Part shown: positions 1-42,971 of the stretch, in pieces
Layout of the letters: every line of letters begins with the position of its first letter
How positions within the stretch are numbered: the stretch's first letter is position 1
IMG/VR virus record: IMGVR_UViG_3300006793_000074
Coordinates: 1 to 42,971 of that record
Origin: a virus
Reading direction: 5' to 3' (one strand)
Length of the DNA stretch: 42,971 bases
Notes under the pieces: generated by a model
The model's database searches: none
Told to the model about the DNA's origin: nothing
The model's input: only the letters and a program-made list of their open reading frames with translations
Program-made: the position numbers and the translations under genes

Positions 1-125
1 ATCGACATTGTGCTAGTGATAGCATGTTTGAGAATGACGATGGCTTTTTTGACAACTGGAAATACGAAGTGAACGCATTTAATGTAGTTTTCACTTCAAT
101 GAAACCGTTGTTTACCTCACAATAA
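1..125 (+). CDS. C-terminal end of an unidentified protein (partial)
   Basis: An open frame runs in from the window edge (first full codon at base 3) and stops at TAA 123-125, giving about 40 residues. The visible part is acidic then aromatic and hydrophobic, with DNWKYEVNAF near the middle, and ends in TSQ. No family motif can be recognised in so short a piece. It lies 32 bases upstream of the AAA ATPase on the same strand and may share its transcript. That it is coding rests only on the open frame and the tight spacing to the next gene. Confidence 0.45.
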   Translation, partial: RHCASDSMFENDDGFFDNWKYEVNAFNVVFTSMKPLFTSQ

Positions 126-157
126 TAAAATACCCCATTATATCTAAGGAGCGAATT

Positions 158-1204
158 ATGTCAAACTTTGTATACATTCATAAAGGTGTCCATGCTGGAA
201 AAGAAGTTAGCGGATATTTTCCGTTGGCAAAGGAAGATCCAAGTTATGGTAAGGGCGGAATGTTTCTTACTGTTGATGGAACGTTCAGGCCTACTGAGTT
301 TCCGGCTCGAAACATTCGAGTTAAAATTGAGAACGTGATGGCGTATCAGACTGCCACAGAAGAAGAAGCAATGGAGGCCCAAGAGTCTGTTTCAGCAGAC
401 TTTGTGAAGCCTAGAGCGCCGAAAGTGGTTGAAGAAACCGACGAAGAGGTTATGAATCGCATTGAAGAACGTTTCAGCATCCTTAACGAAATGACTGAAG
501 CATCCATCAACGGTGACGTCCGCGCAATGATTGTCACAGGCCCTCCGGGTGTTGGTAAGTCATACGGTGTTGAAACAACTCTCGAAAAGGCTTCACTGTT
601 TGACAAAATCAAAGGCACTCGTACGCGATACGATGTTGTAAAGGGTGCGATGACTGCTCTCGGACTGTACGCTAAACTGTACGAGTACAGCGATCGCGGT
701 AACGTGCTAGTGTTTGATGACTGTGACTCCGTGCTGTTTGATGATTTGTCGTTGAACATTCTTAAAGCGGCACTGGACTCCGGCAAACGGCGTAGAATTT
801 GTTGGAACGCTGATAGTGCTAAACTTCGGTCCGAGGGTATTCCTAACTCGTTCGACTTCCATGGTTCGGCAATCTTTATTACTAACGTAAAGTTTGAGAA
901 CGTCCGCTCTAAGAAAGTCAAGGACCATTTAGAAGCACTCCAGTCACGTTGCCACTACTTGGACCTTACACTGGACACGATGCGCGACAAGACTCTTAGA
1001 ATTAAGCAGATTGCCAAAAGTGGTGAATTGTTTAAAGGCTATAAACTGAACGACGAAGCCCAGCAAGAAGTTCTTGACTATATGGACGAAAACAAAGACA
1101 GACTGCGAGAAGTGTCGCTACGCACCGCTCTTAAGATTGGTGACTTGCGTAAACTGTCTAAAAACAACTGGAAGCGTATGGCTGAGGTTAGCATACTTAG
1201 ATAA
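158..1204 (+). CDS. AAA-family ATPase
   Basis: A 348-residue protein with a Walker A motif GPPGVGKS (about 128-135), a Walker B VLVFDD (183-188), a sensor-1-like stretch ending FITN (about 240) and an SRC tripeptide (263-265) of the kind that carries an arginine finger in AAA proteins. The first 100 residues are a phage-specific N-terminal region. The start is well supported by AAGGAG about 8 bases upstream. T4-like marine phages carry comparable single-domain AAA proteins of unknown role. SRC recalls the clamp loader gp44, but the spacing and the rest of the protein do not fit gp44 well, so I leave it as an AAA ATPase. A strong terminator follows. Confidence 0.8.
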   Translation: MSNFVYIHKGVHAGKEVSGYFPLAKEDPSYGKGGMFLTVDGTFRPTEFPARNIRVKIENVMAYQTATEEEAMEAQESVSADFVKPRAPKVVEETDEEVMNRIEERFSILNEMTEASINGDVRAMIVTGPPGVGKSYGVETTLEKASLFDKIKGTRTRYDVVKGAMTALGLYAKLYEYSDRGNVLVFDDCDSVLFDDLSLNILKAALDSGKRRRICWNADSAKLRSEGIPNSFDFHGSAIFITNVKFENVRSKKVKDHLEALQSRCHYLDLTLDTMRDKTLRIKQIAKSGELFKGYKLNDEAQQEVLDYMDENKDRLREVSLRTALKIGDLRKLSKNNWKRMAEVSILR

Positions 1205-1220
1205 CCAAAGCCACTTAGGT

Positions 1221-1247
1221 ACTTATTGCGCCGCTCCTGCGATAAGT
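1221..1247 (+). other. Intergenic RNA hairpin between ATPase and next gene
   Basis: ACTTATTGC and GCGATAAGT form a 9-bp stem (one G-U pair) around a 9-base loop in the 86-base gap after the ATPase gene. There is no T tract directly after it, so alone it is not a terminator. It lies just upstream of the terminator hairpin at 1261 and could protect the 3' end of the upstream mRNA. Confidence 0.45.
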
Positions 1248-1260
1248 AACTATAACACTC

Positions 1261-1287
1261 GGGGAGGCCTAGTGTCTCCCCTTTTTT
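1261..1287 (+). terminator. Rho-independent terminator after the AAA ATPase gene
   Basis: GGGGAG (1261-1266) pairs perfectly with CTCCCC (1276-1281) over a 9-base loop and is followed by six T (1282-1287). This is a textbook intrinsic terminator. The next gene starts at 1291, almost on top of the T tract, so that gene needs readthrough or its own promoter. Confidence 0.85.
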
Positions 1288-1290
1288 ATT

Positions 1291-2319
1291 ATGACAAAGC
1301 CTGCTAAAGTTTATATAGAAGAAAATACCATCTACTTAAAACTTCCGTTCACTATGACGGGGTTGGATAATACCGAACAGTTTAGCACGGCAGATGTCCC
1401 GCGTCGTTTATTCTCGCATGGTAAAAGTAATAAAACTGATGTTACATGGAACGTACGAAAGAAGGCATGGGCATTTAGTTTTACTGAAGATAATCTATTT
1501 TTTATTCAAAATTTTTTAGAAAGTCTTAACGTTACAAATATAGAGTATAGTGATGAAGTTTTAAAATACCAAACTGAGGTGTATAGTATAAAAAATTCTC
1601 CAGAGGAGTATAATGTAGAACTTTGCGTTGATAATGACTTAAAACCTTATATTAAAAATGCGTCAGATTCACTACTTAAATATTTAAATGATGAGCAATT
1701 AACTGATCTTTGGATGCTAATAGACAAGTCATATGAGTTAGGTTATGGTTTAAGCGACAAAGTAAAACTAATGATCGGAGATTCAGTAGAGCATGTAATG
1801 GTATCTAATAGTAGAGTCTCTCTTGGTGGTACTCTAAAAGAAAAAGAAAAGAAGTTAAAAAGTATACTAATGTATGCCTTAAAATATAACAGGCTACCGA
1901 TTGTATTCCATTCTCCAGAAAGGTTATTGTTTGGCGCAAAATCAGTTACTGGTGTGTCTAAAAGTAAGAAGCCTATCGCATTAAACCATGCAAAGGTAGT
2001 AGATCCCCAATTTGATCCGATGGTTTTTAAAGTAATAAGACAACTTATGAAAGAGGAATCAGTCGGAGAGGCAAAACGCTTTGGTAAGAAAGATTGCTTA
2101 GTATACTATTCACATACAGCACAAGACTTGATCGAAAGCGAAATAAATCCTCAGATAATATTTTTTACCAGAATGGTCAATGAAAGAACATTTAATATAT
2201 TTCTTGACCATATACCAAAAGTGTGTTATTATAATACTGTAAACTCTCCCCTCGACGAAGAAAGTAATAGATTATTAATGGAACTAGGACCTGGCAACGA
2301 ATATTATGCCAAAATGTAA
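1291..2319 (+). CDS. Unknown protein encoded immediately before UvsW
   Basis: A 342-residue protein with no motif I can name confidently. The first 80 residues contain a WNVRKKAWAF-like stretch resembling the small N-terminal substrate-binding domains that precede SF2/SNF2 helicase cores, but no Walker A or DEAD-type motif follows. The rest is mixed alpha/beta. Its 3' end overlaps the start of uvsW by 14 bases, so the two are translationally coupled and probably act together. A degenerate or partner subunit of the UvsW system is possible but is inference. The start codon lies 4 bases after a terminator T tract and no clear ribosome-binding site is visible. Confidence 0.65.
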   Translation: MTKPAKVYIEENTIYLKLPFTMTGLDNTEQFSTADVPRRLFSHGKSNKTDVTWNVRKKAWAFSFTEDNLFFIQNFLESLNVTNIEYSDEVLKYQTEVYSIKNSPEEYNVELCVDNDLKPYIKNASDSLLKYLNDEQLTDLWMLIDKSYELGYGLSDKVKLMIGDSVEHVMVSNSRVSLGGTLKEKEKKLKSILMYALKYNRLPIVFHSPERLLFGAKSVTGVSKSKKPIALNHAKVVDPQFDPMVFKVIRQLMKEESVGEAKRFGKKDCLVYYSHTAQDLIESEINPQIIFFTRMVNERTFNIFLDHIPKVCYYNTVNSPLDEESNRLLMELGPGNEYYAKM

Positions 2320-3757
2320 ATTATATTTAAAAGACGAAGTTAACTGTAAGTTTGAAGGATTAGACTTGCTCGAAAGAAGAAAACTAGTCGAAAAATTTAA
2401 GTTTGATATTCCCCACGCACGTTTTATGCCAGCAGTACGTTTAGGACGCTGGGACGGTAAAGCGTCTTTCTTTAATCTTGGCGGTAGCACTTATACAAAT
2501 CTACTTGGTGAGATACTGCCACTGTTAGACAGTTATAAGATAGAACTTATAGACTATAGAAATCCCATAGAGTTAAACTTTGACAAAGTAACTGCTGAAA
2601 GTTACAGTCATGTAACATGGCCCGAGGGACATACACACGAAGGGAAACCTATCGTTTTGCGTGACTACCAAATAGATGTTATTAATCGCTTTTTAGAAAA
2701 CCCACAGTCCATACAAGAAGTAGCAACAGGCGCAGGTAAAACACTTATTACTGCCGCACTTAGTAATGTTTGTGAGAAGTATGGACGCACTATTGTTATT
2801 GTTCCAAACAAAAGCCTTGTAACGCAGACAGAAGAGGACTACATAAACTTAGGACTTGACGTGGGTGTGTTTTATGGCGATAGAAAAGAGTATGGCAGAA
2901 CGCATACTATTTGTACTTGGCAGAGTTTAAACATACTTACAAAGAAAACTCGCAACGCCCAAGTAGACATTACTATCGAAGACTTTATCGAAGGTGTAGT
3001 GTGCATTATGGTAGACGAAGTACATATGAGTAAAGCGGATGTGCTGAAACAATTACTAACGCAACAGTTTGCCCACGTGCCTATACGTTGGGGATTAACA
3101 GGCACAATACCAAAAGAACAATATGAATGGATGTCACTGAAAGTCAGCATTGGCGATGTAGTAAACAGAATTGCAGCCGCAGATCTACAAGATAAAGGTG
3201 TTTTAGCCAACTGTCACGTTAATATAGTACAACTTAATGACTACGGAGAATATAATAACTATCAGAGTGAATTAAAATATCTTCTTAACGATGAGGGTAG
3301 ACTTGATTACATAAGTGGTTTCATTGACAATGTTAAAGAAAGTGGAAATACTTTAATACTTGTTGATAGAATTAGTGCTGGCAAATCATTGGAAAGTAAA
3401 ATTGATAATAGTGTTTTTGTTAGCGGGTCAACAAAAGCAGATGAAAGAAAAGAACATTATGATGATGTTAAAACTTCTGATGCTAAAATTATTATAGCAA
3501 CATATGGCGTTGCGGCAGTTGGCATTAACATACCGCGTATCTTTAATCTAGTATTACTGGAACCTGGAAAGAGTTTTGTGAGAGTGATACAGAGTATTGG
3601 ACGTGGTATACGTAAAGCAGAAGATAAAGATTTTGTACAGATATGGGATATTACTAGTACGTGTAAATATGCTAAAAGACACTTAACAAAAAGAAAGTCT
3701 TTTTACAGGGAAGCGGAGTATCCATTTACAGTCGAAAAAATTAAATGGCAAGGATAA
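2306..3757 (+). CDS. uvsW: UvsW-type SF2 DNA helicase
   Basis: A 483-residue superfamily 2 helicase, close to the length of T4 UvsW. Visible motifs are the LRDYQ Q-type motif (about 118), Walker A ATGAGKT (140-146), DEVH box (237-240), motif III GLTGT (263-267) and a motif VI QSIGRGIRK near residue 435. The N-terminal 90 residues, including RLGRWDGK, match the small DNA-binding domain of UvsW. In T4, UvsW unwinds branched DNA and R-loops and helps switch origin-dependent replication to recombination-dependent replication. The gene overlaps the upstream unknown by 14 bases and is followed 13 bases later by a coiled-coil protein. Confidence 0.92.
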   Translation: MPKCKLYLKDEVNCKFEGLDLLERRKLVEKFKFDIPHARFMPAVRLGRWDGKASFFNLGGSTYTNLLGEILPLLDSYKIELIDYRNPIELNFDKVTAESYSHVTWPEGHTHEGKPIVLRDYQIDVINRFLENPQSIQEVATGAGKTLITAALSNVCEKYGRTIVIVPNKSLVTQTEEDYINLGLDVGVFYGDRKEYGRTHTICTWQSLNILTKKTRNAQVDITIEDFIEGVVCIMVDEVHMSKADVLKQLLTQQFAHVPIRWGLTGTIPKEQYEWMSLKVSIGDVVNRIAAADLQDKGVLANCHVNIVQLNDYGEYNNYQSELKYLLNDEGRLDYISGFIDNVKESGNTLILVDRISAGKSLESKIDNSVFVSGSTKADERKEHYDDVKTSDAKIIIATYGVAAVGINIPRIFNLVLLEPGKSFVRVIQSIGRGIRKAEDKDFVQIWDITSTCKYAKRHLTKRKSFYREAEYPFTVEKIKWQG

Positions 3758-3770
3758 TAAATAATAAGCA

Positions 3771-4250
3771 ATGAGTTCACAAGTTAGCGATCTTTATAAA
3801 AAGTATAATGACCTGGTCGACCAGTTTAATGATCTAAAAAAAGCAAACAAAGATATATTAGACCAGGTTGACAAAGTCAAACTAGAAAATAAAGATTTAC
3901 AATCCGAAATTATATTACTAGTAAAGCAAATGGCTACACTAGAAAAACTTGTTCATACAAAGTATATGAACTCTGGTCCCGGTGCTCCTGCTCCTAAAGC
4001 ATATGAGGTAAATTACGATGACGCCGGAAATCCACAAAAACCAATTTATCAACCACGGATCATGAGTGGAAAAAAACAGGCAGATATGTTAAAAAAGCCA
4101 CAGTCCAAAGACAGATCTCACCAATATTATGTAGTTAATCCGCGAACAAAGCAAATAGTAAGAAATCCAGATTATCACAAACCCCGTGACAATGACCCAG
4201 TAGATACACAAGATCATGATGATTTTGGTGATGATGACGTACCATTTTAA
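3771..4250 (+). CDS. Coiled-coil protein with an SSB-like acidic C-terminal tip
   Basis: A 159-residue protein in two parts. Residues 4-65 are rich in K, D, E and L at heptad spacing and should form a coiled coil. After a Pro/Gly/Ala-rich stretch the chain becomes polar and probably disordered, and it ends in DDFGDDDVPF. Bacterial SSB proteins end in DDDIPF or close variants; that tip is the docking peptide for RecQ, RecO, PriA, exonuclease I and others. No OB-fold is evident, so this is not an SSB. The gene directly follows uvsW, which fits a recruiting role at replication or recombination sites. Family unknown. Confidence 0.7.
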   Translation: MSSQVSDLYKKYNDLVDQFNDLKKANKDILDQVDKVKLENKDLQSEIILLVKQMATLEKLVHTKYMNSGPGAPAPKAYEVNYDDAGNPQKPIYQPRIMSGKKQADMLKKPQSKDRSHQYYVVNPRTKQIVRNPDYHKPRDNDPVDTQDHDDFGDDDVPF

Positions 4251-4271
4251 AATTTTAAAAGAGAAAAATCA

Positions 4272-4772
4272 ATGAGAATATTAACGTTAGACAACGAAGC
4301 CTATGCTATGAATACAATGCCTGAAAAGGTAGATGATGTGAGATTTTGTATTCTTGATAACAGTAATCCAGCCGACGCAGATTACTTTTTTATACCACTT
4401 ATCTTTTTAGAGTCCTTCAATGCTCCTGCGGTGGTAATTAAACTTGGCGATCATAAGATTGCTATGCCTGTAGATTGGCATGTGGTAGTAGGCAGTCCAG
4501 AAGTCGGAGATCTTGAAGTGCTTCCACTTACAAGTGTCAATGACAGAGGATTTGAAGCGTTTATGTATAATCCACTAAGTGGTTATATGCATAGTTACAA
4601 GGAAATTGATATTGTCGACATTTACACTGAAGTTAAGTGGTACTTTCCAAAACTTAAAACTGGACAACTACTTTGCGTTCCACTACATGATGGACCTAAA
4701 CCACAGTGTGCTTACTTTGTGAGTGAGATTAATAAGCAATCCGAAATTATTGACGTTACTCAAGTAATGTAA
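4272..4772 (+). CDS. Conserved-looking phage protein of unknown function
   Basis: A 166-residue soluble protein of mixed alpha/beta character with no recognised catalytic motif, signal peptide or membrane segment. It starts at ATG 14 bases after a GAGAAAAA purine stretch. Its last base A is shared with the ATG of the next gene (TAATG junction), so the two are translationally coupled. The interior is hydrophobic and regular (for example MPVDWHVVVGSPEVGD), suggesting one compact domain. No function can be given. Confidence 0.65.
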   Translation: MRILTLDNEAYAMNTMPEKVDDVRFCILDNSNPADADYFFIPLIFLESFNAPAVVIKLGDHKIAMPVDWHVVVGSPEVGDLEVLPLTSVNDRGFEAFMYNPLSGYMHSYKEIDIVDIYTEVKWYFPKLKTGQLLCVPLHDGPKPQCAYFVSEINKQSEIIDVTQVM

Positions 4773-5053
4773 TGGATAAAATAATAGAGTTTTGGAAAGA
4801 ATCGTACTATAGCGATAAGATAGCATTTGTATATGAACTTATAAGTTTTGTTTTTACGGTCTTTGCTAGTTTAAATTTAGCACTTACAGCAGATGAACCT
4901 AATATGCTATTAGTATATCCCGGCTTTCTTGTAGGATCAATAACAGGCATTTATGCATACTATAGACGCAAACTTGCTTGGCCAGTATTGCTTACAGGTT
5001 ACTTTGCTGTTGTAAATGTAATAGGAATAGGTGTAGCGGCAGGCTGGTGGTGA
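4772..5053 (+). CDS. Small membrane protein with about three helices
   Basis: A 93-residue protein with hydrophobic segments at about 18-38, 46-63 and 70-90, separated by short charged loops (YYRRK around 64-68). The size and spacing recall truncated PnuC-type transporters and other small phage inner-membrane proteins, but no diagnostic motif is present. It starts on the last base of the previous gene and its TGA stop overlaps a GTG start for the next gene (GTGA), so it sits in a tightly coupled cluster. Location in the inner membrane is predicted; function unknown. Confidence 0.6.
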   Translation: MDKIIEFWKESYYSDKIAFVYELISFVFTVFASLNLALTADEPNMLLVYPGFLVGSITGIYAYYRRKLAWPVLLTGYFAVVNVIGIGVAAGWW

Positions 5054-5577
5054 AAGCGTTAGTAATAGGCAATGGCGAAAGCCGTAAGCAAATAGATTTA
5101 AACTTGTTTAAACGCGACGAGTGGGAAATATATGGTTGCAATGCGTTATATAGAGAGTTTGTTCCGGACCATTTAGTAATACTTGACTCACCAATGCGAG
5201 AAGAGTTTGAGCAAAGTAGTGTTAAAATAGCAAATGTTCATTATATAGAGAATATATCCGAGTATGAACCTATGATGAATTCGGGTGTAATAGCAATATT
5301 AATAGCAATGCGAACGCATAGCGAAATACACTTAGTCGGGTTCGACCTAGAAGATAGTGGTGGTAGAGTAAATAATATATACAACGACACAGAAAATTAT
5401 TATAATAGTAATAAAGAATCCGGTGGTTTTATTATCGAACAATATAACATTAAAGCAGTTTGTAATAGATTTAACGGCAAAATAATTAGAGTTGCTGATA
5501 ACAATCCTTTTGAACTTGACAAATACGTAGAAAATGTTACAATAAAAGAGTACGTAAAAGGATTTAAGAATGGCTAA
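5050..5577 (+). CDS. Rossmann-like protein, possibly related to DUF115/MptE-type proteins
   Basis: I choose GTG 5050, which overlaps the upstream TGA as GTGA, giving 175 residues; longer readings extend into the membrane-protein gene. The protein opens (V)KALVIGNGESRKQID, a beta strand with a GNGES loop, then WEIYGCNALYREFVPDHLVILD. This layout of a glycine-rich loop, an acidic strand end and GVIAILIAM later is seen in small phage Rossmann-like proteins related to the DUF115/MptE superfamily (nucleotide- or sugar-binding). The substrate is unknown. It overlaps the next gene by 8 bases. Confidence 0.65.
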   Translation: MKALVIGNGESRKQIDLNLFKRDEWEIYGCNALYREFVPDHLVILDSPMREEFEQSSVKIANVHYIENISEYEPMMNSGVIAILIAMRTHSEIHLVGFDLEDSGGRVNNIYNDTENYYNSNKESGGFIIEQYNIKAVCNRFNGKIIRVADNNPFELDKYVENVTIKEYVKGFKNG

Positions 5578-6037
5578 ACCATCAGTGCTACCGTTATATG
5601 AAGTGTTTAACGCAATAGATAAGAAAGACTATCGCTGGTATAAATCATTAAGCAAAGAAAAGCAAAAGGCATTTAGCCCTTATCTACAACTTAAATATTC
5701 CGCAAGTGCAACAGGCTCCAATGAATTACAAGAGTATATGGTTCGCGCAACTAATAATGGATTAAACATTAACTTTTGGGAAGTAAGTAAGCATCCCGAC
5801 TTAACTTACAAAATACTTTGCGCTATCAATCCTGGCATTGGGAAGTTTCAACGCAAGTATCTAACAATGAAAAAAGAAACAAAGGATAATAAGAAAACTA
5901 AGTTTCTTAAAGAGATATACCCAACTTGGAAACTTAGTGATATTGAAGCATATGCCCAAATGTGCGATAAAAAAGAACTTAAAAAATTAGCAATTGATCA
6001 TGGATACGACGACAAGTCAATCAAAGAGTGGTTATGA
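5570..6037 (+). CDS. 62: gp62-like clamp-loader small subunit (probable)
   Basis: A 155-residue all-helical protein. An N-terminal NAIDKKDYRWY stretch, a SPYLQLKYSAS block, a central basic patch (KFQRKYLTMKK) and a C-terminal LSDIEAYAQMCDKKELKKLA element resemble, in order and size, gp62 of T4-like marine phages. gp62 is the non-ATPase subunit that, with gp44, loads the gp45 sliding clamp. gp44 and gp45 are not in this window. It starts inside the end of the upstream gene and its last 38 bases overlap the zinc-finger gene. The assignment rests on remembered family pattern, so confidence is moderate. Confidence 0.55.
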   Translation: MAKPSVLPLYEVFNAIDKKDYRWYKSLSKEKQKAFSPYLQLKYSASATGSNELQEYMVRATNNGLNINFWEVSKHPDLTYKILCAINPGIGKFQRKYLTMKKETKDNKKTKFLKEIYPTWKLSDIEAYAQMCDKKELKKLAIDHGYDDKSIKEWL

Positions 6038-6701
6038 ATGTAAGTACTGCAACAGAAGTTTCGCTAGAGAAAAAACACTAGCGGCTCATGTATGTGAGCA
6101 AAAGCGCAGACATTTACAGAAAGACGAAAAGCACGTACAAATAGGTATGATTGCTTATAGGCGATTCTATGAACTGACACAAGGGTCTGCAAACTTTAAA
6201 GATTATCAGCATTTTGCTAGTAGCCAATATTATAATGCGTTCGTAAAGTTTGGCAAACACATTATGAGCATCAATGCTATTAACCCAGACTTCTTTATTG
6301 ATTATGTTATTAAAAGTAATACTAAATTAGATAATTGGTGTAAAGACTCTGTATATGAAGATTACTTATTGCCGTATATTAAAACAGAAAATGCTAGAGA
6401 CGCTTTAGAGCGTAGTATACTCAATATGGAGAACTGGGCAAATAATAATAACTCTGTGTTTAATCATTTCTTTAGGTATGTGAGTTTTAACAAAGCAGTG
6501 GCATTAATACGCAACGGCAAAATAAGTCCTTGGACAATATATCACAGTGAAACGGGTATGGATATGTTGTCTAAGATGAGTGATGAGCAGTTAGGATTAA
6601 TAAACGAATTCATTGATCCTGTTTATTGGAGTAAAAGATTTGAAGCATTCCCAGCAGACGTCGAATGGGTTAAACACATTTTAAGTGAAGCAAAAATATA
6701 G
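6000..6701 (+). CDS. Zinc-finger protein of unknown function
   Basis: ATG 6000 is the most likely start; a TTG six bases earlier is possible. The first 40 residues hold a C2H2-like finger: C14, C17, then H30 and either C32 or H38 (CKYCNRSF then AAHVC). The remaining roughly 190 residues are helical and soluble with no nuclease or polymerase motif that I recognise. Small single-finger proteins of this type occur among T4-like marine phage replication genes. Nucleic-acid binding is likely and the target unknown. It overlaps the gp62-like gene by 38 bases, which supports co-translation. Confidence 0.7.
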   Translation: MDTTTSQSKSGYECKYCNRSFAREKTLAAHVCEQKRRHLQKDEKHVQIGMIAYRRFYELTQGSANFKDYQHFASSQYYNAFVKFGKHIMSINAINPDFFIDYVIKSNTKLDNWCKDSVYEDYLLPYIKTENARDALERSILNMENWANNNNSVFNHFFRYVSFNKAVALIRNGKISPWTIYHSETGMDMLSKMSDEQLGLINEFIDPVYWSKRFEAFPADVEWVKHILSEAKI

Positions 6702-6710
6702 GAGAAAATA

Positions 6711-6893
6711 ATGACAGACAATGTAGTAGATTTTGATATAAGATTATTAAGAAAAAGACATAAAGAACTAGACAGCATGATTTGGGAACTGGAGGGGCAA
6801 GATCTTGCCGAAACTCATGTCAGACTGACGGAACTTAAAAAGGAAAAGTTACATCTTAAAGATAAAATAGCATTTATGGAAAAAACTGGATAA
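6711..6893 (+). CDS. Small DUF465/YdcH-like helical protein
   Basis: A 60-residue protein with a good ribosome-binding site (AGGAG, 8-9 bases before ATG). It contains LRKRHKELD near the start and LKKEKLHLKDKI near the end, the two signature helices of DUF465/YdcH proteins, which are about 55-75 residues long, form helical hairpins and are common in proteobacteria. The function of that family is unclear. Acquisition from a bacterial host is plausible. It sits between the zinc-finger gene and the DnaE-like gene with spacers of 9 and 4 bases. Confidence 0.6.
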   Translation: MTDNVVDFDIRLLRKRHKELDSMIWELEGQDLAETHVRLTELKKEKLHLKDKIAFMEKTG

Positions 6894-6897
6894 TAAA

Positions 6898-7470
6898 ATG
6901 AGTAAGGTTAATTTTGACATTGACATAGACTTGGCTGATAGAAGCAAAGTTCTCAATGCAATGCCTAACCATACACCTGCGGGCATTATACGTAATAACA
7001 CTTTAATAAAGCATAATACTGGTGTTTACTTTACAGATGTTCCAATGGATCCTATAAAAGGAGTATGCTCGCTCGACCACAAGGATGCGGAAGAGCGAGG
7101 ATACGTTAAGTTGGATTTACTTAATGTTAACTTATATAACCAAGTACAGAGCGAAGAACATTTAATTGATCTAATGTTTACAGAACCTCCGTGGGAAAGA
7201 CTTGCTGAGAAAGAATACACCGAGCAGATTATACATATTGGCAATCATTATGAACTAGTAAAGCAAATGATGCCGGATAGTATTCCTAGAATGGCGATGT
7301 TTTTGGCAGTAATACGCCCTGCTAAACGCTATCTAGCAAATAGAACGTGGAAGGAAATAGGACAAGAAGTTTGGACAGTACCAAATGATTCTAATGCGTA
7401 TTATTTTAAGAAAAGCCACTCTGTGGGCTACGCACACTTAGTAGTTGTGCATATGAATCTATTGAGATAG
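6898..7470 (+). CDS. Short protein with DnaE-palm-like motifs
   Basis: A 190-residue protein with FDIDIDLADR at 6-15, HNTGVYFTDVP at about 39-49 and EERGYVKLDLLNV at about 66-78. In bacterial DNA polymerase III alpha (DnaE/PolC) a PDIDIDF..R strand is followed by an H..GVV..P element and then by an E.GLLKMDFLGL element in the same order. The similarity is read by eye; a full polymerase would need over 1000 residues, so this cannot be one. It could be a non-catalytic derivative. Its last 12 bases overlap the 3' end of the convergent minus-strand gene. Confidence 0.6.
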   Translation: MSKVNFDIDIDLADRSKVLNAMPNHTPAGIIRNNTLIKHNTGVYFTDVPMDPIKGVCSLDHKDAEERGYVKLDLLNVNLYNQVQSEEHLIDLMFTEPPWERLAEKEYTEQIIHIGNHYELVKQMMPDSIPRMAMFLAVIRPAKRYLANRTWKEIGQEVWTVPNDSNAYYFKKSHSVGYAHLVVVHMNLLR

Positions 7471-8562
7471 CGGTGGTTCTTCCTGTACGTCTCTGGCAGA
7501 TATTGTAGAGAGTTTTTTAAATAAAGGACCAGTTTCAACAAACATTCTGTGCCTTTCCGGAAGAGATTTACCACTTGAACTAACTCTCGGGGCACTATAC
7601 GTATATCTAATTTTAAATAAAAGAAGTTGACTCCCCTTTTCATAAACCGCTACTTCCGGCCGACCCTGAGTTCCTGCTGTTCCCTTTGCATAACGAAATG
7701 CACTTTCTAAATCTACACTTGGTAAATTCTTTTTCATTGTTCTAATTGTCTGAGCAGAATAATCTTTGTTTCCTAAATTAACAATATAAACTCTAGGATC
7801 TTTCATCGCAATATGGTGATTTAAGAAGTTTGAAACATTGTCAATTAGTAAACCTTCTTTTTGTGTATTGTCTCCAGCAGTAAAACTATTAAGATCGTTT
7901 GCTACTTGTTTCATAATATTTAGAACATGTTTTTGTGGATCTGTATTATAATTTTTAATAGGCTTTAATGTAATTCCTAGTTCTTTAAAGAACTGTTGCA
8001 TATTTTCAAACGTTCTCGGAGATGCTTGCCCTACTAAGTTACTTCCTGTTTTTAAACTCCAGCCCTTAACCTGCTTTTCAGATCCGTCTGGTCTTTTATA
8101 AATTAAGAAAATATCTGCCTTTGTACCTTTTTGATCTTCTTCCCCGGCAGCCTTGACAACTAGACGATCAGGCTTTCCATTTTCTGCAAAAAGCCTTGCA
8201 TATTTTGTTGCATATATATCGCTATTAGCAAATTTAACTGCTCCCTCTAATTCATCTGCCATAAGCGTAGTTAATGATTTAACATCCCTAGCGTCATCTA
8301 TATTTTTTTGGTTTTTAATAATATTAATAAATTCAATAATATCTCCTTGAGCTCCTTTGAACTTAGCAGATAAATTTTCTTTTTTAGAGGTTGCGGTGAT
8401 TATTGCCTTTGCATCTTTAATAGAGATGTTTTTATCACCGGCTTTCATTTTTGCTACAACCGCGCTACCTAACAAATATTCTCCCATGTGCCCACGTGAA
8501 GAACCATGTGGTAACTTGTCAGACAATGCTTTTTCTGTTAAATTAAACTCTTTAAGACGCAT
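7459..8562 (-). CDS. PD-(D/E)XK-like nuclease candidate with capsid-targeting-type leader
   Basis: A 367-residue minus-strand protein. E28 (in GEYL), D150 (TKADIFLIY) and S169-L-K171 (GWSLKTGS) match the E...D...(E/S)xK pattern of many type II restriction-like nucleases; KADI plus WSLKTG is especially typical. Active-site identity is inference. The N-terminus MRLKEFNLTE-K resembles the T4 internal-protein leader ending in L-x-E. A late box TATAAATA lies on the minus strand only 5 nt before ATG, so it should be expressed late. Together these suggest a nuclease carried in the virion. It overlaps the convergent plus-strand gene by 12 bases. Confidence 0.6.
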   Translation of the reverse strand: MRLKEFNLTEKALSDKLPHGSSRGHMGEYLLGSAVVAKMKAGDKNISIKDAKAIITATSKKENLSAKFKGAQGDIIEFINIIKNQKNIDDARDVKSLTTLMADELEGAVKFANSDIYATKYARLFAENGKPDRLVVKAAGEEDQKGTKADIFLIYKRPDGSEKQVKGWSLKTGSNLVGQASPRTFENMQQFFKELGITLKPIKNYNTDPQKHVLNIMKQVANDLNSFTAGDNTQKEGLLIDNVSNFLNHHIAMKDPRVYIVNLGNKDYSAQTIRTMKKNLPSVDLESAFRYAKGTAGTQGRPEVAVYEKGSQLLLFKIRYTYSAPRVSSSGKSLPERHRMFVETGPLFKKLSTISARDVQEEPPLSQ

Positions 8563-8567
8563 AATTG

Positions 8568-8575
8568 TATTTATA
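8568..8575 (-). promoter_or_regulatory. T4-type late promoter box (minus strand), 5 nt before ATG
   Basis: TATTTATA on the plus strand is TATAAATA read on the minus strand, a perfect match to the T4 late box. It lies in the 15-base gap between the radical SAM gene and the nuclease-like gene, with 5 bases between box and ATG. T4 late transcription begins about 6 bases after the box, so the mRNA should start at the A of ATG. No ribosome-binding site is present. Confidence 0.7.
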
Positions 8576-8577
8576 CA

Positions 8578-9891
8578 TTATGGCTTGTGGATCTCTTCGT
8601 AGATTATAGGGAAAAGTTCTCTGTAATCTGTTCCGCGTCTGCGATCCAGTTCAGTAAGATAACGATGTAATTCTTGTTGTTGAAACTTGTCAGGGGTTTC
8701 GTTTTCTATAGATTTTTTAATACCTTCAAAGTATGTGTGTGCTTTGCCAATAGACCCGTTTGCCGTGTCATTGCCGGCTATTTTGCTTAACTTATCTAGC
8801 GATTCATTGTAACCCCAATCTAGTATCTTGGATCCAAATATTCTAGGATGCATAAAATCTTTACCACTCACTTGCATTAAACTGATATTAATACCCCAGG
8901 GTCTGCCTGCCGCCACTGTTAAATCAGTCCATTCTTGGTATTTGTCTATTAATTCAGGCATAGTAAAAGTAGATATATTGGACCAACATATGTTAATGCT
9001 TCCCATTATTTTCTTACTTTTTATATTGGATATATATTTAAAATTTTTGTCAAACAGAGAAGTGTCGAGCCCAAACCTTACATATTCTGCTTGCTCGTTC
9101 CAGCAGTCAATACTACCAACAATACTTACTTCATATATTTTGCCATTCTCTGCTAACCCAACTAATCTGTCTATTTTTTCCTGTGCTTTGTCTGTTGACA
9201 AGTTACTAAAAAAATGTAGACGCATGTTTTTAAACTTGTCACCGCTATTGTCAATGAGATCTAGTAGCCGGTCAGATTGTGGCTGAATAAAAGGTTCCCC
9301 ACCTAAAATATACAAACTTCTAAGATATTGTCCTTTTTCTTCCAAGTACTCAAATACTTTGTCCAAATATTTTAATTCTTGGAAGTTCTCTTTGCCTGGC
9401 AAATCTGATGGTACCATAAAATTATGGATGTCACCGTATTTTTTATTTTCAGACTCCCATGTACTACTAAAGTGAGAACCACAGTAAGTGCATGATAGTT
9501 GGCAAAGGTTACTAAAATATATTTCAAGTTGTGTAGGAGTAACATGAACAGCATTTGGATCTTTTACTAATTCCACAGGTGATGAAGGTGCATACTCAAG
9601 TTCGTCATGCAACAATCTGTCACTCATGCCACCTGCTTGTTCAATAACTCTACAATGCTCACAGCCAAGTTCTGGCCATTCGTTTCGTAACATTTGTAAT
9701 CTTGCGTGTACTTTTTGGTGAGTATTATGGAAATCAAAATCCTCTGTGATTGGATTATGATCACACCTGTGGCAACTAGCAGTAGTGTTTGTCGTTAGAA
9801 AAACAGTACTAAGAGACCATTTTAATCTGCATTGTAGGTCAGATTGTTTTTCATTAATAATATTATTTTTGTGTACTTTTATAGTAGACAT
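8578..9891 (-). CDS. Radical SAM enzyme (twitch/SPASM-like cysteine cluster)
   Basis: A 437-residue protein with the radical SAM cluster motif CxxxCxxC at C130, C134, C137 (CQLSCTYC) and the SAM-binding GGEP at 197-200. Upstream of the core lie two further cysteine pairs, CHRC (about 40-43) and CEHC (77-80), likely ligands of an auxiliary iron-sulfur cluster as in twitch-domain enzymes. Such proteins are known from marine T4-like phages but their substrates are not. It follows the 124-residue unknown by one base and precedes the nuclease-like gene on the same strand. Frames on the other strand inside it are shadows. Confidence 0.85.
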   Translation of the reverse strand: MSTIKVHKNNIINEKQSDLQCRLKWSLSTVFLTTNTTASCHRCDHNPITEDFDFHNTHQKVHARLQMLRNEWPELGCEHCRVIEQAGGMSDRLLHDELEYAPSSPVELVKDPNAVHVTPTQLEIYFSNLCQLSCTYCGSHFSSTWESENKKYGDIHNFMVPSDLPGKENFQELKYLDKVFEYLEEKGQYLRSLYILGGEPFIQPQSDRLLDLIDNSGDKFKNMRLHFFSNLSTDKAQEKIDRLVGLAENGKIYEVSIVGSIDCWNEQAEYVRFGLDTSLFDKNFKYISNIKSKKIMGSINICWSNISTFTMPELIDKYQEWTDLTVAAGRPWGINISLMQVSGKDFMHPRIFGSKILDWGYNESLDKLSKIAGNDTANGSIGKAHTYFEGIKKSIENETPDKFQQQELHRYLTELDRRRGTDYRELFPIIYEEIHKP

Positions 9892-9892
9892 A

Positions 9893-10267
9893 TTATTTTA
9901 CTTTTTGCACTAATTGAATGTTTCTGCGCTTCGTTCTTCGTTGGGCTAATTCGTTCATACTAACGTAAGGTCCGTGAACTATCTCTACATCCTTGGCCAT
10001 AAATGTTTTAATGTATGGTTTGAAAGGAGTAAACTCTTTCTTAAGAAAAATATTGATTGGAAATAGCCTATTGGATTCCCACCACCAAACATCTCCTAAT
10101 TCTAAGAATTTTTGTTTAATTTCCAAATTTGGAAGCAAATCGTAATCGTATATACTAACAATGTTAGCATCTTTGTTTAAGATAATTCCAACAAACTCTT
10201 TGTCAGCATACTTAATATAACTTATAAATGGATATTTTTCTGTTAGTTCTTGATAAATGTTAGTCAT
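9893..10267 (-). CDS. Unknown protein, first gene of the minus-strand island
   Basis: A 124-residue soluble protein with aromatic clusters (GDVWWWESNRLFP) and a basic C-terminal tail (AQRRTKRRNIQLVQKVK). It has no motif I recognise. It is divergent from the structural gene at 10304 with 36 bases between the two start codons, and its stop is one base from the ATG of the radical SAM gene, so the two are probably one transcript. A role as partner or substrate of the radical SAM enzyme is conceivable but there is no direct evidence. Confidence 0.6.
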   Translation of the reverse strand: MTNIYQELTEKYPFISYIKYADKEFVGIILNKDANIVSIYDYDLLPNLEIKQKFLELGDVWWWESNRLFPINIFLKKEFTPFKPYIKTFMAKDVEIVHGPYVSMNELAQRRTKRRNIQLVQKVK

Positions 10268-10275
10268 ACGATTTT

Positions 10276-10283
10276 AATAAATA
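10276..10283 (+). promoter_or_regulatory. Weak late-promoter-like box before structural gene
   Basis: AATAAATA, one base from TATAAATA, lies 20 bases before ATG 10304 with AAAGGA between them, the same arrangement as the clear late promoters at 13493 and 16506. ATAAATA is common by chance in AT-rich DNA, so this is tentative. Confidence 0.35.
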
Positions 10284-10303
10284 TAGTAAAGGATTTTAAT
10301 AAA

Positions 10304-11080
10304 ATGCTAGTTACTACAGTCTATTTATATGACCAAATTGTTAACTTAAAAATTAAGGTTGACACTGACAAACAACACTGGGGGTATGAGATGTACAATC
10401 ATCCGATTAAACTATACAAGGGTATTGATAATACGATACAAATACAAATTAAAAATGATAACCAAAAAACATTAACTATTACAGACAAGACAGTTACTTT
10501 TAATGTTTTAAATTCGTCCGATGGAACAAGCGTTTTATTAAGTAAAACAGCAACTATAGTTGACGGAATTAACGGAAAAGTTAAGGTTGTTGTTACCGAA
10601 GGTGATTTATTAAACTTAGATAGTCAGTATCTAAACTACTCAGTGAAGGTTGTAGATGGAGAAAATAATCAAATGATTGGTTATGTAGATGGCGCGTATG
10701 ATGTTATTGGCCAATTGCAAATTTTAGATGGTGTATTTCCAGACGTGAAGGATAGTTTGGCATTAAACCTAGCAGACTTCACAGCAAGTGGAGGAACATA
10801 TACTAGTAATCCGTTAGTAGCAGAATCAAAACTAAACCAAAATTCAGGATTACATACTGCCGCATTTTATGTAAATGGATATAGCGGTGACATCGTTGTA
10901 CAGGCTACTCTAAGCGATAATGTTGCTCCAGCACCAACCGACTACTTTGACATTAAAACTGTGACATTGGCCAGTAAAACCGGCATTTCTTATACAAACT
11001 GGAACGGTGTATATAACAGAGTTCGATTCGTGCATACTCCTACAGCGGGAAGTATGGAAAAAATTCTATACCGTTCTTGA
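10304..11080 (+). CDS. Probable virion structural protein (Ig-like/baseplate type)
   Basis: I choose ATG 10304, preceded by AAAGGA, rather than an upstream alternative at 10250; the protein is then 258 residues beginning MLVTTVYLYDQ. It is rich in beta-strand patterns, with VTFNVLNSSDGTSVLL and LNYSVKVVDGENNQMIGYVDG resembling the N-terminal beta-sandwich of BppU-like baseplate proteins, followed by a second beta-rich half. No enzyme motif is present. The -35 element of the next promoter contains its TGA stop codon. A baseplate or neck role is inference. Confidence 0.6.
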   Translation: MLVTTVYLYDQIVNLKIKVDTDKQHWGYEMYNHPIKLYKGIDNTIQIQIKNDNQKTLTITDKTVTFNVLNSSDGTSVLLSKTATIVDGINGKVKVVVTEGDLLNLDSQYLNYSVKVVDGENNQMIGYVDGAYDVIGQLQILDGVFPDVKDSLALNLADFTASGGTYTSNPLVAESKLNQNSGLHTAAFYVNGYSGDIVVQATLSDNVAPAPTDYFDIKTVTLASKTGISYTNWNGVYNRVRFVHTPTAGSMEKILYRS

Positions 11081-11105
11081 CATATAACCCATAATACTAT
11101 ATAAT
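11077..11105 (+). promoter_or_regulatory. Perfect sigma70 promoter for the primase-helicase pair
   Basis: TTGACA (11077-11082), a 17-base spacer and TATAAT (11100-11105) are consensus at every position. The stop codon of the upstream gene is inside the -35 box. Only 6 bases separate the -10 from ATG 11112, so transcription should begin on or next to the start codon and the mRNA is predicted to be leaderless. A host-polymerase promoter fits early or middle replication genes. Confidence 0.85.
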
Positions 11106-11111
11106 AGTACT

Positions 11112-12095
11112 ATGAACTTAGTACAGTCAGTTATTATGAATAGTTTGCCAGGAAAGGTAAAGAAAAGTTCTAGTGGCTGGAATTCATTTAATGCTCCTTG
11201 TTGTGTACACAACGGCGAAACGCGAGACTCTCGAAGTAGAGGGGGTATTATACTAAATGGCGAAGCAATATCCTATAACTGTTTTAACTGTGGATATAAG
11301 ACAGGATGGCAACCCGGAAGACCATTAGGCAGAAAACTTAGGCAGTTGATGGACTGGATGGGTGTAGCAGAATCAGAGATTAAACGTCTGGTGCTTACCG
11401 CAATACAGTTAAAAGAAACTGCTATTGAACACGGATTAATTGAAGAAGAAGTAGAGATTAATTTTGAGCCTACTGACTTTCCAGAGCAGTGTGATCCATT
11501 ACAAAGTGATAATACTCAAATTGTGGAGTATTTGGTAAACAGGGGGTTAAGTATTAATGACTATCCGTTTTACTGGACACCAGTAACAACAGCAAGATTT
11601 AACAAAAGAGTAGTTATACCCTTTTTATGGAAAAATAACATTGTAGGCTATACGGCTCGTTTAACAGAGAAAGGCAATCCTAAATACTTTAATAGTATGC
11701 CGCAAGGATATGTGTTTAACATTGACGCACAAAAAGATGAGCGTAAGTTCGTAATCGTTACAGAAGGCCCATTTGACGCAATTGCTATAGGCGGTGTTGC
11801 TATACTTGGCAGTGATATGAGCGACGCACAGGTAGACTTAATTGAGAGTTTAAATAAGCAAGTTATAATGGTGCCAGACAATGATAGTGCCGGTAATAAA
11901 TTAATACAGCAAGCATTACACCACAAGTGGGATGTAAGTTTTCCAACTTGGCACGATACATGTAACGATATAAATGAAGCAGTAGTAGAATATGGCAGAA
12001 TGTTTACTTTAAAAAGTATATTAGACAATGTAGAAACATCAAGTCTTAAAATTAACTTAATGGCAAAGAAAAAAATTAATGAACAACGAGTATAA
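11112..12095 (+). CDS. 61: DNA primase, T4 gp61 type
   Basis: A 327-residue primase. The N-terminal zinc site uses C30/C31, H33, C57 and C60 (CCVH, then YNCFNCGYKTGW). The TOPRIM domain shows VTEGPFDAIA with the glutamate at 218 and VPDNDSAG (254-261) with the paired aspartates. gp61 makes RNA primers at the T4 fork in complex with the gp41 helicase, which is encoded next and overlaps by 17 bases. No ribosome-binding site precedes ATG 11112, which sits at the predicted transcription start; a second ATG eight codons later also lacks one. Confidence 0.9.
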   Translation: MNLVQSVIMNSLPGKVKKSSSGWNSFNAPCCVHNGETRDSRSRGGIILNGEAISYNCFNCGYKTGWQPGRPLGRKLRQLMDWMGVAESEIKRLVLTAIQLKETAIEHGLIEEEVEINFEPTDFPEQCDPLQSDNTQIVEYLVNRGLSINDYPFYWTPVTTARFNKRVVIPFLWKNNIVGYTARLTEKGNPKYFNSMPQGYVFNIDAQKDERKFVIVTEGPFDAIAIGGVAILGSDMSDAQVDLIESLNKQVIMVPDNDSAGNKLIQQALHHKWDVSFPTWHDTCNDINEAVVEYGRMFTLKSILDNVETSSLKINLMAKKKINEQRV

Positions 12096-13497
12096 CGCAG
12101 AACTACAAAAATTATATTTAGAAATGCTAGTGGCTAATCCAGAAGCATATGTTAGAGTACAAAATATTTTTAATCCGCAAAACTTTGATAGAAGTTTACG
12201 TCCGGTGGCGAAATTTATAAAAGAGTATGTAAATGAATATAAGTCTTTGCCCGAAGTAAAACAAATAAACAGCAAGACAGGCTCTAAGTTAAGTGTTATA
12301 GAAGAGGTTACAGAAGATCATACTAACTGGTTAATGGATGAATTTGAAACATTTAGTAGACATAAAGAACTTGAGAAAGCAATCTTAGACAGTGCTGATC
12401 TACTTGAGAAGGGTGACTACAATTTAGTAGAAGCGAAGATTAAGAAAGCAGTACAAATTGGTCTTACTAAGGATATGGGAACAGATTATTGGGATGATCC
12501 TAGAGGGAGGCTAATGTCGCTAAAGTCTAATAACGGACAGTTGAGTACAGGCTGGCCAACATTTGATAAGAAATTATTTGGTGGGTTTAACAGAGGCGAA
12601 CTTAATATTTTCGCAGGTGGTAGTGGTAGTGGTAAGAGTTTGTTTATGCAGAACTTGGCGGTTAACTGGGTGTTAGAAGGCAAAAACGTATTGTACTTTA
12701 CTTTGGAGTTAAGTGAAGAACTTACAGCAATGCGTGTTGATAGTATGGTAGCCAATATTCCAGCAAAGGAAATTTTTAAAGATCTTGATACTGTTGAGAT
12801 GAAGATTAAGTTAGTATCTAAAAAGGCTGGAAATTTACAAATTAAATATATGCCAGCACAAAGCAATATTAATGATTTTCGTAGTTATGTAAAAGAACTA
12901 AGTGTACAAAAAGGAATAACACCAGATGTTATTTTAGTTGATTACTTAGACTTATGTATGCCGGTAAGTGCTAAAGTAGCACCAAGCGATTTGTTTGTTA
13001 AAGACAAGTATGTGGCAGAGGAACTACGTAACTTTGCTAAAGAACTAGACACAGTATTAGTTACAGCATCGCAGTTAAACAGAGGTGCAGTGGATGAGAT
13101 TGAGTTTGATCATTCGCACATTGCAGGTGGTATTAGTAAAGTTAATACAGCAGATAACGTTATTGGTATTTTTACAAGCAGAGCAATGCGCGAGCGTGGA
13201 AGATATCAAATACAGTTTATGAAAACACGAAGCAGTAGTGGTGTAGGACAGAAACTTGATTTAGAGTTTGACTTGGACAGTTTACGTATTCGTGATATAG
13301 GAGAAGAAGCGCAGTCATATCACAGCAATGATGAAAGTACAGAGTATACTCCAACTGGGTCCTCGACTGATATTTTTAATAAAATTAATAGAAGTGCAAC
13401 TGTTAGTGGTGGAGATTCCTCAAAAGTCACAGCAGAATCAAGTGGAAGCAAGATTCGATCGTTATTGAACAACATGAGAACCGATGACGAATTATAA
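12079..13497 (+). CDS. 41: Replicative DNA helicase, T4 gp41 / DnaB type
   Basis: A 472-residue RecA-fold hexameric helicase. Walker A is GGSGSGKS (180-187), Walker B VILVDYLD (284-291), and motif 3 (LVTASQLNR, about 325) and the HIAGGI loop follow as in DnaB. The roughly 140-residue N-terminal region is helical. It starts inside the end of the primase gene, so primase and helicase are translationally coupled, as expected for a primosome. The C-terminal 60 residues are polar and low-complexity. A late promoter overlaps its 3' end, marking the switch to late genes. Confidence 0.92.
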   Translation: MNNEYNAELQKLYLEMLVANPEAYVRVQNIFNPQNFDRSLRPVAKFIKEYVNEYKSLPEVKQINSKTGSKLSVIEEVTEDHTNWLMDEFETFSRHKELEKAILDSADLLEKGDYNLVEAKIKKAVQIGLTKDMGTDYWDDPRGRLMSLKSNNGQLSTGWPTFDKKLFGGFNRGELNIFAGGSGSGKSLFMQNLAVNWVLEGKNVLYFTLELSEELTAMRVDSMVANIPAKEIFKDLDTVEMKIKLVSKKAGNLQIKYMPAQSNINDFRSYVKELSVQKGITPDVILVDYLDLCMPVSAKVAPSDLFVKDKYVAEELRNFAKELDTVLVTASQLNRGAVDEIEFDHSHIAGGISKVNTADNVIGIFTSRAMRERGRYQIQFMKTRSSSGVGQKLDLEFDLDSLRIRDIGEEAQSYHSNDESTEYTPTGSSTDIFNKINRSATVSGGDSSKVTAESSGSKIRSLLNNMRTDDEL

Positions 13498-13500
13498 ATA
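13493..13500 (+). promoter_or_regulatory. T4-type late promoter box
   Basis: TATAAATA, a perfect late box, overlaps the stop codon of the helicase gene. ATG 13525 follows 24 bases later with AAAAGGA in between. It opens the long run of late genes. Confidence 0.75.
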
Positions 13501-13524
13501 GTATAAATCAAAAGGATTTTTACT

Positions 13525-14013
13525 ATGAAATGGAATAATTGGTTACAAGCAGACTTTGTTGGCCCAAGAGAATGGGTGTTGACTGAACCACTGAAATTTG
13601 AAATAGATAAATTTAGGGTTCCTGATATGGTGCATACACTTTCTGATTGGAGTCGTATGGAACTACAACTAGATGAGACACCAAACACTATTTTAATTAC
13701 TGCTCCAGTGGGCTATCATACAGATTTAGCATCAGTATCCCGGGCAATGTGGGCGGTTATATCTCCATGGGATGTTGCAAGAGGCGCAGTTATTCATGAT
13801 GTTTTGTATGGCGCATTGAGAAAATTTAAAGAAGCAGAAAGTTTAGACAAGTTTCATATTGATAGATTACGAAAACAAGCAGACGTAATATTTAAATTAG
13901 GCATGAAAGCCGCAGACCCGCGTATTCCAAATTGGAAAATTGCGTCTTGTTATTACTCAGTTAGAGGATTTGGTTGGACTTCCATTAATAAGAAAGCAAA
14001 ATTTAACAATTAA
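13525..14013 (+). CDS. DUF1353-family phage protein
   Basis: A 162-residue protein with the DUF1353 signature: GYHTDLASVSRAMW (about 71-84) followed by VIHDVLYGALR (about 95-105), the histidine-aspartate pair being the most conserved feature. DUF1353 proteins are widespread in tailed phages, often near structural or lysis genes; no activity is established. A good late promoter and AAAAGGA ribosome-binding site precede it. The length is normal for the family. Confidence 0.75.
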   Translation: MKWNNWLQADFVGPREWVLTEPLKFEIDKFRVPDMVHTLSDWSRMELQLDETPNTILITAPVGYHTDLASVSRAMWAVISPWDVARGAVIHDVLYGALRKFKEAESLDKFHIDRLRKQADVIFKLGMKAADPRIPNWKIASCYYSVRGFGWTSINKKAKFNN

Positions 14014-14017
14014 AATA

Positions 14018-14025
14018 CATAAATA
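14018..14025 (+). promoter_or_regulatory. Late-promoter-like box before small helical gene
   Basis: CATAAATA, one base from the late consensus, lies 21 bases before ATG 14047 in the 33-base gap. Its position matches the clear late promoters nearby. Confidence 0.5.
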
Positions 14026-14046
14026 CATGTAGAGCGTATATAAAAT

Positions 14047-14301
14047 ATGAAACGTAAGACTAGAACTATACTTGAAGAATTAAACACTCTTTATAACGAG
14101 AAGAATAAAAGTGCGATTATCGAAAGTCGCGCTATACACATCATTGACAGTGCCGTAAATCTTGTTAACAAGCTTTATGAAAATTACGATCATGATACTG
14201 CTTCTGAGTTAGAAAGACGCCTCATCAATAGTATACGCGGACAAGATAATAAAAAATTCATTCGTGGTATTCGCAAGGCGGGCGAAAGTGAAGATATCTG
14301 A
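14047..14301 (+). CDS. Small helical protein of unknown function
   Basis: An 84-residue, strongly charged, helical protein (TILEELNTLYNEKNKSA near the start, SELERRLINSIRG near the end). It has no cysteines, membrane segment or signal peptide. Its 3' end overlaps the GTG start of the ligase-like gene by 14 bases, so the two are coupled. A small scaffold or core protein would fit the position, but nothing in the sequence proves it. Confidence 0.6.
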   Translation: MKRKTRTILEELNTLYNEKNKSAIIESRAIHIIDSAVNLVNKLYENYDHDTASELERRLINSIRGQDNKKFIRGIRKAGESEDI

Positions 14302-15781
14302 TTTAAACGAGGGTAATTGGGATAAAGGCACCAACCCAGACTCTTGGGAAAATAAAGCAGCCAGTAAAGTAGAAAAGTTTTTAAAAGGTGCAGTTGCTGG
14401 CGCCGCTAATCTTATCGGATTAGACGATGAAGAGAGCGAAGAACAACTCAACAAGCCAGTAACTAAAAGAAAACCGAGCCCTAGCCATGACCGGCCAAAC
14501 AGAGAAGAAAGATCAAATAGAGAAGAAAGAACATATCGATTAGGGGAAAGCAAGGACATGGCAAAGTGGACATTGCTAGAAGCAGAAGGTAAGAATACAC
14601 ACATGACTCACTTAGAGGATTTAGTATTCTATGAAGGACTTAATGGTGCAAAAAAGGCATTAAATCATCTTGCTAGTGTTGCTGGCATGTTGTCTGGACA
14701 CGGCGGTAAGAAAGCAAAAGTAACAACTAAGTGGGACGGCAGTCCTGCTATATTTGCTGGGAAAGATCCAAAAGATGGTAGGTTCTTTGTTGCTACTAAA
14801 AGCATATTTAACAAGAGTCCGAAGTTAAACAAAACACCCGCAGATATTAGAAAAAATCACGAATCGCCTGGTCTACAAAACAAACTAATGCTTGCACTTA
14901 AGCATTTTAAAAAGTTAGGTATAGAAGGTATTTTACAAGGCGATATTCTCTTTGCAAAAGAGGACTTAAAAACAGAAAAAATTAATGGTGAGAGTTATAT
15001 TGTTTTCAAACCACAATTAATAACATATGCTGTTCCGGAAGATAGTAAATTAGCAAAACAGATGTTATCATCTGAAATTGGTGTAGTTTGGCATACTCAG
15101 TATGTGGGTGGTCCCGAGTTAGGTGATATGTCAGCACAATACGGTCCAGTAGCACCAAAGAGTACAGCAAAAGTTTTTTCAGATGACGCTACATATAAAG
15201 ATTTAACAGGACTTGCTACCTTAACAGCAAAAGAAACAGATTCAGTAAGACGCGGAATCGAAAAAATAAGTGGTTTGATACAAAAGGTTAATCCTCAGTC
15301 GTTCAATAATATTATGAAAAATAAAGAGTTTAAGAAGTTAATTGAACCCTTTGTTAATAGTAGAATTAAGGCAGGTGAAGGCCAAGTATCAAACGCTACG
15401 CAATTCTTAAAAGATTTTATAAACTACTACGATGATCGTAAACAAAAAGAGATTGATAAACTAAAAACTGGAATCGACGGGCCTGCGGGTCAGGCTCGCT
15501 TAAAAGATATCGAGTCAAACAGACAATTTATTGAGGATAATAGTAATGCTCTTTTAGGAGTATTAGCAGTATATAAACAACTTATCCAAGTTAAGCAAAT
15601 ACTAATTAGAAAACTTAATAGAGTAGAAAGTATTGGTATGTTTTATAAAACAGATGATGGCTATGAGGTTGCCGATCCTGAAGGATTTGTAGCAATTGAT
15701 AAAATTGGCAATGCCGTAAAGTTAGTGGATAGATTAGAGTTTTCACGAAGAAACTTTTTAGACATAAAGGCTTGGAAATAA
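14288..15781 (+). CDS. Ligase/nucleotidyltransferase-superfamily protein (DUF6267-like) with capsid-targeting-type leader
   Basis: GTG 14288 is preferred because it gives the leader (V)KISDLNE-G, which matches the T4 internal-protein processing site; the protein is then 497 residues. K148 in TTKWDGSPAIFAG is a KxDG motif I of DNA/RNA ligases and capping enzymes, followed by FFVATKS and GILQGDILF as in phage DUF6267 proteins. Ligation or nucleotidyl transfer is inference. Before the core lies a roughly 95-residue extension rich in R, E and S with a glycine/alanine helix, ending TLLE-A at 98-99, a second perfect processing-type site. It overlaps both neighbours. Confidence 0.75.
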   Translation: MKISDLNEGNWDKGTNPDSWENKAASKVEKFLKGAVAGAANLIGLDDEESEEQLNKPVTKRKPSPSHDRPNREERSNREERTYRLGESKDMAKWTLLEAEGKNTHMTHLEDLVFYEGLNGAKKALNHLASVAGMLSGHGGKKAKVTTKWDGSPAIFAGKDPKDGRFFVATKSIFNKSPKLNKTPADIRKNHESPGLQNKLMLALKHFKKLGIEGILQGDILFAKEDLKTEKINGESYIVFKPQLITYAVPEDSKLAKQMLSSEIGVVWHTQYVGGPELGDMSAQYGPVAPKSTAKVFSDDATYKDLTGLATLTAKETDSVRRGIEKISGLIQKVNPQSFNNIMKNKEFKKLIEPFVNSRIKAGEGQVSNATQFLKDFINYYDDRKQKEIDKLKTGIDGPAGQARLKDIESNRQFIEDNSNALLGVLAVYKQLIQVKQILIRKLNRVESIGMFYKTDDGYEVADPEGFVAIDKIGNAVKLVDRLEFSRRNFLDIKAWK

Positions 15782-16497
15782 TGAAATTTATAAAAGATTT
15801 AACAGAAGCAAGGGCGTTGCGAACAGAGCGTGGCCTAAAACTTAGTGCAGAACAGGTTGCAGAAAATATTTACTTGTCAGTGCTGTCGCTTCAAGCAATG
15901 CGTAATGATCCTAATACCGCAAGACAGGCAGCTGAATATGCAAGAAAGACTTTACAGTATCAAGACTTCAGCAATATTAGACAAACAGGCACCGACCTAC
16001 ACAATTGGGTAGCAGTGTTTAATAATCCTTCAAGATACGAAGCACAAATTGGCCCAGTAGGCAGAGCAAGTATGCCTATCTTACAGTTTAAGCGTTATCT
16101 TAGAGACGTAGCACAAGGTAAAAGTAATCCTAACTTTGATAAACAATTCCTCATGTCTTTAGAACGAAACTTGGGAGTTAGTAATGGTGGTTACAGCGCA
16201 GTAAGAAGATTGTTAAGTGACTGGCATAGATTATATGGCAGTGAACGTAAAACAAGTTCAACAAGACTGCTTCAAGCATTAAGAGCCAAAACACCTAAAA
16301 GTGATTTACGTGGATCATACGAAGGATTTATGCGTAAAGGCGGTTATGAACTTAAAGGTGCTAAGAATCCAGAACAAAGCAACAAGGGCTGGGTAAGCAC
16401 AGCAGCCGCTATTGGCGCAGGTGCTCTAGTGGGTACTGCAATAGGTAAATTTATGAAATCTGGAATTATGAAAGGTGGCCCAGTAACTAAACGTTGA
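15781..16497 (+). CDS. Basic virion-associated protein with capsid-targeting-type leader
   Basis: ATG 15781 overlaps the previous stop (TAATG) and gives 238 residues. The N-terminus MKFIKDLTE-A fits the (L/I)-x-E-(A/G/S) prohead protease site. The body is helical and rich in R and Q (RRLLSDWHRLYGSERK). The last 35 residues contain a glycine/alanine segment (AAAIGAGALVGTAIGKF) that looks like a membrane-inserting or glycine-zipper helix. Such a combination would suit an internal head protein that meets the membrane during DNA ejection. No known family was recognised. Confidence 0.65.
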   Translation: MKFIKDLTEARALRTERGLKLSAEQVAENIYLSVLSLQAMRNDPNTARQAAEYARKTLQYQDFSNIRQTGTDLHNWVAVFNNPSRYEAQIGPVGRASMPILQFKRYLRDVAQGKSNPNFDKQFLMSLERNLGVSNGGYSAVRRLLSDWHRLYGSERKTSSTRLLQALRAKTPKSDLRGSYEGFMRKGGYELKGAKNPEQSNKGWVSTAAAIGAGALVGTAIGKFMKSGIMKGGPVTKR

Positions 16498-16505
16498 CAG
16501 TTTAG

Positions 16506-16513
16506 TATAAATA
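16506..16513 (+). promoter_or_regulatory. T4-type late promoter box
   Basis: TATAAATA (perfect), 22 bases before ATG 16536, followed by TTAGGAG as ribosome-binding site. This is one of the best promoter-plus-RBS pairs in the window and implies heavy late expression. Confidence 0.8.
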
Positions 16514-16535
16514 GTAGTAAATTAGGAGATTAAAA

Positions 16536-16907
16536 ATGGCTTCAGTAACAAGAACAGTACCTGCATCATTTGGTCTTAGCACCAATTTTCTAGGTAAAAC
16601 ATTGGCACACTTAGATATTGATTTTGGCGCAGACGTTTCAGGAAAGCTAGGCCCAGCATCAGCAGTAGCATCTGCCATGGATGCAATTCAAGGCGCAGGC
16701 TTTAACATTGTAATTATTGGCGCACTACATAGTGCAGACAATAACCTTTCAGTATGTGTTGAGGGTGACTACGGTACAGATACATATGACGGCTCAAACA
16801 GTGAAACATTGGCCGCCCACTTAGAAGATGTTTTAATTGATTTGGGTACAGTCGATTCTGTAAACTTTGCATCAGCAACAGTAACAGCAAAAACATACGT
16901 TCTATAA
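16536..16907 (+). CDS. Small abundant late protein, probably virion structural
   Basis: A 123-residue, alanine/glycine/serine-rich, beta-patterned protein (MASVTRTVPAS at the start, FNIVIIGALHS mid-way). It has a perfect late promoter, a strong ribosome-binding site and its own terminator, the layout of a highly expressed single-gene unit. It resembles the protein at 17033 in size, MAS start and layout (an AI helix, an I.V..G strand, an LE..L helix, a final V-rich strand), so the two are likely paralogues. A capsid decoration or tail-associated role is inference. Confidence 0.65.
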   Translation: MASVTRTVPASFGLSTNFLGKTLAHLDIDFGADVSGKLGPASAVASAMDAIQGAGFNIVIIGALHSADNNLSVCVEGDYGTDTYDGSNSETLAAHLEDVLIDLGTVDSVNFASATVTAKTYVL

Positions 16908-16932
16908 TAGAAAATATACATTTTATTTAAAG

Positions 16933-16959
16933 GCGGGATAGAAATATCCCGCTTTTTTT
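16933..16959 (+). terminator. Rho-independent terminator with GAAA tetraloop
   Basis: GCGGGATA pairs perfectly with TATCCCGC around a GAAA tetraloop and is followed by seven T. This is a very stable terminator ending the 16536 gene. A 28-base stretch of it (16938-16965) recurs exactly at 17419-17446. Confidence 0.92.
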
Positions 16960-16965
16960 GTGACT
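16938..16965 (+). repeat. 28-bp intergenic direct repeat, copy 1
   Basis: These bases are identical to 17419-17446 and cover the terminator loop, right arm, T tract and GTGACT flank. The copies are 481 bases apart and each follows one of the two paralogous small genes, so gene and terminator were probably duplicated together. Confidence 0.85.
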
Positions 16966-16971
16966 GAACGG

Positions 16972-16979
16972 TATAAATA
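16972..16979 (+). promoter_or_regulatory. T4-type late promoter box
   Basis: TATAAATA (perfect), 12 bases after the T tract of the upstream terminator and 53 bases before ATG 17033. The leader carries a hairpin and an AAAGGAG site. The 8-mer ACGGTATA occurs at 16968 overlapping the box and again at 16986. Confidence 0.8.
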
Positions 16980-16988
16980 CTAGTAACG

Positions 16989-17006
16989 GTATAGAGGAAT
17001 CTATAC
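16989..17006 (+). other. 5' leader hairpin of a late mRNA
   Basis: GTATAG and CTATAC form a perfect 6-bp stem with a 6-base loop within a few bases of the predicted late transcription start. A 5'-terminal hairpin would protect the mRNA from decay, in keeping with a heavily expressed product. Confidence 0.5.
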
Positions 17007-17032
17007 ATTACAAGATAAAGGAGATTATAAAA

Positions 17033-17359
17033 ATGGCAAGTTTAACAAACCCAGCTTATGCAAGAGCACAAGACGACAGTGAATACCTAGGCCGTGACAT
17101 CGTATGGTTATGTTCAACAGGCGGTGACTTCACAACAGATACAGATACACAACTAGCACTAGAAGCAATCGCACAACACGCTACAATTGAAGTTGTAGGC
17201 ACAGTGGCAGCAGCTGGCTTCGTAGTAGGTGTTTCAGGCGCACACGCTCACATTGCAGCCGGTACAGGCGCAGTATGGACAGCACTAGAAGCACGTCTAG
17301 ACGCAATCCAAGCACAAACACTATCAGTAAAAACAATTACAGGTGTTGGCTTAGCTTAA
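17033..17359 (+). CDS. Small abundant late protein, paralogue of the 16536 product
   Basis: A 108-residue Ala/Thr/Val/Gly-rich protein with few charged residues after the first 40. The start MASLTNPAYARAQDD resembles the 27641 product (MAYFPTASYARDRGQD), while the rest parallels the 16536 product. Strong expression is predicted from a perfect late promoter, AAAGGAG ribosome-binding site, a 5' hairpin and a dedicated terminator. Codons are uniform (GCA for alanine, ACA for threonine), fitting a highly translated gene. Probably a virion surface or decoration protein, but no family was recognised. Confidence 0.65.
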   Translation: MASLTNPAYARAQDDSEYLGRDIVWLCSTGGDFTTDTDTQLALEAIAQHATIEVVGTVAAAGFVVGVSGAHAHIAAGTGAVWTALEARLDAIQAQTLSVKTITGVGLA

Positions 17360-17410
17360 TTCTTAGCGTAAAATCACAGTTTTTAGCATTGCTAGAAACT
17401 ACTTACAAGA

Positions 17411-17440
17411 AAAGCGGAATAGAAATATCCCGCTTTTTTT
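17411..17440 (+). terminator. Rho-independent terminator, near-copy of the one at 16933
   Basis: AAGCGGAATA and TATCCCGCTT pair around the same GAAA loop, with one A-C mismatch where the left arm has drifted from GGGATA, followed by a T tract. The right arm, loop and flank are identical to the first copy. Confidence 0.88.
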
Positions 17441-17446
17441 GTGACT
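17419..17446 (+). repeat. 28-bp intergenic direct repeat, copy 2
   Basis: Second copy of the terminator repeat described at 16938. After GTGACT the two copies diverge: the first leads into a perfect late promoter, this one into TAAATAATAC before the next gene. Confidence 0.85.
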
Positions 17447-17492
17447 AAATAATACTTGCTAAATATAATAGTAGCATATTATAGGTATACAT

Positions 17493-18050
17493 ATGGAAAA
17501 TGTAAGAGAACATGGATTTACGGGAGCCGGCAGGTTTGGAAGCGGCGTGGGCGAATTCTTTACAGTATATACGTTAATTGACATTACAATGACAGGCGTA
17601 GTCGCACAATATAGATCTAATCTTCCTGCTTTTGTTGATGACGCTAAACAAATTATCAATAATCAAGAATCTTGGATTAGAAGCCGTGGGCAACAAAGCA
17701 ATTTAGAAACTCTTATACAAACTATTAGTTTACGTGGTAATCCTATGTACATAGAAACTCCACGTAAATATTCTATAGAAGATGTCATAGACTTAGACTT
17801 TGGTTCTTCTTTTAAAAAACAACATGTTTTTTGGGTAACGTCCTTTACAGTAGAACAACCTGGACTTTACTTGGAGCGCGGACAAGAACACATACCTGGC
17901 TCTGGGTTATTGAACGACTTGGCAAATGTTCCAGTTATTTTAGGCTTAACAGAATCGGCTAGTATAAAAACACCCATTTGGGACACGACAAGTGCAAAAA
18001 ACAAAAATATCTACATAACTTCGTCTGATAAACTATCAGTTAATTTCTAA
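17493..18050 (+). CDS. Probable structural protein of unknown type
   Basis: A 185-residue soluble protein with a glycine-rich start (GFTGAGRFGSGVGEFF), a hydrophobic mid-section and beta-rich C-terminal half (VFWVTSFTVEQPGLYLERGQ). There is no enzyme motif. It stands alone between a terminator and a 134-base spacer, with only a weak promoter-like sequence upstream (TAAATATAATAG about 35 bases before ATG) and no ribosome-binding site. Placement among late genes suggests a virion protein; the family is not recognised. Confidence 0.55.
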   Translation: MENVREHGFTGAGRFGSGVGEFFTVYTLIDITMTGVVAQYRSNLPAFVDDAKQIINNQESWIRSRGQQSNLETLIQTISLRGNPMYIETPRKYSIEDVIDLDFGSSFKKQHVFWVTSFTVEQPGLYLERGQEHIPGSGLLNDLANVPVILGLTESASIKTPIWDTTSAKNKNIYITSSDKLSVNF

Positions 18051-18074
18051 TACCTGTTTGCTTAAATACAGTAC

Positions 18075-18154
18075 TAGGCAAAGACTTAGGCTCATTTTAG
18101 GCGAAATGAAAAGGCATATTAAAAGGCACATAAATATAGGGCGGGCGGTAGGCA
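18075..18154 (+). repeat. Phased TAGGC/AAGGC array in the spacer
   Basis: In the 134-base spacer, short motifs TAGGC or AAGGC occur at 18075, 18087, 18098, 18111 and 18123, a variant TAGGGC at 18137 and TAGGC again at 18149. Steps are 12, 11, 13, 12, 14 and 12 bases, close to but slightly over one helical turn. The late-type box CATAAATA (18129-18136) lies inside. It could be a protein-binding array. Confidence 0.55.
18129..18136 (+). promoter_or_regulatory. Late-promoter-like box inside the phased array
   Basis: CATAAATA, one base from the late consensus, 48 bases before ATG 18185. A ribosome-binding site (AGGAAGGA) lies just before that ATG. Confidence 0.5.
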
Positions 18155-18184
18155 ATTGTTGTATTATACATTTAGGAAGGACTT

Positions 18185-18439
18185 ATGCCATCAGAAATTG
18201 AAAAGCAGAGCCTTGAGGCACACGTAGAAATTTGCTCAGAACGATACGGGTATCTGGAGGAGAACATGGAACGAATCGAAAGTCGTTTAACTATTATTGA
18301 ACAACAACTCGATGAAATTAGGCATAATTTACTTATTAGCGAGAAAAATAAATACAAATCAATGTGGGTTTTAAGTGGATCAGTTATTGCCGCACTATTT
18401 TCAGCAGTAATCTATCTATTAACACAAGCTACATTATAA
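18185..18439 (+). CDS. Coiled-coil plus C-terminal membrane anchor, holin/XhlA-like
   Basis: An 84-residue protein: residues 5-55 form a charged coiled coil (ENMERIESRLTIIEQQLDEIRHNL) and residues about 60-80 a single membrane helix (WVLSGSVIAALFSAVIYLL) at the very C-terminus. This order is typical of XhlA-type haemolysin/holin accessories and of some small phage membrane proteins. AGGAAGGA lies 6 bases before ATG. A role in lysis is inference; the lysozyme gene is 6 kb away. Confidence 0.6.
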   Translation: MPSEIEKQSLEAHVEICSERYGYLEENMERIESRLTIIEQQLDEIRHNLLISEKNKYKSMWVLSGSVIAALFSAVIYLLTQATL

Positions 18440-18448
18440 ATTATCTAA

Positions 18449-19615
18449 ATGAAATATAAGAAATATCGAACCACTTCGAAGTGGACAAAAGGATTTTGGG
18501 ATCCTAGTTTGGCACCCCTCTCTTCATCAATTTCACAGTGTGATATATACGAAAATTATTTACAAGATTCCGATCGCACATATAGTTTTGACTTTTTTGA
18601 TACAGACAGCTTTGTAGCCAATTCGCTGTGGCAGGATAAAACAATTAATTATACCTTTAATGCACACGGTTATCGCGGACCGTCTTTTAATTCTAATAAA
18701 AAAATAAAAATAATTACTATTGGATGCAGTCATGTGTTTGGAACAGGCATAGATGACAGTAGTACTTGGGCAGAGCAACTTAAACAATTAATTATGCAAT
18801 ACTACACTGATGACGTAGAAGTGTTTAATCTAGGCACGCCTGGTGCAAGTTCTGATTTAAATACAGCACAATTATACCAATTAATAAACGTTATTAAACC
18901 AAATATTGTATTTTGGATGCCTCCAAATTGGAGAAGATATGATATTGGAAAAAAATCTCATACATTGTTACACTCTGGCGATATTTTTGAAGTGCCGAAA
19001 GACCAATTTGAACACGAAATGCTAACTGTATTTCCTGCTATCTTAGACTCAGACGAGATGAGTAAAGATAAAAATATACTTAATTATTCTTTATATGGAT
19101 CTTTGGACGCCCAAACGAGGTATCAAAATTTTTCTAGAAACTTTTCTATTGTACGAGATATGTGTGAGTTCAACAATATAAAACTATTTTCTTTTACTAA
19201 TTTTCATCAATTTAGAAGTTTGTTTGAGAAAATAATTATAATGCATACAGATCTTTTGTCTGATATTATTCAGTATTTAGATTATTGTAGTTCATACACC
19301 TATGCAAGTACTGCTTCCCATTTTTATGATAATCTATCCCAAGAAGATGCTTTATTAGACTATTACCTAATAAATTCCCAAAAGAATATCATAGCCTATA
19401 ATGCGTTATGTGTTAAACAAGCTATGGTTTGTTTTTATAAAGATGTTAATAAAGGAGTTTACAATGAATACCTTGACGGAATTGGAAATGATTCGATGCA
19501 TCCAAAACTATTAGCCAGAGATAACGCACATAATGGACACTTTTTTAATACATCTCTAGCCAAAATGTCGTACGATATAGTTAAAGAAGACATTGCTAAA
19601 CTGCTAAATACATAA
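18449..19615 (+). CDS. SGNH/GDSL-type hydrolase
   Basis: A 388-residue protein with SGNH blocks: block I GCSHVFGTG with the nucleophile S94, block II NLGTPGASS with glycine near 129, block III region FWMPPN (about 155) and block V NDSMHP with D348 and H351. The family contains esterases and acetylhydrolases; in phages they can remove acetyl groups from surface polysaccharides. No signal peptide. The gene starts 9 bases after the coiled-coil gene, with TATAAATT 6 bases before ATG overlapping the previous stop. The substrate is unknown. Confidence 0.7.
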   Translation: MKYKKYRTTSKWTKGFWDPSLAPLSSSISQCDIYENYLQDSDRTYSFDFFDTDSFVANSLWQDKTINYTFNAHGYRGPSFNSNKKIKIITIGCSHVFGTGIDDSSTWAEQLKQLIMQYYTDDVEVFNLGTPGASSDLNTAQLYQLINVIKPNIVFWMPPNWRRYDIGKKSHTLLHSGDIFEVPKDQFEHEMLTVFPAILDSDEMSKDKNILNYSLYGSLDAQTRYQNFSRNFSIVRDMCEFNNIKLFSFTNFHQFRSLFEKIIIMHTDLLSDIIQYLDYCSSYTYASTASHFYDNLSQEDALLDYYLINSQKNIIAYNALCVKQAMVCFYKDVNKGVYNEYLDGIGNDSMHPKLLARDNAHNGHFFNTSLAKMSYDIVKEDIAKLLNT

Positions 19616-19617
19616 CA

Positions 19618-19890
19618 ATGTATTTAGAAGAACTTTATAATATAGCAGAAACAAAAATGGCATGGCAACGACAAGGTAATAAACTTGTTCGTAAATATCG
19701 CTGTACGGCTGGTAGACGCAAGGGTCGTATTGTGGGTAAGCCTGCTCAGTGTTTTGCCGCTCCAGATATTAAAAAGCGTTTTAGATTAAAAATGACTAAA
19801 GCAAAATTAGGAGCAAGAATAGCAAGAAAGGCCGCAAGAACAAAGAGAACTAATCCAGCAAGTATTATGAAGCAAAGGTTAAACAAATGA
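19618..19890 (+). CDS. Small very basic two-cysteine protein, candidate internal DNA-binding protein
   Basis: A 90-residue protein with over a quarter Lys/Arg. The N-terminus MYLEELYNIAE-T looks like a capsid-targeting leader with an I-A-E site. The body holds a two-cysteine unit (KYRCTAGRRKGRI, then PAQCF) and a basic tail (ARKAARTKRTNPAS). DNA binding inside the capsid would fit; no family is proven. It follows the hydrolase gene by 2 bases and its stop overlaps the ATG of the next gene (ATGA), starting a run of similar proteins. Confidence 0.65.
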   Translation: MYLEELYNIAETKMAWQRQGNKLVRKYRCTAGRRKGRIVGKPAQCFAAPDIKKRFRLKMTKAKLGARIARKAARTKRTNPASIMKQRLNK

Positions 19891-20510
19891 AACTAGCAGA
19901 ACTATTTGAAGCGCAATACCAAATTGCTGGCCCTGTAAGAGGAGATGAAGTTCCGCTAATCGGTAATCAAGGAGACTCTACAGAAATTGTAGTTGATCTT
20001 AGAGATAAGCGAATTGATATGGATAATGTTGGTGGCGTTGTTATTAGACCTAAATACACAGAAGCAGAACAAACAAGATTTATACAAAAACAAATGCCGC
20101 CTGGCACTCCATTTATGGTTGCCCAACCAGGTGGTGGAAAGGCACAATATCAGGTTGTGCGTACACAAGGCAATATGATCATTGCGACAGATCCTAATAG
20201 TCCAGATGGTGCGGAAGTAAGAATACAAGGAATGAACTATTACATTGATGTTGATAATTCATCTGGTATGATACACTTTGAAGATGAGAGATCACGAGCA
20301 GAAAAGTATAGAGTTATTGGTGAACTTGCACGAAAGAAAGCAACAGTAACTGTAGAAAGTTATGAACTAGAAGAAGGCGAGAAAGACGCTTGCTACCGTA
20401 AAGTAAAGTCGCGTTACAAAATTTGGCCAAGTGCTTACGCAAGTGGCGCACTAGTAAAATGTCGCAAAGTTGGCGCAAAGAACTGGGGCAACAAGAGTAA
20501 GAAAAAATAA
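19887..20510 (+). CDS. Leader-bearing protein with DUF5872-like C-terminal module
   Basis: A 207-residue protein. The N-terminus MKLAELFE-A matches the L-x-E-A processing pattern. Residues 10-160 are beta-rich with no known motif. The last 45 residues contain ACYRKVKSRYKIWPSAYASG followed by ALVKCRKVGAKNWG, a module with two cysteines and many K/R that recurs in marine phages and giant viruses (DUF5872-like). The start overlaps the previous stop as ATGA. A packaged, nucleic-acid-binding protein is the favoured reading. Confidence 0.65.
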   Translation: MKLAELFEAQYQIAGPVRGDEVPLIGNQGDSTEIVVDLRDKRIDMDNVGGVVIRPKYTEAEQTRFIQKQMPPGTPFMVAQPGGGKAQYQVVRTQGNMIIATDPNSPDGAEVRIQGMNYYIDVDNSSGMIHFEDERSRAEKYRVIGELARKKATVTVESYELEEGEKDACYRKVKSRYKIWPSAYASGALVKCRKVGAKNWGNKSKKK

Positions 20511-20522
20511 GACCAAACTCTA

Positions 20523-21131
20523 ATGCGTGAATTGTACGATGATACAGAAGAAGATGTATATTGGAAAAACGCAGATCCGGAAGAACTTTGGGTATACGAC
20601 AAACTAATTTTATCACGTAAACTTGGATATAAGTGTGGGCCAGCGGGTATAGATGTGTCTGAGCCTGGATGGTATATTGTTCGCCCAATAATGAATATTG
20701 TGGGGTTAGGATTAAACGCTAGAAAAGTATACCTTTCGAAATATACAGTAGATCTTGACCCTGGGCATTTTTATTGTGAATGGTTTGAAGGTAGGCATTT
20801 ATCAATAGATTATGCGTATGGAAAACAAGTTCTTTGCGTAGAAGGGTTTAAGAAAGAAACTACACTTATACAGTGGGATAAATGGGCAATAATGCCTGAT
20901 AAAATTCCGTTGCCTAGCATATTAAAACAATTTGCCAATAAACCTAAATTAAACTGTGAATTTATAGGTGGAAAATTGATTGAAGCACACTTTAGATCTA
21001 ATCCAGATTTTACATACAATAATTCAGAGTTTATTCCAGTGTGGCCTAACCAAAGTAAGATACCACCTCAAGGATATAAATATATAAAATGTCCAGAATT
21101 TAATGGGCGCATAGGTGCATTTATAAAATGA
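20523..21131 (+). CDS. Unknown phage protein, ATP-grasp-like flavour
   Basis: A 202-residue protein with GWYIVRPIMNIVGLGLNA (about 57-74) and GHFYCEWFEGRHLSIDY (about 87-103). A VRP..N..G.G loop followed by an E-rich beta strand recalls ATP-grasp proteins, but the full set of ATP-binding residues cannot be traced, so this is only a hint. It lacks the leader motif of its neighbours. The last bases overlap the next start (ATGA), so it is co-translated with leader-bearing genes on both sides. Confidence 0.5.
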   Translation: MRELYDDTEEDVYWKNADPEELWVYDKLILSRKLGYKCGPAGIDVSEPGWYIVRPIMNIVGLGLNARKVYLSKYTVDLDPGHFYCEWFEGRHLSIDYAYGKQVLCVEGFKKETTLIQWDKWAIMPDKIPLPSILKQFANKPKLNCEFIGGKLIEAHFRSNPDFTYNNSEFIPVWPNQSKIPPQGYKYIKCPEFNGRIGAFIK

Positions 21132-21886
21132 AAATTAGTGAAATTATTACAGAAAACTATAGTAATTGGGATCATCAAGAACCAGCAGATTACAGTTTAC
21201 AATTAGAAAAAACATTTGGTGAACCAGATGAGATGACCGACGAGCAAACTGTTTGGCACAATATTGATGGATTTAAACGTGTAGTATGCAGAGATGAATA
21301 TATCTTACATGGATCACCTGCACCACATTATGACTTTGTATACTGTTATGTTGACTTAGAAGTACCAGAAGAACTAAGTGACGAACTAGCAAAATGCAGT
21401 GGAAGTATACTAATTGATCATCTAAAGAATGAAGTAGGCGCACGTTGTGGTAGCCTTACAGCAAACGCAACTACACTAAATTTTGTAATGGATGTAGTAG
21501 CAGGCAGAGTAGATCCAGTTAAAGAAGAATATGAAAGACGCATACTTGGTATGAAGAAACAGTTTAAAGATGGTGAACGCTATAAATTAGACTGGTGGCC
21601 TGATGAGTCCGACGATGCAGATCCAGAGAATCCATATTACGCAGAAAGTGTTAATGAAGACTTAAAGAAATGGTTTGATGAGAAGTGGGTACGCTTTGGC
21701 CCTGACGGAAAAATCCGTGGTGACTGCGCTAGGGGAAGTAAAGGCGAGGGCAAGCCAAAATGCTTACCACAAAAGAAAGCACACGCATTAGGCAAGAAGG
21801 GTCGTAAGACAGCTGCCAACCGTAAGCGTAGGAAAGACCCAAACAAAAACAGAAAGGGTAAAGCAAAAAATGTTGCTACAAAATAA
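21128..21886 (+). CDS. Leader-bearing protein with basic two-cysteine C-terminal module
   Basis: A 252-residue protein. The leader is MKISEIITE-N. Residues 15-185 are acidic and mixed alpha/beta, unrecognised. The last 70 residues form a separate very basic module: KWVRFGPDGKIRGDCARGSK, then GEGKPKCLPQKKAHALGKKG and a tail of K, R and N. The DC..(12)..KC cysteine pair with basic tail resembles C-terminal modules seen in several cyanophage proteins. DNA binding is likely from charge. It sits between coupled neighbours, 2 bases before the GNAT/ParB-like gene. Confidence 0.65.
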   Translation: MKISEIITENYSNWDHQEPADYSLQLEKTFGEPDEMTDEQTVWHNIDGFKRVVCRDEYILHGSPAPHYDFVYCYVDLEVPEELSDELAKCSGSILIDHLKNEVGARCGSLTANATTLNFVMDVVAGRVDPVKEEYERRILGMKKQFKDGERYKLDWWPDESDDADPENPYYAESVNEDLKKWFDEKWVRFGPDGKIRGDCARGSKGEGKPKCLPQKKAHALGKKGRKTAANRKRRKDPNKNRKGKAKNVATK

Positions 21887-21888
21887 CT

Positions 21889-22938
21889 ATGAGAGCAACA
21901 GAATTTATAAACGAAGCAGTAGGCATTATTACAAAACAAAACGCTACAAAAGACGCTCCAATTGGAAGCGAGTTTGCTAATGTTAAAAAGTTAGGACTTG
22001 GTAGCGGAAAGCCAAAACTACCTACAAACGAAAACTTTGCTGACGGTAAGCAGTTTCGCGTAACCAAACAAAAAAATGGTTTTACTGTAGACTTATACGT
22101 AGACGGTAACCACGCAGGACAATATACACATACACGTAACGAAGATAATGTGCGTAACTTTGCAGAAATATTCCCAGAGTTTCGTAATAAAGGACACGGC
22201 GGCATGCTATTGTTAAAAGCAATAGCCACAGCAGACGATTTAGGTATGGACTTTGAAGAAGATTCACACAGTCTTACACCTGCTATGAGCAGATTATATG
22301 ATGAACTAGATGGCTCAGGTTTAATTTATGGTGGCGGTGGTGCTTGGACAATTAGTCCAACTGGTGAAGATGCTCTAGACGAATACCTAAGCGAAAACTT
22401 TAAAGACGGTAAAGTAAAAGGTAAGAAAGAAGTTTGGGAATCAGTAACTCCATTTGAAATCTTTAATCTGATTTCTAACATTCATACAGGACACAACGAC
22501 ATTGAAACGGACGAAGAGTTTCAGCAGTGGGTTGATTCTTTTGACAGATACGAACTCAAAGATATTCCGTTGTCTAAACTGACAGTGTCGCCATCAAACA
22601 TTAATCCAGACAAAGCAAAGTCTTATATAAAACAAAAGAATTCGCCGCCAATTGTAGTAGACGGTACAAACTATTGGATTATTGATGGACATCATCGTGT
22701 TGAAGCCGCATTGGCACGTGGTGACAAAACCATTAAAGGTTATGTTGGATTGAATGACCTTGACGAAAACTTTAAAGACGGTAAAGTAAAAGGTAAAAGC
22801 CGCCCAGGCAGAGTAAAACGTGCCGGCGCAAGTTGTAAAGGTTCTATAAGCAGCCTTAGGGCAAAAGCAAAAAAGTATAGCGGTGAGAAAGGCAAAATGT
22901 ATCACTGGTGTGCTAACATGAAATCAGGTAAAAAATAA
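21889..22938 (+). CDS. GNAT acetyltransferase-like / ParB-like chimera with leader and basic module
   Basis: A 349-residue mosaic. 1-10: leader MRATEFINE-A, a perfect processing-type site. About 55-160: GNAT-like fold with the acetyl-CoA loop FRNKGHGG (98-105). 168-179: linker ENFKDGKVKGK. About 222-290: ParB/sulfiredoxin-like domain with LTVSPSNINP and IIDGHHRVEAAL (264-275). 292-303: the linker again. 304-349: basic module RPGRVKRAGASC then YHWCANMKSGKK with C316 and C341. The linker repeat is exact at DNA level (33 bp), suggesting the ParB part was inserted by recombination. Activities are inferred from motifs only. Confidence 0.7.
   Translation: MRATEFINEAVGIITKQNATKDAPIGSEFANVKKLGLGSGKPKLPTNENFADGKQFRVTKQKNGFTVDLYVDGNHAGQYTHTRNEDNVRNFAEIFPEFRNKGHGGMLLLKAIATADDLGMDFEEDSHSLTPAMSRLYDELDGSGLIYGGGGAWTISPTGEDALDEYLSENFKDGKVKGKKEVWESVTPFEIFNLISNIHTGHNDIETDEEFQQWVDSFDRYELKDIPLSKLTVSPSNINPDKAKSYIKQKNSPPIVVDGTNYWIIDGHHRVEAALARGDKTIKGYVGLNDLDENFKDGKVKGKSRPGRVKRAGASCKGSISSLRAKAKKYSGEKGKMYHWCANMKSGKK
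22392..22424 (+). repeat. 33-bp direct repeat in the chimera gene, copy 1
   Basis: Identical to 22764-22796; encodes the ENFKDGKVKGK linker after the GNAT-like domain. The copies are 372 bases apart, a multiple of three, and flank the ParB-like domain, so recombination between them would remove that domain in frame. Confidence 0.9.
22764..22796 (+). repeat. 33-bp direct repeat in the chimera gene, copy 2
   Basis: Second exact copy, encoding the linker before the C-terminal basic two-cysteine module. See the copy at 22392. Confidence 0.9.
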
Positions 22939-22940
22939 TT

Positions 22941-24068
22941 ATGCCAGCAAGAAACTATAAACAGTGGAACAGGATTCCAGGTAAGATCAACAGTGGTGAG
23001 TATGTTGATAGTCGAATATATTCCGACAAAAAGATATTTGAAGAAGAAATTGAAAAGATATTTTCAAAGGTGTGGGTTCCAGTATGTCACGAATCTGAAC
23101 TACCTAAAACAAATTCTTTTCGTACAATGACTGTTGCGATGCAGCCAATCATTGTAGTTCGTATATCAGATAAAGAGATAAAGGCATATCATAACCAGAG
23201 TATCAGTCAACCTGCTGGCACATTAGCATTAGATATTTACGATGCTTCTCCAATCAGAACCGAAGTCAAGTATGGTGGATTCATATGGGTCACACTAAAC
23301 GAGGAGATGGACAAGACAGTTGAGGAGTGGGCATCAGGATCATTTGATTGTATGCAAAAGTCCCTAGACGCAGAACCGTTGGAGGTCTTTCACTATCACA
23401 AGGCCATCATACCTTGTAACTACAAACTTTGGCATGACACCAACTCGGAGTTTTACCATGACTATCTACACTACCACAATCGTGTAACAGGGTTCAATGA
23501 CTCCTACTTTGCTCGTAAGAATATTGGATTTGATAACGGACACATAAATGTAGGCTCATTTGAGGTTCAGTATGACCAGTATGAAGGTTCTGAATCTAGG
23601 GATGAGTTATCGTTTCCGCATTTACCTGCTAATCACTGGGAGATGATTGACTTCTTTCCTGGTGTCAACTTTAACCTACGAGGGTCAGCACTACGATGTG
23701 ACATTATGACACCAATTGCACCAGACAAGGTGATGATTGAGTTTCGTGGTCTAGGTCTAAAGAGTGACACACCGAAAGAGCGTTTGATTAGACAACGGCA
23801 CCACAATAGTATTTGGGGACCGTTTGGTCGTAACCTACATGAGGACTTACTTGCAGTAAGCACACAACAGGCTACAATGAATGAGTATGCGGATGCTCGC
23901 AGAATTCTACACGGCCGACATGAGGTTGATGCTGATGGTGATCCAACAATTCACGATGAGGAAGGTATGCGTCACTTTTATGATGAATGGGGCCAATGGA
24001 TGAATCGATGGGCAGGCAACCCCGACCTGACCTATAAAGAAGGAGTAAACGAGGGAATGATTGGGTAA
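22941..24068 (+). CDS. Rieske-type oxygenase catalytic protein lacking Rieske cluster ligands
   Basis: A 375-residue relative of ring-hydroxylating oxygenase alpha subunits. KVWVPVCHESELP (43-55), AYHN (82-85) and YGGFIWVTL (111-119) are landmarks of the N-terminal Rieske domain, but the CxH and CxxH ligand pairs that should lie between AYHN and YGGFIW are absent; that segment is some 50 residues short. The mononuclear iron site looks intact: DTNSEFYHDYLHYH with H173 and H177 or H179, and D302 in LHEDLLAVSTQQ. The codons look richer in G+C than the neighbours, hinting at recent transfer. No leader motif; gaps of 2 and 49 bases to its neighbours. Confidence 0.75.
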   Translation: MPARNYKQWNRIPGKINSGEYVDSRIYSDKKIFEEEIEKIFSKVWVPVCHESELPKTNSFRTMTVAMQPIIVVRISDKEIKAYHNQSISQPAGTLALDIYDASPIRTEVKYGGFIWVTLNEEMDKTVEEWASGSFDCMQKSLDAEPLEVFHYHKAIIPCNYKLWHDTNSEFYHDYLHYHNRVTGFNDSYFARKNIGFDNGHINVGSFEVQYDQYEGSESRDELSFPHLPANHWEMIDFFPGVNFNLRGSALRCDIMTPIAPDKVMIEFRGLGLKSDTPKERLIRQRHHNSIWGPFGRNLHEDLLAVSTQQATMNEYADARRILHGRHEVDADGDPTIHDEEGMRHFYDEWGQWMNRWAGNPDLTYKEGVNEGMIG

Positions 24069-24117
24069 ATTGTAATTATGGATCTTTACCTGTAAATAAT
24101 ATAAAAGGTAGAAAATA

Positions 24118-24696
24118 ATGAAAATAGAAGAACTGCTTGAAACATTTGATAAACCATATCCGTTAAGCTGGGAAGAAGGCACGGGCGGCGATTCGATGGC
24201 ATTTACTAAACTACCTGATGGCACAACACTGCTTATTATGTTTAATCACGAAGGCACCGAGGAATATCAAGTAGAGTTTCACAGAGGTAATAGTCAAGAC
24301 GTAACTGGTGAGGGCGATGCTTACAGAATATTTGCTACAGTTTTAGATGCTATACAAAAGTTTATTAAAGAACGCAGTCCCGCAATGATATATTTCGCTG
24401 GTGAGAAAGGAAACACTGGCACAAATCCAAGCAGAACAAAACTTTATACTAGAATGGTACAAAAGTTTGCTAGTCAGTTAGGCTATAAAACACACATCGA
24501 AGACCAAGGTGACATGGTACAGTATGAGTTAACCAAACTAAATAAAGAAGTTAAAGAAAATATGAGCAAAACTGCTACTGCTATTAGGCGCAAAGAGCAT
24601 GAGTTAGGCTTGGAACCCGGAGATGAAGACTGGTTTAAACTATGGTTTACAAGACCGTTTTTATCCGGCCCGCCAAAACTTAGGAAAAAGAAATGA
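24118..24696 (+). CDS. Leader-bearing protein of unknown function
   Basis: A 192-residue protein starting MKIEELLE-T, like the capsid-targeting leaders around it. The body is one alpha/beta domain: a strand-rich half (GTTLLIMFNHEG, YQVEFHRG), then a helix and a strand with FAGEKG followed by RTKLYTRMVQKFASQLGY, a pattern I recall from uncharacterised T4-like phage proteins. The tail is basic (PPKLRKKK). AAAGG lies about 16 bases before ATG, and the stop overlaps the lysozyme start (ATGA). Function unknown. Confidence 0.6.
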   Translation: MKIEELLETFDKPYPLSWEEGTGGDSMAFTKLPDGTTLLIMFNHEGTEEYQVEFHRGNSQDVTGEGDAYRIFATVLDAIQKFIKERSPAMIYFAGEKGNTGTNPSRTKLYTRMVQKFASQLGYKTHIEDQGDMVQYELTKLNKEVKENMSKTATAIRRKEHELGLEPGDEDWFKLWFTRPFLSGPPKLRKKK

Positions 24697-25529
24697 GATT
24701 TGCACAAATACAACACCCTAACGTAAATTTTGTTTATGTTAATTTACAAGAGAGTGATTATCTGTTAAAATATACTGATAAGAGAGTATTTAAAAGAGAT
24801 TTAAACGAGCAAGAGCAGTGGATTGCTGATGGCTTGGTTAAGAAGGATATTCTCAAACGTGTAAAAGTTGAAGGCAACATAGCGTATATACGCAACTCTA
24901 AACTAGACGAGTCTCAAATACAAGTGTCACTATACAAAGATGTGTTAAACGAAGATTGGAAAAAGAAAGCAACTGGCGCAGTAGCAGGTGCGGCACTAGC
25001 CGTCGGTGGTGCTACAGCGGTAAAACAAAACACGCCACAGCCTGATCTACAAACAAAAACACAAGTAGTACAAACAATTGAACAAGATCCATACAATAAA
25101 GAGTTTGGTGATGTAAATGCTCTTAAGAATATGATTAAGCAACACGAAGGCAAACGCTTAAAAGTTTATAAAGACACGGTTGGCAAAGATACAATTGGAT
25201 ACGGACACTTGGTTAAACCAGGTGAAGACTTTTCCAAAGGTATTACAGACAAACAAGCAGACGAAATGTTTAATAAAGACTTCGATCATCACGTACAAGG
25301 TGCAAGAACAACTCCTGGCTATAGTTTAGCAGACCAAAAACGTAAGCAAGCAATGGTTGATTTGGCATATAACATGGGTCCGAATTGGCATAAGAGTTGG
25401 CCAAAGTTTTCAGCGGCCGCTAAGTCCGGTGACTGGAAAACAGCCGCAAAAGAACTACAAAATAGTAAATGGTATAAGCAAGTTGGCAATCGCGGTAATA
25501 CAATTGTCAATATGATTGCGGGCCAGTAA
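24693..25529 (+). CDS. T4-type lysozyme (GH24) with long N-terminal extension
   Basis: A 278-residue protein. The C-terminal 140 residues are a GH24 muramidase with catalytic triad E152, D161 and T167, exactly the 9- and 6-residue spacing of T4 lysozyme E11/D20/T26, in HEGKRLKVYKDTVGKDTIGYGH. The N-terminal 140 residues are extra: an alpha/beta part, VLNE-D at 85-88, and a glycine/alanine helix (AVAGAALAVGGATAV, about 96-110) that may insert in a membrane. This makes a virion-associated or membrane-anchored lysozyme as likely as a free endolysin. It overlaps the previous gene by 4 bases. Confidence 0.85.
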   Translation: MRFAQIQHPNVNFVYVNLQESDYLLKYTDKRVFKRDLNEQEQWIADGLVKKDILKRVKVEGNIAYIRNSKLDESQIQVSLYKDVLNEDWKKKATGAVAGAALAVGGATAVKQNTPQPDLQTKTQVVQTIEQDPYNKEFGDVNALKNMIKQHEGKRLKVYKDTVGKDTIGYGHLVKPGEDFSKGITDKQADEMFNKDFDHHVQGARTTPGYSLADQKRKQAMVDLAYNMGPNWHKSWPKFSAAAKSGDWKTAAKELQNSKWYKQVGNRGNTIVNMIAGQ

Positions 25530-25548
25530 CCTTTACCAACCACAACAA

Positions 25549-25565
25549 AACAGTTAAATACTGTT
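25549..25565 (+). promoter_or_regulatory. Inverted repeat covering a late-like box, 5 nt before ATG
   Basis: AACAGT-TAAAT-ACTGTT is a perfect inverted repeat with 6-base arms ending at the base before ATG 25566. It contains GTTAAATA (25553-25560), two bases from the late consensus, again 5 bases before the start codon. Confidence 0.45.
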
Positions 25566-26057
25566 ATGAAGAAAAATAAAAACAAGAACGACAAACGAAT
25601 CGATTCAGTCTTTACAGATATGTATACATCGTTGAATAGTCGTCTTGAAAAAACTGGAAGATTGCACTATTTGAATGTTAAGAAACTCAATAAGGGTATT
25701 AAGATAGGAGATATTCAGGTAACACTTAATAACCATGGTTATGTGCTAAAGAAGGGGTATAATAGGGGTTATTCTGTTATTGAGAAGAATATATACACAA
25801 AGAAGGCTGCTATTATGATGGCTATATTCTATACTAACGGTGACGACGTTAATTTTAAAGAAGCAAGCATCCAAGACACGAAATATGGTTGTGCTTTAGA
25901 AAAATTACTGATATCAAAAGAAAGAATGAAGCACTATGCTGACGAAGGCGATTGGTTTAAAGTAGAATTAATAGAAGCTAGACTAGCAACCTATATATCA
26001 AATGCTCAGGAAGCAAAAGACAGCTTAACACAACTATATTATAATTGCGTTTTCTAA
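25566..26057 (+). CDS. Unknown basic protein
   Basis: A 163-residue protein with a very lysine-rich start (MKKNKNKNDKRID), then a beta-patterned region (IKIGDIQVTLNNHGYVLKK) and a helical C-terminal third (KLLISKERMKHYADEGDWFKVELIEARLATYISN). It has no recognised motif. It lies in a late-gene run between the lysozyme and a scaffold-like gene. The GGYSV and ALEKLLISKERMKHY regions feel like a conserved T4-like phage family of unknown role. No ribosome-binding site before the ATG, which fits a leaderless message. Confidence 0.6.
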   Translation: MKKNKNKNDKRIDSVFTDMYTSLNSRLEKTGRLHYLNVKKLNKGIKIGDIQVTLNNHGYVLKKGYNRGYSVIEKNIYTKKAAIMMAIFYTNGDDVNFKEASIQDTKYGCALEKLLISKERMKHYADEGDWFKVELIEARLATYISNAQEAKDSLTQLYYNCVF

Positions 26058-26063
26058 TAAATA
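26056..26063 (+). promoter_or_regulatory. Late-promoter-like box before the scaffold-like gene
   Basis: AATAAATA overlaps the stop codon of the upstream gene and lies 34 bases before ATG 26098. It is one base from the late consensus; tentative because such strings are common here. Confidence 0.35.
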
Positions 26064-26097
26064 CAACTAACTTATTTTACAAATTTGGAAACATATT

Positions 26098-27243
26098 ATG
26101 AACTTAAAAGAAATGAATAAACCTGTTACAGCAGGAGAGTTTAGCAACAATATTCAGGACGCATTTGGCGTAAAAGTGGATATTTCTAAATTAGATTTAG
26201 ATCATACGCAAAAACTACTACTAACTGTTAATGAAGAGATTAAAAAGCAACGACTATCAGAAGATAGACACAGTTTGCACAAATCAAAATCATACCTAGC
26301 AAAAGTTTTCATTAAAGAAAACTTGCAAAAGCACATTGAAGAACTTCAAGAAGCAAAACCAGACTTTTTAGATTTGGATAAAGATGGCGACAAAAAAGAG
26401 TCAATGTCAAAGGCCGCTAAAGATGCTAAGAAGGATGATAAAGAAGAAGCACCAAAAGGATTAACTGCAAAGCAGAAAAAACTTCCTGCTGGTTTACAAA
26501 AAGCAATTGCTAAAAAGCAAAAAAACGAGTCAATTGAACTTGATGAGAAGAAAGATAAAGAGTCAAAATACGAATTTGATTCCAAAGGTTTGCAAGCACT
26601 TCGTATTTTAGTTGGCGGGGAAAATATGCAAAGAGCAAAAACCGCAATTGAAATGGCAATGAATGGTAAATCTGTTCCTGCTATGTATGTTAAAACATTC
26701 CTTCCTCTTCTTAACATGCTAGACGACATTATGCGTTCCGGCATGGCAAACGTACAACTGCTAAAAAATATTGACAAGAGAGCAAAGAAGTCACTTGGCT
26801 TAGAATCAACAGAAGTTGAGATCTCAGATAAACTACGTAAGTTATATGAAAGTCAAGAAGACCAAGCAGAATTGCTACTAGCATCAAAAGATATTGTTGA
26901 CAGAGTGCAAAAGGCAGTTGATGATTTAAGCAAACTACGCAACGAAGATTTACCACCACTGTTAGACGCAATGCGTAATGAACTTGGCTCTGAAATGAGC
27001 GAAGCATACTCCGCAATTGCGATTCCAACATTAGATGGTTTAGTACAATCTTTAGGCGATGGTCGTGAAACACTTGCACAAGCAAGCAGAGTTATTACAG
27101 GCGAAGAAGCACCAGCAGAACAAATGGGCGCGGAACTTCCTGCAGAAGAGCCTGTTGAAGAACTACCTGCTGAAGAAGAGTTTGCAACTGCTGACGTAGC
27201 CGCCGGCGCAGAAGAGCCAGAAGGTAGAGAAGAGCGCGAATAA
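26098..27243 (+). CDS. Scaffold/prohead-core-like protein
   Basis: A 381-residue, highly charged, mostly helical protein without cysteines. Segments: helical 1-85; EELQE-A at about 81-86, a perfect L-x-E-A processing-type site; FLDLDKDGDKKE (about 90-101), a calcium-loop-like stretch often seen in marine phage proteins; a lysine/alanine-rich linker; a helical core (about 165-330); and a very acidic, proline/alanine-rich tail (ELPAEEPVEELPAEEE). Size, composition and internal protease-type sites suit a prohead scaffold or core protein degraded during maturation, but capsid genes are outside the window. Confidence 0.55.
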   Translation: MNLKEMNKPVTAGEFSNNIQDAFGVKVDISKLDLDHTQKLLLTVNEEIKKQRLSEDRHSLHKSKSYLAKVFIKENLQKHIEELQEAKPDFLDLDKDGDKKESMSKAAKDAKKDDKEEAPKGLTAKQKKLPAGLQKAIAKKQKNESIELDEKKDKESKYEFDSKGLQALRILVGGENMQRAKTAIEMAMNGKSVPAMYVKTFLPLLNMLDDIMRSGMANVQLLKNIDKRAKKSLGLESTEVEISDKLRKLYESQEDQAELLLASKDIVDRVQKAVDDLSKLRNEDLPPLLDAMRNELGSEMSEAYSAIAIPTLDGLVQSLGDGRETLAQASRVITGEEAPAEQMGAELPAEEPVEELPAEEEFATADVAAGAEEPEGREERE

Positions 27244-27244
27244 G

Positions 27245-27637
27245 ATGCGTTTTGCTGAAATAACTAGCATTGCTGAGAGCAATATTATAGAAGGACCAAC
27301 CGACGACGACATGGTCGAAGCCTTAATTACTATATTGAATCATGAACTTAAAAGTGCGGATAATTCAGCAGAGACTGGTGACAATAAAATAAGTTTTGTA
27401 GAACTAGTTCATACTATGAGAAACTTGGGGCATGTTATTGACTTTGGTAGTTTTAAACAAATTTATGACATGACTCCAAGCATCAAAAATTTAATAAAGA
27501 ACTTTGATAAAGACTTTATTACACTAAACACAGAAGAAGAAGTAGAAGTAGATGTCTCCGATGAGGCAAATATTGATGAGCCAAGTCAAAATACAGTTGA
27601 CACAATGGCTAAACGAGCATTAAAAAAGAGAACATAA
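27245..27637 (+). CDS. Leader-bearing small acidic protein
   Basis: A 130-residue protein starting MRFAEITSIAE-S, an I-x-E-S processing-type site. The middle is helical (MVEALITILNHELKSAD, ISFVELVHTMRNLGHVIDFG), then acidic (EEEVEVDVSDEANIDE) with a short basic end (AKRALKKRT). It starts one base after the scaffold-like gene stop and ends 3 bases before the next ATG. Probably a head-core or internal protein by position; function unknown. Confidence 0.6.
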   Translation: MRFAEITSIAESNIIEGPTDDDMVEALITILNHELKSADNSAETGDNKISFVELVHTMRNLGHVIDFGSFKQIYDMTPSIKNLIKNFDKDFITLNTEEEVEVDVSDEANIDEPSQNTVDTMAKRALKKRT

Positions 27638-27640
27638 ACT

Positions 27641-28006
27641 ATGGCATATTTCCCAACAGCATCTTACGCAAGAGACCGCGGTCAAGATAATAATTTAATT
27701 GCTCAAGAAATAACAATATTAGAACTACGTGTATTAAGCGCGATCGCTAATAATGCATTATCAACAACGTCAAGTGACACAACAACGGTTACTATAAATG
27801 GTACAGTAATTACTGGTAGTCCTATGACAAACGACGACGCAACAGGCGAAGCATTTTACAGCGTGTGGAAAGGTAACACAGAAAGTACATTAAAAAGTGA
27901 ACAGATGCGAGAAGTAATGACACATTTTAGTTCAAAAAAATATACTATTGTTAGAAAGAAAAATACTACAACCAATGACACGTTTTATTGGGAAATTTCT
28001 TGGTAA
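27641..28006 (+). CDS. Small structural-type protein related to the 17033 product by its N-terminus
   Basis: A 121-residue protein starting MAYFPTASYARDRGQD, clearly like MASLTNPAYARAQDD of the 17033 product, with a following helix (EITILELRVLSAIANNA) and a threonine-rich beta region (TTVTINGTVITG). The C-terminal third (REVMTHFSSKKYTIVRKK) has no match here. It overlaps the next start by one base (TAATG). Probably a virion protein of the same family as the abundant pair at 16536 and 17033, but without their strong promoter and terminator. Confidence 0.6.
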   Translation: MAYFPTASYARDRGQDNNLIAQEITILELRVLSAIANNALSTTSSDTTTVTINGTVITGSPMTNDDATGEAFYSVWKGNTESTLKSEQMREVMTHFSSKKYTIVRKKNTTTNDTFYWEISW

Positions 28007-28221
28007 TGAGACTATACGAGTTTGTGGTACGCAAGGCCACTAAATCTCCTTCCAAAGACTCTGTTCTTACTAAAGTAGGTATTAAGGATAAGGACAAAAG
28101 CACAAAGCCAGACGGTACTTTTAGTACGTTAGGAACTAATAATGTTAAACCTGTTCCACTTACAGCCAATGACGCTGTAGAAGTTGATAATAAAGAGAAA
28201 AAACAAAAGTCTTCATCTTAG
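28006..28221 (+). CDS. Short basic protein with a partial leader
   Basis: A 71-residue protein from ATG 28006 (TAATG with the previous stop). It begins MRLYEFVVRK, like the capsid-targeting leaders but without the x-E processing residue. The remainder is lysine/serine/aspartate-rich and probably disordered (TKSPSKDSVLTKVGIKDKDK), ending KKQKSSS. No function recognised. It is the last gene before the late promoter at 28240. Confidence 0.55.
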   Translation: MRLYEFVVRKATKSPSKDSVLTKVGIKDKDKSTKPDGTFSTLGTNNVKPVPLTANDAVEVDNKEKKQKSSS

Positions 28222-28239
28222 ATCAGTATAATATACTAG

Positions 28240-28247
28240 CATAAATA
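28240..28247 (+). promoter_or_regulatory. Late-promoter-like box, 5 nt before ATG
   Basis: CATAAATA lies 5 bases before ATG 28253 with no ribosome-binding site, the same geometry as at 33451 and 38015. A TATAAT sequence about 10 bases further upstream is an alternative -10. Confidence 0.6.
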
Positions 28248-28252
28248 ATATT

Positions 28253-29437
28253 ATGTCAGAAGAAGAATCACCACAAGTAGTTAATCAAGCTAACCAAGGC
28301 ACACCAACCGCCAGTGAGTTGCGGTCCAAGGTTATTCTTGGTGATAACGATGTAAAAAGCGAAGTAAATGCGCTCAATAGTATTATTAGAAAAGCTGGCG
28401 ACACTGGCCAAACACGTATTGTAGTTTCCAGTGGCACAACTATGGCTGGTGTATATGAATATGGCTCCTGGTGGTGTATAGAGGAAATATTCCAACAAGG
28501 CGCCATTGGCAGGAAAGTTGAAGGCGACAGTCAAGGTAGCGCAGTCAGAAACGATGAAGCGAAAAAGCATTTTAACGGGTTTACCTCGGTTACTCGTCTT
28601 GGTGGCGCGGCCGCATTAGAAGGTATCATTATGCCTGATCTACTAAAACTTATTAAAAATGTTTTAGGTGCAGATGCGCTTAAACATCACTCTCAAATTA
28701 ACTCAGTACTGGCACATTACAGAAAGTTAGGTTACCAAATACATCCTGGTAACTGGTTTGACGCCACAGTTACTCAACCTATTAAATGGGTAATTAATTG
28801 GAATAATACTATTATGGATCATATTATGATGATTGATAATACACTAGTTATTGGAAAACCAACTAACTTTGTTCCGTTAGGCTCTGCAGAACGAGACGGA
28901 ACATTAGACGCGGCAGGAAACCCCAATCCAGTATCAAACTACGTCCAGCCTACCTTACCACAAACAAGTTTAGAGTTTCTCGGATTAGGAAATAAAGGAT
29001 TTGGTAAAATTAAAGTTACTCCTGCTGACGGAAAATTGGGCGGTACGAACAATGTTGGATGGAATTTACACAACCAAGCTGAGGCCGCCGGCGACTTTGA
29101 CTCAGGATCAGGAGGAAGCTCAGCCGCTGGAATCAGTAGTCAAACTGCTTTAATAGGATCACTAGCGGCAAACTTAGGTATTGTTATAGGAGAGTTAACT
29201 CAAACTGGACTATTTACATCTGAGGTAGGCCAATTAGGTGGATCAGATTACGATTTACACTCAGGAATTAGAAACACATTTGGAAATGGTGTTACGCCAG
29301 AATTAGCGAACATTGATATTTTTGAAGCAAATGGTGCACCATATGCTAGTGGCTACGTCCCACCTAGCCAAGAAACTCCGCCTGACTATGGCGAAGAGGG
29401 CGGCGGTGGCGGTGGCGGTGAAGGTGGCGACCTCTAG
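28253..29437 (+). CDS. Large virion structural protein, type unknown
   Basis: A 394-residue protein. The first 30 residues are polar; the core has tryptophan-rich parts (GSWWCIEEIFQQG, PIKWVINWNNTIMDH) and a LRSKVILGDNDVKSEVNALN block; the C-terminal 150 residues are Gly/Ser/Asn-rich (GSGGSSAAGISSQT) and end in a polyglycine tract with E and D. This looks like a baseplate or tail structural protein. It has a late-type box 5 bases upstream of ATG and precedes a sigma70-type promoter for the next block. No family recognised. Confidence 0.6.
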   Translation: MSEEESPQVVNQANQGTPTASELRSKVILGDNDVKSEVNALNSIIRKAGDTGQTRIVVSSGTTMAGVYEYGSWWCIEEIFQQGAIGRKVEGDSQGSAVRNDEAKKHFNGFTSVTRLGGAAALEGIIMPDLLKLIKNVLGADALKHHSQINSVLAHYRKLGYQIHPGNWFDATVTQPIKWVINWNNTIMDHIMMIDNTLVIGKPTNFVPLGSAERDGTLDAAGNPNPVSNYVQPTLPQTSLEFLGLGNKGFGKIKVTPADGKLGGTNNVGWNLHNQAEAAGDFDSGSGGSSAAGISSQTALIGSLAANLGIVIGELTQTGLFTSEVGQLGGSDYDLHSGIRNTFGNGVTPELANIDIFEANGAPYASGYVPPSQETPPDYGEEGGGGGGGEGGDL

Positions 29438-29445
29438 TAAAAACT

Positions 29446-29474
29446 TTGACACTTATATAGAAATCTGTTATAAT
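29446..29474 (+). promoter_or_regulatory. Perfect sigma70 promoter before the nuclease gene
   Basis: TTGACA (29446-29451), 17-base spacer, TATAAT (29469-29474); all twelve positions match consensus. Six bases separate the -10 from ATG 29481, the same layout as the primase promoter, so a leaderless transcript is again predicted. Confidence 0.85.
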
Positions 29475-29480
29475 ATATAG

Positions 29481-30161
29481 ATGATATTATTAGAAAAATA
29501 TGACTACCACGAGTTAAAACGTGTTACAACTATAGACAGAAAACGCAAGTACGAACTACCCAACGGGTCAGCAGTTCCGAGCGTTACAACTATATTAGAC
29601 GCGACAAAACCTAGAGAAGAAAAAGAAGCATTAGCAAACTGGAAAAAGCGTGTTGGCAAAGAGCAAGCACAGCAAATTAGCACAGAAGCCGCCAACGTTG
29701 GCACACTAATGCACAAAAACTTAGAACTGTACATTGAAAGCCATGAGCGCAAAGTTGGCAGTAACGTAATACACCAAAAAGCATATAATATGTCAAATGT
29801 TATTATTGCTGAAGGTCTTAGGAATGTTGATGAAGTTTATGGTACTGAAACTTCTCTTTATTATGAAGGCTTGTACGCCGGCACTGCAGATTGTGTTGCT
29901 CTTTGGAAAGGTAATTTAGCAATACTTGACTTTAAGCAAACTAACAAACCTAAAAAGAAAGAATGGATTAGCAATTACTTTTGTCAGTTAGCCGCATATG
30001 CCATGGCGCACAATGAAATGTTCGATACAGATATTAAAACAGGTGTTGTGTTAATGTGTTCTCGAGACTTGGGATACCAAGAATTTGTCATCGAAGGTGA
30101 AGAATTCGAAGAAGCGGCCGCTCATTGGAATAAAAGAGTAGAACAATACTATAATTTATAA
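29481..30161 (+). CDS. PD-(D/E)XK exonuclease (RecB/Cas4-like)
   Basis: A 226-residue nuclease of the RecB/Cas4-like superfamily. Key residues: H78 in GTLMHKN, D137 in GTADCVALW, D150-x-K152 in ILDFKQT, and QLAAYAMAH (about 169-177) as the following helix motif. These are the H, D, DxK and QxxxY elements of such exonucleases. Phage relatives process DNA ends in recombination or degrade host DNA. Its own sigma70 promoter suggests early or middle expression, unlike the late genes before it. It precedes an unknown gene by 2 bases. Confidence 0.8.
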   Translation: MILLEKYDYHELKRVTTIDRKRKYELPNGSAVPSVTTILDATKPREEKEALANWKKRVGKEQAQQISTEAANVGTLMHKNLELYIESHERKVGSNVIHQKAYNMSNVIIAEGLRNVDEVYGTETSLYYEGLYAGTADCVALWKGNLAILDFKQTNKPKKKEWISNYFCQLAAYAMAHNEMFDTDIKTGVVLMCSRDLGYQEFVIEGEEFEEAAAHWNKRVEQYYNL

Positions 30162-30163
30162 CT

Positions 30164-30694
30164 ATGAAAATAGAGTTAACTGTTACCGGCGCGTTCTGTA
30201 ACACTTGGCCTGATCTTACCATACAGCAAAACGACAATGTCGTTTTTTGTAATGCTATAAAAAACACTACTATCATTAGTCTAACACTAGACTATGCCCC
30301 TTTTTCTGTGGGTATGCAAAATAAAAATTTTGGGAACAACAACGTGTGGGACACACTAGTAGATCAAGATAATAATATTCTAGCAGACAAATTAATTACT
30401 GTAAATGAATTTCTACTAGATGATGTAAGTATTTTGTCTTTACTACCATCAATTGAATACACAGACGCTTTGAGTTCAGCCTCGAAATTTATTACTGATT
30501 GCACAATAAGATACAATGGATTTTGGAAATTTGATATAAGTAGTAATGCTTATGATTATATTATAGATATTAAAAATAGTATGAATCACAATATCAAGAA
30601 AGAAGTCAATTATCAAAGCGATGTTTCTAATATTGGAAATTACGATGATCATTATGCTATTATGCAAAAAATAAAAAGTGCTTTAAATATATGA
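30164..30694 (+). CDS. Unknown protein between nuclease and radical SAM genes
   Basis: A 176-residue protein, beta-rich at the N-terminus (KIELTVTGAFCNTWPDLTIQ) and rich in N, D, Y and I. The C-terminal half is helical and asparagine-rich. The opening resembles small beta-sandwich or carbohydrate-binding folds, but no conserved site is evident. Its stop overlaps the ATG of the first radical SAM gene by 4 bases, so it is coupled to the radical SAM pair and could be their partner or substrate; that is speculation. Confidence 0.55.
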   Translation: MKIELTVTGAFCNTWPDLTIQQNDNVVFCNAIKNTTIISLTLDYAPFSVGMQNKNFGNNNVWDTLVDQDNNILADKLITVNEFLLDDVSILSLLPSIEYTDALSSASKFITDCTIRYNGFWKFDISSNAYDYIIDIKNSMNHNIKKEVNYQSDVSNIGNYDDHYAIMQKIKSALNI

Positions 30695-32178
30695 AAAATA
30701 TCGTAGTATCAATTCCGCAGATTGAAGTCCACCGCCCGCCTATCAGTACAGCAATTATTGCTAGTGTAATACAACACGAAAAACAAGAAGTAACATGCAT
30801 AGATTTAAATATCGAACTTTTTAAAAAAGTAGGCAATAAAGAATTTTATAATTTAGGTAACGTTTGGGAATCTCTTAGAGTAATAACTGACGAAGAAGTA
30901 AAGACCGTAAAGGAATTAATTAAAGATAAGTTAATATCAAACATCGACGACAACACAAGAGTGCTTATAAGTGTTTTCACTTATGATAGCCTTTTATTTG
31001 CTAAAATGACTTGCGAGGCAATTAGAGAACACACTGTAAAGTGCCAAATTGTATTGGGCGGACAAGGAGTTAACTCACCAGGTGATGCACGGAGTGGAAG
31101 GAAGAACAGTGGTGAATATTTCTTGCGTGAAAATTTGTGCGACTATGTTATTTTTGGCGAGGGAGAAACAGTACTGAAAGAGTTTTTAAGAGGAAATGTA
31201 ACCCATCCAGGCATTAATTATCCAGAGAACTTAAATCAAGTTAATGATTTAGACACACTCCCATTCCCCAACTATAAATTTTATAATTTGGATAATTACG
31301 ATTACTTAGAAGAAGAGACAGAGGTTAACATTGTAGGAAGTAGAGGGTGTGTTCGTAAATGTACGTATTGTGATGTTGGTCATTACTGGCCAAAATTTAG
31401 ATATAGATCTGGATATAACATTGCAAACGAAATGATTAATCATTATGAAAAACATGGCATTACTAAATTTTATTTTACAGATAGTCTAATTAATGGAAGT
31501 TTAAAAGCATTTAATAGCATGTGCGAAAAACTTGCAGTTTATAATCAACAGCACGACGTAGGCTTTAGTTGGAGCGGACAATTTATTTTTAAGCCCAAAC
31601 GACAAATATCAGATGAGTATTTTGACATGATTGCTGATGCCGGCGGCAATACTTTTTTTGTTGGTGTCGAAACAGGCAGTGATAAAATACGCTGGGAAAT
31701 GGACAAAAAGTTTTCCAATGAAGATATTGATTACCATTTAGAAAATTTTAAAAGAACAGGCCTGCGTTGTTTCTTTTTAATGATTGTTGGTTATTTAACA
31801 GAGACATTGCAAGACCATCGAGACAGTTTACAAATGTATGAACGCTGGCAAAAATATGTTGCTAGTGGAACTATAACGGGTATAGATTTAAACAAGACGC
31901 TGGATATCTTATCAAATACTCCATTAGAGAGAATGATAAGTTCGCATGGTGTGAAGTTTTTGTGTTACGAGAAAGATTTCACAGGAAAAAAAGGACCAGT
32001 TACTTCTACTTGGGAAAGCAGTGCTAATCCAGAATTAACTTTTAGGGAAAGAATAAGACGAAGATTGGAAGTCGAAGATACAGCAATTAAATACAGATGG
32101 CCTATTATTCGAGGAACAGAAAGATTACAAGGCGTATATAATCTTTCAAAACTTTTTGTTGAACAAGAAAATGTATGA
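30691..32178 (+). CDS. Radical SAM enzyme with B12-binding-type N-terminal domain
   Basis: A 495-residue protein. Residues 1-190 form a Rossmann-type domain (strand IVVSIP, then VLISVFTYDS and CQIVLGGQGVNS, DYVIFGEGE) as in cobalamin-binding radical SAM enzymes, although the classical DxHxxG base is not evident. The cluster motif CxxxCxxC is C220, C224, C227 in GCVRKCTYC. A TIM-barrel part with FVGVETGSDKIR (about 323-334) follows. The substrate is unknown. Members act as methyltransferases, methylthiotransferases or cyclases. It overlaps the next radical SAM gene by 8 bases, indicating a two-enzyme operon. Confidence 0.85.
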   Translation: MKNIVVSIPQIEVHRPPISTAIIASVIQHEKQEVTCIDLNIELFKKVGNKEFYNLGNVWESLRVITDEEVKTVKELIKDKLISNIDDNTRVLISVFTYDSLLFAKMTCEAIREHTVKCQIVLGGQGVNSPGDARSGRKNSGEYFLRENLCDYVIFGEGETVLKEFLRGNVTHPGINYPENLNQVNDLDTLPFPNYKFYNLDNYDYLEEETEVNIVGSRGCVRKCTYCDVGHYWPKFRYRSGYNIANEMINHYEKHGITKFYFTDSLINGSLKAFNSMCEKLAVYNQQHDVGFSWSGQFIFKPKRQISDEYFDMIADAGGNTFFVGVETGSDKIRWEMDKKFSNEDIDYHLENFKRTGLRCFFLMIVGYLTETLQDHRDSLQMYERWQKYVASGTITGIDLNKTLDILSNTPLERMISSHGVKFLCYEKDFTGKKGPVTSTWESSANPELTFRERIRRRLEVEDTAIKYRWPIIRGTERLQGVYNLSKLFVEQENV

Positions 32179-33448
32179 TTATAAAGATATTACTGCTATA
32201 CAAATTGAAATAACTGAAAAATGTAACGCGGCGTGTCCTTCGTGCAGTAGAACACATTATGGTTACGGTGAACTAGCAGGAATTTATCAAAAACATATGT
32301 CGCTAGATGAGTTCAAAGTCTTATTGCCAGAGCATATGGTTAGTAATTTAGATATGGTAGTTTTTTGTGGTAATGTTGGAGACGCACAAACAAATCCTAA
32401 TTTGCCTGCGATGGTAGAGTATTTGTATTCTAGTAACAATAGCGTTCATATGAATATTAATACAAACGGAGGTATGCGTAGTACTGATTATTGGGCCAAC
32501 TTTGCAAAGTACAAAAATCTTAAGATATGGTTTGCCGTAGATGGTACAACGCAGGAAGTACATTCGTATTATAGACAAAACACAAATCTAAGCAAAGTAT
32601 TAGAAAACGCCAAAGCATATATAGATGCAGGCGGTAATGCGGTGCTACAGTTTATACTGTTTGAGCACAATCAACATCAATTGAAAGACGTTGAAAAATT
32701 AGTAAAAGATTATAAATTTACAGAACTAGAAATTATTAATACAGATAGAGCAGACAATACTCCAGTATACAACAGCAAGGGAGAATACAGAGGGCAACTG
32801 CGTGGCGCAACAACTAGCGAGTATAATAATTTCCTCACTGCTGAAACAGAAAATATTAAAAATAATTTGCAAGATCCGGATGTGTCAATTGATCAGATTG
32901 ATATTAAAAATTATACGAACTTTTTAAACATAACACACGAAAAATATATCAATCAAGATAGATCGTGGGAAGAAGAAGTAGAAAAATTTGATTGGGCTCG
33001 TAGTAGCCTTGCGAATGTTGCTAATATTAGTAATTACAAAGATGTAGATATTAACAAAGTCCTTCGTGGAATTTCAAACGAAAAAAAGAATAATAGAAAG
33101 ATAGATTGTTTGGCCATACGAGAATCTAAAGTATTCATCACAGCAGACGGATTTGTTTATCCTTGTTGTATGATGGGACACAATCATACTAGAATTGCTA
33201 ATGCATATACTTACGATATTCAAGCCTTGTTAAAAGAATTTGGCTACAAGAATGACGTTAATAACGCCTTAAAATATGGCGGTATAGAAGAAGTATTTAA
33301 AACAGGTTTTTTTGATACTATAGCAAATACTTGGATTCCCCACACTACGGAAAATGATTTTCTTCGCACTTTTAATAAAGAATACAGCGATTGTGGGAAT
33401 TTAAATATGTGTGCTATGGCCTGTAGCAACTGTGATTATAACGCCTAA
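32171..33448 (+). CDS. Radical SAM/SPASM-type enzyme
   Basis: ATG 32171 is chosen; an upstream TTG at 32156 would only add five residues. The protein is 425 residues. The cluster motif is C18, C22, C25 (CNAACPSC) in the ITEKCN context typical of SPASM-type enzymes. C-terminal cysteines (PCCMMGHNH; then CGNLNMCAMACSNC at the end) are the expected ligands of auxiliary iron-sulfur clusters. SPASM enzymes often modify peptides or sugars. It overlaps the B12-type enzyme by 8 bases and ends just before the tailspike late promoter. Confidence 0.85.
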   Translation: MYDYKDITAIQIEITEKCNAACPSCSRTHYGYGELAGIYQKHMSLDEFKVLLPEHMVSNLDMVVFCGNVGDAQTNPNLPAMVEYLYSSNNSVHMNINTNGGMRSTDYWANFAKYKNLKIWFAVDGTTQEVHSYYRQNTNLSKVLENAKAYIDAGGNAVLQFILFEHNQHQLKDVEKLVKDYKFTELEIINTDRADNTPVYNSKGEYRGQLRGATTSEYNNFLTAETENIKNNLQDPDVSIDQIDIKNYTNFLNITHEKYINQDRSWEEEVEKFDWARSSLANVANISNYKDVDINKVLRGISNEKKNNRKIDCLAIRESKVFITADGFVYPCCMMGHNHTRIANAYTYDIQALLKEFGYKNDVNNALKYGGIEEVFKTGFFDTIANTWIPHTTENDFLRTFNKEYSDCGNLNMCAMACSNCDYNA

Positions 33449-33450
33449 AG

Positions 33451-33458
33451 TATAAATA
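33451..33458 (+). promoter_or_regulatory. T4-type late promoter box, 5 nt before ATG
   Basis: TATAAATA (perfect) directly after the radical SAM stop codon, then 5 bases, then ATG 33464; no ribosome-binding site. Predicted leaderless late mRNA for the tailspike. Confidence 0.75.
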
Positions 33459-33463
33459 TACAT

Positions 33464-35299
33464 ATGGCAATTGTACAGATATCTAGAATTCAACATCGTC
33501 GCGGTTTGCAAGAAAACCTTCCTCAACTCTCACACGCTGAGTTAGGATGGGTAACTGACGAACGATCATTATATATTGGTAACGGTCCGTTAAGTGCTGG
33601 TGCTCCTATAGTCGGTAACACACAGATTTTAACAGAGCATAGCGATCTAGCAGGACTTATTAATTTTACTTACGAAGGTAACGCTAGTTCAACAGTAGAC
33701 ACTGGCGCAACAGCAGGCACTCCTATAGTAAGATCATTACAAGATAGACTTGATGACTACGTGAGTGTAATGGACTTTGGAGCAAGCGGTAACGGCACAG
33801 TGGACGACACTGCCGCCATAGCAAGAGCAATATACCAATTGTTTATCAGAGACACTTCACAAAAAGCCCGAAGAAGTCTTTACTTTCCAGCAGGTGTATA
33901 TAAAGTCACCGCACCAATTGAAGTTCCTACGTGGGCTACACTATGCGGTGATGGTTCTGGAAAAACAATTATACAATACCAAGAAACACAAACCAACGCA
34001 ACAGCAACGGCAACTATTGATACAGGAGCAGTTGCGTCATTAGCAGTTGTTAGCGGTGGTTCTGGTTATGCTACCGCTCCTGTTGTAACTGTCACTGGTG
34101 ACGGCGCTGGCGCTTCATTCCAAGCAGTTTTAACAGATGGTGTAATTACATCCTTTACGCAAATTAGCGGTGGTGGTGGTTATTCCTTTGCTAATGTGGC
34201 TATTACGTCAAGTAAAACAGCAGGGCACGATAGTTGTGTTATGCGTACAGTTGACTCACTTGGCCAAGCATCGCCAAATATCGGCAATAACAGCGCAATT
34301 CAACCGCAAAGTATTATTGTAAAAGGAATGACAGTCAAAACTACAGATACTGTTGATGTATTACAAGATTGTATACAAATTGATTCTACGTTAAATTCAT
34401 TCTTTGATGATGTAGCATTTGTTGGAACATATACTAGTGGTGATGGTTTATCTAGTAGTGATAGACCAGCAGGTTTTAAAATATCCGAAACATTGGCTTT
34501 AAGAACTAGAAATATTGTTTTCCATAGTTGTTCTTTCCTTGGAGTACCACTTGGTGTATATACTAATGATGCTGTTGAAGGACTGTCATTTCAAAACTGT
34601 GACTTTAACACAATGCATAAGGCCTTTTGGTTAGGAGAGGATACTTCTTCCGGAACTGGTCCTCATAGCATTAATATCAGTGGTTGCTTATTTAAAGATG
34701 TTGATTACGAAGCAGTTGATGTTGATTATGGTGACGGTATTCGTACAGTAGGAAATACATTCTTAGACGTTGGTAATAATGGCGACGCAGACGGAACTGG
34801 ATCAGGAGCAACAGACGCCAATGTAATTGATTTCGCATCATCGAACGTAACAGATTGTTCTAGCATATCAGATAGATTTGGTAGACAAGATGGCGACATT
34901 GGAACACATGATAGAGTTGCTACAAACAATTCAGATAGTTATGTTATTATTGCTAAAACAAAAGAAATATTTGGCAGAAGAGAACATACTATTAGTAAAC
35001 TATTAACTCTTGATGATAACCAAACAGCAGTTACTACTGGTTTAGATTTTCTAGAATCGCAAGTTAAGTATGTTAAAATTGTATACAAGATTGAACGTGG
35101 ATCAGAATCAAGAACAGGCAGTATGTCAATCGCAATAAAATCCGGTGCAAGTAATTTATCAGATGATTATAATGAAACGGCTGTTTTAGGTGTTTCATTT
35201 TCCGTTACACACAGTGGTGGCACAGCAACATTAAAGTATACAACAACGTCTACTGGTTCATCAGCAAGTATGACATATTATATAGAATACCTAAATTAA
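33464..35299 (+). CDS. Tailspike/tail fibre with Mtd-like N-terminus and pectate-lyase beta-helix
   Basis: A 611-residue receptor-binding-type protein. Residues 1-50 (ISRIQHRRGLQENLPQL, ELGWVTDERSLYIGNG) match the N-terminal attachment region seen in phage fibres and Mtd. Around 95-180, VMDFGASGNGTVDDTAAIARAI and LYFPAGVYKV match the start of pectate-lyase-3 beta-helix spikes. Glycine-rich VSGGSGYATAPVVTVTGDG is a short repeat unit, then repeated strands run to about 480, and a C-terminal beta-sandwich (about 510-611) ends the chain. Host recognition and polysaccharide cleavage are plausible. It is probably attached to the baseplate. Confidence 0.85.
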   Translation: MAIVQISRIQHRRGLQENLPQLSHAELGWVTDERSLYIGNGPLSAGAPIVGNTQILTEHSDLAGLINFTYEGNASSTVDTGATAGTPIVRSLQDRLDDYVSVMDFGASGNGTVDDTAAIARAIYQLFIRDTSQKARRSLYFPAGVYKVTAPIEVPTWATLCGDGSGKTIIQYQETQTNATATATIDTGAVASLAVVSGGSGYATAPVVTVTGDGAGASFQAVLTDGVITSFTQISGGGGYSFANVAITSSKTAGHDSCVMRTVDSLGQASPNIGNNSAIQPQSIIVKGMTVKTTDTVDVLQDCIQIDSTLNSFFDDVAFVGTYTSGDGLSSSDRPAGFKISETLALRTRNIVFHSCSFLGVPLGVYTNDAVEGLSFQNCDFNTMHKAFWLGEDTSSGTGPHSINISGCLFKDVDYEAVDVDYGDGIRTVGNTFLDVGNNGDADGTGSGATDANVIDFASSNVTDCSSISDRFGRQDGDIGTHDRVATNNSDSYVIIAKTKEIFGRREHTISKLLTLDDNQTAVTTGLDFLESQVKYVKIVYKIERGSESRTGSMSIAIKSGASNLSDDYNETAVLGVSFSVTHSGGTATLKYTTTSTGSSASMTYYIEYLN

Positions 35300-35410
35300 T
35301 CTGCTTTCAAAGCACCAAGAAAATAGTTTAACTACTTACATAATTTTCTTACCAACCATTTAAATACATTTAACTTCGCAATCGCGATATATATTATTGT
35401 TACAAAACTC

Positions 35411-35439
35411 GTGACATCATGTCACTTTTGTAGTATAAT
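35411..35439 (+). promoter_or_regulatory. sigma70-type promoter with palindromic operator for the reductase
   Basis: GTGACA (one mismatch to consensus), 17-base spacer and TATAAT (35434-35439). The -35 lies in a perfect palindrome GTGACAT-C-ATGTCAC (35411-35425), a likely repressor or activator site. Transcription should start near 35446, giving a short leader with AAAGGA before ATG 35465. The rest of the 165-base spacer (35300-35410) is AT-rich, with no other convincing element. Confidence 0.75.
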
Positions 35440-35464
35440 GTTAGAACAGTTTAAAGGATCAATA

Positions 35465-37381
35465 ATGACAACACACCAATTACCCACCCTATATCAGCAG
35501 TATATTCACTTATCAAGATACTCTCGTTACAGATATGATGTTAAACGTAGAGAAACATGGGAAGAAACAGTTAATAGATATTTTGACTTTTTCCAACAGC
35601 ATTTAGAAGAACAATGCGGATATAAGATTCCAGCAGGCTTAAAAACACAACTGACAGAATCAGTTTTAAACTTAGAAGTTATGCCATCAATGCGTTGTCT
35701 TATGACAGCAGGTGAGGCATTACGCAGGGAGAATATTGCAGGCTACAACTGCTCTTTTGTCGCCATTGAAACACCAAGAGCATTTGATGAGATTTTGTAT
35801 ATTTTAATGAATGGCACAGGCGTTGGATTTAGTGTTGAAAGACAAATGGTTAATGAGATGCCACGCATTGCTGATGACTTCCATGATACTGAAACAACTA
35901 TAGTTGTAGCAGACTCAAAATTAGGTTGGGCAAAAGCACTTAAAGAACTTATTCATTTGCTATACGGCGGACAAATTCCACAGTGGGACTTATCAAAAGT
36001 TCGCCCAGCAGGCGCACCACTAAAAACATTTGGCGGTAGAGCATCAGGTCCCGGACCACTAGAAGATTTATTTCATTTTTGCGTAGGTATTTTTAAAGGT
36101 GCCGCTGGTCGCAAATTATCATCTTTGGAATGTCATGACATTACATGTAAGATTGCTGAGATTGTTGTAGTTGGCGGTGTACGCCGTTCGGCACTTATTT
36201 CACTATCCAATCTAAGTGATGATAGAATGAGACATGCTAAAGCAGGGCAATGGTGGGAAACACACACCCAACGAGCATTAGCAAACAATTCCGCTTGTTA
36301 TACAGAGAAGCCGGATGTTGGTATCTTTATGGAAGAATGGAAGGCACTGTATGACTCCAAATCAGGAGAGCGTGGTATCTTTAACAGAGCCGCCGCGCAG
36401 GCAGTTGCATCTGCAAGTGGGCGCAGAGACCCAGAGCATGACTTTGGTACTAACCCTTGCAGTGAAATTATTTTAAGATCGGAAGAATTTTGTAATTTAT
36501 CCGAAGTAGTAGTTCGTCCAGATGACAACTTAGAAACTTTAAAAAACAAAGTTATTAATGCAACTATCTTGGGCACAATGCAATCAACACTTACAAATTT
36601 TAAATATTTAAATAAGCGTTGGGAAAATAATTGCCAAGAAGAAAGACTACTAGGCGTGTCATTGACAGGCATTATGGATAATGCTTTGACTAATGGTAAA
36701 AAGAAAGGATTAAGAGAACTACTAACAGAACTTAAAGAAGTAGCAGTTGCAACAAACAAAGAGATTGCTTCAAAGTTAGGTATTGCTCAATCAGTTGCTA
36801 TTACATGCGTTAAACCAAGTGGCACAGTTAGCCAACTAGTTGACAGCGCAAGTGGTATTCACGCAAGGCACAATCCTTATTATATTAGAACTATTCGCGC
36901 TGATAAAAAGGATCCACTTGCTAAGATGATGCTAGAAGCAGGCTTTCCAGTAGAGGACGATGTAACAAAACCAGACCACACTTATGTTTTCTCATTCCCA
37001 GTTAAAGGTCCTAAGAACGGTGTGTACCGTAAAGACATGACCGCTATTGAGCAACTAGAGTTATGGAAAGTATATCAAGAATCTTGGTGCGAGCATAAAC
37101 CATCAGTAACTATTACTGTTAAAGAGCATGAATGGATGGAAGTTGGCGCGTGGGTATATAATAATTTTGATATGATGTCAGGAGTTTCGTTCTTACCGTT
37201 TAGTGATCACACATATAGGCAAGCACCGTATCAAGACTGTACAGAAGAAGAATATAAAGAAATGTTAGCAAGCATGCCAAAAGATGTTGACTGGGCATTG
37301 TTGAGTGAATATGAAGAACAAGATATGACCACTAGTTCACAGGAACTAGCATGTGCGGCAGGTGGATGCGATATTATTTAG
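35465..37381 (+). CDS. nrdJ: Adenosylcobalamin-dependent ribonucleoside-triphosphate reductase (class II)
   Basis: ATG 35465, preceded by AAAGGA, gives 638 residues; an in-frame start inside the operator is rejected. The protein follows monomeric class II reductases: C95 (GYNCSF), GTGVGFSVERQ (117-127), thiyl C332 and E334 in NPCSEI, redox C343 in FCNLSE, PSGTVSQL later and a C-terminal C630/C635 pair (CAAGGC) that reduces the active-site disulfide. It makes deoxynucleotides for phage DNA synthesis from host cobalamin without oxygen dependence. Glutaredoxin follows 13 bases later, an obvious functional pair. Confidence 0.93.
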   Translation: MTTHQLPTLYQQYIHLSRYSRYRYDVKRRETWEETVNRYFDFFQQHLEEQCGYKIPAGLKTQLTESVLNLEVMPSMRCLMTAGEALRRENIAGYNCSFVAIETPRAFDEILYILMNGTGVGFSVERQMVNEMPRIADDFHDTETTIVVADSKLGWAKALKELIHLLYGGQIPQWDLSKVRPAGAPLKTFGGRASGPGPLEDLFHFCVGIFKGAAGRKLSSLECHDITCKIAEIVVVGGVRRSALISLSNLSDDRMRHAKAGQWWETHTQRALANNSACYTEKPDVGIFMEEWKALYDSKSGERGIFNRAAAQAVASASGRRDPEHDFGTNPCSEIILRSEEFCNLSEVVVRPDDNLETLKNKVINATILGTMQSTLTNFKYLNKRWENNCQEERLLGVSLTGIMDNALTNGKKKGLRELLTELKEVAVATNKEIASKLGIAQSVAITCVKPSGTVSQLVDSASGIHARHNPYYIRTIRADKKDPLAKMMLEAGFPVEDDVTKPDHTYVFSFPVKGPKNGVYRKDMTAIEQLELWKVYQESWCEHKPSVTITVKEHEWMEVGAWVYNNFDMMSGVSFLPFSDHTYRQAPYQDCTEEEYKEMLASMPKDVDWALLSEYEEQDMTTSSQELACAAGGCDII

Positions 37382-37394
37382 GAGAACAGAATAA

Positions 37395-37628
37395 GTGATT
37401 ACTGTATATAGTAAAGATACATGTGGATATTGTACTAGTGCAAAACAGTATTTAGAAGAACACAATATTGAATATAAAGAAGTTAATTTAGATACAAATG
37501 AAGAAGCAAAGCAATGGATCTTAGAGCAAGGTTTTAGAACAGTTCCCCAAATTTATAAAAACGATATATTGATTAAGGGCGGTTTCCAAGGGCTAATTTC
37601 ACACCCACTTGATCAGTTAGAATCATAG
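37395..37628 (+). CDS. grx: Glutaredoxin
   Basis: A 77-residue thioredoxin-fold protein with active site CGYC (C10, C13), cis-proline TVPQIY (about 52-57) and GGFQGL near 65, all standard for glutaredoxins. GTG 37395 is the start, 10 bases after AGGAG. It can supply electrons to the NrdJ C-terminal cysteine pair. It shares the NrdJ transcript; a separate promoter follows it. Confidence 0.93.
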   Translation: MITVYSKDTCGYCTSAKQYLEEHNIEYKEVNLDTNEEAKQWILEQGFRTVPQIYKNDILIKGGFQGLISHPLDQLES

Positions 37629-37639
37629 TATAAAAAAGA

Positions 37640-37668
37640 TTGACATTGCTAGAAAAGTGTGTTATAAT
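37640..37668 (+). promoter_or_regulatory. Perfect sigma70 promoter for the Sm-like gene
   Basis: TTGACA (37640-37645), 17-base spacer, TATAAT (37663-37668), all consensus. Unlike the other two perfect promoters it leaves a leader of about 28 bases before ATG 37703, with a weak GGATTAAA purine stretch. Confidence 0.85.
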
Positions 37669-37702
37669 GTATGCATACATCAATCAAATTTTGGATTAAA
37701 CC

Positions 37703-37993
37703 ATGTTATTAGAAGTTAATTATAAAAACAACGACGTTATTTCGATCAAATTAACATCTGGCGAAGAAGTTATTGGTAGATTTAGTGAAGAAACTGAAAC
37801 TCATATTACAATAGAAAAACCTATGTCTTTACAAATGGGCCCGCAAGGGGTTGGCATTTCTCAGTTTATGTTTACTATGGAATTAGATTCTACAGTCGTA
37901 CTAGATAAATCCCATTGTATGGTTATTGGTAAAACGATTAAACCAATGGCAGATCAATATCTTCAAGGAACAACTGGCATTAGTATGGGATAA
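37703..37993 (+). CDS. Small Sm/Hfq-like beta-barrel protein
   Basis: A 96-residue protein opening VISIKLTSGEEVIGRF, then ETETHITIEKPMSLQM and a final STVVLDKSHCMVIGKTI. The order of a five-stranded small barrel with LtsGeeviGrf and the V.l.k strand pair is that of LSm-like proteins, many of which bind RNA. Relatives are found in T4-like marine phages without known role. A perfect sigma70 promoter drives it separately from nrdJ/grx. RNA binding is inference; no test residue is decisive. Confidence 0.6.
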   Translation: MLLEVNYKNNDVISIKLTSGEEVIGRFSEETETHITIEKPMSLQMGPQGVGISQFMFTMELDSTVVLDKSHCMVIGKTIKPMADQYLQGTTGISMG

Positions 37994-38014
37994 TAAATAG
38001 TTATTATAATACAT

Positions 38015-38022
38015 TATAAATA
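38015..38022 (+). promoter_or_regulatory. T4-type late promoter box, 5 nt before ATG
   Basis: TATAAATA (perfect) with 5 bases before ATG 38028 and no ribosome-binding site; predicted leaderless late mRNA for the PAAR protein. Confidence 0.75.
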
Positions 38023-38027
38023 ACTAT

Positions 38028-38315
38028 ATGTCATACAAAGCACAAAGAGAATACGATCCTAATACAGCAGGCGGCATTGCTACAAATGGCGCAAAGTCTG
38101 TCTTAATTAACGGGCTACCAGCCGGTATACCCGACATGAGCGTGTCATCACACGCTCCCTGCCCTATTCCAGGTACACATTGCAATGCTTTGACCGTTTC
38201 AACTTGTAAATCGGTTATTATAGAAGGCAAGCCTGCGCTTAGAACAGATGTAGACATAGATACGTGCGGGCACCCAAGATCCGTAGGTAGTCCCGACGTT
38301 GTGATAGGAGATTAA
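38028..38315 (+). CDS. PAAR-repeat spike-tip protein
   Basis: A 95-residue PAAR protein, T4 gp5.4 type. Three short beta arms with histidine and cysteine ligands are visible: SSHAPCPIPGTHCNAL, then VIIEGKPALRTDVDIDTCGH, ending VGSPDVVIGD. The tip is built as a zinc- or iron-bound cone that caps the central spike and pierces the outer membrane. The gene precedes a large structural protein by 4 bases. Confidence 0.85.
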   Translation: MSYKAQREYDPNTAGGIATNGAKSVLINGLPAGIPDMSVSSHAPCPIPGTHCNALTVSTCKSVIIEGKPALRTDVDIDTCGHPRSVGSPDVVIGD

Positions 38316-38319
38316 TTAA

Positions 38320-39966
38320 ATGGCTGAAAAAGATTGCGCGACAGGTGATCGCTGTTTAGAAACAGAGGCACTGGCGGAATTATTAAAAGGTACTGGAATT
38401 CAAATACCAGTTACTACACAAAATTTAATAGATGGTATTAAAAGTAAAATAGCAGTTGCTCAAGAAATGGTCGGAGCGGCCAATAATGCATATTCTGCGG
38501 CTAACGAAAGTGGTATATTTGGCATCTCATCTATATTTGTTGAAGAAATAGGAAACTTAGGATCTTCAACAGGTAATACTCCAATATCATTACAAAATGA
38601 ATGGGGTGATGGCGCGTTTGTTGACGCCATTGAAGGCCATATGAAAACTATATTGCCCACAGATTTGTCTAAATTTGCAGAAAACTTTGGGCAAATTGAA
38701 TCAGCAGTTAGCCAATCAAAGAAAGCAATGCATAATGCTGTAACTGGCGCTTCTGAAAGTATTTCTGGTTTAGCAAAAGTAGCAGGACAATTTGCACCAA
38801 TGGCGTCTGGAGGAATAACTGGCGCAACATTTACTGGCGCGGCCGATACATTGAAAACACTAGGAAATATTCCTTTAGAAGAGGGAGCAACAGCACTATT
38901 GGAATCAGTTCAAGGCCTTCCTGGCATTAGAAATACTGCTATGGAAACATTAGGCACATTGGATTTAACAGACTTTACAGATACAGAAGCACAAAATTTA
39001 TTATCTAGTGTGACGGACCCTACTGCTATTAATGAGATGAAAACCGCACTAGGATGTGCTGGTTCAGGTAGCACAGGCGCAGACTTTTTAGATAAGGCAA
39101 TTTCATCCGCTGGCGCAATTAGCACTGGTGAATACTCTAATTATGTAAAAGATTTTGCTGGAAATTTTGGCGCACTTGCTAATGAGGGTATTGGAGAACT
39201 TAGCAACGCATTAGGTGGTTTAAGCATTAATGCGTGGGTTCCTGGACAAGGCGACGCGCCTTCCGGAGGAACTAAAGTAAGTTCGGCGGCAGTAACTAGT
39301 TTAACAGATCAATTCGGCGGCGGCAGTGGAGAAAATGGTGCTATGACTTTTAAAGACATGATGGGATCAGTAATGGGTCCTACAGTTACCTATGATGCAT
39401 TTGGTAATAGAACTGAGGAGCCTAGCGAGTTTGAACAAGCGTTAGAAGAATACCAAGCCGCACTTTCTGGAAATACTGAAGTTTATGAAATGATTAAAAA
39501 TGCATGTTACGGAGATTGGACAGAAGTTACAGCAAGCAGTGACGGCGGAACTATTGAAGGTATCGGTGCAGATCCTACGCCTATTCCAGATAATGCTTCT
39601 AGTCAGTTAAGTTTAAACGCTGTTCTTTCTAGACTTTTGCCAGATGCGCCAGATAGTAATGCCGCAGACGCGGCGGCCGCTAAAGTAGCCGCAATTATGC
39701 AAAAAGAAAAAGATGCTTGGGCAAAAATGAGTTTACCTTTAACAGATGCACCTAAGATTATAGAAAATGTTCAAGCATTAACAGGCTTTGCTTCATCATT
39801 AGCATCCAAAATGCAGGACAATGAATTTAAAAGTTCATTAGAAAATATGCTTAGTGGCGCAACTAAATCGTTAGGAGACTCAGCAGTATTTGAGAAAGCA
39901 TTGCAGGATACAGTAGGAGTTTCAGGCACTAATAGAATATCCCCACCAGACTTCGAAGAATTTTAA
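38320..39966 (+). CDS. Large Ala/Gly/Ser-rich virion structural protein
   Basis: A 548-residue protein with many A, G, S and T, helical stretches and no membrane segment. Two cysteine-containing spots near the start (KDCATGDRCLETEALAEL) and a helix-rich middle (SAVSQSKKAMHNAVTGAS) stand out. The C-terminal third contains long helices (ADAAAAKVAAIMQKEKDAW). Linked to the PAAR gene, it is probably a baseplate or hub-associated structural protein. I cannot identify an orthologue in T4. Confidence 0.6.
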   Translation: MAEKDCATGDRCLETEALAELLKGTGIQIPVTTQNLIDGIKSKIAVAQEMVGAANNAYSAANESGIFGISSIFVEEIGNLGSSTGNTPISLQNEWGDGAFVDAIEGHMKTILPTDLSKFAENFGQIESAVSQSKKAMHNAVTGASESISGLAKVAGQFAPMASGGITGATFTGAADTLKTLGNIPLEEGATALLESVQGLPGIRNTAMETLGTLDLTDFTDTEAQNLLSSVTDPTAINEMKTALGCAGSGSTGADFLDKAISSAGAISTGEYSNYVKDFAGNFGALANEGIGELSNALGGLSINAWVPGQGDAPSGGTKVSSAAVTSLTDQFGGGSGENGAMTFKDMMGSVMGPTVTYDAFGNRTEEPSEFEQALEEYQAALSGNTEVYEMIKNACYGDWTEVTASSDGGTIEGIGADPTPIPDNASSQLSLNAVLSRLLPDAPDSNAADAAAAKVAAIMQKEKDAWAKMSLPLTDAPKIIENVQALTGFASSLASKMQDNEFKSSLENMLSGATKSLGDSAVFEKALQDTVGVSGTNRISPPDFEEF

Positions 39967-39987
39967 TATTAAAAATGTGCTAATTAG

Positions 39988-39995
39988 CATAAATA
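39988..39995 (+). promoter_or_regulatory. Late-promoter-like box before the leader-bearing cluster
   Basis: CATAAATA lies 27 bases before ATG 40023 in a 56-base spacer. It is likely the promoter of the four disordered proteins that follow. Confidence 0.5.
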
Positions 39996-40022
39996 CAATT
40001 AAGTACATTTGGAATTTATGAT

Positions 40023-40790
40023 ATGAAAATTGAAGATATTATTAAAGAAAGTCCTTATCGCAATAAACAGCGCGACATATTATTGCAGAGGATCGCAGAC
40101 GCAGATGATCCAATTGAGCGGGCTAAACTCATGGCGCGTTTTGAAGCACAATTTCCCGAATTATATGGCAGAGATCAAGAAGGTGGTGTTGCACAAGGTA
40201 TGGATCAAGCAGACGAGATTAATAGTATAGCAGTAGCAAAAGTTGCACAAGATGTGGATCAAGCAAAAGAAAGAGGTGCAGGATATGAGTTGAATCGAGC
40301 AACAGCGGAGCGTGACGAGTATCTTAAGAGACAAGCAAAAACTTCCCCATATAAAGAGCCTGATCCTACAAGTGATATACTTCCTGGTGAACCGGGTAGC
40401 GGTCTAGAAAGGAAAGACAACTCACAAGCAATACTTAATACTGAAAAATCTAAAAGAGACCAAGCACAGGATATTAAAGCGAGGCGCAATAAGCAAAAAG
40501 AACTTGACCGTATGAAAGCCAACGCTGGTATGAAAGACGATGATTATAAAACATCTCCGGGTAGTAAAAGAACAGCGCAAGATTTAGCGTTAGATAAAGA
40601 ATATACATATAAAGCAGATGATGGTAGACGCCTAAAGTATAAACAAGGAGATATTAGAAACGCATTTCATTCATCACCTGATTCACGCAAAGCAGGATCT
40701 GATAAAGTTATAAGAGGTGATAGAGTAGGCAAGCGTCTAGTAGACAAAAAGCCAGTTAGTAGAACCAATCAAGACGATCGGGCCAAATAA
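40023..40790 (+). CDS. Leader-bearing disordered basic protein
   Basis: A 255-residue protein starting MKIEDIIKE-S, an I-x-E-S processing-type site. The rest is almost entirely K, R, D, E, S and Q with few hydrophobics (TEKSKRDQAQDIKARRNKQK), so probably disordered or loosely helical, and ends RTNQDDRAK. This composition resembles T4 internal proteins, which bind DNA in the head and are ejected. It is the first of four adjacent leader-bearing genes. Confidence 0.65.
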   Translation: MKIEDIIKESPYRNKQRDILLQRIADADDPIERAKLMARFEAQFPELYGRDQEGGVAQGMDQADEINSIAVAKVAQDVDQAKERGAGYELNRATAERDEYLKRQAKTSPYKEPDPTSDILPGEPGSGLERKDNSQAILNTEKSKRDQAQDIKARRNKQKELDRMKANAGMKDDDYKTSPGSKRTAQDLALDKEYTYKADDGRRLKYKQGDIRNAFHSSPDSRKAGSDKVIRGDRVGKRLVDKKPVSRTNQDDRAK

Positions 40791-40802
40791 GAGACAATAA
40801 AT

Positions 40803-41486
40803 ATGAAAATTAGTGAAATCCTAGTAGAAGCACCAAATGTAAAAGCAATTGCTGATCTCATCAAACAGAACCCCAACCTAACACAAGCCCAAATTGCCGC
40901 GATATTGAAAGGGGGAAGACAGAACCTTAGCATAGATGCAGTTGGTGGCAAGGGCGCTGATGTAAGCAAAGCAGTAGCAAAACCAAAGGCCGCTCCTGCA
41001 CCAAGAGGAGGTGGCGCTGATCGTATGCCAGTAGCAAAACCAAAGGCCGCTCCTGCACCAAGAGGAGGTGGCGCTGATCGTATGCCAGTAGCAAAAACAA
41101 AGAAAGCACCAACACCAATGGATGCAGGTGAGTTTGCTAGTACACCAGTAGTAAAACCAAAGAAAGCACCAACACCAATGGATGCAGGTGAGTTTGCTAG
41201 TACACCAGTAGTAAAACCAAAGAAATCAGCTATAGTTAACCGTGGCGCTAAGGCAGGACAAACTGCTAGTGCCGCCGGCGAATTTGGTTCAAATAAACCC
41301 CGCGCTAATATTGCTTCAACAACAAATATGTCAGGCGCCGCAACAAACCAACAAGCGGCTAATAAGTTTAAACAGGCAAAACCGGATGTATCTGTTCCTA
41401 ACACTGTAGCAAAACCTGCAAAGAAGATTGGAATACAACCTGGCAAAACGCCATCAGCAGATACAATGGATAATAGAAATAAGTAA
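40803..41486 (+). CDS. Leader-bearing repetitive disordered protein
   Basis: A 227-residue protein starting MKISEILVE-A, a perfect L-x-E-A site. After a short helix (QNPNLTQAQIAAILKGG) it becomes Ala/Pro/Lys-rich with two tandem pairs: a 19-residue unit VAKPKAAPAPRGGGADRMP twice and a 20-residue unit (V(A/V)K(T/P)KKAPTP, then MDAGEFASTP) twice. It ends GIQPGKTPSADTMDNRNK, shared with the next protein. Probably an internal head protein under recent repeat expansion. The minus-strand frame here is a shadow of the repeats. Confidence 0.7.
   Translation: MKISEILVEAPNVKAIADLIKQNPNLTQAQIAAILKGGRQNLSIDAVGGKGADVSKAVAKPKAAPAPRGGGADRMPVAKPKAAPAPRGGGADRMPVAKTKKAPTPMDAGEFASTPVVKPKKAPTPMDAGEFASTPVVKPKKSAIVNRGAKAGQTASAAGEFGSNKPRANIASTTNMSGAATNQQAANKFKQAKPDVSVPNTVAKPAKKIGIQPGKTPSADTMDNRNK
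40974..41087 (+). repeat. Two tandem 57-bp coding repeats
   Basis: Units 40974-41030 and 41031-41087 are identical as read. Each encodes a 19-residue Ala/Pro/Gly-rich unit. The exact identity implies recent duplication. Confidence 0.9.
41088..41207 (+). repeat. Two tandem 60-bp coding repeats
   Basis: Units 41088-41147 and 41148-41207 encode 20 residues each and differ at only a few bases near their starts; a further start of a unit follows at 41208. The 60 bases at 41101-41160 and 41161-41220 are identical. Confidence 0.9.
41430..41479 (+). repeat. Shared 3'-end cassette, copy 1
   Basis: These 50 bases match 41734-41783 at 47 positions and encode the common tail GIQPG..PSADTMDNR. Each copy is followed directly by the stop codon and the ATG of the next leader-bearing gene. 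Confidence 0.85.
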
Positions 41487-41487
41487 A

Positions 41488-41787
41488 ATGAAAATTGCAG
41501 ACATACTAACAGAAGATCCGATGACGCCTAAAACACCAAAGGCGCCAGTTGGTAGTAATATAGCACCAAAAAAGAATCCTTATGGCAGTCCAAAAAAAGG
41601 AAACGACGAGATTGACATGAACCCTGTAAAATCAGATCAAGAGTTTGATCCGGAGATGTATAAGGATAGTATGGATGCCGCTGGAAAAAAAGTTACAAGT
41701 AATACACCATCAGCAAAGCCTGCAAAAGTAAAAGGAATACAACCTGGCAACAAGCCATCAGCAGATACAATGGATAACAGAAAATAA
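41488..41787 (+). CDS. Small leader-bearing protein sharing both termini with its neighbour
   Basis: A 99-residue protein starting MKIADILTE-D and ending GIQPGNKPSADTMDNRK, the same tail as the 40803 product. The middle is Pro/Lys/Asp/Asn-rich and disordered (KTPKAPVGSNIAPKKNPYG). The start follows the previous stop by one base; the next ATG follows its stop by one base. It looks like a paralogue of its neighbour with a different central part. A packaged internal protein is the favoured reading. Confidence 0.65.
   Translation: MKIADILTEDPMTPKTPKAPVGSNIAPKKNPYGSPKKGNDEIDMNPVKSDQEFDPEMYKDSMDAAGKKVTSNTPSAKPAKVKGIQPGNKPSADTMDNRK
41734..41783 (+). repeat. Shared 3'-end cassette, copy 2
   Basis: Second copy of the cassette at 41430, at the end of the 41488 gene. 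With the similar 5' ends of these genes it provides homology on both sides of the variable middles. Confidence 0.85.
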
Positions 41788-41788
41788 A

Positions 41789-42388
41789 ATGAAAGTTACA
41801 GATATACTAAGTGAAACTAAAGCTGCTGAAAAAGCGAAGCAAGCTAGCATTAAACGCGCCATCAAACTTTTTAATAAGTTAATTGACCAAGCAGGCGATC
41901 TTGAAGAAAGAGGCAAACAAGAAAAAGCAGACGAGTTAAACAAACAAGCAACAGAAGTAAACAACATGTTTACTCAACAGAATGGTATGTCTATTCCTGA
42001 TTACGAAGCAAAGCAAAATGTAGCAGGACGCAATATTGCTGATATTGTTGCTAGAATTAAAACTGCTGATTTAAAAGCAGGTAGTAGTACAAACTTAATT
42101 TCCAAAGAAGCGGGCACAAGTGCTTTGTTAATACATATTTTAAGAGATGTGGCAGGCCAATTAGATGATGATGCTTCTAATCTATTAACAAGTTTTCTGT
42201 CATCTAACGCAAAAACAAACCCACCAACAAAAAACCAAGTTGCTGTTGCCAAAGCAGTAGCAGACAGAGTTAGAGAACTTGGACTACATAAAGAATACGC
42301 TGGTAAAACAGTTGATAAGTTAGAAAAGCATAGTCGTTCATATGCTTATGATAAAGACAATCCTCCGGAATTTGAAGACGAATATTAA
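41789..42388 (+). CDS. Leader-bearing helical protein
   Basis: A 199-residue protein starting MKVTDILSE-T. Unlike the two before it, it is mostly helical (AIKLFNKLIDQAGDLEERGKQEKADELNKQ, seen in two helices) with a hydrophobic helical centre (GTSALLIHILRDVAGQL) and a charged tail ending PEFEDEY. There is no catalytic motif. It closes the four-gene leader-bearing cluster and is followed by a 111-base spacer with a late promoter. Confidence 0.65.
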   Translation: MKVTDILSETKAAEKAKQASIKRAIKLFNKLIDQAGDLEERGKQEKADELNKQATEVNNMFTQQNGMSIPDYEAKQNVAGRNIADIVARIKTADLKAGSSTNLISKEAGTSALLIHILRDVAGQLDDDASNLLTSFLSSNAKTNPPTKNQVAVAKAVADRVRELGLHKEYAGKTVDKLEKHSRSYAYDKDNPPEFEDEY

Positions 42389-42444
42389 GTCCAAGGTCTA
42401 CCAGAAGAGGTAGTGTTATCGTTTCTAACTCCCATAGCATTTTA

Positions 42445-42452
42445 TATAAATA
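42445..42452 (+). promoter_or_regulatory. T4-type late promoter box
   Basis: TATAAATA (perfect), 47 bases before ATG 42500. The leader contains a hairpin and ACGGAGAA as ribosome-binding site. Confidence 0.7.
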
Positions 42453-42459
42453 GAAACAG

Positions 42460-42478
42460 TTTAGGCAACCGGCCTAAA
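42460..42478 (+). other. 5' leader hairpin, possible attenuator element
   Basis: TTTAGGC and GCCTAAA form a perfect 7-bp stem over AACCG, at the predicted start of the late transcript. GGCCT in its right side (42471-42475) could instead pair with AGGCC at 42541-42545, part of a terminator-like hairpin inside the gene. Confidence 0.5.
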
Positions 42479-42499
42479 AAAATTTGAACGGAGAAAACA

Positions 42500-42971
42500 A
42501 TGACACAACTCATCAACCCATTACACTTTACACAAGCAACAGGCCTTTTAAGGTCTTTTTTTATGGATAAAGGATTTTTAGAAGTACATACACAAAACAG
42601 ATTAAGCATACTAGCGGCATGCGAAGATCCTACAACAATAGCAACATACGATTATGCAGGACAGAAATGGCCATTGCCACAAACAGGCCAAATGTGGTTA
42701 GAACATGAATTACTAACACGCCCCGACGTTCCGGGGTTTTTTTGTGTTTCCACATCCTATAGACAGGAACCAAATCCAGTAGCAGGCAGACATGAACTAA
42801 TATTCCCAATGTTTGAGTTTGAGTTTCCGGGAACTATTTTAGATTTAGAGAAGATGGAACGCGAACTAATGGATTATTTAATGTGGTCCGAAGGTAGCAA
42901 AATAGTATGTAAAGATTACTTAGAATGGTGCGACATTTACGGCGTCAAAGAACTAGAGCACGAACACGAAG
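42500..42971 (+). CDS. Class II aminoacyl-tRNA synthetase-like protein (partial, runs off the window)
   Basis: ATG 42500 has GGAG 9 bases upstream and the frame stays open to the window end (157 codons). The region TSYRQEPNP (about 93-101) then GRHELIFPMFEFEF looks like class II synthetase motif 2 (fRxE, then H..F..eF), closest by eye to the Asp/Lys/Asn subclass or asparagine-synthetase-A-like relatives. The anticodon-binding domain does not seem to precede it. Phage members could charge tRNA or make an amide; unknown. Two terminator-like hairpins lie inside its coding sequence. Confidence 0.6.
   Translation, partial: MTQLINPLHFTQATGLLRSFFMDKGFLEVHTQNRLSILAACEDPTTIATYDYAGQKWPLPQTGQMWLEHELLTRPDVPGFFCVSTSYRQEPNPVAGRHELIFPMFEFEFPGTILDLEKMERELMDYLMWSEGSKIVCKDYLEWCDIYGVKELEHEHE
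42541..42562 (+). terminator. Terminator-like hairpin inside the synthetase-like gene, first
   Basis: AGGCCT and AGGTCT pair (one G-U) around TTTA and are followed by six T. It lies about 14 codons into the gene. Its left arm can pair with the leader hairpin, as in attenuators. Confidence 0.45.
42721..42743 (+). terminator. Terminator-like hairpin inside the synthetase-like gene, second
   Basis: CCCCG (42721-42725) pairs with CGGGG (42732-42736) around ACGTTC and is followed by seven T. The codons CCC, CCG and GGG used here are rare in this AT-rich genome, which suggests the RNA structure itself is selected. Confidence 0.5.

Follow-up and report, generated by a model that had tools for sequence, protein, structure and literature searches.

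The C-terminal tips of the single-stranded DNA-binding protein (SSB) are the main switchboard of bacterial DNA repair and replication. In phage T4 the recombination mediator is UvsY, whose gene is often found near uvsW. The bacterial tip (SSB-Ct, MDFDDDIPF in E. coli) combines acidic residues with a terminal Pro-Phe and is connected by a disordered linker to an oligomerising domain. Partner binding of E. coli SSB is abolished without the terminal Phe and weakened by a Pro to Ser exchange (PMC10164576). Phage replication proteins carry the same device, as seen for gp32-type SSBs ending in DDDLPF (PF08804/phrog_1192; L128, L139, L144 and others). The SSB tail has also been moved to another scaffold in the engineered chimera PriB-SSBc, which stimulated PriA (PMC8509808). 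A search of the open-access literature, with subscription journals outside its scope, turned up no phage protein that bears an SSB tip naturally without being an SSB. Thus, while the tip itself is established as a docking device, its presence on a coiled-coil phage protein lacking an OB fold appears to be undescribed in that literature.

The window, i.e. the whole analysed stretch of 42,971 nucleotides of the viral record IMGVR_UViG_3300006793_000074, contains an ORF at 3771-4250 whose product of 159 amino acids ends in ...HDDFGDDDVPF. A first-pass annotation had pointed to the SSB-type ending DDFGDDDVPF, which is indeed present in the translation, and to a position directly after uvsW, in agreement with the gap of 13 bp to the helicase ORF 2306-3757, which matches T4 UvsW (PDB 2oca, E 2e-25). 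The features are as follows.

2306-3757, plus strand: UvsW-type SF2 helicase, immediate upstream neighbour (match to T4 UvsW and to SF2 helicase families)
3771-4250, plus strand: coding sequence of the coiled-coil protein with SSB-type C-terminal tip, 159 aa (ATG start; homologues in syntenic position in L003-L011 and L104-L111)
3771-3968, plus strand: N-terminal coiled-coil helix, aa 1-66 (AlphaFold helix 2-66, heptad test, invariant columns)
3969-4127, plus strand: variable Pro/Gly-rich linker, predicted disordered, aa 67-119 (pLDDT, composition, length differences among homologues)
4128-4163, plus strand: predicted beta-hairpin, aa 120-131 (AlphaFold strands, L106 model, invariant residues)
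4185-4247, plus strand: acidic disordered tail, aa 139-159, ending in the tip (AlphaFold, composition)
4230-4247, plus strand: SSB-Ct-like tip DDDVPF, aa 154-159 (final PF invariant among homologues)
4272-4772, plus strand: conserved phrog_11279 protein, downstream neighbour (PHROG match)

With moderate confidence we read this product as an oligomeric presenter of SSB-type tips that has no OB fold, acts in the recombination-replication module of the phage and would recruit host SSB-interacting enzymes.

Predicted architecture of the protein

AlphaFold, run on the family alignment, predicts residues 2-66 as a single continuous helix (pLDDT about 96). One heptad register with a period of 3.48 spans the whole helix, 15-16 of its 18 a/d positions being hydrophobic (permutation p <= 2e-4), and 32 of the 66 helix columns are invariant among seven distinct homologues, including ENK-x-LQSEIILLVKQ-x-A-x-LEK. 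From the modelled helix we infer that several chains would be held together by a coiled coil. Scans against Pfam and PHROG gave nothing above weak coiled-coil matches for the 159 aa protein, so that by sequence no OB fold is present; neither PF00436, PF08804 nor the SSB PHROGs matched, and the model, one helix plus disorder, contains no OB-fold ssDNA-binding domain. A coiled coil in place of the OB fold, as the annotation had supposed, is therefore upheld by the helix, its heptad register and the family scans. No meaningful structural neighbours were found in the PDB, in which the sole sequence match is a myosin coiled-coil construct. Being small, helical and encoded in the uvsW region, the protein resembles UvsY, but it has no match to the UvsY profile (PF11056). 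An identity with UvsY was rejected, as the UvsY-like match, weak and below the cut-off, belongs to a separate ORF upstream in genomes with the coiled-coil gene.

The linker is poorly ordered in the model (pLDDT < 50 at residues 69-82 and 89-113) and, like that of bacterial SSB, carries PxxP motifs (PGAP, PQKP). Its net charge is +7, that of the acidic tail (aa 139-159) -8. Linker length differs strongly among the homologues, with only 7 of 134 linker columns invariant in the seven distinct sequences, and the tail measures between 74 and 136 residues. Strands at 120-122 and 129-131 form the predicted hairpin, from which a conserved K-x-I..NP-x-Y motif extends to aa 135 (invariant residues K127, I129, N132, P133 and Y135). 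The model of the most distant homologue, L106, repeats this plan with a helix at 3-83, disorder, a hairpin at 155-165 and a disordered tail, so that disorder and coiled coil are predicted for the tip-bearing protein in both cases. The modelled layout would thus resemble that of bacterial SSB in its acidic Pro-Phe end, disordered linker and oligomerising domain. It differs from it in the coiled-coil scaffold without OB fold, in the predicted hairpin within the tail, and in one branch of homologues that ends in IPPF with fewer acids adjoining the tip. In contrast to the window protein, PriB-SSBc is man-made and its scaffold is an OB-fold protein. By analogy, the window protein may work like an SSB tail without itself being an SSB, and the parallel layout in the models of two divergent homologues supports the docking reading.

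Conservation and rarity of the ending

Homologues were found in IMG/VR contigs only, namely marine viral contigs, and share about 97% (L003), 93% (L004), 67% (L005-L008), 40% (L011, L104, L105, L111) or 38-39% (L106-L110, including L107) identity with the window protein in the alignment. Neither tblastn of the 159 aa protein against the phage collection nor megablast of window positions 1-12000 gave a match, nor did bacterial genomes scanned with the family profile; the gene is confined to a single phage lineage. Lack of conservation would have spoken against the tip, but in all seven distinct homologues, the most remote at about 38% identity, an acidic stretch precedes a terminal Pro-Phe (DDDVPF, DDDPPF, DQIPPF or EQIPPF), and the last two alignment columns are both invariant. 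As for the extent of the proposed tip DDFGDDDVPF, what is conserved is PF (VPF or PPF) with acidic residues before it, and not the 'DF'. In the L104/L106/L107 branch, which ends in (A/G)(D/E)QIPPF, acids beside the Pro-Phe are fewer, and this weakens the recruiter reading. Nevertheless, a docking motif is well supported by the retention of Pro-Phe in 7/7 homologues against the few invariant linker columns. Since the ending was kept in all relatives found while most of the tail changed, the phage probably uses it to recruit host enzymes or to tie them up.

These endings also bear on another kind of C-terminal peptide. T4-type DNA polymerases and the late-transcription proteins gp33 and gp55 bind the gp45 clamp through their C-termini, and such tails end in hydrophobic residues, several of which are needed. 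An acidic/hydrophobic tail contacting a gp45-like clamp would suit a T4-like module, and the C-terminal position and hydrophobic end are common to both. However, the homologue ends DDDPPF and EQIPPF lack the several conserved hydrophobics of the T4 clamp-binding motif, and what is conserved is the Pro-Phe at the extreme terminus; we regard a clamp-binding tail as the least probable of the explanations.

Six related phage contigs, read as overlapping pieces, yielded 7265 distinct six-frame ORFs of >=40 aa, in which acidic-PF ends (PF preceded by enough acids to give at least 3 in the last 12 residues) were counted. Only three were found, each a member of the coiled-coil family and the sole such ORF in its contig (202, 323 and 235 kb), while the contigs without the coiled-coil gene (G007, G009, G010) contained none. 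A generic acidic tail, or a chance ending without docking function, is consequently very unlikely, given its occurrence in 0 of the 7262 other ORFs and an invariant Pro-Phe in every homologue despite the diverged linker. The one observation in favour of chance comes from the family of small proteins encoded downstream of phrog_11279, which has a tip-like end in 3/42 members only (L016:5476-5772, L018:7025-7264 and L022:2966-3301, ending DNDEDLPF, HNDEDLPF and DDDGVPF), the rest ending otherwise, so that tips can come and go. As a tip carrier this family was set aside as sporadic.

The tip on other viral proteins and on phage SSB

Viral contigs were scanned for DDDxPF ends (x by the codon pattern NTN), giving a sample of at least 77 ORFs of >=60 aa. 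Most of the 77 listed ORFs match single-strand DNA-binding families (14 PF00436, 15 PF08804, others further SSB PHROGs); the few non-SSB proteins among them comprise a phrog_16 helicase, a polymerase processivity factor and three phrog_1811 proteins. The viral helicase ends in DDDIPF and the processivity factor in DDDVPF (L165:4839-6524 and L182:11573-12838). Because the sample consists mostly of SSB families, plus helicase and processivity factor, the DDDxPF tip marks DNA replication proteins. With 15 of the 77 listed ORFs matching the gp32-type SSB family, relatives evidently bear the tip on the SSB itself, as a tip on a phage replication protein comparable to that of the window protein; unlike them, the window lineage has it on another protein.

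The phrog_1811 family comprises helical marine-phage proteins of 73-75 aa, which in a large subclade end in DDDIPF or EDDIPF (L149, L125, L158; L319-L398). Among the closest 80 relatives, which are no census since they were drawn by a query of tip-bearing members, 42 end in PF, 35 of those having three or more acids among their final ten residues; DDDIPF (20) and EDDIPF (13) are the commonest tips. A cultured example is gp31 of Pelagibacter phage HTVC033P (MZ892993.1, 14386-14607), no other acidic-PF ORF occurring in the first 50 kb of the 53 kb genome. Like the window protein, gp31 is a short non-SSB phage protein with a DDDIPF/EDDIPF-type end; unlike it, phrog_1811 proteins measure about 73 aa, have no long linker and are unrelated in sequence (hhalign probability 0.6% between the families). 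Judged from its sequence, phrog_1811 is a second carrier of an SSB-type tip without OB fold, unrelated to the coiled-coil family, and the same tip in an unrelated family supports the docking reading. We propose tentatively, as somewhat less than an even chance, that unrelated phage lineages independently put the SSB tip on helical proteins without OB fold, creating tip-only hubs into the host SSB-interaction network. If true, phage replication would be plugged into this network apart from ssDNA binding, and HTVC033P gp31 offers a cultured model for such proteins.

The SSB of the related phages is gp32-like (PF08804; phrog_1192, E 6e-60). In a phage with the coiled-coil gene it ends in AEDILATIRARQGQ, without the tip, and across contigs carrying the gene the SSB ends are ATIRARQGQ or ATIRSRQNQ. 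The window is a fragment of an uncultured phage, starting downstream of the SSB position in relatives, and the SSB of its phage is deduced from the 67%-identical relatives. The tip is equally absent from the SSBs of marine relatives at greater distance and from those of Ettore, Phosso and 121Q, which are cultured phages. As the phage's own gp32-like SSB is tipless, a separate tip protein could supply the recruitment of host enzymes. On the other hand, G007, G009, G010, Ettore, 121Q and Phosso have SSBs of the same tipless clade and, where checked, no coiled-coil neighbour gene; that these phages manage without it weakens the recruiter reading. A simple tip transfer from the phrog_1192 SSB to the coiled-coil protein was not supported by a search for tip loss and tip gain, since the SSB of the whole clade is tipless even without the coiled-coil gene.

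A conserved C-terminal motif, A-x-[DE]-I-[IL]-x-x-I-R-x-R-Q, is common to the SSBs (phrog_1192) of the window clade and of the PA5oct-like Ettore and Phosso (L091:1390-2334, L238-L248, L314-L316), while the SSB end of 121Q differs. This motif may serve phage partners as a docking element.

Gene neighbourhood and candidate partners

In relatives the coiled-coil gene shares a block with genes for SSB, a RecA/UvsX-type recombinase, the UvsY-like protein and UvsW. Other phages, among them Phosso, Atu_ph07, Cassandra and 121Q, have unrelated genes or none in the slot between uvsW and phrog_11279, and the coiled-coil gene is therefore a lineage-specific addition.

In the proposed mechanism, the coiled coil would assemble chains into an oligomer displaying several tips, each chain projecting a flexible linker and acidic Pro-Phe tail outward. 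The tail would dock in the pocket that receives the SSB C-terminus in bacterial SSB-interacting enzymes, the motif being present and the binding deduced from it. RecQ, PriA, RecO, exonuclease I and the chi subunit of Pol III could in this way be called to sites of phage replication and recombination; as partners, RecQ, PriA, RecO and ExoI are plausible by analogy to the behaviour of the E. coli SSB tip. The coiled coil or the conserved hairpin may anchor the protein to a phage partner, for which SSB, UvsY, UvsW or DNA are candidates. Docking uncoupled from ssDNA binding, serving to borrow or jam host enzymes, is what such a tip-only coiled-coil protein would exemplify.

Jamming would mean that multivalent tips titrate ExoI, RecQ, RecJ, RecO and others off host SSB or phage DNA, with the outcome that phage ends are protected or host repair is crippled. 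The tip motif and the predicted multivalency fit a competitive inhibitor, and a lineage-restricted gene in a slot of varied cargo is expected for host-interaction genes. Yet the gene lies inside the recombination-replication block of the phage, and the strongly conserved helix and hairpin residues would be superfluous for a pure decoy, a role which we consider rather unlikely. Recruiting host SSB-interacting enzymes appears likelier than sequestering them, a choice of role that goes beyond the motif itself.

The tip could instead dock on a phage-encoded partner such as UvsW, a primase or another replication protein, its likeness to the host SSB tip being convergent or secondary. UvsW is the immediate neighbour, the viral phrog_16 helicase that itself bears the tip belongs to the same PHROG as UvsW, and the SSB tip is bound by another SF2 helicase, RadD of E. 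coli (PMC10238739). Against this, the coiled-coil gene is absent from phages with the same UvsW family, and Arg21 of the RadD pocket (positions from PMC10238739) falls on Leu in the window UvsW, a weak point from a rough hand alignment. Furthermore, neither host-type SSB-interacting enzymes nor any known SSB-interacting family occur among the Pfam matches listed for the relative G004, most of whose non-structural ORFs were scanned. A phage partner is thus distinctly improbable, and recruitment of host enzymes remains our preferred reading.

The Pfam matches of G004 (202 kb; L101-L103, L093) include PrkA, SpoVR, DUF444 (YeaH), SbmA/BacA, EF-G, HSP20 and Thy1, a set that resembles the YeaG-YeaH-SpoVR stress set, here on a phage contig. 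In the window, an ORF at 22941-24068 encodes a ring-hydroxylating (Rieske-type) oxygenase; the Rieske profile matched in its first half only, and the iron-sulfur motif may therefore be incomplete. Two radical SAM proteins are encoded side by side at 30691-33448, and a minus-strand ORF at 8578-9891 looks similar to this pair by eye.

Follow-up and report, generated by a model that had tools for sequence, protein, structure and literature searches.

The gene at positions 22941-24068 (+) of the viral DNA analysed here, a stretch of 42,971 nucleotides that we call the window, raises the question of what a phage can do with a ring-hydroxylating oxygenase alpha subunit that keeps its mononuclear-iron site and is missing the CxH/CxxH segment of the Rieske cluster. 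The open reading frame encodes 375 aa. Ring_hydroxyl_A (PF00848) was matched by Pfam at residues 147-355 (E 1.5e-9), and Rieske (PF00355) at residues 45-85 only, corresponding to profile positions 2-41 of 88 (E 6.7e-5), that is, to the first half of the domain. When the protein was compared by phmmer with solved oxygenase alpha subunits, most matches ended at residue 85-90, the expected position of CxH. The N-terminal arm and what is left of the Rieske-domain scaffold strands (residues 1-82; 22941-23186, +) could be aligned with solved alpha subunits up to residue 87, and in an AF2 single-chain model (pLDDT 86.6, pTM 0.88) the local pLDDT was mostly 92-97 from residue 21 and mostly above 90 over residues 21-90. 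The base strands of the Rieske domain were kept in this model, and the extra strands that belong to the cluster part of the cellular parent were absent. Foldseek returned the alpha subunits of terephthalate dioxygenase and carnitine monooxygenase (CntA) as top matches (prob 1.00; 16-20% identity), both of which have complete Rieske domains. No PHROGs family was assigned to the protein, and NCBIfam gave weak, partial matches, all far under the cut-off. Membership in the oxygenase family, as proposed by an earlier sequence-only reading of the window, was borne out by Pfam, Foldseek and alignment.

The same reading had described an intact mononuclear-iron site, and this was also confirmed, with YHDYLHYH and LHED both present. 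Residue conservation delimited an active-site segment, N160-R181 (NYKLWHDTNSEFYHDYLHYHNR; 23418-23483, +), which contains the iron ligands H173 and H177 and, three positions before the first iron histidine, the bridging acidic residue E170. It also delimited a carboxylate ligand segment, NLHEDLLAVSTQ (residues 298-309; 23832-23867, +), with E301-D302, where D302 is presumed to be the third iron ligand. The PF00848 domain of the window protein is predicted to bind iron through a 2-His-1-carboxylate set of H173, H177 and D302. Across the clades the first motif reads YHD[YF][LM]H, and the second His of the window motif (H179) is replaced by Phe in many relatives.

Alignment with intact MsmA and the partial Rieske match located the missing part and agreed with the earlier statement that the CxH/CxxH ligands are gone and landmarks of the N-terminal domain remain. 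The parental segment, ...FLN-VCPHRGNMLENRPSGSFEEASPSGAPKHITCMFHAWQFDMKGNCAHISRATEGYQDRLECKDVGLRR-LRCEVKYGGF, corresponds in the window protein to ...YHN-QSISQPAGTLALDIYDASP-IRTEVKYGGF, so that both ligand loops are lost. About 68 residues of the parent are reduced to a linker of about 20 residues; what reads CPHRGN...TCMFH...GLRR in the closest bacterial homologues is a short linker in the phage protein. This hypervariable linker (residues 83-106; 23187-23258, +) stands in place of the CPHRG-X26-CMFH... subdomain and carries a remnant of the parental spacer, P[SA]G, which almost every viral form still has. What is left of the parent comprises the base of the Rieske domain and the complete catalytic domain with its iron site. 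The cluster ligands were not relocated to any other part of the window protein chain, as an oxygenase with ligands elsewhere would require, and a six-frame CxH/CxxH scan of the window gave chance-like matches only. Among the window ORFs scanned, Pfam found no Rieske protein, ferredoxin or matching reductase.

To define the parent, a scan of genome contigs was carried out, which gave 178 relatives, and the best 80 of the 178 were analysed. CxH-X26-CxxH, with a spacer of exactly 26 residues, was found in 77 of these 80 closest cellular loci; the exceptions are L047, where a single residue of the motif is masked, and L113 and L117, which are short copies of the virus type. According to PMC4433239, CXH-X26-CXXH is the MsmA signature of Henriques and De Marco, and the window protein lacks it. 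Pfam analysis of L045 and L106 revealed msmA followed by a ring-hydroxylating beta subunit, a Rieske ferredoxin and a ferredoxin-FAD-NAD reductase, which is the msmABCD order, and the L061 operon resembles this type by its sequence. The window protein was 80% identical to L042 over aligned residues, its catalytic domain was 86-88% identical to those of L042 and L045, and phylogenetically it sits inside MsmA, together with L040, L042, L048 and L052. Sequence comparison thus identifies MsmA, the large (alpha) subunit of methanesulfonate monooxygenase, as the parent of the phage protein. This closest cellular family (msmABCD) has CxH-X26-CxxH and the partners msmB, msmC and msmD, whereas the phage protein is without all of them.

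L113 and L117 lie on contigs of bacterial MAGs (labelled Rickettsiales SAT45 and Hellea) and carry the viral, Rieske-less msmA. The idea that they represent a Rieske-less MsmA of cells was rejected, as their msmA falls inside the HMO-2011 viral clade and the neighbours of L113 look phage-like; they are probably viral sequence binned with bacterial genomes. L113 also carries a glutaredoxin and ORFs resembling ribonucleotide reductase subunits, and L117 an SbmA/BacA-like transporter.

Relatives were recovered from IMG/VR by two protein-guided scans, on 38 contigs in the first and on at least 511 in the second. We studied 215 viral loci, 191 of which cover the ligand region, and CxH-Xn-CxxH was present in none of these 191. 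A DNA pattern for the catalytic motif matched at least 120 IMG/VR contigs. A second pattern, written for the segment as it stands in intact MsmA, matched none, and it does recognise most of the cellular loci. The deletion, for which other phages had been proposed as a check, was found in every covering viral locus, and the ligand gap is thus neither a sequencing error nor chance. MsmB, MsmC and MsmD were found in none of the 215 related viral loci and not among the window ORFs scanned. The large internal deletion relative to the cellular homologues might also point to a decaying or misassembled gene, with a pseudogene-like loss and no function; this is scarcely credible and was excluded, with an open frame, a catalytic-domain dN far below dS and the same architecture in 191/191 viral loci. 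In about 16 viral loci (e.g. L140:676-981), a small cysteine-containing protein, by eye a candidate A-type iron-sulfur carrier of the IscA/HesB kind, was seen near the Rieske-less msmA.

Conservation within the protein was strongly uneven. E170, H173, H177 and their neighbours were identical in all 192 viral and all 66 cellular sequences, and E301/D302/Q309 in all 178 viral sequences covering that segment. Between the catalytic domains of the window protein and L001, both of viral group A (see below), 33.5 synonymous changes were counted against 6.5 nonsynonymous ones, and in other viral pairs the catalytic-domain dN was likewise far below dS, indicating that this domain is under strong purifying selection. 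Segment 160-181 matched the cellular consensus at 92-96% in viruses and 94% in cells, whereas the match of the remaining Rieske scaffold was 51-67% in viruses versus 77% in cells, so this part is more relaxed; divergence in residues 1-82 outpaced that in the catalytic domain. The only cell-conserved positions that none of the three viral groups retained were those in or close to the excised part (E68, R81, L84 and this part itself) and D169 (window E121), near the domain boundary, which was the sole catalytic-domain site at least 90% conserved in cells to be lost in all three viral clades. No new active-site residues common to the viral clades were found.

These invariant catalytic residues argue, at the level of sequence, against a pure inhibitor or a structural role and for an iron-dependent reaction; binding of a metal or a ligand, with no turnover, could also account for the conserved active-site residues. 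The same evidence bears on the suggestion that the phage chain is dominant-negative, joining host MsmA trimers and blocking electron transfer to the neighbouring iron site. An alpha-only gene without partners, a catalytic domain 86-88% identical to host-type sequence, and a precisely lost cluster with the scaffold retained are all what such a subunit would show. An inhibitor, however, needs neither iron ligands nor a bridging acid, yet both are invariant in 192 viral sequences, and the catalytic domain is under strong purifying selection; we consider this suggestion unlikely. Its supposed benefit, a slower methanesulfonate oxidation that would spare NADH and O2 or prevent the build-up of formaldehyde and sulfite, is doubtful to a similar degree.

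Another possibility is that the protein has become a reductase-independent 2-His-1-carboxylate Fe(II) oxygenase, in which the substrate or a small-molecule reductant gives all the electrons. The iron site is indeed kept while all electron-transfer parts are absent, and viral copies of separate source are all without the cluster. On the other hand, the catalytic domain is almost the same as that of host MsmA, the viral clades have no common new active-site residues, and the bridging acid to the Rieske histidine is kept, so that we find this change of chemistry rather improbable.

The linker behaved very differently from the catalytic domain. There were 128 distinct linker forms among 192 viral sequences, and mean viral identity was 27% in the linker versus 75-96% in the catalytic domain; even where two viral proteins matched at 97% or more over most of the catalytic domain, linker identity was 58%. 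In cells, by comparison, conservation is higher in the cluster subdomain (78%) than in the N-terminal stretch next to it (72%). Such hypervariability is like that of a surface loop under relaxed or diversifying constraint, and it could accord with a non-catalytic protein that binds or sequesters metal or sulfonate or is associated with the virion; in HMO-2011, a virion structural protein is encoded four genes away. The catalytic residues are nevertheless completely conserved, and the genomic position varies by phage type, which does not indicate a fixed structural module, making a non-catalytic role quite improbable. The sequence-only reading had listed another electron source, another reaction or a binding function for the protein; all three remain, and the invariant catalytic residues favour the first two.

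To trace the origin of the viral genes, trees of the catalytic domain were examined, which resolved three viral groups. Group A (the window and L003) is nested with gammaproteobacterial MsmA, group B comprises L006, L007, L010, L011, L013 and L014, and group C contains HMO-2011 and most other viral sequences. With the N-terminus and catalytic domain together, the window grouped with four gammaproteobacterial MsmA at a support of 99/97. A single viral clade was rejected with the catalytic domain (p 3e-94) and also when the N-terminus was added (p 8e-4); on its own, the N-terminal alignment of 81 columns was compatible with one viral clade (p 0.216). Because a single viral clade is rejected, msmA was acquired by viruses at least twice, and the trees show that marine phages took it from two or more bacterial MsmA lineages. 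The data establish two viral origins and not a third, since groups A and B as one clade were compatible with the data (p 0.126 and 0.242). Most simply, loss of the cluster segment would likewise have occurred two or more times; given the common P[SA]G architecture, one deleted linker may instead have been spread by recombination. It is a tentative possibility, and a somewhat doubtful one, that phages repeatedly converted MsmA to a one-iron subunit by independent excision and plugged it into the host methanesulfonate system via a host Rieske protein in trans, with the loss of the cluster as a selected, convergent adaptation.

The gene was also found to move among unrelated genomes. The window phage and phages of the L006 and HMO-2011 types have almost no genes in common besides msmA. 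The msmA of L003 is 95% identical to that of the window, yet essentially no other gene is common to both, most linker positions differ between the two, and L004, which comes from a window-type phage, carries the L003 linker. This pattern suggests transfer of msmA between phages with rapid change of the linker. A separate observation concerns the ribonucleotide reductase of the window (35411-37381, +), which matches the B12-dependent (class II) insertion-domain model and shares about 64-70% identity with its counterparts in HMO-2011 and two phages of the L006 type, while the rest of the genomes differ.

Composition and context at the window locus were then compared with earlier claims. A recent gain had been proposed for the gene, which was described as richer in G+C than its neighbours. 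Its GC3 was indeed unusual (39% versus 29%; z 2.2, rank 2 of 54), while its GC was raised only slightly (42.4%, with 37.6% as the average over genes; z 1.2, rank 6 of 54). In cellular relatives the GC is 48-53%. Such values fit a bacterial gene that has adapted in part to its phage genome, and are weak evidence for recency. Nesting in gammaproteobacterial MsmA and the raised GC3 speak for the recent gain, and membership in widespread, mobile viral clades speaks against it. The placement among head-associated genes was not borne out, as the flanks are not clearly head genes: the upstream neighbour (349 aa; 21889-22938, +) has a ParB-like nuclease domain (Pfam PF08857; PHROG ParB-like) and a weak GNAT-like match and lies outside the oxygenase system, and downstream (24118-25529, +) Pfam identified a DUF6934-like protein and a phage lysozyme and no MsmB, MsmC or MsmD. 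No tRNA was found in the window. Three radical-SAM proteins were noticed in it, at 8578-9891 (-), 30691-32178 (+) and 32156-33448 (+).

With the built-in electron relay cut out, the viral copies cannot by themselves do the work of the usual enzyme. In Rieske non-heme iron oxygenases the alpha subunits are arranged as alpha3 trimers. Normally, electrons from the cluster of one subunit go to the adjacent one via the bridging acid (PMC12445004). Retention of this acid in the phage protein suggests that a Rieske cluster still docks and is supplied in trans, and since no electron donor is encoded in any of the viral loci studied, such delivery would require a host protein. A precedent is NdmC of the caffeine-degrading NdmCDE system, which, having no Rieske cluster itself, works with an additional Rieske domain that NdmD carries (PMC4408171). 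As judged from the description of NdmC, the phage protein is similar in having the iron site and no Rieske cluster, and differs in keeping the base of the Rieske domain. The partners of NdmC are the reductase NdmD, with its extra Rieske domain, and the GST-like NdmE, and the phage gene comes with neither: no co-encoded reductase or Rieske protein was found in the window or the viral loci, and no GST-like partner by Pfam among the window ORFs.

We infer, tentatively, that the phage protein is best explained as an active iron subunit, similar to NdmC, that is fed in trans by a Rieske protein of the host. It would fold as an alpha subunit with one Fe(II) per chain and would catalyse oxygenation of methanesulfonate or a close relative, with electrons crossing the subunit boundary from a host Rieske cluster. 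The donor might be the host Rieske ferredoxin MsmC, inserting at the place of the missing subdomain, or intact host MsmA chains in mixed trimers, and in either case E170 would make the usual contact to the donor cluster. The phage might thereby gain a subunit that requires a single iron rather than three, with no iron-sulfur cluster to be assembled in the infected cell. What does not fit this docking model is the hypervariable linker beside the presumed docking site, where a conserved docking surface would be expected.

Absence of the motif was reported in 2015 for HMO-2011 (a SAR116 phage), for virome sequences and for one of two MsmA-like SAR116-host proteins, in PMC4433239, which also describes HMO-2011 gp61 and other viral 'MsmA' without the Rieske motif, citing Kang et al. 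2013. Among the SAR116-family genomes in our analysis, a close MsmA was found in the original genome G001 only, and it was intact by pattern. HMO-2011 gp61 is 58% identical to the window protein over 96% of the length and, like it, misses the same segment, has the same catalytic residues and is an alpha subunit alone; gp61 differs in coming from an unrelated phage and in falling into another viral clade. In the literature available to us, we found no earlier report of the origin from at least two bacterial MsmA lineages, the lack of any intact viral copy, the invariant iron site and the variable linker, or of the presence of the gene in unrelated phages without MsmB, MsmC or MsmD.

The feature is common to hundreds of marine viruses, and viral msmA has been counted as a methanesulfonate-degradation gene (e.g. 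PMC10134843). If every viral copy is without an internal relay, 'sulfur-cycle' inferences from viral msmA need revision, and the viral protein would act only with host partners, do something else, or inhibit. As a natural set of Rieske-less oxygenases with at least two origins and a known cellular parent, these proteins would provide a test of a trans-driven iron site beyond the single NdmCDE precedent.
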